This document shows positions 1-33,604 of a DNA stretch of 33,604 bases, one piece after another. How positions within the stretch are numbered: the first letter of the stretch is position 1; every line of letters begins with the position of its first letter. Source of the DNA: a virus; IMG/VR virus record IMGVR_UViG_3300031660_000023, positions 1 to 33,604 of that record; one strand, 5' to 3'. The notes under the pieces were generated by a model, which saw nothing but the letters and a program-made list of their open reading frames with translations, did no database searches and was not told the origin of the DNA. The translations under genes and the position numbers were made by a program.

Positions 1-1818
1 ACTTCAAGAGCTCTGGGCCCTTTAGGTAAGTCTTATGAGCATTCAACTTTGACAGTAGTGCAACAAGAAGCCGCTCTTGAGTCTCTCAGAAGAGAAATGA
101 CTGAGCTAGGCATTATGAGCCCTCAACTAGCTAACTTACTCAAAAAGAACCCTCTAGACCTAAGTACTACAATGGGCGACGATGGACAGCTTCTTACTAA
201 TGTAGAGCTTATGCAGCGAATAGGGGCAAACGCTCGTAGTGCAGGAGCAGAACTTAAAACTATGAGAGATGCCGCAAACGGTGTAACCTCTGCCATGGTT
301 GGTGGAGACTTAAAAAATGCAGAGTACTTACTTAACGATATGGAAGCAGCGGCTCTCGCAGCTGCGGCAGGGTTTAAAAAACTAGGTACAAAAGAAGGTA
401 TTGCATCAGCAAACCAAGCTTTAAAAGAATATAATACAGCTTTAGGTGATACTATAAACACTACAGACTACAAAGCTAGTCTCACAGCTCTTAGAGAAGC
501 ACAAGAAGAGTTAAGCCTCTCTATGGTTACAGCTAATAACTTAGCTGGGCAGGCGGGCGAAATAACAAAGCTAAATAATGAAATTATGACGCAGAAACTT
601 GCACTTGACGAGATAAACTTAAAACTTACTGAGTTAAGTTCTGGAGCACTTTTTGATCAATTAACATTGTTAAAAAGCATAACAGAAGAAAAGAAAAGAC
701 AAGCAGAAATAAAACTAATAGCAGAAACTCAGGGCGAAGCAATGGGAGTTGCAGCTAGAACAGGAGATATTGCCGCAGTAGAAGGAGCCAAGCTCGACAA
801 GAAAGGAGACGACGCAACGTTTGCAGATAAAGCAGAAGCTGTAATGAATACAGTCTCTCCCATGCAAGAAGCAATATCAAAACTAGGGCCGGAGGGCGAG
901 CTTATAAGTGCTGCTCTTGACGGTGCTTTTATGATGTCTACTGCATTTACAGACTCTTTTGCAACTATTTCAGAACACGGACTAAGTTCAGGCGAAGGTA
1001 TAAAAGCAGGCTTAGCAATAGCTGCTGGAGCTATGCAGGCTATTGGAGGCATTCTTAACGCATCCTCTAAAGCACAAATTGCAGAAATAGACAATCAAAT
1101 AGCCGCAGAGAAGAAAAGAGACGGTAAGTCTGCAGGCTCTGTTGCTAAAATGGCAGCACTTGAGAAAAAGAAAGAAGCAGCGAAAAAGAAGGCTTTCGAA
1201 GTTAACAAGAAAATGTCCCTAGCTCAAACAGCTATCGCAACAGCTACAGCGGTAATGGAAACTATGAAAGAGGGAGGCTTTTTTGCAAGTCCTTTAGCTA
1301 TGGCAGTAGCCGCTATGGGTGCGGTACAAATGGCGTTAATCGCTGGAACTTCGTACCAAGGAGGAGCTGGAGGTTCAGCATCTAGTGCCCAACCTGCCCA
1401 AGTACAGGTAGGATCTCGAAGCGCCTCTGTTGATCTAGCAAGAGGTAATAATGCTGGAGGTGAGCAGTCTTACATGAGAGGAGAGCAAGGTACAGGATCT
1501 GGTATGACAAACTTTAAGCCTGCCTTTACAGGTGCTAAGTATAGAGCTTCTGGAGGAGAAACCGCAGGCTTTATGGTAGGGGAGCAAGGACCAGAAATGT
1601 TTATTCCTGATCGTGCTGGAAGAATAGCACCTGCTGACGAAACGGCTAATATGAATAATGCTCCTACAAACATAAACTTCTCCATCAGTGCAGTAGACTC
1701 GCAAGGTGTCGAAGAACTACTAATAAATCAAAAGGGTAACATAATCAAAATGATACGAGACGCAGCGAACGAGCATGGAGAATTCTTCCTTGAAGCCGTT
1801 CAGGAGAAGACTTACTAA
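1..1818 (+). CDS. Tail tape measure protein, C-terminal part (open at window edge)
   Basis: The reading frame is open from base 1, so the 5' end lies outside the window and the TTG at 49 is not a real start; 605 residues are visible. Tape measure proteins set tail length and occupy the tail lumen. Support comes from the long, Ala- and Lys-rich, probably coiled-coil body, two hydrophobic alanine/glycine-rich stretches (around bases 1000-1075 and 1270-1350), and a C-terminal GFMVGEQGPEMFIP motif near base 1570. The last is a recurrent signature near the C-terminus of phage tape measure proteins. The stop overlaps the next start as TAATG, suggesting translational coupling. The order tape measure, tail protein, hub fits a long-tailed phage. 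The family call is firm; the missing N-terminus prevents a length comparison. Confidence 0.85.
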   Translation, partial: TSRALGPLGKSYEHSTLTVVQQEAALESLRREMTELGIMSPQLANLLKKNPLDLSTTMGDDGQLLTNVELMQRIGANARSAGAELKTMRDAANGVTSAMVGGDLKNAEYLLNDMEAAALAAAAGFKKLGTKEGIASANQALKEYNTALGDTINTTDYKASLTALREAQEELSLSMVTANNLAGQAGEITKLNNEIMTQKLALDEINLKLTELSSGALFDQLTLLKSITEEKKRQAEIKLIAETQGEAMGVAARTGDIAAVEGAKLDKKGDDATFADKAEAVMNTVSPMQEAISKLGPEGELISAALDGAFMMSTAFTDSFATISEHGLSSGEGIKAGLAIAAGAMQAIGGILNASSKAQIAEIDNQIAAEKKRDGKSAGSVAKMAALEKKKEAAKKKAFEVNKKMSLAQTAIATATAVMETMKEGGFFASPLAMAVAAMGAVQMALIAGTSYQGGAGGSASSAQPAQVQVGSRSASVDLARGNNAGGEQSYMRGEQGTGSGMTNFKPAFTGAKYRASGGETAGFMVGEQGPEMFIPDRAGRIAPADETANMNNAPTNINFSISAVDSQGVEELLINQKGNIIKMIRDAANEHGEFFLEAVQEKTY

Positions 1819-2558
1819 TGACTGACTTTAATACTTACAGTAATACACTACCTGACCCTAATAATCCTATTGGAAATGCTGGTCAAAGTGGTGTAAACCA
1901 GACAACTGCGGGGTTGGGATACTCTTCTGTGGCTTTAACTTCGGAACATCAAATTCTAAACTCTCGTACTAATTCAGGAAGATTAGTCAGCAGGGAGCTG
2001 TCATCGCACCAGTGGAAAATATCTATAGGATACAACCCCATGGTTCGTGATGACTTTGAACGCATCAATGCTTTCTTAGTACAGAAGAGAGGCTCTATGA
2101 CACCTTTCTTTGTGTCTCTTCCCCAGTATAAAGCTCCTCAAGATACTACTTTTGCTACCTTTGTTGCTAGTAATACTTTTACAAACCCTGTCATAGGGGC
2201 AGCTGGTACAACTAATCTATTGATTAGCCACAGCTCTTACTCTTCCTCAAACGGTGTTGTAAAGCCTGGTGATATTTTTACTATAACCGATGATACGAAT
2301 AGTAACCATAAAAAAGCCTACCAAGTAACTCGAGTTGAAAAAACAGGCGAAAGATTAAGCGGAACATCTGCTATTGCAAGCACTGCTTTGTTAATACACT
2401 TTAACCCGCCTCTGCAAAGAGCAGTAGCGGCAAATAAAAATATAAACTTTAACAACCCATTATTTCGTGTAACCATGAAAGGTGACAAAACTGAATACGA
2501 ACTAAACACAAATAATTTATATAGCTTCTCTTTGAAGCTCGAAGAGGCGCAAGCATAA
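1818..2558 (+). CDS. Tail protein between tape measure and hub (distal-tail/minor tail type)
   Basis: A 246-residue protein starting at an ATG that overlaps the tape measure stop (TAATG), with GGAGA about 12 bases upstream. Its own stop also overlaps the hub start. The visible core has an SSHQWKISIGYNPM stretch, then FERINAFLVQKRGSMTPF. This resembles the N-terminal part of minor tail or distal tail proteins, where a beta-sandwich packs on the tail tube end. The position directly before the gpJ-like hub suggests it joins tube to tip. I cannot assign a named family with certainty. No NlpC/P60 peptidase or lambda K/I-like gene lies between it and the hub, so the tail-tip gene set is shorter than in lambda. 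Confidence 0.6.
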   Translation: MTDFNTYSNTLPDPNNPIGNAGQSGVNQTTAGLGYSSVALTSEHQILNSRTNSGRLVSRELSSHQWKISIGYNPMVRDDFERINAFLVQKRGSMTPFFVSLPQYKAPQDTTFATFVASNTFTNPVIGAAGTTNLLISHSSYSSSNGVVKPGDIFTITDDTNSNHKKAYQVTRVEKTGERLSGTSAIASTALLIHFNPPLQRAVAANKNINFNNPLFRVTMKGDKTEYELNTNNLYSFSLKLEEAQA

Positions 2559-5500
2559 TGACAATAAGAACACTTAGCACGAACTCAACAAACCAAACTA
2601 ATCTTGTAAACTCTTTGATGGACTATGAGCCCTTTATAGTTGCTCATCTTGTAAAGTTTGAAAGACCTCAAAGTGTTGCTCACTATGGAGGCAAGGTTCA
2701 AGGGTTGGCTACGGACTTTACTTATATTAGTGATGCGCAGTATGACATTAGTTTTGACGACGGTGGAAAAACCGTAAGCGGAGCATCTTTAGGCCCTCAG
2801 CTTTATCGTGCAAATAAACTTTTGAAACTTGGGGTAATTAATGAAAGCATACAGGCCAAGGCATCTAATTTAAGTTTAACACTTGATTCTGCTACTCTCG
2901 GTATTTCTGAGACTATCAGTGCAAGTTTTACTAGTACTCATATGACTACTAATGTTGACCTAGCTGCTGAAGGCTTTAGAGAAGGCGATAAAGTACTTTT
3001 AACCGGTAGTGGTAATACTAACAACGGTGCATATATACGAATAGATACTTTTAGTGGAGAAGGAAAAATAGTAGCTTTTACACAGATTTCTTCTATTACT
3101 TCTAACTCTTCTTTACAAACCTATGTTATATCTTCTGCATCTGAAGAGATAAACTCTCTTATTACAGATAAAACATCAACGTCTTATACTAGTTATATTA
3201 ATAGAGATGTACTAATATATAGAGTACATATTAATCCAGATACGAGAGCTATTATAGGAGAGCCTTATATATACTTTAAAGGAATTATTGGTTCTGCCGA
3301 TATTAGTGAAAAACTAGATTCTTCTACCATAACGTGGAAACTTGCTAGTCATTGGGGTGACTTTATACGTGTACAAGGTCGTTTGACAGATGATGCAAGC
3401 CATCGTGCCTTACAAGCAGGGGGAGACCCTGATTTAACTGCTGTGATTCGTCCAGAATATGCGACAGACTTAGGATTTTTACACGCTAATACAGCAGTAA
3501 ATATGATGGCAACTTACAACACCACAGAAATAGAATACAAACAAGTGGACATAAATGGGGGTTGGTTCGGAGGTAAGCGCCTAAAAGAAGTAGAGGTAAT
3601 AGTTCCTCGAACAACGGACCTGCAGTTTAATATTCAAGCAAAAATGCTTCCCGTAGTTTACGGTGTTCGTAAAATTGATTCTTTTCCTATATTTGTAGAT
3701 ACTCATAAAGATACCTCTGCAGAAGTTTACAGAGTTGACGCTCTATGTGAAGGTAAAATCGCAGGTATTTTAGATATACATATAGAAGACAATAGCACTA
3801 TCTGTACTGATCTACCTGATTTTGATTTGCGTAACGCAAGTGGAGCAAATTATGATAGCGAAAGCGTAGAGATAGCATGTTACGGTAGAGCTGATCGAGG
3901 AGACACTATGTCTCACTATAGTGCACGAGCAGGGGCAGGTACAAGGCAGAGACAGGTCGATCATACGGGTCGTTGGGGAGAAATTGCACCATTTTTTGGC
4001 ACTAACTTCAATATAGCAGCTACAGGTACTACTAATCCTACTAGTGGTTCCGCTACTGGTATACTTCACGGAGGTACTCATACCATTACTTCGCCTCTAT
4101 CTGCATCTTTTTCTTTCTACCAGGGTAAGCCTTATCAAAAAGCAGACAATACCTTAGTGAGCCTAGCTTCTGCTAATAACTTTAAGCTACAGAACGATTA
4201 CTATACTGGTAGATCTACCTATTGGGGTGCAAATCATAAACTATTAGATACTGCTTATTGTGTAGGTAAATATACAATTGCCGAAGGCGAGACAAGTCTG
4301 CCTGATTTAAAATTCATTGTACGCGGAAGAGACCCTGAGTGCTACAACTATGACGGTAGTTATAGAGCAGACGCAACAGGTGCTGGTGCAGGAAATGCCT
4401 TACCAAGTGTTTTTGTTCTTGGGTCTAATGTTACTCTGCATAGAACTGACAATAACGTTGCTATCGGTGGAACAGTACAAATTGTTGATAAATGGTCAAC
4501 GTTTGACTCTGACGGTGTAGCTGATCATAGGTTTAGATGGTCTGTACGTCCTGCTCTAGGTACTATAACCGCTTTCTATATGAAGAGCGGAAACAGCAAA
4601 TGGCATATGCAAACTTGGGATCATGTAGAAAACGCAGGAACAGTTCCAGCGGAAACCTATGTTACTGTAGCATCTACTACCACAGGTACTGCCGCAGGTA
4701 CAAAAGTAACAGTAAACACACCTAGCGCAGCACTAGCTTGGCTTCTTGCACAAGAAGACCTAGGACTTGCTCCGTATATGGGAGCTTTTGGAATAGACTT
4801 CGCAAGTGCTTTTAGAGACTATACTGCCGCTTCTGGTACCGTAATTGATAACGTAGTAGGGTTGCCTGATGCGGTAACAGGCGGAGATAAGATCTATGTT
4901 AAAGACGGAATTACTCTCGAAAGCGGTGCTAGTGACGAAAGTGGGTATTATGTAGGTAATACTATTACAGTTACAGATATATCTGGAGCTTTAGTATATA
5001 CTCAGGTTAGGAAAATTACAGGGTATGATGGAGCTACTAGAACAGCTACCGTAGACGCTGTTTGGGACTATTCAAATATACCGAATACCTCTACTAAGTA
5101 TGTTATAGGATCTATAGGAGACAAACGTGTAACTATTAATCCGGCTATGCAACTACTAGACTATATGACTAATGATCGTTATGGAAAAGGACTTGATATT
5201 GATAAGGATATTGATTTACCTGTCTGGATAGCAGCAGCAGTAGACTGTGACACTAGGTCTACCGTAGGTATAGTCGTACCTTCAAGTACTTCAATTATTC
5301 CTACCCAAAAGTGGAGATACCCTGCTACAGGAGTTCTTCAGTGGCAGGGCACTGTAGTATCTGTAGAAACTCGAGGAAGCTATAAAGAGATTATTTTTGA
5401 TGACTGCATCGGTAAATTAGGCACTAAATGGAACGATTGGAAAACTTTTGCAGCAGGAGAATTATACTGGTATAACGGCGTCGCCTACAATCAAGGTGGA

Positions 5501-8500
5501 GCAGCAGGCATAATTGGCACAAAACCAACTGGTACCTCAGGTAGTAGTGCAGTTACTGTAACAATTAAAAAAGTGACTGACTCAACTACTGCAAACGTTA
5601 ATACTTCTTTAGTATCTGCAAACGGTAACCCCCTAGTTAAAGCATACTCTGCTTCTAGCCTAGATTATGCTGCCTCAGGTTATAGCTTGTATGACTCAGA
5701 TGATGTTAAGTACTGGAGATACGTAGGCTGGGATGATCCGGCACAGAGATTTGTTACCAGACATCAGACTAACCAAGTAGTAGCTACTACTAATCCTTTA
5801 TTTGATAATATTAATAGAATGTTATCTCAGTTCAATGGCATCCTTCGATACTCAGGAGGCAGGTACCAGCTAGCTGTTAAAGGCAAAAAGCCTGTATCTG
5901 TAAATGTAGCCGAGCAAATATCTAATGATGATATCATTGGTACTATTAAATTATCTGACAAAGGCTTAAAGAACAGTAAAAACTTTGTATCAACCTCTAT
6001 AATAGACCCACAGAATAAATTCGAAGGAAGAAGTGTATCTTTCTTTAACTCAGTGTACCTTAAAGAAGATAAAGGTATTCAAAAGAAAGGATCCTTCAGC
6101 CTGCCAGGTGTAACTAACTATCATAATGCTAGATTTAATATCAAGCAATATCTTGATGAGTCTCGTTATGGGTTAGAAATACAGTTTAGAATGGCCCCTC
6201 GCGGTCTTCTACTATTAGCAGGCTCTATTATAGAGCTTACTTATCCTCGTTTTGGATATACCGCTAAAGAGTTTAGAATAACAAACCTCAACTTTACTAA
6301 AGATGGACTAGTTGATGTTACAGCAGATGAGCATAATGATAGTGCTTATGTAGTTGAACCAGAAACGCACGGAGCACTTGGACTCGTATCTGACGTAGGT
6401 TCTGGTGGTAATACACCTGCACCCGTAGGCATACCTAATAGACCTACTGGCTTAGTATGCACACAAAATGAGCAAAGTGCTATTACGCTTACATGGACAA
6501 ATACTGCCGCTTTTACAGTAGGCACGCATTTTACAGAAATATATAGAAGTACTGTAAACAACTTTGCAGATAGTATAGCAGGAGGCTCTTTTGTAACAGG
6601 GACTAAGTACCGAATACTCACTCTTGGTAGTACCACGCAAGCACAGTGGAATACAGCGGCCGGATCTACTGCCGAAGTGTATAAAGCCGGTGATACAATT
6701 ATAGCTGCAGGGTCTGGTGCGGGTACTGGAACCGTAACGCGCTCACTTCTCGTAGGGTCTTCTACTAGCGATGGGTATACTGATCCAATTACTACAGGAA
6801 CAGGCTCACAGAATCGTTACTACTGGATACGTTATATGAATAAACAGCCCGTACTAAATAGAAGCGGCGGCCAGTTTAGAAACGTACCTTCTCTCTATTA
6901 TCCTAATACTAGTGATAGCGGGTTTACAGGAGGCCAAGGAGTTACAGGTGTCGGCGCTGCTAATAATGCTGTAAGAAGTATTAAATTATCTTTTGGAAAT
7001 ACTAATACTTTTGTTTACCAACAAGATGGTACAGGGATAGAAGCTGGGTATACTGCGTCTACAATTCTTACTGCTACTACTACAAATGTTGCCGGTACTC
7101 CTACTTATGTTTGGAAAAAGACTTCAAAAACGGGTACAGTATCTATAATAAATGGAATAACAGGTGTTCAATACACCTACTCCCCTCCTAATGCGTTTAC
7201 AGATATCCCTGAGACAATTTCAGTACATATGACAGATACTATAGGTTCCGATACTTATACGGCTACTGACGCTGTAAGTTTTAGTGGAACAAAAATTGTT
7301 GTTAATGGAACTGCGGGCATAAACGGGTTTACAGTTACAGCTACTAATGGTACTCATAACTTTAATGCAGGCCCCACAGGAGCCATATCTAGTACAGCTC
7401 CGTTTTCTTCCTCTTTTACTGTATTAAAAGGAGCAACTACATTAACTTATGACGGTACAGGATCTCCTGCGGCAAATACTTATAGACTTGGTTCTTTTGC
7501 CAACGTATCCCCTGCTAACTCTGTAGTACCTTCTAATACAAATGGCGCGGTAACTATCAGTAATTCTACAGGTAGCTTTCTTACAGGTAATTCTGTTATG
7601 CAAGCAACTTTTGATGTTCCTATTATTGAAAATGGAAGTAATACTACCATTGCAGTCTTTAAAATAAATCTAAGTAAAACTCTTAACGGCTCTTTGGGAA
7701 TTAGTTCAGCCTTGGTCTATGCCTACCAGCGTTCTGGAACTACTTTAACTTCTAACCCAGGAGCAGTAGCTGTAAGTTTAGAAACAGGAAAAATTACTAC
7801 TACTTCTTTAGGGAATGGATGGTATAAAAATCTAAGCGATGCTACAGGCACTACGCCTTTATATATCACGGCAGCCTCTGCGGCAGGTACAGGTACTACA
7901 GATACAATTCCTGCTAATGAATGGACTACTCCACTTCTTTGGACGAGAAACGGAGATGATGGAAATCCAGGTATTAACTCTGCAACAGTATTTATCTATA
8001 AAAGAACTAACTCAGCTTCCGAAAGTACACAGCCTTCAGGCAATACAACTTATACTTTTGCGTCTGGTGGGGTAGCATTTACTACTGCCAATGGATGGTC
8101 TTCGTCAGTTCCTAACAATACTAATACTTATGTTTGGACTCGTCAAGCCACAGCGGCAAGTACTAGCACTACAGATGTTATTCCCGCTAGTGAGTGGGGT
8201 CCTGCTGTTCTTACTTTTGCACTTGGAGGAACAGGTGTACGAGGTGGTAGTGTTTTTACTTTTGAAGAGTCGAGCACGTCTCAGATATCTTCTACTACTG
8301 CTACGGCTTGGGCAGGTACTTTAACTACAGCAGCCGCACAAGCCGCTGCAGCCGCCGTAATAGCTAGCACTCCTGATGGTACTATAAGAGCAAATGACCG
8401 AATAACAATAACAGATAATAGTGCTAATAAAGCAGGAACACGTGTTTATAATGGTAGCGCTACAACCGCAAATACTGCAGTAGGAACTGGAGATTTCAGC

Positions 8501-9556
8501 GCTCTTGTTGTAGAAACTTTTGATGGAAGTGTTATAGTAGACGGTACTCTGAGTGCTGATAAGATAACAGCAAATTCTACTTTTAGTAATAATATTACTG
8601 TTGGCAGTACTTTGATTCTTAATAATAGCGGACAGTTTTATACTACTAATAAGACATCTTATACCGATAATGATGACGGCTTCTTCTTAGGCTATACAGG
8701 AGGGAAGCATAAATTAAATCTTGGAGGTGCAACTAACTTTATAAAGTGGGATGGATCTGGTCTTGTAATATCTGGCGAAATTAATATGGTAGGCTCAAGT
8801 AGCATCGGAGGTACTGCTATTGCCACTGTAACAAGTGGGGCAGCTTCGGGTGCTACAGCTAACCAAAGTACTAATGCTCAAATTCAAGCAGGTACTACAG
8901 CAGCTAACGTAGGTCTAGGCAATGTAGATAACTCTTCTGCAGCTACTATTCAAGCAGGTACTACAGCAGCTAACGTAGGTCTAGGCAATGTAGATAACTC
9001 TTCTGCAGCTACTATTCAAGCAGGTACTACAGCAGCTAACGTAGGTCTAGGCAATGTAGATAACACTAGTGATGCTACTGTTGTTACTGCTGCTAGAGCC
9101 GCTACAACTGCAACGGACGTAGGTCTAGGCAATGCAACTAACTCTTCTGCAGCTACTATTCAAGCAGGTACTACAGCAGCTAACGTAGGTCTAGGCAATG
9201 TATCTAATACTACTCTAGCAGATGTAAGAGCTGGAGTAACAGCAGCTAACGTAGGCCTAGGCAATGCAACTAACGCTTCTGCAGCTACTATTCAAGCAGG
9301 TACTACAGCAGCTAACGTAGGTCTAGGCAACGTAAATAACACGAGTGATGCTACTGTGTTATCAGGCAGTTTAACAGGTAATGTTACAGGTAATGTAGGA
9401 GGTGTAGCAGTTGCTACAGTTAACGGGTATGGAGCTACCGCAGGAGGCTCACAAACCGCAGCGAACACAGTAAGTAGAATGAATAATAACGGCCTCGTAG
9501 TAATAGATGGATCGGGAGTAAAGCGTGTAAAGATAGGAAACTTATCAGCCCTATAA
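2558..9556 (+). CDS. Giant tail tip / host-specificity protein (gpJ-like hub fused to fibre)
   Basis: This 2332-residue protein forms the central tail hub and probably the first receptor contact. Residues about 1-1270 resemble the gpJ-type hub; a segment near 1090-1265 (GILRYSGGRYQLAVKGKKP to AYVVEPETHG) matches the C-terminal hub barrel region. Residues about 1293-1440 look like a fibronectin type III domain (PNRPTGLVCTQNEQSAITLTW) interrupted by a glycine-rich insert (SFVTGTKYRILTLGS to GSGAGTGTV). Ig-like domains follow, with two related about 80-residue units ending TDTIPANEW and TDVIPASEW. Then comes the gpJ-typical FDGSVIVDGTLSADKI. Residues 2109-2266 are seven GLGN repeats, and the C-terminus VVIDGSGVKRVKIG is also gpJ-like. 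The gene starts inside the previous stop (TAATG). It is much longer than lambda gpJ (1132 residues) because of the added Ig-like and repeat regions. Confidence 0.8.
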   Translation: MTIRTLSTNSTNQTNLVNSLMDYEPFIVAHLVKFERPQSVAHYGGKVQGLATDFTYISDAQYDISFDDGGKTVSGASLGPQLYRANKLLKLGVINESIQAKASNLSLTLDSATLGISETISASFTSTHMTTNVDLAAEGFREGDKVLLTGSGNTNNGAYIRIDTFSGEGKIVAFTQISSITSNSSLQTYVISSASEEINSLITDKTSTSYTSYINRDVLIYRVHINPDTRAIIGEPYIYFKGIIGSADISEKLDSSTITWKLASHWGDFIRVQGRLTDDASHRALQAGGDPDLTAVIRPEYATDLGFLHANTAVNMMATYNTTEIEYKQVDINGGWFGGKRLKEVEVIVPRTTDLQFNIQAKMLPVVYGVRKIDSFPIFVDTHKDTSAEVYRVDALCEGKIAGILDIHIEDNSTICTDLPDFDLRNASGANYDSESVEIACYGRADRGDTMSHYSARAGAGTRQRQVDHTGRWGEIAPFFGTNFNIAATGTTNPTSGSATGILHGGTHTITSPLSASFSFYQGKPYQKADNTLVSLASANNFKLQNDYYTGRSTYWGANHKLLDTAYCVGKYTIAEGETSLPDLKFIVRGRDPECYNYDGSYRADATGAGAGNALPSVFVLGSNVTLHRTDNNVAIGGTVQIVDKWSTFDSDGVADHRFRWSVRPALGTITAFYMKSGNSKWHMQTWDHVENAGTVPAETYVTVASTTTGTAAGTKVTVNTPSAALAWLLAQEDLGLAPYMGAFGIDFASAFRDYTAASGTVIDNVVGLPDAVTGGDKIYVKDGITLESGASDESGYYVGNTITVTDISGALVYTQVRKITGYDGATRTATVDAVWDYSNIPNTSTKYVIGSIGDKRVTINPAMQLLDYMTNDRYGKGLDIDKDIDLPVWIAAAVDCDTRSTVGIVVPSSTSIIPTQKWRYPATGVLQWQGTVVSVETRGSYKEIIFDDCIGKLGTKWNDWKTFAAGELYWYNGVAYNQGGAAGIIGTKPTGTSGSSAVTVTIKKVTDSTTANVNTSLVSANGNPLVKAYSASSLDYAASGYSLYDSDDVKYWRYVGWDDPAQRFVTRHQTNQVVATTNPLFDNINRMLSQFNGILRYSGGRYQLAVKGKKPVSVNVAEQISNDDIIGTIKLSDKGLKNSKNFVSTSIIDPQNKFEGRSVSFFNSVYLKEDKGIQKKGSFSLPGVTNYHNARFNIKQYLDESRYGLEIQFRMAPRGLLLLAGSIIELTYPRFGYTAKEFRITNLNFTKDGLVDVTADEHNDSAYVVEPETHGALGLVSDVGSGGNTPAPVGIPNRPTGLVCTQNEQSAITLTWTNTAAFTVGTHFTEIYRSTVNNFADSIAGGSFVTGTKYRILTLGSTTQAQWNTAAGSTAEVYKAGDTIIAAGSGAGTGTVTRSLLVGSSTSDGYTDPITTGTGSQNRYYWIRYMNKQPVLNRSGGQFRNVPSLYYPNTSDSGFTGGQGVTGVGAANNAVRSIKLSFGNTNTFVYQQDGTGIEAGYTASTILTATTTNVAGTPTYVWKKTSKTGTVSIINGITGVQYTYSPPNAFTDIPETISVHMTDTIGSDTYTATDAVSFSGTKIVVNGTAGINGFTVTATNGTHNFNAGPTGAISSTAPFSSSFTVLKGATTLTYDGTGSPAANTYRLGSFANVSPANSVVPSNTNGAVTISNSTGSFLTGNSVMQATFDVPIIENGSNTTIAVFKINLSKTLNGSLGISSALVYAYQRSGTTLTSNPGAVAVSLETGKITTTSLGNGWYKNLSDATGTTPLYITAASAAGTGTTDTIPANEWTTPLLWTRNGDDGNPGINSATVFIYKRTNSASESTQPSGNTTYTFASGGVAFTTANGWSSSVPNNTNTYVWTRQATAASTSTTDVIPASEWGPAVLTFALGGTGVRGGSVFTFEESSTSQISSTTATAWAGTLTTAAAQAAAAAVIASTPDGTIRANDRITITDNSANKAGTRVYNGSATTANTAVGTGDFSALVVETFDGSVIVDGTLSADKITANSTFSNNITVGSTLILNNSGQFYTTNKTSYTDNDDGFFLGYTGGKHKLNLGGATNFIKWDGSGLVISGEINMVGSSSIGGTAIATVTSGAASGATANQSTNAQIQAGTTAANVGLGNVDNSSAATIQAGTTAANVGLGNVDNSSAATIQAGTTAANVGLGNVDNTSDATVVTAARAATTATDVGLGNATNSSAATIQAGTTAANVGLGNVSNTTLADVRAGVTAANVGLGNATNASAATIQAGTTAANVGLGNVNNTSDATVLSGSLTGNVTGNVGGVAVATVNGYGATAGGSQTAANTVSRMNNNGLVVIDGSGVKRVKIGNLSAL
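8882..9355 (+). repeat. Seven-unit 66-bp tandem repeat inside the tail tip gene
   Basis: Units start at 8882, 8948, 9014, 9080, 9158, 9224 and 9290. All are 66 bp except the fourth, which is 78 bp, so every unit keeps the frame. Units 1 and 2 are identical at the DNA level and unit 3 matches them over most of its length. The encoded 22-residue unit centres on TTAANVGLGNV followed by DNSS or DNTS. This is the phage tail repeat seen in many fibre shafts (T4-type GLGNVDNTSD repeats). Near-identity of adjacent units points to recent expansion by slippage or unequal recombination. Confidence 0.9.
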
Positions 9557-9564
9557 ATACCATA

Positions 9565-9606
9565 AAAAAAATATATCTTGACATAACACCCCAAGTTAGC
9601 TATAAT
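9565..9606 (+). promoter_or_regulatory. Consensus sigma-70 promoter with A-tract UP-like element
   Basis: TTGACA at 9578-9583, a 17-base spacer and TATAAT at 9601-9606 form an exact sigma-70 consensus. An A8 tract (9564-9571) and TATATC lie just upstream. The predicted transcription start near 9613 leaves a leader of only about 12 bases before the ATG at 9626, with GGAGA at 9615-9619. It sits in the 69-base gap behind the hub gene and would drive the fibre-base and fibre genes. Bases 9565-9583 recur identically on the minus strand at 31576-31594. Confidence 0.9.
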
Positions 9607-9625
9607 TCTGTAATGGAGAAATGAA

Positions 9626-9967
9626 ATGACAGCAGCCGTATACAACCTAGTTATTGACCAAGGTTCCGACTTTGCAATAAACTTAACAATTAAAGAGCTA
9701 GGATCTGCTAAAGATCTAAGTGGCTACTCTGCCCGCGCTCAAATGCGGTCCACTAGGACTGCTTCTAGTGTTGCCGCTACCTTCGCGTGCACAGTACTAA
9801 ACCCTGTTTCAAATGGAGTAGTAAAAATGTCACTGTCAAATAGTGTTTCTTCAGCTCTTACTGCAGGCAGATATTTCTATGATCTTGAAATACACACTAC
9901 TAATAATGCTGTAGTACGCAGACTAATTCAAGGAGAGGTTACTCTCAACCCAGAAGTAACAAGGTAA
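9626..9967 (+). CDS. Small baseplate/fibre-base protein, BppU N-terminal-like
   Basis: A 113-residue protein behind GGAGA with a 6-base spacer and directly downstream of a consensus promoter. The pattern IDQGSDFAINLTIK, DLSGYSARAQMRST, GRYFYDLEIH, RLIQGEVTLNPE is that of the small Ig-like beta-sandwich of BppU N-terminal domains. Many phages encode this domain as a stand-alone protein next to tail fibre genes. In lactococcal phages this domain attaches receptor-binding proteins to the baseplate. By analogy it may anchor fibres here; that is inference. The stop overlaps the next start as TAATG. Confidence 0.6.
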   Translation: MTAAVYNLVIDQGSDFAINLTIKELGSAKDLSGYSARAQMRSTRTASSVAATFACTVLNPVSNGVVKMSLSNSVSSALTAGRYFYDLEIHTTNNAVVRRLIQGEVTLNPEVTR

Positions 9968-10371
9968 TGGCTATTACTAATCCCACAGTAGTAACTGTTA
10001 GTGAGTCAGTAACAGATATAACAGTTACTGGACAGGAAACTATATCAGTTGATATTACTCAATCAGATGTAAATGTAGAAGTAAACAACTTTGTACTTCC
10101 TAATCAGTACCAAGATGCGCAAAACACAATAGTAGCGCCTTACGGAACTATTACTGCAACAAATGTGCAAGATGCCTTAAAACAGCTTGCTGACCAAGAT
10201 TTTAGATCCACAAGTACACCTACAGGAACAAATGTTTCAGAGGGTGATACGTGGTACGACTTGGATGATAATATAATGAAAGTATACCGCGAGATAAGCT
10301 CTGGCGTTTTTGCATGGACTAATGTAGTAGTAGCAGAAACAAACGATACGCTTGACGCAGGAGCCTTTTAA
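9967..10371 (+). CDS. Small tail-associated structural protein, function unknown
   Basis: A 134-residue acidic protein translationally coupled (TAATG) to the BppU-like gene. The N-terminal half is a Val/Thr-rich beta stretch (SESVTDITVTGQETISVDITQ). The second half has NVQDALKQLADQDF followed by GDTWYDLDDNIMKVY and a Trp near the end. That second motif is common in phage fibre and fibre-base proteins, where a short strand segment displays a tagged parameter-like loop. The C-terminus DTLDAGAF resembles the end of the next gene product (GIIDGGTFS). I do not recognise a named family; a role at the base of the fibres is inferred from position only. Confidence 0.55.
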   Translation: MAITNPTVVTVSESVTDITVTGQETISVDITQSDVNVEVNNFVLPNQYQDAQNTIVAPYGTITATNVQDALKQLADQDFRSTSTPTGTNVSEGDTWYDLDDNIMKVYREISSGVFAWTNVVVAETNDTLDAGAF

Positions 10372-10389
10372 GGCTGACGGAGTTCCTAA

Positions 10390-11553
10390 ATGGCTCAAAC
10401 AATTCAAATCAAAAGAAGTACGAGTACGGCGGCTCCCAGTTCGCTATCTAACGGCGAGTTAGCTTATTCAGCAAATTCCAGTAAACTATTTATAGGACGG
10501 CCCGGTGGTGGCAGTGGTGACATTGATGCTATTGGTGGTAAGTTCTATACGGATATTATCTCTGCAGCAACCAATCTCAACACTGCTAGTAAGCTAGTTC
10601 TTCGAGATGCCTCTGGCAACTTCGTAGCTGGCACCATCACAGCAGCCCTAGTAGGTAATGTAACTGGTAGTATATCAGGTAATGCAGGTACAGCTACTAT
10701 ACTAGCAACTGCTCGTACTATCGGTGGAGTATCCTTTAACGGATCAGCAAATATTAGCCTTCCTGGTGTTAACGCATCAGGCAACCAGAATACCTCAGGT
10801 AATGCTGCAACAGCTACTGTTCTGCTTAACGCTCGTACTATTACTATAGATGGCGATGTAGACGCAACTGCAACAAGCTTTGACGGTAGCGGTAATATTA
10901 CACTTAGTACTGTACTGGATACTGTGAACAGCAATGTTGGAACGTATGGTACTACTACTGCAATTCCAGTTGTTACTGTAAACGCGAAAGGACTTGTAAC
11001 TGCAGTATCAACCGCAGCTATACAGACCTCTTTCGACATAGATGCAGACTCTGGTACTACAAATGCAATTAACGGTGGAGATACTCTTACTGTTGCTGGA
11101 GGTACTGGCGTAGCTACAACTGTTTCAGGTAATACTGTCACTGTTGATATTGGTCAGGCCGTTGCAACAACTTCTAACGTAACGTTTAATAACGTTGCAG
11201 TAGATGGAACCTTAACTTCAGATGACATAACAGCAGCTACTATGACTGCTAGTGGCCATGTTATTGTTCAAGGTAACCTTACTGTAAACGGTACAACTAC
11301 TACTGTTAATTCTAATACTGTCGCTATTGGCGATGCTATTATGACTCTGAACAGTGATGAAGCTGGAACTCCTTCTGCTAACGCAGGATTTGAAGTAGAA
11401 CGAGGTACAGCAACAAACGTAGCCTTGGTATGGAACGAAGCTTCAGACTATTGGACACTTACCGAAGATGGATCTGCATATTCAAAAATAATGACAGCAG
11501 GTAACTGGGCCTCATCCTTCACAGGAATTATCGATGGCGGTACCTTCTCGTAA
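10390..11553 (+). CDS. Tail fibre/structural protein with Mtd-like N-terminus
   Basis: A 387-residue protein starting MAQTIQIKRSTSTAAPSSL, with GELAYS and KLFIGRPGG. This is the pattern of the small N-terminal domain of major tropism determinant-like and cyanophage fibre proteins. A Thr/Asn/Gly-rich beta body follows, with short shaft-like repeats (GNVTGSISGNAGTATI and GNQNTSGNAATATV). The C-terminal 90 residues (GNLTVNGTTTTVNSN, IGDAIMTLNSDEAGTPS, GFEVERGTATN, WNEASDYW) match a module frequent in marine myovirus structural proteins. The ATG follows a CGGAG site. It shares the MAQTI(Q/K)(I/L)KRS start with the next gene, so the two probably attach to the same docking site. There is no C-type lectin variable region and no reverse transcriptase nearby. 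Confidence 0.7.
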   Translation: MAQTIQIKRSTSTAAPSSLSNGELAYSANSSKLFIGRPGGGSGDIDAIGGKFYTDIISAATNLNTASKLVLRDASGNFVAGTITAALVGNVTGSISGNAGTATILATARTIGGVSFNGSANISLPGVNASGNQNTSGNAATATVLLNARTITIDGDVDATATSFDGSGNITLSTVLDTVNSNVGTYGTTTAIPVVTVNAKGLVTAVSTAAIQTSFDIDADSGTTNAINGGDTLTVAGGTGVATTVSGNTVTVDIGQAVATTSNVTFNNVAVDGTLTSDDITAATMTASGHVIVQGNLTVNGTTTTVNSNTVAIGDAIMTLNSDEAGTPSANAGFEVERGTATNVALVWNEASDYWTLTEDGSAYSKIMTAGNWASSFTGIIDGGTFS

Positions 11554-11571
11554 CATAAAACTTTAACTCCC

Positions 11572-11583
11572 GCGTATATACGC
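11572..11583. other. Perfect 12-bp palindrome GCGTATATACGC in the fibre intergenic gap
   Basis: The 47-base gap between the first two Mtd-like fibre genes contains this exact self-complementary 12-mer, 17 bases before the ATG at 11601. A strong GAGGAGG ribosome binding site follows it. No T-run follows, so it is not a standard terminator. It could be a small operator or an mRNA hairpin; nothing more can be said. Confidence 0.4.
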
Positions 11584-11600
11584 AATCTTGAGGAGGCCAT

Positions 11601-14600
11601 ATGGCACAAACGATTAAACTAAAACGCTCGGCAACGTCGGGCGGCATTCCTGGCACGTCATCACTATCTCTAGGTGAGTTAGCAATTAACACCTATGACG
11701 GTAAAATCTTTATAAAGAAAAGTGTTGGTGGAACTGAGTCTATTGTAGAAATCGGTGGATCTTCCACTCAGCAGACTGCTATCTGGAAAGCTTATTCTTA
11801 TACTGCAGGAAGTTCACAGACTTCCTATTCTGGTTCGGATAATAATAGTCAAACCCTCAAGTACACCTCAGGATACATAGAAGTATACCTAAACGGTATT
11901 CTACTTAATCCTGCTACAGACTATACAGCCAATACAGGTGCTGCTGTAGTCCTCACTGATGCCCCTACTACTGGCGATCTAGTACAGATCAGTACTTTTG
12001 TAAAGGTACTTGGCACAGCCGATACAATCATAAACACCTTCACGGGTGTAACTAATCAGGTAGCCTTCACTTTAACTAGTGATCCAGGCACTGAGGCTAA
12101 TACTAACGTTTTTGTAAATGCCGTTTATCAGACTAAGGATACTTACTCTGTTTCAGGTACTACTTTAACTTTTGGAACTGCTCCGTCTGCTAACGATGAC
12201 ATTGAGATAACTATAGGTTCTCGTAACCTTTCTGTTATTGATGTTGATGACTTCTCTATAACAGGAACTGTCACAGCGACCGGCGGGGTCTCTACAGAAT
12301 GGAACACTGCCTATACATATAGCCAAGTAGGACATTTACCACTAGCTGGTGGAGCCCTAACTGGCGCAGTTACTACAAATTCAACCTTTGATGGTGTAGA
12401 TATCGCTACACGCGATGCTATTCTTACTAGTACTACTACAACAGCTGGAGCTGCCCTACCTAAAGCGGGTGGAGCAATGACCGGTGCGATCACTACAAAC
12501 TCAACGTTTGATGGTGTAGATATCGCTGCTCGTGATACTGTTCTTACAAATACCGCTGTCTTGGCAAATGCTGCTTCTCCTCTGAATAGCCCCACTTTCA
12601 CAGGTGTACCAGCCGCTCCTACAGCCGCTGCGAATACAAATACAACTCAGCTTGCAACTACCGCATACGTACAAGCAGAACTTACTAGTCTAGTCGGTGG
12701 AGCAAGTACAGCTCTCGACACACTTGGTGAGATCGCTACTTCTTTGGGTAATAACGCAGATCTATCTGGTGCTTTAACCACTTCAATTGCGGGTAAATTA
12801 CCTTTAGCTGGTGGAACAATGACAGGTCCGTTGATAATGAACGAGACCACTGCAGTTCAGGTATCTAAAGGTACTACAGGACAGCGACCTTCAGGTGTGG
12901 CCGGACAGTTCCGATATAACACTACAGAAGATAAATTTGAAGGATATGGTACAGAGTGGGGTGAAATTGGTGGGGGTGCTGCAGATTTGCGTCTTAATAC
13001 CTTCACAGGTAATGGCTCTACTGTAGCATACACACTTACTACTTCTCCGCTTGAGAAGAATACACTAGCATATATTGATGGTGTATACCAGAATAAGAGC
13101 GTGTACTCTATCTCAGGTCAAGTTCTAACATTTACAGATGCACCCGATAGTGGTGCGGCCATTGAGATTACGGCGGCGACCGTCGCACCCGTTCAGGAGT
13201 CAACAGACTTCCTCATAAACCAGTATACAGGTAATGGCTCTACTGTAGCATATACTTTATCTGAAGCACCAACAAGTGAAAATCAGACTAGCGTATATCT
13301 TAGTGGTGTATACCAATCGAAAACAAACTATTCCGTTAGCGGAGTTACTCTTACTTTTGTAACTGCTCCGCCAAACGCTACTCCAATCGAAGTAATGGTG
13401 GCAAGAACTGTGGTATATTCCGCAGGCACTCCAGATGATAATACTGTTAGCACAGTTAAGATCGTTAATGGTGCTGTTACTGCTGCTAAACTTAATGCAG
13501 ATGTCTCTACTACTATACTTAATACTCCAGCAATAACTGGTGCTTTAACTACTAATAGTACCATTGATGGTGTAGATATCGCTACTAGAGATGCTATTCT
13601 TACTAGTACTACTACAACAGCTGGAGCTGCCCTACCTAAAGCGGGTGGAGCAATGACAGGAGCGATCACTACAAACTCAACCTTTGATGGTGTAGATATC
13701 GCTGCTCGTGATGCTGTTCTTACAAGCACCACTACTACTGCTGGAGCTGCTTTACCTCTAGCAGGTGGTACTCTTACTGGCGCTACTACGTTTGGTGCTG
13801 AGATGACAATAAACCCTGCAGCAAATAGGAAGATAAGTTTTAAGGACAGCGGTAATATATTCAGGGCAGGCATACAGGCAGTAGATACTGGCGGTCAAAT
13901 GATAGCAACATCAGCCGCTAATGACTTCGCTATAAGAAGTCAATCACATATTCTGTTTAGTTCGGGCGGGAACGTTGAGAGTATGCGCTTATCTAGTGCG
14001 GGTAAAGTACTAATAGGAGACACAGCAAGTCATACTGCTGATTTACTACAAATAGAAACCCCGGCTTCAGGTGGCGGCCACGGTATTCAAATAAGAAGAA
14101 ATGACAGCAACACTGATCAAGGTGTGGGTCGCATTCAATTTGGTAATAACACAGCTACTGATTTAGCAAGCATCTCAGCAAAGACGGATGGGGCAACTGA
14201 TTCGGGCGCGCTTCTATTTAATACCTCTGCTACAGGTGGTGCTATTACTGAGCGTATGCATCTATCTAGCACAGGAGATCTTTTAGTAGGTACTAGTACC
14301 AATGTTAATGTACTGACAGGGACTCCTAAAGTACAAATTGGTTCAGGCTCTGGCCATTCGTCCCTTCAATTTTATAGCGGAAACGGTAACGTAGCTGGGA
14401 TATACTTTGCTGATGGTACTTCTGGTGCTGGATCTGTGGGAGTTGATGGCAGATATCCTGGCTATATAGAATACAGCCACAGTGACGATACTCTACGTAT
14501 TAGATCAGGAGGATCAGGTTCTTTATACTTAAAGTCTAATCAAGATGTAGAAGTAGTATCGGGTAACCTAGTCATCGGCACATCAGGCAAAGGCATAGAC

Positions 14601-15020
14601 TTCAGCGCTACAGGTGGGCCTACTAACGGCTCTGGTACGAGTGAACTCCTTGACGACTACGAAGAAGGTACTTGGACTCCATCATTTGCAGGTGGTACAC
14701 TAGCAGTTACTACTAATAGTGAGGCAAGATATGTCAAGATTGGAACGCAAGTAACCCTTTTTGTTTATATTCAAATTTCTAATGTAACGGATTCGACAAC
14801 CCTATATATTCAGGGTGTTCCCTTTACAGATTCTGGAGCTTATAGTGCTTGTAATATAGTGCAATGCTCTGCTCAATCTACAGGTGAAGCTATCATTGTA
14901 AGAAAAGAAATTAATGATGACAAACTTTATTTTACTACAGCATTATCCCAAGCGTCAGTTCAGCAAACACAAGTTTGGGGTCACATAATATTTTCATTAA
15001 CCTATAGAACAAATTCATAA
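11601..15020 (+). CDS. Long tail fibre / receptor-binding protein 1 (Mtd-like N-terminus, LLDDYEEG tip)
   Basis: An 1139-residue fibre with strong GAGGAGG upstream of the ATG. Residues 1-50 are the Mtd-like N-terminal domain (MAQTIKLKRS, LGELAINTYDGKIFIKK). About four copies of a 65-residue beta module follow (near 62-136, 140-207, 463-530 and 537-604). Their shared pattern is FTGNGSTVAYTL, then (Y/V)xxGVYQxKxxYSVSG, then LTFxxAP. Between and after them are shaft repeats with FDGVDIATRDA and LPLAGGTMTG, and a Thr-Gln-Leu-Ala-Thr-Thr segment typical of fibre shafts. The boundary motif GIDFSA (about 997) and SELLDDYEEGTWTP (about 1014) precedes a tip of roughly 120 residues not similar to the tips of the neighbouring fibres. 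It is the longest fibre in the array and is followed by hairpin repeat copy 1. Confidence 0.8.
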   Translation: MAQTIKLKRSATSGGIPGTSSLSLGELAINTYDGKIFIKKSVGGTESIVEIGGSSTQQTAIWKAYSYTAGSSQTSYSGSDNNSQTLKYTSGYIEVYLNGILLNPATDYTANTGAAVVLTDAPTTGDLVQISTFVKVLGTADTIINTFTGVTNQVAFTLTSDPGTEANTNVFVNAVYQTKDTYSVSGTTLTFGTAPSANDDIEITIGSRNLSVIDVDDFSITGTVTATGGVSTEWNTAYTYSQVGHLPLAGGALTGAVTTNSTFDGVDIATRDAILTSTTTTAGAALPKAGGAMTGAITTNSTFDGVDIAARDTVLTNTAVLANAASPLNSPTFTGVPAAPTAAANTNTTQLATTAYVQAELTSLVGGASTALDTLGEIATSLGNNADLSGALTTSIAGKLPLAGGTMTGPLIMNETTAVQVSKGTTGQRPSGVAGQFRYNTTEDKFEGYGTEWGEIGGGAADLRLNTFTGNGSTVAYTLTTSPLEKNTLAYIDGVYQNKSVYSISGQVLTFTDAPDSGAAIEITAATVAPVQESTDFLINQYTGNGSTVAYTLSEAPTSENQTSVYLSGVYQSKTNYSVSGVTLTFVTAPPNATPIEVMVARTVVYSAGTPDDNTVSTVKIVNGAVTAAKLNADVSTTILNTPAITGALTTNSTIDGVDIATRDAILTSTTTTAGAALPKAGGAMTGAITTNSTFDGVDIAARDAVLTSTTTTAGAALPLAGGTLTGATTFGAEMTINPAANRKISFKDSGNIFRAGIQAVDTGGQMIATSAANDFAIRSQSHILFSSGGNVESMRLSSAGKVLIGDTASHTADLLQIETPASGGGHGIQIRRNDSNTDQGVGRIQFGNNTATDLASISAKTDGATDSGALLFNTSATGGAITERMHLSSTGDLLVGTSTNVNVLTGTPKVQIGSGSGHSSLQFYSGNGNVAGIYFADGTSGAGSVGVDGRYPGYIEYSHSDDTLRIRSGGSGSLYLKSNQDVEVVSGNLVIGTSGKGIDFSATGGPTNGSGTSELLDDYEEGTWTPSFAGGTLAVTTNSEARYVKIGTQVTLFVYIQISNVTDSTTLYIQGVPFTDSGAYSACNIVQCSAQSTGEAIIVRKEINDDKLYFTTALSQASVQQTQVWGHIIFSLTYRTNS
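12414..12548 (+). repeat. 135-bp direct repeat, copy 1, within fibre 1
   Basis: This stretch aligns without gaps to 13590-13724 in the same gene, with 4 mismatches in 135 by eye. It encodes a shaft module running from DAILTSTTTTAGAALPKAGG to FDGVDIAARD. The third codon positions are nearly unchanged, so the duplication is recent or is kept alike by gene conversion. Confidence 0.85.
13590..13724 (+). repeat. 135-bp direct repeat, copy 2, within fibre 1
   Basis: Second copy of the module at 12414-12548, 1176 bp downstream in the same frame. Recombination between the copies would delete or duplicate 392 codons without breaking the frame. A shorter related stretch (GALTTNSTIDGIDIATRDALLTST) begins fibre 4 near 19384-19460. 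Confidence 0.85.
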
Positions 15021-15022
15021 CT

Positions 15023-15054
15023 TACGCCTATCGGAGATAGGCACAGACAGGAGA
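15023..15054 (+). repeat. Fibre-array intergenic hairpin repeat, copy 1
   Basis: A 32-base element starts two bases after the stop of fibre 1. It contains the inverted repeat GCCTATC (15026-15032), loop GGA, GATAGGC (15036-15042), and ends in ACAGACAGGAGA. The terminal AGGAGA is also the ribosome binding site for the gene at 15062. All 32 bases are identical to 17215-17246. No T-run follows, so it is not a Rho-independent terminator. Confidence 0.9.
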
Positions 15055-15061
15055 AATAAAA

Positions 15062-15316
15062 ATGGCATTAACAAAAGAAGTAATTCAAGACAAAATCGAA
15101 ATCGTAGGTGACTTCAAGTCAGTACAAGTAAGAACAGCTACGGTAATTAAAGAAGATGGAGTAGAGCTTAATCGTTCATTCCATAGACATGTAGTAACTG
15201 CAGGTGATGATTACTCTGCTGAATCTACAGAAGTACAAGCTATATGTGCCGCAGTGCACTCAGACGCAGTCATCGCAGCTAAAGTTGCATGGGATGAGGC
15301 CAACGCACCAGCATAA
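15062..15316 (+). CDS. Small fibre-accessory protein A, function unknown
   Basis: An 84-residue protein whose ribosome binding site is supplied by hairpin repeat copy 1. It begins MALTK, like the fibres at 15334 and 17254. It then has a short beta-like stretch (IVGDFKSVQVRTATVIKEDG), FHRHVV, and a helical end (EVQAICAAVHSDAVIAAKVAWDEA). The end resembles the C-terminal half of the 73-residue protein at 21326: both have (V/I)Q-x-(I/F)C, then S-x-x-VIAA. Each of the two lies directly upstream of a fibre gene with the same 20-bp leader. A fibre chaperone or a small adaptor is a reasonable guess from position, not from fold. Confidence 0.6.
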   Translation: MALTKEVIQDKIEIVGDFKSVQVRTATVIKEDGVELNRSFHRHVVTAGDDYSAESTEVQAICAAVHSDAVIAAKVAWDEANAPA

Positions 15317-15318
15317 GA

Positions 15319-15338
15319 CTCTAGGAGAGAATAATGGC
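15319..15338 (+). repeat. Shared 20-bp fibre leader, copy 1 (RBS plus start)
   Basis: The sequence CTCTAGGAGAGAATAATGGC covers the AGGAGA ribosome binding site and the ATG of the fibre at 15334. It is identical to 21561-21580 in front of the fibre at 21576. In both places a small accessory gene ends just upstream, so the leader marks the same kind of junction. Confidence 0.85.
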
Positions 15339-17211
15339 TCTAACGAAAATTACAAATGACATGGCAGAGCCATTGGCGGCTGCACAGCCTACTATTACTA
15401 GTGTTGGTACTCTTACGTCCTTAGCTGTAAGTGGTACTGTTGATGGTCGTGATGTTGCTACTGATGGAACTAAGTTAGACGGCATTGAAGCCTCTGCAGA
15501 CGTAACTGATACTACCAATGTAACAGCAGCAGGGGCATTAATGGATAGCGAGTTAACATCCATAGCTTCAGTTAAGGCTTTAAACCAAGGTGTTGCTACT
15601 GGTGATAGTCCTACGTTTGCGGCAGTGACAGCTAACGGTGGTGTAGTGGTAGATACCATTACAATAGATGGCAACGAGATAGATGCCAGCGGCTCATTAA
15701 TTTTTGATGTTGGTGGAAACCTTACGATTAATGTCGATGGGAGTGTTGTCAGCCTAGCCGATGACTCAGTTAATTTTGGTCAGTTTTTTAACTCAGGTTC
15801 TGGTGATTTTAATATTTACTCCCCCACATCTAACAAAGATATAGTCTTTAGAGGTAGTGATGGCGGAGACCCTATTACGGCCCTCACCTTAGATATGTCG
15901 GCAGCAGGTGCGGCTACGTTTAATGCAGGTGCTACTTTTGGTTCTACCCTCACGGTAAGTCCTGACACTGGTGCTACAACTGCGTTTCTTACGCTAAACA
16001 ACGGCAATGGTAACGGAACTTTATCCCAGATCAATTTAGGATACAGAGGCGACCCAGACCACGGAAACATAAAATATACAGGAGTAATGTCGTTTCAAAC
16101 TGGAGGCAATCAAACAGCATTAACTTTAGCTAGTAACGGCACTGCTACGTTTAGTTCTACGGTGACAAGTACAGGGCTTACTGCAAATGTTCCCACTGGA
16201 AATGGGCTTCTTATTAATAGTGCAGACATATCTACTATTAAAATGAAAAATACTGGAGGTGGCGTAAAGAACTGGGGGTTTGCTACTACTAATTTAGCGG
16301 CGGGAGATTTTGGTATTTATGAGTCTAACTCTAATGGCGGAGACCCTATTACGGCAGGTGCGGCTAAACTGTATTTTAACGCGGCAGGAGCGGCTACGTT
16401 TAGTGCGGGTATTACGGCACCCAGTGCCGCCATAAATGGTCAGTTAAATGTTACTGGTACTACTAATAGTAATAATATCTATGCCCAACAACTTTCCACG
16501 CAATTTGACACTAGCTCGTTTATGAGATTTCACCCTACATCGACTACTAATAGCGGTGGTTTTACTAATATATTCTTTGGGACTGACACGAATAACAATT
16601 ACGGTGTTGCTATTGGCGGTAAAAGAGCAGGAACAAATGGAGTTCCTACTTTTGCAGTAAGAATGCTTAATGACGCTACAGTAGGAACGGAAGTTCTTAG
16701 TATTACCAATGCAGGTGCGGCTACGATAAGCAATGGGCTTACGCTTACAGACGGAAATCTAGTAGTAGCCAATGGACACGGCATAGACTTCAGCGCTACT
16801 GCGGGTACTGGAACCAGTGAACTTTTGGATGACTATGAGGAGGGTACTTGGACTCCTACTATTGTCTCCACTAGTGGGACAACATCTGCAAGTTTTACCT
16901 CAGCACGAAACTATTACACAAAAATTGGGCGACTTGTGACATTAACCACATATATATACAACATTAATTACTCTGGGATTACAGACGGTAATTATATAGT
17001 TCTTGGTGGTATGCCTTTCGCGTCTGGTGATAACTATGGAGGCACCGCTATCGCGTACGCAAACGGTGACGTAGAAAGCCTGTATTTAAACACAAACTCT
17101 ACATATGCTTATTTATGCAACGACTCTAATGGTAATGAGTATTTGCAAAATAATACTAACCCTACTACCACTAAATTTATGGCATCGATTACTTATTTCA
17201 CAGACGCATAA
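15334..17211 (+). CDS. Tail fibre / receptor-binding protein 2 (LLDDYEEG tip)
   Basis: A 625-residue fibre starting MALTKITNDM. Residues about 30-100 are the common fibre shaft module VDGRDVATDGTKLDGIEASADVTDTTNVTAAGALMDSEL (positions quoted in pieces: DGRDVATDGTKLDGI, then ADVTDTTNV, then SVKALNQGVATGDSPTF). The central part is Gly/Asn/Thr-rich with repeated AAGAATF units. The boundary GIDFSA lies near residue 482 and SELLDDYEEGTWTP near 496, followed by a tip of about 125 residues with an Asn/Tyr-rich sequence different from those of fibres 1 and 3. Its stop is followed immediately by hairpin repeat copy 2. The DNA of the shaft module is about 92% identical to the next gene. Confidence 0.8.
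   Translation: MALTKITNDMAEPLAAAQPTITSVGTLTSLAVSGTVDGRDVATDGTKLDGIEASADVTDTTNVTAAGALMDSELTSIASVKALNQGVATGDSPTFAAVTANGGVVVDTITIDGNEIDASGSLIFDVGGNLTINVDGSVVSLADDSVNFGQFFNSGSGDFNIYSPTSNKDIVFRGSDGGDPITALTLDMSAAGAATFNAGATFGSTLTVSPDTGATTAFLTLNNGNGNGTLSQINLGYRGDPDHGNIKYTGVMSFQTGGNQTALTLASNGTATFSSTVTSTGLTANVPTGNGLLINSADISTIKMKNTGGGVKNWGFATTNLAAGDFGIYESNSNGGDPITAGAAKLYFNAAGAATFSAGITAPSAAINGQLNVTGTTNSNNIYAQQLSTQFDTSSFMRFHPTSTTNSGGFTNIFFGTDTNNNYGVAIGGKRAGTNGVPTFAVRMLNDATVGTEVLSITNAGAATISNGLTLTDGNLVVANGHGIDFSATAGTGTSELLDDYEEGTWTPTIVSTSGTTSASFTSARNYYTKIGRLVTLTTYIYNINYSGITDGNYIVLGGMPFASGDNYGGTAIAYANGDVESLYLNTNSTYAYLCNDSNGNEYLQNNTNPTTTKFMASITYFTDA
15437..15618 (+). repeat. 182-bp shaft-module repeat, copy in fibre 2
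   Basis: Aligns without gaps to 17417-17598 in fibre 3 at a constant offset of 1980 bases, with about 14 mismatches in 182 counted by eye. A more diverged copy of its second half lies at about 22254-22391 in fibre 5. It encodes DGRDVATDGTKLDGIE through GVATGDSPTF. Confidence 0.85.
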
Positions 17212-17246
17212 CCATACGCCTATCGGAGATAGGCACAGACAGGAGA
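17211..17246 (+). repeat. Fibre-array intergenic hairpin repeat, copy 2
   Basis: Starts at the last base of the fibre 2 stop codon. GCCTATC (17218-17224), loop GGA and GATAGGC (17228-17234) form the 7-bp stem. Bases 17215-17246 are identical to copy 1 and 17211-17241 to copy 3. AGGAGA at its end is the ribosome binding site for the fibre at 17254. Confidence 0.9.
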
Positions 17247-17253
17247 TTAAAAA

Positions 17254-19008
17254 ATGGCTTTAACTAAAATTAAAACAGGGAGTATCAGTGATTCAGTAAC
17301 GCTAACTTCACCTGATATAAATACCCCTGACATCGATGGAGGAACCGCCGATGGTTTAGTTATTGGTGGAGCTACTCCTGCTGCTGGAAGTTTCACAGAT
17401 ATCGCTGCTAGCGGAACTGTGGATGGTCGTGATGTTGCTACTGATGGAACTAAGTTAGACGGCATTGAAGCTAGTGCTGACGTAACTGATACTACCAATG
17501 TAACAGCTGCGGGTGCATTAATGGATAGCGAGTTAACATCCATAGCGTCTGTTAAGGCATTGAATCAAGGTGTTGCTACTGGTGATAGTCCTACTTTTGG
17601 TGGTCTGGGTGTTGGGACAACCCCTGCCTCTGGTGTTGCATTAGACCTAAGAACAAACGCATCGGCAACTATTGGTGACTTTAGGAATGCTTCCGCGACA
17701 GGCTATGGACTCTACGTTGCCGCAGGAGATACTTCGGGGCAATACGCTTTTAGAGCCGCTGACTACCAGAACAATGCTCTGTTTTCAGTTATGGGTAATG
17801 GAAACGTAGGCATTAATGAGGTAACACCTCTAGGTAAACTACACATCACGGCATCGGGCCAAACAACCATCACGCCTTCTGCTCAAGGAAACCTATTAGT
17901 CCTTGAAGATTCTGAAAACGGAATGTCTATCATTAGCTCTGCGGCAGGAGCAGGGTATATTAACTTTGGAGACACCGCTGATGCTGATGTTGGTATGATT
18001 ATTTATGACCACTCATCGAATGCTATGAAGTTTTGGGTGAGTGCGGAAGAGCGACTAAAGATAGACACCATAGGAAACGTAGGTATTGGCTCCTCTCCTG
18101 TTAGTTGGAGTGGTGGCATGAGGGCGTTCGAGCTAAAAGGATACAGCGGCACGACTAAACAAGGCTCAATAGCATTTGATTCCCACAGTGGCGCGAATGG
18201 TTATAACGTCATCTCCACTGACACTGGCAACATGATGTTCTACAACGGTACTACGAACAGAGCCTCTGCTGTAGAGACGATGCGGATAGCCAGCTCAGGA
18301 AACGTAAGCATACCGACAGGAAGCCTCACAGTATCAGGCTCTAGCACAGGACTAGCAGGCTCTTTTCAAAACACCCATACCTCTGGGTATGGAATGAGGG
18401 TAACAACTTATTCAAACGCCACTCAATACGGTTTCGCTGTTGATTCTTATGGCGGAGGGTATTCAAGAGATTTTACTGTCGGAGTAGACGGCAACGTAAA
18501 TGTCCTTACAGGCAACCTAGTCATCGGCACAGCAGGCAAAGGCATAGACTTTAGTGCCAACGCCAACGCTAGTGGAATGACTAGTGAGCTACTTGATGAT
18601 TATGAAGAAGGAGATTTCACTTTAGTGTTATCAGGAGCTACTACAGCAGGTTCGCAATCTGGTGGTAGTTCAGGAGGAAGGTATACAAAGATAGGAAGAG
18701 TGGTGACTGTTAGTGTAGTTATTGCAAACACTACTCTTAGTGGTGCGGCAGGTGCGTTGAAAATAACAGGCTTTCCTTTTCTAACTGCAAATTATGCAAA
18801 CAGGCCTGCTGTTGGTGTAATGAGAGCATACAATCAAGACCTTGCCTCTCCTGCTGACGGTTATTTTAACCCAACACTTAGCATAGAGCATGGTGTAAAT
18901 TATGCAGTCATAGTACAAACAAAAGACAACGGTACTTGGAGTCTTGTACAGGTAGAGAATAGTGGTAGTTTGTATTTTGAAGGCACAATTACATATATAA
19001 CAACATAA
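17254..19008 (+). CDS. Tail fibre / receptor-binding protein 3 (LLDDYEEG tip)
   Basis: A 584-residue fibre beginning MALTKIKTGSISD, read from the AGGAGA in hairpin repeat copy 2. The shaft module DGRDVATDGTKLDGI to GVATGDSPTF occupies about residues 55-115 and is nearly the same DNA as in fibre 2. A body with NVGINEVTPLGKLHI and NVGIGSSP follows; these are the NVGIG-type repeats of phage fibre and peptidase-S74-type proteins. The boundary KGIDFSA (about 429) and SELLDDYEEG (about 444) precedes a roughly 140-residue Gly/Ser-rich tip. DNA from 18514 to 18554, just before the boundary, matches fibre 1 (14565-14605) at 39 of 41 bases. I see no S74 catalytic segment at the C-terminus. Confidence 0.8.
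   Translation: MALTKIKTGSISDSVTLTSPDINTPDIDGGTADGLVIGGATPAAGSFTDIAASGTVDGRDVATDGTKLDGIEASADVTDTTNVTAAGALMDSELTSIASVKALNQGVATGDSPTFGGLGVGTTPASGVALDLRTNASATIGDFRNASATGYGLYVAAGDTSGQYAFRAADYQNNALFSVMGNGNVGINEVTPLGKLHITASGQTTITPSAQGNLLVLEDSENGMSIISSAAGAGYINFGDTADADVGMIIYDHSSNAMKFWVSAEERLKIDTIGNVGIGSSPVSWSGGMRAFELKGYSGTTKQGSIAFDSHSGANGYNVISTDTGNMMFYNGTTNRASAVETMRIASSGNVSIPTGSLTVSGSSTGLAGSFQNTHTSGYGMRVTTYSNATQYGFAVDSYGGGYSRDFTVGVDGNVNVLTGNLVIGTAGKGIDFSANANASGMTSELLDDYEEGDFTLVLSGATTAGSQSGGSSGGRYTKIGRVVTVSVVIANTTLSGAAGALKITGFPFLTANYANRPAVGVMRAYNQDLASPADGYFNPTLSIEHGVNYAVIVQTKDNGTWSLVQVENSGSLYFEGTITYITT
17417..17598 (+). repeat. 182-bp shaft-module repeat, copy in fibre 3
   Basis: Partner of 15437-15618; see that entry for the alignment. 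The constant spacing and lack of gaps make this a ready substrate for homologous recombination, which would fuse the front of fibre 2 to the back of fibre 3. Confidence 0.85.
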
Positions 19009-19010
19009 CA

Positions 19011-19041
19011 ACCATACGCCTATCGGAGATAGGCACAGACA
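19011..19041 (+). repeat. Fibre-array intergenic hairpin repeat, copy 3
   Basis: Identical over 31 bases to 17211-17241, with GCCTATC (19018-19024), loop GGA, GATAGGC (19028-19034), starting two bases after the fibre 3 stop. Here the AGGAGA ending is replaced by ACAGGTTAAACC and no ATG follows. Instead there are about 125 bases with a promoter before the next gene. Confidence 0.9.
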
Positions 19042-19069
19042 ACAGGTTAAACCAACGCCCAAGGTAATC

Positions 19070-19109
19070 AAAAAAAATGCTTGACATTGCACATGGTAGT
19101 TGATAGAAT
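19070..19109 (+). promoter_or_regulatory. Sigma-70 promoter inside the fibre array
   Basis: TTGACA at 19081-19086, a 17-base spacer and TAGAAT at 19104-19109, one base off the -10 consensus. An A8 tract (19070-19077) lies just upstream, as at the other two promoters. The expected start near 19116 gives a leader of about 50 bases before the ATG at 19167. It lies in the largest gap of the window (19009-19166), which otherwise holds only hairpin repeat copy 3. It would make the last fibre genes independent of readthrough. Confidence 0.8.
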
Positions 19110-19166
19110 ATACCAAATACGAAATTAATATAGCTTATAGAAAGCAGGCAAAACACAGAGATATTT

Positions 19167-21329
19167 ATGGCAAAGTCGAAAGGAAGATATTTAGCAGACA
19201 TTATAGGTGCGAGTGGTTTAGTACAAGTTACGAAATCAGACCTCGCAGGTAGTGATGGTGTACTTGAGCTTACAGTTCTGCCTAGCGTGCCTAATTCAAA
19301 GCTAACTAATTCTAGCGTTACTATAGGCGGTACAGCTATCGCTCTCGGAGCAAGTTCGTCTACTTTAGGGGCAATTTCACTAACTGGTGCACTTACTACT
19401 AATAGTACTATTGATGGTATTGATATCGCTACTAGAGATGCCCTTCTTACTAGTACTATCAGTGACGTTGCTCTTAAAGCTACTCTAGCTAGTCCGTCGC
19501 TAACAGGTGTGCCGGTCGCTCCGACCGCTGCTTCTAATACAAATACAACTCAATTAGCTACTACTGCTTTTGTTCAGACAGAGATCACTGATTTAATAGG
19601 TGGAGCTCCAGGTGCTTTAGATACCTTAAATGAGCTAGCAGCCTCTATCAATGATGAAGCTTCATATGCTGCTGGTATTACTACTGCTTTAGGTACTAAA
19701 CTACCTTTAGCTGGTGGAACATTATCTGGTAATTTATTAATGGGTGATAATAATATTACCGGAATTAATAAGTTAGAAATACTTGATAGTGCTGATAATA
19801 ATAGATTAGAAATATACGGTAATGCGAGTAATGGGTTTATATTCGATATGGGTGGAACTGGTTCCACTGGAACAATAAACTTTAATGATTTCAATGTTGG
19901 AATTGGAACGACTCCTGCTCATCCCCTTCATATAACTAAAGAATTAGCAGGTTATCAAGCGTATTTTAACAACGATAATGGTTCAGCGCAAGGGGTAAAG
20001 GTTAGAATTAAATCTAACGACTCTGGTAATTTTAATATGCTAGAGCTTGTTTCGGCTTCTACTGGTTCTGATGTAACAGCTATGGTTGTAAGAGATGACG
20101 GCAACGTTGGTATCGGAACAAATAATCCTGGTGGTAAACTTCATGTTCAAACTAGTCACACTGCTACGGATGTAACCTTAGCCAATTCCAATGAGACGTT
20201 GGTACTTGGAAATTCTGGCACAGGCAATGGTGTTTATAACGCTATCAAGTTTGGTGGTAATCAACAAGATATGTACATCATGTCTTTCAATCACAATACT
20301 GCCGCTAGTAGAAGAATGGGTTTCTTCCTTGGATCTGTTGCAGGTGATGCTGTTGCTGATGAAAGATTATCTATCTTAGGTAATGGTAACGTCGGTATAG
20401 GCACTAGTAATCCAGTATATGCTAAATTACAGATAGAAAGTAATACTGATCAAGGTTTAGTTCTACACTTACAAAACAAGGATCAAGACTCAAATACGTA
20501 TATGAGATATAAGGATTGGGCCGGTCAATATTGGGATACTGGTATTAATTGGGCTAATAATGATTATTACTTTAATTATGGTGGAGCGTTTAGGGCAAGA
20601 ATTACTAATGCTGGTGGTATGCAGCTAACAGATGCGTTGACTCTCATAAAAGGAGTTGGAGGTGACCAAACATCTATGAAGGTGGGTGCACATAACTATG
20701 GAGACACTGGCAAAACTTACATTCAGTTAGGTACAGAATACGATGATGGATCCTCAAGAATAGGATCTTTTAATAATACAGGAAACCAATCAACTTTAGT
20801 ATTTGAAAATCATGCTGCAGCTTCTGGTGCTTGGTCAGAAAGTCTACGTATAGATGGCAATGGCAATATGCTTAGTACTGATACCGGCAGCCGTAAAAGC
20901 TTCACAGTTAAAAAGACTTTTACTGCAACCGGGAGTACTACTACTAACCATGAAATAAATCTAAATACTTTGATAGGTGCTTCTACAGCAGGTACTTTGC
21001 ACTATACAGTCACAGTAGGAGGTTACGCAAGCGGAGGTGCAAACGGTTGTAATATGACCTATACTGTTGCGGGTTATTCGGGACACAACTATGCAGCTCA
21101 AAACTATGGCAGTTTAGGGGCTGGAACAATAGGTTCAGGTTATACGGGTTCTGCGGAAGTAGACGCGGTTGGTATAAGTTACCATCCTTGCAAAAACTTA
21201 GGAGCATATATAGGTAATGGTGCAATATATGTGTATTCGCCAGGGGGCCAAAGATATGGTTTTACAATAACAAATGGCAGCTCACAAAGTATGGGCATAC
21301 TTGTGACAATTACAGGAACTTACACATGA
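19167..21329 (+). CDS. Tail fibre 4 with distinct C-terminal tip
   Basis: A 720-residue fibre starting MAKSKGRYLADIIGASGLVQVTK, unlike the MALTK start of its neighbours, behind its own promoter. The ribosome binding site is weak (AGAG). Residues about 70-190 are shaft modules: GALTTNSTIDGIDIATRDA, then SNTNTTQLATTAFVQTEI, GGAPGALDTLNELAASI, and KLPLAGGTLSGNL. The body carries NVGIGT-type repeats (NFNVGIGTTPAHPLHI, NVGIGTNNPGGKLHV, NVGIGTSNP). The tip (about residues 575-720) is rich in Gly, Tyr and Asn with two Cys (NGCNMTYTV and HPCKNLG). It has no GIDFSA or LLDDYEEG boundary, and no hairpin repeat follows the gene. The stop overlaps the next start by 4 bases (ATGA). Confidence 0.75.
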   Translation: MAKSKGRYLADIIGASGLVQVTKSDLAGSDGVLELTVLPSVPNSKLTNSSVTIGGTAIALGASSSTLGAISLTGALTTNSTIDGIDIATRDALLTSTISDVALKATLASPSLTGVPVAPTAASNTNTTQLATTAFVQTEITDLIGGAPGALDTLNELAASINDEASYAAGITTALGTKLPLAGGTLSGNLLMGDNNITGINKLEILDSADNNRLEIYGNASNGFIFDMGGTGSTGTINFNDFNVGIGTTPAHPLHITKELAGYQAYFNNDNGSAQGVKVRIKSNDSGNFNMLELVSASTGSDVTAMVVRDDGNVGIGTNNPGGKLHVQTSHTATDVTLANSNETLVLGNSGTGNGVYNAIKFGGNQQDMYIMSFNHNTAASRRMGFFLGSVAGDAVADERLSILGNGNVGIGTSNPVYAKLQIESNTDQGLVLHLQNKDQDSNTYMRYKDWAGQYWDTGINWANNDYYFNYGGAFRARITNAGGMQLTDALTLIKGVGGDQTSMKVGAHNYGDTGKTYIQLGTEYDDGSSRIGSFNNTGNQSTLVFENHAAASGAWSESLRIDGNGNMLSTDTGSRKSFTVKKTFTATGSTTTNHEINLNTLIGASTAGTLHYTVTVGGYASGGANGCNMTYTVAGYSGHNYAAQNYGSLGAGTIGSGYTGSAEVDAVGISYHPCKNLGAYIGNGAIYVYSPGGQRYGFTITNGSSQSMGILVTITGTYT

Positions 21330-21547
21330 TAGAACTTATAGATACAATAGGAACAGTACAGATTTTTGAAGAACCTAACTTCAGGCACATAAACCCGTCT
21401 ACAGCAGTAGCAGGGGTTTGGCAGGGTACTGATATTTCTACAGAAACACAAGATATTCAAGATTTCTGTACCAACGCATGGTCAGCAGAAGTAATAGCTG
21501 CCTACCGATCTCATATTGAAGAGAATTTGGTTGGTTGGGACGATTAA
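21326..21547 (+). CDS. Small fibre-accessory protein B, function unknown
   Basis: A 73-residue acidic protein coupled by a 4-base ATGA overlap to fibre 4. The N-terminal half has a short beta-like pattern (IELIDTIGTVQIFEEPNF). The C-terminal half (ETQDIQDFCTNAWSAEVIAAYRSHIEEN) resembles that of the protein at 15062, with a shared Cys and VIAA helix. It lies 28 bases before the fibre at 21576. A chaperone or adaptor role for that fibre is inferred from the repeated gene order alone. Confidence 0.6.
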   Translation: MIELIDTIGTVQIFEEPNFRHINPSTAVAGVWQGTDISTETQDIQDFCTNAWSAEVIAAYRSHIEENLVGWDD

Positions 21548-21560
21548 AGCATAACAAGAT

Positions 21561-21580
21561 CTCTAGGAGAGAATAATGGC
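21561..21580 (+). repeat. Shared 20-bp fibre leader, copy 2 (RBS plus start)
   Basis: Identical to 15319-15338; it holds AGGAGA and the ATG of fibre 5. Both copies sit between a small accessory gene and a fibre beginning MA(L/I)TKI. Confidence 0.85.
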
Positions 21581-23900
21581 AATAACAAAAATTGGAACAG
21601 ACGCACTCGATGATGGAGCAATCACAACTGCTAAGCTTGCGTCTGCGGTCGGTACAGATATACTAGCATCTCCTGCAATTACGGGTAATTTAACTACTAA
21701 TGGCCTTATTGATGGGCGTAATATTGATACTGATGGCACTAAGTTAGATACTATAGAGAGTTCTGCTACTGCAGATCAAACTGATGCTGAGATTCGTACA
21801 GCCGTAGAAGCCGCTACAGATAGTAATGTCTTTACTGATGCTGACCATACCAAATTAAATGCTGTGGAAGCCTTAGCGGACGTAACAGATACTACTAACG
21901 TTGTTGCTGCACTGTCTGCTGGAACGGGTGTGGCTATCTCTGGTGCAGGTGTAGTCAGTGTTACAGCAGTAGCTTTAACTACTGTGCAAACCGCTGCCAA
22001 TCAATCAGCTCAATTAGCCTTGACCGCTCAAGAAGGTGATATTGTAGTTCGTTCAGATGAGAATAAAACGTACTGTCATAACGGTGGTACAGCCGGTACA
22101 ATGTCTGATTACACTTTACTAGCTACTCCTACTGATGCGGTACTAAGTGTTAATAGCCAAACAGGGGCGGTCTCAGCAGACCACATAGCAACCGCAGTTG
22201 AAGCTGCTACAGACTCAAACACCTTTACTGATGCCGACCATTCCAAGTTAAATGCTATAGAAGCTAGTGCTGATGTAACCGATGCTACTAATGTCACAGC
22301 GGCTGGGGCATTAATGGACTCTGAATTGATCTCCATAGCGTCTGTTAAGGCTCTTAATCAGGGTGTTGCAACTGGTGATAGCCCTACGTTTGCTGGAGTT
22401 ACTGATGGCTATATAAGTTGGGGTGCTGCACAATTAAATAGATATGGTGCGGCAATTGAGCTTCAATTCACGCCTACAAATAACGCCACTTTAGTTAAGA
22501 TTGGTGCTAATGGTTCTAACCCTATAATATTTAATGCTTATACAGGCACAATCTCTAGTGGGGCTATTACTAGTACAGGAATTCTTACCTTAGACACTTC
22601 TCCTGCCGCGAATGGAACTGGAGATTTAAAAGTTATACCTTCAGCTAATAGTACCGCAGGTGTTGGCTTTGCAGGACAAGTTCTTGGTGTAAACATAAGC
22701 AGTACTTTAAGTTCTAATAGTCCAAAACAAGCTGGCACATGGGGCGGTGTAACAGGTTCAACCGCTATAGCACTTCAAGCAGATGACAATTCATATGGTC
22801 AATTTCAAGTTTGGACAGCACCTCAAAATAGTTCAGCAAATACAGTCTTAACTCCACGATTCTGGATTAAGGGTAATGGTGAGGCAACCTTTGCAGGCAC
22901 CGCAAATTCAGCAGGCTTAACTGTTACAGGTAATTCCTTTATTGGTAATAGTAGTACTCATGATGCAGATGCACGATTACATGTTGCCGCTTCAGATACT
23001 TCACCAAACTTAGGGTCTACAACCCCTGAAACTTACACAGCATTTTTCAGTAATTCTGATGGTGCTTATGGAACTATGTTTGGCACTTTAGGAACTGGTG
23101 TAGGATTAATACAACAACGTAGAACTAATGATGCTACTATTTATGATTTGTCATTGCAACCTCATGGCGGCAACGTTGGTATCGGACACACATCGCCAAA
23201 ATCTAAATTATCTATTGTAGGTGACGGAAGTTTAAATACTTATTCAGGCACAATTGGTATTGAAAATACAGCTAGTGATAAATGGGCTTCTATTACTTTA
23301 ACAGATGATATTGATACTGCAAGCGCTTCTAGTAATTATTATCTTATTGGTAGAGGAAATACATACGCTAACAGACATATGTCGTTTCATGTACCAACTG
23401 CTGCTAATTATGGTAGTGGCGCACAACCAAAATTTGTGTTTGCTAGTTCAGGTGGTGATATATTAATGACTATTGAAGCTTCAACGGGGGATGTTTACCA
23501 TAAAGGCATTGTGACCATGCCCCTTCAGCCTGCTGGTATAGCCGGATGTGGAACCACTACGGCGAGCCCTGCTATTATTCCATTAAATGCTAGGGCGTGG
23601 GGTAGGGGTAGCCTGACAGTTGCGAATAATAAGATGACAGTCCCTGTAGCAGGTCTTTACGTAGTTGGGTACTCTCATCTAGGTAACCAGGGCAGTGGTG
23701 CTTGTCAAATGTACATAACTAAAAACGGTAGCATGATAGATGGGTCAAGGACCCAAGACATGAACTCAACAAATGATAATTTCAGTTCATCTATTATAGT
23801 CACTTTAGCTGCCTCAGACTATATACAGTTTTATGTTAATCAAGGCGCTATACATGGTAATAGTAGCTATAACTCAATGTGGATTTACTTACTAGGTTAA
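21576..23900 (+). CDS. Tail fibre 5 with C1q-like C-terminal head
   Basis: A 774-residue fibre starting MAITKIGTDALDDGAIT. Residues about 45-110 and 200-270 are two shaft modules of the TDADHTKLNAIEASADVT type, the second continuing to SVKALNQGVATGDSPTF as in fibres 2 and 3. The body includes NVGIGHTSPKSKLSI. The last 120 residues (from about 652) show a C1q/TNF-like jelly-roll pattern: NKMTVPVAGLYVVGYSHL, MYITKNGSMIDGS, SSIIVTLAASDYIQFYVN, HGNSSYNSMWIYLLG. In fibres such heads trimerise and bind receptors. It ends the array; the stop is followed by AAGGA for the next small gene. No LLDDYEEG boundary is present. Confidence 0.8.
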   Translation: MAITKIGTDALDDGAITTAKLASAVGTDILASPAITGNLTTNGLIDGRNIDTDGTKLDTIESSATADQTDAEIRTAVEAATDSNVFTDADHTKLNAVEALADVTDTTNVVAALSAGTGVAISGAGVVSVTAVALTTVQTAANQSAQLALTAQEGDIVVRSDENKTYCHNGGTAGTMSDYTLLATPTDAVLSVNSQTGAVSADHIATAVEAATDSNTFTDADHSKLNAIEASADVTDATNVTAAGALMDSELISIASVKALNQGVATGDSPTFAGVTDGYISWGAAQLNRYGAAIELQFTPTNNATLVKIGANGSNPIIFNAYTGTISSGAITSTGILTLDTSPAANGTGDLKVIPSANSTAGVGFAGQVLGVNISSTLSSNSPKQAGTWGGVTGSTAIALQADDNSYGQFQVWTAPQNSSANTVLTPRFWIKGNGEATFAGTANSAGLTVTGNSFIGNSSTHDADARLHVAASDTSPNLGSTTPETYTAFFSNSDGAYGTMFGTLGTGVGLIQQRRTNDATIYDLSLQPHGGNVGIGHTSPKSKLSIVGDGSLNTYSGTIGIENTASDKWASITLTDDIDTASASSNYYLIGRGNTYANRHMSFHVPTAANYGSGAQPKFVFASSGGDILMTIEASTGDVYHKGIVTMPLQPAGIAGCGTTTASPAIIPLNARAWGRGSLTVANNKMTVPVAGLYVVGYSHLGNQGSGACQMYITKNGSMIDGSRTQDMNSTNDNFSSSIIVTLAASDYIQFYVNQGAIHGNSSYNSMWIYLLG

Positions 23901-23917
23901 TAAAAGGAAATAAAAAT

Positions 23918-24172
23918 ATGAATATAACAATTATACTATCTGACGTTCAGGCAAAGGCATTAGCTTACGTGGCTGTATCTCCTCAAGAATGGGCGGAAAA
24001 TGCCATACATAATAGATGTCAGATATCAATTGATGAAATCTATGCAGAGGAAGTTGCTAGGATGACTGCAGACCCCTCAATAACAGCTATTCCAGCAGAT
24101 AAAGATACTGTAGTATTAGCAGCAAATATTGTATCTGCTGCATTAAGGCAAGCTGCTATAGGTGCTGAGTAA
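23918..24172 (+). CDS. Conserved small phage protein, function unknown
   Basis: I place the start at the ATG at 23918, which has AAGGA about 9 bases upstream and begins MNITIILSDVQAKALAYVAV. The open frame extends back to 23879, but that part would overlap fibre 5 and lacks a ribosome binding site. The 84-residue product looks helical, with SPQEWAENAIHNRCQISIDEI and many Ala. Similar short proteins of the LSDAQ-KALAYVAVDPQEW type are common at the end of tail modules in marine phages, from memory of such genomes. No function is known to me. It is the last rightward gene before the bidirectional terminator. Confidence 0.65.
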   Translation: MNITIILSDVQAKALAYVAVSPQEWAENAIHNRCQISIDEIYAEEVARMTADPSITAIPADKDTVVLAANIVSAALRQAAIGAE

Positions 24173-24178
24173 CCAATA

Positions 24179-24204
24179 AAAAAGGGACTTTACAGTCCCT
24201 TTTT
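24179..24204. terminator. Bidirectional Rho-independent terminator between convergent modules
   Basis: AAAAAGGGACT (24179-24189), loop TTAC, and AGTCCCTTTTT (24194-24204) form a perfect 11-bp stem with A-run and T-run on the two sides. It works in both directions: the tail module ends 7 bases before it and the replication operon ends 3 bases after it (stop at 24207). Confidence 0.92.
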
Positions 24205-24206
24205 GT

Positions 24207-24440
24207 CTAACTTACCGCTTCAACAGGGGCTGGATTTTCCAACTCCTCCTGTAGCAATCGCGTAAAGCCTTGAAGCCCTACTTCGATCTGGTCTGCTCTA
24301 GCACGAGCTTCGCTCTGCTGACGTTGCATATCCTGAGCTTGAGCTACTAAATACTTCGCTTTCTCACTTAGGTCTGCTACGTTATACTCTTTATCGTTCA
24401 AAGAGATGGTTTGTACTTCATTTTCAGTTACTTCAGTCAT
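24207..24440 (-). CDS. Small coiled-coil phage protein, DUF6447-like
   Basis: A 77-residue acidic protein. The short beta start ISLNDKEYNVADLSEKAKYLV is followed by a helix rich in Gln, Glu and Arg (AQDMQRQQSEARARADQIE) and GLQGFTRLLQEEL. This is the layout of small phage proteins classed as DUF6447 (a G/N-KEY-NV-DLS start and then a helical hairpin). I recall the pattern but cannot verify the match. It is the last gene of the leftward operon, 49 bases behind ribonucleotide reductase, and ends 3 bases from the terminator. Function unknown. Confidence 0.6.
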   Translation of the reverse strand: MTEVTENEVQTISLNDKEYNVADLSEKAKYLVAQAQDMQRQQSEARARADQIEVGLQGFTRLLQEELENPAPVEAVS

Positions 24441-24489
24441 TATAATGTCCTATTAATAGTTTGCTAGTGATATTATCAGTAGCTTGGTT

Positions 24490-26382
24490 TTATACTATTT
24501 CGCAAGCTCCGCCTACACAGGCAAGTTCTTGAGATCCAGTAGTGTTATCTTCTTGTTCAAATTGAGATAGCTCTTCCCAATTTACATTTTGTGGCATTGC
24601 CGCCACTAGCTCATCGTACTTCTCAGCACTGATGTCTTCATAGGGAGCTTGTTGATATACATGGTCACTAGTCGGTAATAGACTAATACCGGAGCACATA
24701 TCAAAATTATCCCATATCCATTGTGCTACCTGTAGATACTCGCTATCAGTATAGTATACAGTTACACTTGGTTTATGCTCGCACCAATGATTCTGGTACG
24801 TCTTCCACAGAGCTAACTGCTCCATTGCTCCTACTTCTTTCACACAAGTACTAGACTCAGGCGCCTTTACAGGGAAACTAAAGACTACAGAAGAGGCGGA
24901 CATAACGTCATTCTCTACTGGGAACCCTGCTTGCTCCATATAGAGTGCAAGTGGGTCTTTCTTGTCTGAACGTACTCTCCGAATGTAATGCTTAGAGAAG
25001 CGAGGATGAATGCCGGAAGCACTGTCAACAAGCTGAGAAACAGTGCCGCTAGGCTTAACGCATGTAATAGCCACAGACTGATTAACACCAAGCTTTGCAG
25101 CCCACTCTTTATTTGTTTCAATACTAACATCTCTCATCTCCTCTAACCATGATGCTAACATTGGAGATTCGGCTGTGCCGTTCTTGCCTCCGAGTACATC
25201 ATGATCCATTATGCCTGTTAAGCTTACGCCCAACAATGCTTCTTCTTCAGTATTACGCTTCCAGCGCACCCGCAGATACCTAAAGTCTGTAAGAGTTGAC
25301 TGTAGAGTACCAATAATCGTTGCTATTCTTACTTTCTTCTTTAGAGTTTCAAGAGTATCGTCCGAACGTACAACTACTTCTGATAAGTTACAAAACTCAT
25401 TACTTCGTAGAATAATCTCAGAACAAGGGTTAGTACCGAAGTCATGAGTTGCGTCTCTACGACCATTACGTGCTGCAATCTTCTGAGCTGCTACACGACT
25501 GAATAAGCCACGCTCTCCTGCTTTAGATTCATACAAGTTCTTCATCTCGTTAAGGTATGCTTCGAAGTCAGGCTTCTCAGTATACGCTACAGAGTTGTTT
25601 GCGAGACGACGTTGACCTTCGTTTTCCCACCAAGCGCCAGACTTAGCTTTTGACATACGTTGATCAGAAAGATTTGAAAGACTAATAAGAGCAGAACGAC
25701 GTACACCGCCTACTACTACAATATCTGCAATCTTACATACAACATCATGACACTCGATACTTGTCAACTTACGACCTGCCGCTTTTTGGAAAATGTTTAC
25801 GCAGAAACGAAACAAATCTTCTAAAGGCTCAGGTCCTGAAGCTCTTCCACCAAATGTCTTAAGTCTAGCACCTGCTGGACGTACTCGGCTCATATCCCAC
25901 TGAGGTAGTTTACCTGCATAAAGCATGGCAATCAACTCACGGAAAGCACTTGCCCATCCTAGCTTACTATCACTTACTACAATAGTAGAGCTTGTTTTAT
26001 GGAACGATTCAGCTACTTCTGGTAGTTTAGTAATGAAGTTACGTTCTACACTAAAGCCTACCCCTGTTCCGCACATTAATACATACATAAGCTCGTCAAA
26101 AGCTCGTGGATGGTCAATGTGTAAATAACTACAATTAAAGCCTGCTACGTTATCACGTTTAAGTGCTTCACCTGCGGTCATCATACAGCGCATAGAAGGC
26201 ATAACCTCCATAGCTTGAATAGCGTCAAACAACTCTTGACCCTCTTCGTTGTTCAACTGCTCTCTTTCCTTGAAAAAGTCAATATAACGCTTAACTGTTT
26301 CTTCCCAAGTCTCACGACGGCCTTCTTCTTCTAGCCAGCGTGCATACCTACTCTTGTGTATAAAACTTTGATACTGATCCAT
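24490..26382 (-). CDS. nrdJ: Adenosylcobalamin-dependent (class II) ribonucleoside-triphosphate reductase
   Basis: A 630-residue enzyme that reduces ribonucleotides to deoxyribonucleotides with vitamin B12 coenzyme, giving the phage dNTPs without oxygen or a small subunit. Compared with the Lactobacillus leichmannii enzyme (739 residues), the catalytic set is visible. It comprises C84 (GFNCSYL), N318, the radical cysteine C320 and E322 in NPCSEI, and C331, exactly 11 residues after C320 as in the reference (C408/C419). PSGTVS at 444-449 is the phosphate-binding loop. The C-terminal redox pair C622/C627 (CVGGAC) is kept. It is shorter than the bacterial enzyme. The start codon overlaps the flap endonuclease stop (TAATG). 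No intein or frameshift is visible. Confidence 0.92.
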   Translation of the reverse strand: MDQYQSFIHKSRYARWLEEEGRRETWEETVKRYIDFFKEREQLNNEEGQELFDAIQAMEVMPSMRCMMTAGEALKRDNVAGFNCSYLHIDHPRAFDELMYVLMCGTGVGFSVERNFITKLPEVAESFHKTSSTIVVSDSKLGWASAFRELIAMLYAGKLPQWDMSRVRPAGARLKTFGGRASGPEPLEDLFRFCVNIFQKAAGRKLTSIECHDVVCKIADIVVVGGVRRSALISLSNLSDQRMSKAKSGAWWENEGQRRLANNSVAYTEKPDFEAYLNEMKNLYESKAGERGLFSRVAAQKIAARNGRRDATHDFGTNPCSEIILRSNEFCNLSEVVVRSDDTLETLKKKVRIATIIGTLQSTLTDFRYLRVRWKRNTEEEALLGVSLTGIMDHDVLGGKNGTAESPMLASWLEEMRDVSIETNKEWAAKLGVNQSVAITCVKPSGTVSQLVDSASGIHPRFSKHYIRRVRSDKKDPLALYMEQAGFPVENDVMSASSVVFSFPVKAPESSTCVKEVGAMEQLALWKTYQNHWCEHKPSVTVYYTDSEYLQVAQWIWDNFDMCSGISLLPTSDHVYQQAPYEDISAEKYDELVAAMPQNVNWEELSQFEQEDNTTGSQELACVGGACEIV

Positions 26383-27212
26383 TAAATCATTTTCCTCTGT
26401 ATTTCGGATATATTATCCGTGCCTATCGCGTCATCGCAATATGTAATTAAGTCCATCAACTCATAATTTTTTAGCAATACTTCAGCATTTGCATTTAGCT
26501 CTTGTATATACTTATACTTACCATCTAATGGAATGTTGTCGTAAATTGTTAGCGCATCGCCGTATTCTTCTATGAGTTGTGCTGCTCTCTTCGGGCCTAT
26601 ACCATTAATACCTGGAACGTTATCTCCCTTATCCCCTGTTAGACACTTAAAGGATATATACTGCTCAGGAGTTACTTCGTAGTGGTCACTCCAGTTATTT
26701 ATTGTTACTTCTTTTCGAGTAACGTAGGAAAACCTACTCACACCGTCTTGGATTAACAAGTCCCAATCTCGGTCACTTGACAACAGCCAAATGTCTTTTA
26801 AGCCATACTCTTCTTTTTGCTTCACAAGGTGGGCAGCAAGATCATCTGCCTCTACACCTTTATAGCGAAGTATTGTATAACTCTCTTCTAGTAGCTCTAG
26901 TGTTGCTTCGTACTCGTCAAAGAAGTCTGCAAATGCTTGCTTTTCTTCCTCCGTCTGTACAGCATACTTATCTTTTCGATTCTGTTTGTACTCTGGTAAT
27001 AACTCTTTTCTATAACTAGAAGAACCCCAATCTGCGGTAATAATAATCCTACCGCATTTGTAAGAGTTTGCTAGAGATTTTACTGTTTCTACATACTGCT
27101 CTCGAAAGTCTGTTCTGCCCTGATGCTTCCATCTAAAAGCTAAGTTTAGTGCATCCACAATCAATACAGTGCTTTCGGCACCTCCGATTGCTTCATTAAA
27201 ATTAAAAGCCAC
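26382..27212 (-). CDS. 5'-3' exonuclease / flap endonuclease (PIN plus H3TH)
   Basis: A 276-residue FEN-type nuclease that removes RNA primers and 5' flaps, comparable to T4 RNase H or T5 exonuclease. Metal-binding acids are in place: D20 (VDALN), D61 (TADWG), E121, D123 and D124 (EADDLAA), D147 and D149 (SSDRDWD), D194 and D197 (TGDKGDNVPG). The helix-hairpin-like DNA-binding segment GINGIGPKRAAQLIEEYG follows. The ATG at 27212 lies inside the end of the upstream nuclease gene (11-base overlap). The stop overlaps the reductase start. The family is firm; the exact T4 counterpart is not. Confidence 0.88.
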   Translation of the reverse strand: MAFNFNEAIGGAESTVLIVDALNLAFRWKHQGRTDFREQYVETVKSLANSYKCGRIIITADWGSSSYRKELLPEYKQNRKDKYAVQTEEEKQAFADFFDEYEATLELLEESYTILRYKGVEADDLAAHLVKQKEEYGLKDIWLLSSDRDWDLLIQDGVSRFSYVTRKEVTINNWSDHYEVTPEQYISFKCLTGDKGDNVPGINGIGPKRAAQLIEEYGDALTIYDNIPLDGKYKYIQELNANAEVLLKNYELMDLITYCDDAIGTDNISEIQRKMI

Positions 27213-27648
27213 CTATCCACTCCACTTTTTCACTTGCTAACCAATCCTCTGCTAATAGTACATAACAATTTAGAAACCTGATATACAGATACTCATCTGT
27301 GTTTTCTGGCTTCATCTCTATCACTACAAATACCTTAGATCGATCATATTTAAAAAATAGCATTGGCTTTTGATCGCCACCTGCCGCTTGTATTACAACT
27401 TTCTTCCACCATCTTATAAGATTATTAGTCTTAGGTTGTGTAAAGATTCTATCACTTAATGGTGAATCTTTGTAATTCTTTACCTCTATACAAAAATGAT
27501 TTCTCTGGTTAGGGACATATAAGTCTCCTTTAAGATACTCCAGAGCGCCCGAGGCAGGCACTCTTTCGAATTTTAAACCAGTAGCATCTCGAAGCATATC
27601 ACGTACTAGATACTCTCCCCTCGCTCCCTTTGCTCTTGAGTCTACCAT
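27202..27648 (-). CDS. PD-(D/E)XK nuclease, Holliday-junction-resolvase-like
   Basis: I choose the ATG at 27648 (MVDSRAKGARGE), preceded by GCGAGGAAGAAT with a good GAGG site. The frame opens at a GTG at 27669, but that start has no ribosome binding site. In the 148-residue product the PD-(D/E)XK pattern reads E12 (GARGEYLV), D42 (KGDLYVP), E55 and K57 (CIEVKNYK), with RVPASGALE between. This order and spacing match Hjc-like resolvases and other small phage nucleases of this fold. In a recombination operon with gp46/gp47 and UvsW-like helicase, resolution of branched DNA for packaging is a likely job. It overlaps the small gene upstream by 50 bases. Confidence 0.75.
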   Translation of the reverse strand: MVDSRAKGARGEYLVRDMLRDATGLKFERVPASGALEYLKGDLYVPNQRNHFCIEVKNYKDSPLSDRIFTQPKTNNLIRWWKKVVIQAAGGDQKPMLFFKYDRSKVFVVIEMKPENTDEYLYIRFLNCYVLLAEDWLASEKVEWIGGF

Positions 27649-27796
27649 ATTCTTCCTCGCTAATACCACAACTTGTACAAGCAGTACCTTCTAGTACTGT
27701 TACTTCTATATAGCCGCAATTGTGTTTCCAATAATTTTCAGTAAGGGCTGCTCCACTTACTACATTCCACCATATTCTTCTCCTACCCGCACTCAT
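27599..27796 (-). CDS. Small zinc-ribbon-like protein
   Basis: A 65-residue basic protein starting at the base after the gp46 stop (TAG then ATG), with GGAGA 5 bases upstream; that site decides the start. The core WKHNCGYIEVTVLEGTACTSCG gives His, Cys and a CxxC pair, so one zinc-ribbon knuckle is possible. WW near the N-terminus and a basic tail follow. Its last 50 bases overlap the nuclease gene in another frame. I do not recognise a named family. The good ribosome binding site and operon position support it being expressed; a transcription- or nuclease-accessory role is only a guess. Confidence 0.6.
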   Translation of the reverse strand: MSAGRRRIWWNVVSGAALTENYWKHNCGYIEVTVLEGTACTSCGISEEEYGRLKSKGSEGRVSST

Positions 27797-29593
27797 CTAC
27801 TTCTCCAGTGTACTAATGTTTCCATCCTTAACTACTTCGATCTTTTCAAGTAAAGGATGAGACCACCCATGAGATACTATATAGGTATTCATATCTTCTC
27901 TCAGTAGGACTTCTACTAACTTTTCCCTGCCTTGATCGTCGAGTACGTTGGTTACTTCGTCTAAGAACAATATATTGATTTTAGACTTCGAGATACTACT
28001 CATTAGCTTACGAATCGCTATCAAAGTAGCAGTGTTCACTCTTGCTAACTCTCCAGAAGAAAGTGCTAGAATATCTACTACATTACCATTATCAGTAATT
28101 TGTACATTTAACTTATCATTAGAGACAACAAACTCAAGTGTAAAACGACCATCAGACAATTCGGCTAAGTACTCATTCGCTAACTCTTCTAGCTCTCCAA
28201 CTAAGTTTTCAATCTTATACGCAAGTAATCCGTTAGTGCTAAAAGACTTTTTAAGAGTCTCTAACTCTGCTTCGAGTTTTTGATTTCCTAACAACTTGCC
28301 ATCATACTCTTCTTGTTGTTCAACAAACTCTGCAGTCTGCTCTTGAATAACTTGAATACGAGTATTAAGTCGTGTGCGTCTTTCATTTTCTACATAGTTA
28401 TTTGCGCGTAGGCGTTTTGCCTCAGTCAAGCTCTCTTCAATCAATGCCCGCTTTTCTTCAAGCTCTTGCTTGTCCAATACTATCTTTGGGAGAGTTGGAT
28501 CGAAAGACCTTACTAAATCTTCCCAATCTTTCTGTGCAGTAGCATTTCTTTCAAACTCCAGGTTACGCGCCTTGATACGCAAAATCTCAGGTGTAATTCT
28601 ACTTATAGCATTTACAGCTTCGTCATAATTTCCCTGCTCTACTGCAATCATAGCTTTCTCTGCAGAAACATCTATAGATTGCTTGCAAGTAGGACACTCT
28701 TCTTTTAATTTTTCTAGCTTTGTCAGTGTTCGTTTTGCACCCGCAGCGACTGCTTTTACATTGCCAAACTCTTCTTGCAGATCATCATAGGATTCATGCT
28801 GTGTTACTTCTGAACTCTGTACAGCTGCTATATCTATTTGGTCAAGCAGTGCCTTGTATTGATTGTTTGTAGTAATTTTTTTATTTTTTTCGGAGATATT
28901 TGCAATCTCTGCCGTCAAAGAACTTAAAGCTTTCTCATCATCAGATGTATTAATTTCTAAATCCATCATGGGTAGTATGAGTGTATCACTCAATTTATTT
29001 GTTTCTAACCATTTCTCTACTGTCGCTAACTTCCCTGCTATAGTAGCAGACGTACTGGATACTTCTCTAGAGGCACTTTTAAATACTTCGAACAATTCAA
29101 CGTATTTTTCTAGGTGTAGCAAGTCTATCAGAAACTTCTTACGGTTAGCATCTGTAGCAGTTAAAAACTGTAAACTTGCATTAGTATTTTGATACACTAA
29201 TTGTGAGAAGGTTTTAAAGTCAACTCCAAGAATCTCTTGCAAAGTTTTATATGTGTTTGTAGCTGTGTGGCTAGATATATCCGAGCCATTCTTTTCAAGT
29301 TTAACTTTTATGTTTGTTTTTCGATTAACGGTAATTACATAACTATCATTATCCTTTGTAAAGGATAGACATATATTATATCCGTCATTAACGTATCTAT
29401 TTGGAATGTCTGCTTTTTTGATTCCCTTTGAGTTTTTATTATACAAGGCTTCTTCGATGATTAACGGTATGGAAGACTTACCCATACCGTTAGTACCAAG
29501 GATTTGTGTAACAGTATTATCGTCTAATTGTAACTCATTACCAGAACCGTAACTAAAGCAGTTATCCCATTTCAATGTTTGAAGTGTAATCAT
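27797..29593 (-). CDS. Recombination exonuclease ATPase subunit, SbcC/Rad50/T4 gp46-like
   Basis: A 598-residue SMC-type ATPase that pairs with the gp47-like nuclease to resect double-strand ends and start recombination-dependent replication. Walker A is GTNGMGKS (33-40). Two long charged coiled-coil arms flank the zinc hook C300-P-T-C303. The ABC signature LSSGE is at 511-515 and Walker B ILFLDEV at 541-547, followed by LDDQG. Length is close to T4 gp46 (560). The gene overlaps gp47 by 32 bases at its start and abuts the zinc-ribbon gene at its end, as expected for subunits made in fixed ratio. Confidence 0.9.
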   Translation of the reverse strand: MITLQTLKWDNCFSYGSGNELQLDDNTVTQILGTNGMGKSSIPLIIEEALYNKNSKGIKKADIPNRYVNDGYNICLSFTKDNDSYVITVNRKTNIKVKLEKNGSDISSHTATNTYKTLQEILGVDFKTFSQLVYQNTNASLQFLTATDANRKKFLIDLLHLEKYVELFEVFKSASREVSSTSATIAGKLATVEKWLETNKLSDTLILPMMDLEINTSDDEKALSSLTAEIANISEKNKKITTNNQYKALLDQIDIAAVQSSEVTQHESYDDLQEEFGNVKAVAAGAKRTLTKLEKLKEECPTCKQSIDVSAEKAMIAVEQGNYDEAVNAISRITPEILRIKARNLEFERNATAQKDWEDLVRSFDPTLPKIVLDKQELEEKRALIEESLTEAKRLRANNYVENERRTRLNTRIQVIQEQTAEFVEQQEEYDGKLLGNQKLEAELETLKKSFSTNGLLAYKIENLVGELEELANEYLAELSDGRFTLEFVVSNDKLNVQITDNGNVVDILALSSGELARVNTATLIAIRKLMSSISKSKINILFLDEVTNVLDDQGREKLVEVLLREDMNTYIVSHGWSHPLLEKIEVVKDGNISTLEK

Positions 29594-30521
29594 TGTAAGT
29601 TCCTATGATGTCTGGTATTTTAGCAGGGTTAATTTCTAGTATGTAGGTTAAGTACTCTACTAGCTCTTCTTGTATGGTCATCTCTTTGTCCATAATTAAA
29701 GAGGCTTCTGACTTTCGTTTTACCACTTTCTTATCTAGGAGCTCTGAATTCTTTACTCCTGCTAGATCTTGTATATCGCCTTCTACTTCATAGATTGTAT
29801 GATTAAAGACAGTAGCAGTCATTTCTTCACTACTTGTAACTGTCTTACGAATTAGCTGAGGTAGTTTAAACTCTTCCCACATCCAACTCCAATCTTGTTC
29901 ATTAATAAGTAAGTACCCTGTCTTTACTAAATTTCTATGAAACGAGGTAGTCATGGGACTGCCTGGATATACAATATTTCTTTGTGTATTACTATGAGAA
30001 TGTAAGTCTCCTGCAAACACAACGGGGAAGTCTTCGAATATATCTAAGTCAACTTCTGGTTTAACGTGTGGTGGGATCTCTCCTCGGACATGGGTAAACA
30101 AAGGCTTACTCGTGTCAAAATGTTCTACTGCACCCTTTCTGTGTAGATCTGCGTAAGGCAGTATGCCATACCCAAGATCTTGATCAATGTAAGAGATATC
30201 TACTACATTGATAAGCGGGTTAATATCTCTGGAAACTTGCTTTAGCTGTGTAAAGAAAGTTTTATGTTTCTTTGTAGCCTCATGGTTTCCATCATAGATA
30301 ATAGTTGGAATCTTTACTCCTCGAATAAAGGAGAAGTAAAGCTCTAACTCTTCCATATTTGGCAAACGATCAAAGAGATCGCCGCCAATTATGTGCATAG
30401 CACACTGCTCTTCTAGTGCGTATACTTGCTCAAAGAACATTCTGTAACGGTTTGTCGCCCACTTTACTGGAACGTTTTTCTGTCCCAGCTTTATGTGCCA
30501 GTCTGCCGTAAATAATATCAC
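29562..30521 (-). CDS. Recombination exonuclease nuclease subunit, SbcD/Mre11/T4 gp47-like
   Basis: A 319-residue calcineurin-like phosphoesterase. The two-metal motifs appear in order: D7-W-H9, G47-D48-LFDR, G78-N79-H80-E81, H144 (FTHVRG), and G171-DLHSH176. The last 100 residues would form the capping and gp46-contact region. It resembles T4 gp47 (339 residues) in length. Its start overlaps the gp32-like stop by 4 bases (ATGA), and its end overlaps gp46 by 32 bases. The assignment as gp46 partner follows from the motifs and the adjacent ATPase gene. Confidence 0.9.
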   Translation of the reverse strand: MILFTADWHIKLGQKNVPVKWATNRYRMFFEQVYALEEQCAMHIIGGDLFDRLPNMEELELYFSFIRGVKIPTIIYDGNHEATKKHKTFFTQLKQVSRDINPLINVVDISYIDQDLGYGILPYADLHRKGAVEHFDTSKPLFTHVRGEIPPHVKPEVDLDIFEDFPVVFAGDLHSHSNTQRNIVYPGSPMTTSFHRNLVKTGYLLINEQDWSWMWEEFKLPQLIRKTVTSSEEMTATVFNHTIYEVEGDIQDLAGVKNSELLDKKVVKRKSEASLIMDKEMTIQEELVEYLTYILEINPAKIPDIIGTYNDYTSNIEMG

Positions 30522-31150
30522 CCTACGTTGAACTCAGCATCGAGAGCTTCGTCATCAGTCTCTGCACCGTGGTTACGGAGACGGTCTAACAACTCTTTCT
30601 GTGCGTCAGGGGTAGGACGGCTCATAACATCATCCATAGACTTTAGATCTGTGATAGAGGCTAGTTCGTCTTCTGTAAGAGCACGAGGCTTACACTTCAA
30701 TGCTTGGAGTTGATACTCAACATTGTAAGGTAGTGGGCCAGTCTTTACTCGCTTGAAACAAATGTCCCAGCCAGTTGTGTGATTAGTAGGATCTCCAAGA
30801 TCTTCTGCGGCAGTAATGATTTGCTCCCACAACTTCTTCTTGAGATTTGCTACTTTGACTGTGCCATCGCTTGGGTCAATAACTTGACAAGCGTAGCTCC
30901 AGCCACATTTAAGGTCGGGATAGTACTCGCGTACCCAGTCCTGCTCTTTGTTGTTGAATCGCTCAGAATTTCTATCAAAAGATAGGCACTCTATAGGTAT
31001 GTTCTTTTCGTTCTCGCCTTTAATCCAATAGACATAACGAGCTAGAATGTCTCCAACTACGCGAAATTTGTTGTCGCCGTCTTTGTATTGAAAGGTATTA
31101 ATTGATGATTTCTGGGCTCCGCCAGTTTGCTTATTAAATGATAATGCCAT
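30518..31150 (-). CDS. Single-stranded DNA-binding protein, T4 gp32-like
   Basis: A 210-residue protein that would coat ssDNA during replication and recombination. Residues about 15-150 show the gp32-like OB core: DGDNKFRVVGDILARYVYWIK, CLSFDRNSE, DLKCGWSYACQVID, then VKVANLKKKLWEQI, WDICFKRVKTGPLPYNVEYQL. The C-terminus is acidic (AETDDEALDAEFNVG), as in SSBs that recruit partners through that tail. It is shorter than T4 gp32 (301), and the T4 zinc-ligand arrangement (His, then three Cys) is not obvious, although five Cys are present. ATG and upstream stop overlap (TAATG). Position directly before gp47/gp46 supports the role. Confidence 0.72.
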   Translation of the reverse strand: MALSFNKQTGGAQKSSINTFQYKDGDNKFRVVGDILARYVYWIKGENEKNIPIECLSFDRNSERFNNKEQDWVREYYPDLKCGWSYACQVIDPSDGTVKVANLKKKLWEQIITAAEDLGDPTNHTTGWDICFKRVKTGPLPYNVEYQLQALKCKPRALTEDELASITDLKSMDDVMSRPTPDAQKELLDRLRNHGAETDDEALDAEFNVG

Positions 31151-31551
31151 TAGTGTATAGTCTCCAGTGTGACTTCTTCATAGATGAACGTTATTTCGTC
31201 CTGTAATACTATGAGTAGTCTGTTGTCGTTGATTTCGCTTAAATCCACAGGACAATGAAGTGGATCAAGCGTAGTTTTGTTATATGCAATATAATCTGCG
31301 TAGCTTCGTAAAGACGCTAACGCGTAGTATATGCATAGTTCTTTTGTTGTATACTTATAGGAATGGTACAGAAGCAAATCTCCATGAAGAAGAAAGCTGG
31401 GTCCTGTAAAATTTTTATTAGAATAGTTGTAGATACGGTCGTACTTGTTTTTCGGTAGTTGCTTCTTTATAAGCATTTCCATTATCAAGATGCAAGAGGA
31501 AATATTTCCCTCTGCCGTATCGTAAACCTTCTTCCAATCAAATAAGAGCAC
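31150..31551 (-). CDS. Conserved phage protein of unknown function (GTG start)
   Basis: A 133-residue protein starting with GTG at 31551, chosen because AGGAGG (31559-31564) lies 7 bases upstream. The N-terminus (LLFDWKKVYDTAEGN) also looks like conserved coding sequence. Further stretches are EMLIKKQLPKNKYDRIYNYSNKNFTGPSFLLH and ALASLRSYADYIAY. From memory, similar proteins with LFDW-KVY and KKIPYNKYD occur beside ssDNA-binding protein genes in other large phages, but no function is known to me. A consensus promoter overlaps its ribosome binding site. The stop is coupled to the gp32-like gene (TAATG). The product is predicted to be mixed alpha/beta with no membrane segment. Confidence 0.65.
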   Translation of the reverse strand: MLLFDWKKVYDTAEGNISSCILIMEMLIKKQLPKNKYDRIYNYSNKNFTGPSFLLHGDLLLYHSYKYTTKELCIYYALASLRSYADYIAYNKTTLDPLHCPVDLSEINDNRLLIVLQDEITFIYEEVTLETIH

Positions 31552-31552
31552 T

Positions 31553-31594
31553 ATTATACCTCCTTTTTACCAATTTGTCAAGATATATTTTTTT
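31553..31594 (-). promoter_or_regulatory. Consensus sigma-70 promoter overlapping an RBS and GTG start
   Basis: On the minus strand TTGACA (31576-31581), a 17-base spacer and TATAAT (31553-31558) match the consensus exactly. An A7 tract lies upstream, and bases 31576-31594 are identical to 9565-9583. The spacer contains AGGAGG (31559-31564), and the -10 box fills the gap between that site and the GTG at 31551. Transcripts from this promoter would begin near 31546, inside the gene, so they would lack its ribosome binding site. They would still carry the gp32-like gene and all genes after it. Confidence 0.85.
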
Positions 31595-32876
31595 AAAGGT
31601 ACTTCATATCCCAGCCCTGCTTCATATAGAACCCAACACGATTGGAGGCTTGTTTTCGAGCCGTATTTCCTTTCAAGTGAATATCTATTATCACGGGGGA
31701 TATTTTACCTTCCTTCTTTCGAATCACTCGACCCACAAGCTGTGTGAGTAGTGGTTCATTATTTACAGGGGTAGCAAGTATTAAGCAGCTGAGTGTGTCT
31801 ACTGATATACCCTCTGAGAAAATTGCCTGCGTTCCGTAAAGAACGTTCTTATCTCCGTAGAGTATCTCATCTACAAGCGTTTCCCTATCCTCGTGCGAAA
31901 CATCTCCTGTAACGCATACTGATTTATCTCCTGTTAGCTCAGAGCAGGCTTTTAGAAAGCTAACTCTATCACTTACTACTAGAACTTTATGCCCTCTTGC
32001 GGCGTAGGCCGCAGCAAGCATTGCAATAGTATGCCTGTACTCTTCATCATTTGCTAACTTAGTTACTCGGTTAGCCCAAGGAATTTTTGCACCATCCATG
32101 AATCTAATATCAGACGCTACAAGGTGTATTGTCGGGGTCATATAGTTTTCTTTAGGTGGCTTAAAGAGAGTATTACCAAAGTAATCTCTGAACACAACGT
32201 GTTTACCATCCTTTCTTTCTATAGTTCCTGACAGCCCTATCTTATATCTACAGTAATTTGTATCTAGTATTTTACTAAACGTCGGACTACTAACGTGATG
32301 CATCTCATCTAGTATGATTGTCCCAAATTCTTTACGAATCTTGTCTACGTTTCGGTAGAGAGTTTGGGTATTGCCAATTACGATAGGAGCATCAAGTTCA
32401 AATCTTCCACTGCCTATGATACCAGGTTTAAAACCAAAGACTTTCTCTACTTCCTTTGCCCACTGATTACGCAGAGGGACAGTATGGGTAACAACAAGTG
32501 TCTTTTGTCCAAGTTTACCTGCAATAGCTAAACCTGTAAAAGTCTTGCCCCAACTGACCCACGCGTTAATTATAGCATTGTCTTCGATTTCATCATAAAC
32601 CTTCTGCTGGCTTTCTCGAAGAGGGAACTTAAACTCAGGAAAGTCTACAGGTTTGTGCACTCGTTTATCAACTATTTCATAGTGCTCTGGGATTAAATCC
32701 GTTCGCCCTATTGGTAGTGATACTAACCCGTTACGAATTATGCCCATATTCTTAATTATCTGAGGCGGATCTAACGGGTTGTGCGTAGGGATTGAATATG
32801 TAAGCTCTTTATCGAGCTTCTCTTGCAGTTCAGAACTACAATCCATATATATCCTGTGACTAATTACTGCTTTCAT
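31593..32876 (-). CDS. Superfamily 2 DNA helicase, UvsW-like
   Basis: A 427-residue helicase for branch migration and recombination intermediates, comparable to T4 UvsW. Motifs in order: Q-like segment FPLRESQQKVYDEI (84-97), Walker A VSWGKT (107-112, with Trp where a small residue is usual), DEMHH (190-194), GLSGT (214-218), and motif VI QLVGRVIRKKEGK (379-391). The short N-terminal domain fits UvsW-type proteins. T4 UvsW is 503 residues, so this one is somewhat shorter. It overlaps PhoH by 4 bases (ATGA), and a promoter lies 12 bases after its stop. Confidence 0.85.
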   Translation of the reverse strand: MKAVISHRIYMDCSSELQEKLDKELTYSIPTHNPLDPPQIIKNMGIIRNGLVSLPIGRTDLIPEHYEIVDKRVHKPVDFPEFKFPLRESQQKVYDEIEDNAIINAWVSWGKTFTGLAIAGKLGQKTLVVTHTVPLRNQWAKEVEKVFGFKPGIIGSGRFELDAPIVIGNTQTLYRNVDKIRKEFGTIILDEMHHVSSPTFSKILDTNYCRYKIGLSGTIERKDGKHVVFRDYFGNTLFKPPKENYMTPTIHLVASDIRFMDGAKIPWANRVTKLANDEEYRHTIAMLAAAYAARGHKVLVVSDRVSFLKACSELTGDKSVCVTGDVSHEDRETLVDEILYGDKNVLYGTQAIFSEGISVDTLSCLILATPVNNEPLLTQLVGRVIRKKEGKISPVIIDIHLKGNTARKQASNRVGFYMKQGWDMKYL

Positions 32877-33535
32877 AGGTTTAGTTCATTCTTTGCAATG
32901 ATGTATTGTTTTACAAAATCAGATCGTACAATATCCTCTACTTCAAATTCAATAAACGTAAATCTATCCATGCGTTTAAGAACCTTGATAAAGTCTTGCA
33001 TTCCATTTTGTTTCAGATCTGCCTGTCGAAAGTCTCCACAAAACATAACTCTACAGTTCTCGCCTATACGAGTAATAATAGAGTCTAGTTCATGGAAAGA
33101 CATATTTTGACACTCATCAATAAGAATTACTGCATCTCTGAGTGTTATGCCTCTAATAAACGAAGTAGTCATAAAGTGTACTAAGCCTTGTTTCTTTAGG
33201 ATCTCATACGCATCTCCACGACCAAACAAGTCATTAGATATATCTTTATACGGTTCTTCGTATACAGCACTCTTCTCTTTCTCAGTACCAGGTAGAAACC
33301 CCATGTCCCTTGTAGGAACAGCACTTCGTATAATTACTAGGTTTTGATACTTACCTTTGGTCATGTCATCATAGGCTAGGTACGAAGAAATGAATGTCTT
33401 TCCTGTGCCTGCTAATCCGTGGAGTACAAGGTTTTTCTTCGACTCAAATGCTTTGAGTTGGTTTCTGGTTAAGGGTTCAATTTCCTGCAGCTCTAAACTA
33501 GCTCCTGCAAGTGTTTGTTTACGTCTTTTAGCCAT
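32873..33535 (-). CDS. phoH: PhoH-like P-loop ATPase
   Basis: A 220-residue PhoH-family ATPase. Walker A is GLAGTGKT (40-47), Walker B is VILIDECQNM (136-145), and FCGDFRQADL (165-174) is the sensor-like motif. PhoH genes are frequent in marine phages; the cellular role is unclear, with a possible RNA helicase or phosphate-stress link in bacteria. The segment SAVPTRDMGFLPGTEKEK is the PhoH-specific loop. Its ATG lies 3 bases after the stop of another leftward gene, and its stop overlaps the helicase start. It looks complete and close to the usual phage PhoH size. Confidence 0.88.
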   Translation of the reverse strand: MAKRRKQTLAGASLELQEIEPLTRNQLKAFESKKNLVLHGLAGTGKTFISSYLAYDDMTKGKYQNLVIIRSAVPTRDMGFLPGTEKEKSAVYEEPYKDISNDLFGRGDAYEILKKQGLVHFMTTSFIRGITLRDAVILIDECQNMSFHELDSIITRIGENCRVMFCGDFRQADLKQNGMQDFIKVLKRMDRFTFIEFEVEDIVRSDFVKQYIIAKNELNL

Positions 33536-33538
33536 AAT

Positions 33539-33604
33539 CTATACTTTTCTCTTAGTGTCCTTGAGTTTCTCTTCCGAGTACTCATATAGCATCCAAGGTA
33601 GCCC
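33539..33604 (-). CDS. C-terminus of an unidentified leftward gene (partial)
   Basis: The minus-strand frame entering the window at 33604 runs 21 codons and stops with TAG at 33541-33539, three bases before the PhoH start. The fragment ends LYEYSEEKLKDTKRKV, a charged tail typical of a real protein end. The other two frames either stop early or run out of phase into PhoH. The tight spacing matches the rest of the operon. It is too short to assign a family. Confidence 0.5.
   Translation of the reverse strand, partial: GLPWMLYEYSEEKLKDTKRKV

Follow-up and report, generated by a model that had tools for sequence, protein, structure and literature searches.

We propose that a short hairpin element, found between the end of certain viral fibre-tip genes and the next gene, is a cis-acting structured RNA, and that the tips encoded upstream are swapped by recombination at the gap which it occupies. 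On the strength of sequence comparison we assign this reading a probability of about 0.6. The gap between the tip gene and its downstream neighbor, usually phrog_6228, would then double as the downstream joint of tip exchange. The element was studied in the window, i.e. the whole 33,604-nucleotide stretch of viral DNA analysed here (IMG/VR record IMGVR_UViG_3300031660_000023). Judging from the related sequences that we recovered, the arrangement is far more general than is seen in the window alone and extends to many aquatic phages.

The element and the fibre genes of the window

The sequence GCCTATC-GGA-GATAGGC is present at exactly three sites in the window, all on the plus strand and without mismatches (Table 1), and no further site was found in the window even when three mismatches were allowed. 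An unfiltered covariance model likewise recovered the three copies at 51.8-64 bits, with only noise below 10 bits in the rest of the window. The upstream stop codons end at 15020, 17211 and 19008 for copies 1, 2 and 3, leaving 5, 6 and 9 nt to the stem, and the sequence common to the copies begins 0-2 nt past the stop. Copies 1 and 2 share 32 identical bases, as stated in the preliminary description; copies 2 and 3 also share 32 by our recount, where it had given 31. The L.DDYEEG motif is confined to three ORFs of the window, which are the hairpin-bearing fibre genes, while the other fibre gene ends (11553, 21329 and 23900) have no sequence resembling the element. The earlier observation that the hairpin directly follows exactly three LLDDYEEG fibre genes is thus borne out.

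A Shine-Dalgarno GGAG lies within the element 8 nt before the ATG at 15062 (copy 1) and the ATG at 17254 (copy 2). The corresponding sequence of copy 3, ACAGACAACAGG, contains no Shine-Dalgarno site, and the next gene, which has a promoter-like site of its own in front, begins only at 19167. Hence the proposal that the element supplies the ribosome binding site of the next gene holds for the first two copies only. As all three LDDYEEG fibre genes retain the tip-element unit, two of them without phrog_6228 behind it, tip and element can apparently multiply as one piece.

Table 1. Positions of fibre genes, tips, hairpin elements and neighboring features in the window
Feature	Position	Strand	Evidence and remarks
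Fibre gene 1, 1139 aa, exchangeable C-terminal tip	11601..15020	+	ORF; PHROG tail fibre matches; DUF4183 repeats
Tip 1 upstream boundary, codons for LLDDYEEGTWTP	14646..14681	+	motif; codons DNA-conserved across exchange partners
Tip domain 1, 124 aa, LLDDYEEG to stop	14646..15017	+	alignment; profile match to Dettilon tailspike C-terminal domain
Element copy 1	15016..15054	+	CAUAACUUAC + hairpin 15026-15042 + ACAGACAGGAG; SD GGAG 15050-15053; 51.8 bits; -9.7 kcal/mol, z -3.0
phrog_6228, small conserved gene, 84 aa	15062..15316	+	usual gene downstream of element; PHROG match
Fibre gene 2, 625 aa	15334..17211	+	ORF, PHROG match
Tip domain 2, 129 aa, modelled as beta-rich	16822..17208	+	alignment; pLDDT 88.5; 6f7k TM 0.70
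Element copy 2	17208..17246	+	hairpin 17218-17234; SD GGAG 17242-17245 for fibre gene at 17254; 64 bits
Fibre gene 3, 584 aa	17254..19008	+	ORF; shaft end 82% identical to L116, whose tip differs
Tip domain 3, 139 aa	18589..19005	+	alignment; close relative on L499, 81% aa
Element copy 3	19008..19046	+	hairpin 19018-19034; perfect stem, without SD, without phrog_6228 behind; 55.5 bits; z -3.9
Sigma-70-like promoter TTGACA-17-TAGAAT	19081..19109	+	precedes fibre gene 19167-21329; outside element proper

The tips had been described as unrelated; in fact alignment reveals Y-x-K-[IV]-G-x-V ... G-x-PF ... TY in all three, which indicates that they are one divergent domain family. A tip profile matches the C-terminal domain of the Dettilon tailspike (PDB 6f7d/6f7k; E=5e-6), on which the tip model superposes with a TM score of 0.70, although that domain caps a tailspike rather than a repeat-bearing fibre, identity is ~15% and the Foldseek E-value is only 0.03. 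Based on the position at the fibre end and the tailspike-like domain, we infer that the tip is likely to be the part facing the host receptor. No close relative of tip 1 was found in IMG/VR. No fewer than 588 IMG/VR contigs and 68 named phage records carry the downstream gene phrog_6228, whose fold is predicted confidently (pLDDT 93.8); a fold search with this model returned no significant solved relative, and its Erf/Rad52-like viral matches are weak (E 0.05-0.2) and were not counted as evidence.

Covariation and spread of the hairpin

Across aligned copies, six of the seven stem pairs are changed on both sides; double-change cells number 18 against 3.1 in shuffled alignments, none of 500 shuffles reaches the observed value, and controls with slid pairing collapse. 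RNAalifold recovers the same helix. More than 60 distinct stem cores accompany a constant RGA loop, which among 84 unique hairpins is GGA in 69 and AGA in 15, the forms seen being GGA, AGA, GGAY and UGGAYU. The ACAGACAGGAG 3' flank is likewise constant, although in our first set this flank and the unchanging stem base were partly forced by the search pattern, the stem being relaxed later. The stem therefore covaries beyond chance, as expected of a structured RNA family. Since the stem pairs covary and G-U outnumbers A-C inside the stem (20 versus 4, the loop-closing pair excluded), we propose that the hairpin is maintained as a structure, probably as RNA; a role in single-stranded DNA may also be considered, as G-T pairing is tolerated there too. 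Searching Rfam with the window stretch and 12 related loci, at E up to 1, yielded no credible family. A pseudoknot between a UGGACU loop and a downstream AGUCCA is feasible in a single subclass (L318, L345, L302, L303); being absent from the AGA-loop loci (L279, L331) and the window class, it is not general.

About 100 further viral contigs carry the same element after fibre ends of the LDDYEEG type. All 101 scorable copies conform, with the motif 99-138 aa before the stop; the element was found only behind such ends, contrary to the possibility, raised at the outset, that it would lie mostly away from them. The related copies were retrieved with flank patterns and free-stem patterns. An exact 24-mer hit no other IMG/VR contig because stems vary, and a plain inverted-repeat search of IMG/VR gave mostly chance matches plus L019 and L026. 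A scan of genome contigs gave 98 chance matches and no true element, and blastn of the element against INPHARED gave chance matches only, at the ATG end. Elements of the same plan are present in two cultured marine phages, Methylophilales phage Melnitz-3 and Roseobacter phage CRP-804, and tandem double elements occur at L044, L144 and L154.

In an independent, wider sample of DDYEEGTW ends we scored the common plan of a free stem, an RGA loop and then RGACA. RGA-loop hairpins lying no more than 48 nt from the gene end were recovered at 40 of 112 such ends (36%) as against 12 of 598 ends of other genes on the same contigs (2%; p=5e-25) and 0.8% in shuffles. Among 75 strong hairpins located upstream of phrog_6228, the loop is GGA in 59, compared with 1.8% in shuffles. 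As the remaining 72 of the 112 ends are without a recognisable hairpin, and pelagiphages possess the tip and phrog_6228 with no hairpin, the latter is not essential to the arrangement.

Exchange of fibre tips

Sequence comparisons indicate that tip and shaft histories are incongruent and that tip exchange is real. The same tip, at 91-98% nucleotide identity, is borne by unrelated shafts (46-57%, equal to background) in L059/L087/L116, L019/L090 and L051/L060; conversely, unrelated tips share a common shaft and downstream sequence in L058/L082 and in L116 versus fibre 3 of the window. Over 2346 pairs the correlation of tip and shaft identity is 0.04, which contradicts the alternative that tips evolve together with shafts without exchange. 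Excluded from the pair tables were rows such as L063/L102 (shaft 0.03) and those without a scored shaft, as contig-edge artefacts; L044/L101 was excluded from the exchange cases as L044 has no scorable shaft, and tip 3 versus L499 was dropped because L499 also retains the shaft end.

Breakpoints fall at the DDYEEGTW codons and at the stop/element. The DDYEEGTW boundary is conserved as DNA: codon conservation in this upstream handle is 94% for TAT (background 56%), 94% for ACT (38%) and 81-84% for GAG (36%), whereas the YTKIG codons within the tip are conserved near background. On the downstream side, chimeric junctions pick up again at GACAG, for instance in L073, L111 and L467. These results uphold the preliminary description of the tip as a swappable cassette between two conserved boundaries. 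The companion idea that a hairpin is kept with a particular tip fares less well: stems differ in two of the three same-tip groups (L059/L087/L116 and L019/L090), agreeing only in L051/L060, and hairpin variants reassort relative to tips, shafts and downstream genes. The hairpin therefore behaves as a fixed boundary rather than a per-tip tag. Its casting as the agent of exchange is also unsupported, and the covariation points to a structural function that homologous recombination does not need.

These observations show that a tip recombines as one unit, bounded by the DNA-conserved DDYEEGTW codons on one side and by the stop/element on the other; ordinary homologous recombination during co-infection is the most likely route. 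The phage codes for SbcCD-like, 5'-3' exonuclease and helicase functions, which could serve in this process. The covariation shows that the hairpin is held by selection on base-pairing, around an invariant RGA loop and beside an RGACA flank that is likewise constant. Once transcribed, this hairpin together with the unpaired RGACA/Shine-Dalgarno stretch would constitute a recognition and translation-start module, likely bound at the RGA loop by a putative trans-acting factor, such that expression of the downstream gene becomes independent of which tip is swapped in. Copy 3, with a perfect stem yet neither a Shine-Dalgarno site nor an adjoining downstream gene, speaks against this module.

Competing explanations and comparable systems

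One could regard the element as merely a homology patch, whose conserved DNA flanks give recombination a footing and whose hairpin shape is incidental. Both handles are indeed conserved as DNA, including the constant 3' flank, and chimeric junctions restart at GACAG; yet homology would conserve sequence and not pairing, whereas the stem displays compensatory changes around a constant loop and entirely different stem sequences occupy the same position, so we consider this unlikely. Recognition of the hairpin by a recombination machine that directs cassette exchange or insertion, comparable to DGR hairpins, attC sites or the ends of IS200/IS605, appears less probable. The target hairpins of DGRs, as in Bordetella phage BPP-1, resemble our element in lying directly after the stop codon of a receptor-binding gene that varies, with a free stem (7-10 bp and GC-rich) and a conserved loop (PMC3240598), and the tandem double elements, like the presence of three units in the window, are suggestive of a tip having been inserted along with its element. 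Against this, the loop is RGAY and not the 4-nt GRNA of the DGR hairpin/cruciform, the G-U excess favors RNA, same-tip pairs often have different hairpins, and diversity here arises by whole-tip replacement. No reverse transcriptase (PF00078) turned up in 25 records, the window among them, and no recombinase gene was seen near the fibres, though both absences weigh little as the records are fragments. With no reverse transcriptase in those records and no GRNA loop, identity with a DGR was rejected. Equally doubtful is that the hairpin is a dedicated boundary within a general system by which aquatic phages exchange tip cassettes, its RGA loop being read, as RNA or single-stranded DNA, by a factor that actively promotes the capture of tip-plus-element units; the three such units of the window and the double elements are what this notion points to.

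A site for a CsrA/RsmA-type regulator repressing the downstream gene would account for the predominance of GGA loops and for a second GGA(G) at the Shine-Dalgarno ~17 nt away, and one related record (G015) encodes a CsrA homologue. However, the AGA loop of 15 of the 84 unique hairpins is poorly tolerated by CsrA, and the csrA gene occurs in only one of 27 records; we consider such a site improbable. An ordinary intrinsic terminator or a stabiliser of the fibre mRNA 3' end is the least credible: while a stable hairpin directly past a stop codon would fit, there is no U run on the plus strand, a terminator scan gave no plus-strand match at any copy (a minus-strand match at copy 3 only), and neither the conservation of loop and 3' flank nor the built-in Shine-Dalgarno of the next gene is explained.

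Several described systems overlap with the cis-acting RNA that we favor. The promoter-early stem-loops (PeSLs) of T4-type phages are intergenic stem-loop modules reported to mediate shuffling (Arbiol 2010 and Comeau 2014, as cited in PMC4503421). They share with our element the short stem-loop and its placement where related phages shuffle genes, here with tip breakpoints at the element. In a PeSL, an early promoter is joined to a stem-loop resembling a terminator, whereas copies 1 and 2 have no strong promoter-like site (the only such site, an 11/12 match, follows the stem of copy 3 at a distance of 47 nt). Our element differs further in that it lacks a U tract, keeps its RGA loop fixed and occupies a single kind of place, after fibre tips. 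Mosaic fibre tips and exchange of fibre-chaperone modules between phages (PMC10684548, PMC10579305) likewise involve a variable C-terminal receptor-binding domain and a small gene beside the fibre, but the passages cited describe no structured joint element, while here the joint comprises a fixed motif and a hairpin. The statement that no named system of this kind exists thus overlooked PeSLs and general fibre-tip mosaicism, though the element fits neither definition. The manA and wcaG motifs from marine metagenomes and T4-like cyanophages (Weinberg 2010, PMC2864571) are also structured RNAs of marine phages; unlike them, our element is a single small hairpin with no match to an Rfam model.

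Fibre tips set host range, and the natural joints at which they are swapped are rarely visible. Here both joints are visible in one family, as a DNA-conserved codon stretch and a covarying hairpin, in about 100 contigs for this sequence class, a number that rises considerably once hairpins sharing the plan are included. The element could serve as a marker for receptor-binding tips in metagenomes, the loci that bear it offer a series of natural exchanges that could be dated and mapped, and it adds a structured RNA outside Rfam with a constant loop, for which a binding partner can be sought. The three tip-plus-hairpin units in one phage make tip exchange directly testable.

Setting and distribution of the element

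The window is a 33.6 kb viral contig encoding tape measure, distal tail and J-like proteins. Together with its genes resembling those for SbcD, a 5'-3' exonuclease, a helicase, PhoH and a ribonucleotide reductase, these mark the phage, judging from gene content, as a distant relative of the T5-like siphoviruses. As with SbcD, the best named match of the distal tail protein is to T5-group phages (29% identity). Among the records that share the tip arrangement of the window, one codes for a CsrA homologue (genome record G015 of the related locus L287, 46800-46943, minus strand).

Features of the window
Feature	Positions	Strand	Remarks
Element copies 1, 2 and 3 (hairpins)	15026-15042, 17218-17234, 19018-19034		behind fibre genes 1, 2 and 3
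phrog_6228	15062-15316		confident beta3-alpha2 model; widespread in marine phages beside fibre genes
Predicted strong sigma-70-like promoter	19081-19109		TTGACA, 17 nt, TAGAAT, preceded by TG; between element copy 3 and next fibre gene
T5-like replication/recombination genes	24490-33535	minus	SbcD-like (best named match Vibrio T5-group phages, 44% identity), 5'-3' exonuclease, PDDEXK nuclease, helicase, PhoH, B12-type ribonucleotide reductase

Among six consecutive fibre-like genes of the window, three carry a terminal domain that begins with LLDDYEEG (the tip, as opposed to the upstream shaft), and the same three alone are followed by the element, the hairpin GCCTATC-GGA-GATAGGC with its flanks. 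This tie, proposed in the preliminary description, is exclusive well beyond the window: all 101 copies with a readable upstream gene, the window's three included, lie behind LDDYEEG-type ends, with the motif 99-138 aa before the stop. In IMG/VR the exact element is private to the window phage, whose near relatives are possibly missing from the set; a search of its fragmentary contigs by flank, with the stem left free, recovered at least about 100 others. None of the bacterial and archaeal genome contigs scanned contained it. Nearly all records tested have a single element, making the three of the window phage unusual. The next gene begins 9-12 nt downstream as a rule (37-38 nt in a few cases) and is nearly always phrog_6228, which encodes a protein of about 84 aa whose model found no significant relative among solved folds.

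Exchange of the tips

The three tips of the window had been described as unrelated; instead, they belong to one divergent family (67 aligned sequences; invariant L2, Y5, E6, G8, G36 and P65), which is modelled as a beta-rich domain and has a relative in the Dettilon tailspike, namely its C-terminal domain (profile E = 5e-6, TM 0.70). Tips of the family do pass between shafts, and tip and shaft identities, from simple global alignments, are uncorrelated across 78 non-redundant loci (r = 0.04). Loci L059, L087 and L116 have a common tip (94-98% DNA identity) on shafts at background identity (48-57%), and L019/L090 and L051/L060 likewise combine near-identical tips with unrelated shafts. Conversely, L058 and L082 hold unrelated tips between a shaft end on one side and an element and following gene on the other that they have in common (78-95%), and L116 shares the shaft end of window fibre 3 (82%) and not its tip. 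One switch in identity falls on the DDYEEGTW codons and the other on the stop or element, bearing out the view of the tip as a swappable cassette between conserved boundaries. At the upstream joint conservation extends to the DNA itself: synonymous choice departs widely from the background that the same genes show, whereas that of YTKIG, an equally conserved motif within the tip, comes close to it; in a wider sample the excess is moderate where a hairpin lies behind and nearly absent where none does.

That the hairpin travels with the tip class holds for its presence and fails for its identity: its variants show no correlation with the tip, the shaft or the gene downstream (r from -0.02 to 0.07), and L059, L087 and L116 bear different stems behind the same tip. 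This reassortment implies joints on both sides of the hairpin. Tip and element nevertheless evidently moved together in some events, given that window copies 2 and 3 are not followed by phrog_6228 and that L044, L144 and L154, with three different tips, have a window-class hairpin ahead of a second one of another class. Stem mismatches in these first hairpins would fit relaxed selection beside an intact copy, though the three cases are related to one another. The tip closest to tip 3, that of L499, has element, Shine-Dalgarno sequence and phrog_6228 behind it; in the window the Shine-Dalgarno is missing from directly past ACAGACA.

In six loci (L045, L052, L060, L076, L086 and L133) homing-type HNH endonuclease genes (HNH_3/NUMOD4) sit exactly between element and phrog_6228, so that the joint is a landing site as well. 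They use the element's ribosome binding site, and that of L045 begins with the first phrog_6228 residues (MALEKVVTE). Such endonucleases could drag neighbouring tips by co-conversion.

Covariation of the hairpin and its wider family

Among 28 distinct window-class sequences, kinship ignored, six of the seven stem pairs show pairing-preserving changes on both sides and 93% of cells pair; none of 500 shuffles matched any covariation measure, and sliding the partner by one base abolished the signal. The first search pattern fixed part of the stem base, and the free-stem scan recovered compensatory changes there too (TGCTAG..CTAGCA in L140, GTCTATC..GATAGAC in L143). By this covariation the hairpin structure is shown to be under selection. 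In the stems of distinct hairpins, with the loop-closing pair set aside and kinship ignored, G-U outnumbers A-C by 20 to 4, as expected if the sense RNA must fold rather than a DNA cruciform.

Two samples picked independently of the hairpin point to a wider family. Of 89 distinct gaps ahead of phrog_6228, 75 contain a strong hairpin, and 59 of the 75 have GGA at the loop (1.8% in shuffles); at most 48 nt past DDYEEGTW ends, an RGA-loop hairpin occurs in 40/112 cases versus 12/598 for other long genes of the same contigs (p = 5e-25). Stems differ wholly (CCTCAAG, ACCTGAT, TACCTAG and CTAGCA among many others), with a loop that is constantly RGA(Y) and a 3' flank that is usually (A/C)RGACA. Cultured carriers are Melnitz-3 (OM43 host) and CRP-804 (Paracoccaceae host); pelagiphages have tip and phrog_6228 and lack the hairpin. 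In several cyanophages (L255, L257, L258, L269) the loop itself contains the Shine-Dalgarno GGA that serves phrog_6228, near the start codon. Upstream of phrog_6228 in L318, L345, L302 and L303, pairing between the loop UGGACU and an AGUCCA further downstream would give a possible pseudoknot subclass; in L274, L337, L073 and L259, another subclass, a second hairpin, GTGGC..GCCAC, then GATAAA, follows the first.

Possible mode of action

By a terminator scan the hairpin is not an intrinsic terminator, and, with no reverse transcriptase in the fragmentary records scanned and a different loop, it is not a target of a diversity-generating retroelement (DGR) either; it also falls outside the definition of the PeSL stem-loop module of T4-type phages. 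We propose that the tips are exchanged by homologous recombination and that the hairpin acts at the RNA level, most likely where translation of the downstream gene starts or in the handling of its mRNA. A putative factor binding the RGA loop is favoured, since simple insulation would need neither a constant loop nor a constant flank. The RNA-level role of the hairpin may render expression of the downstream gene independent of the sequence of whichever tip has been swapped in.
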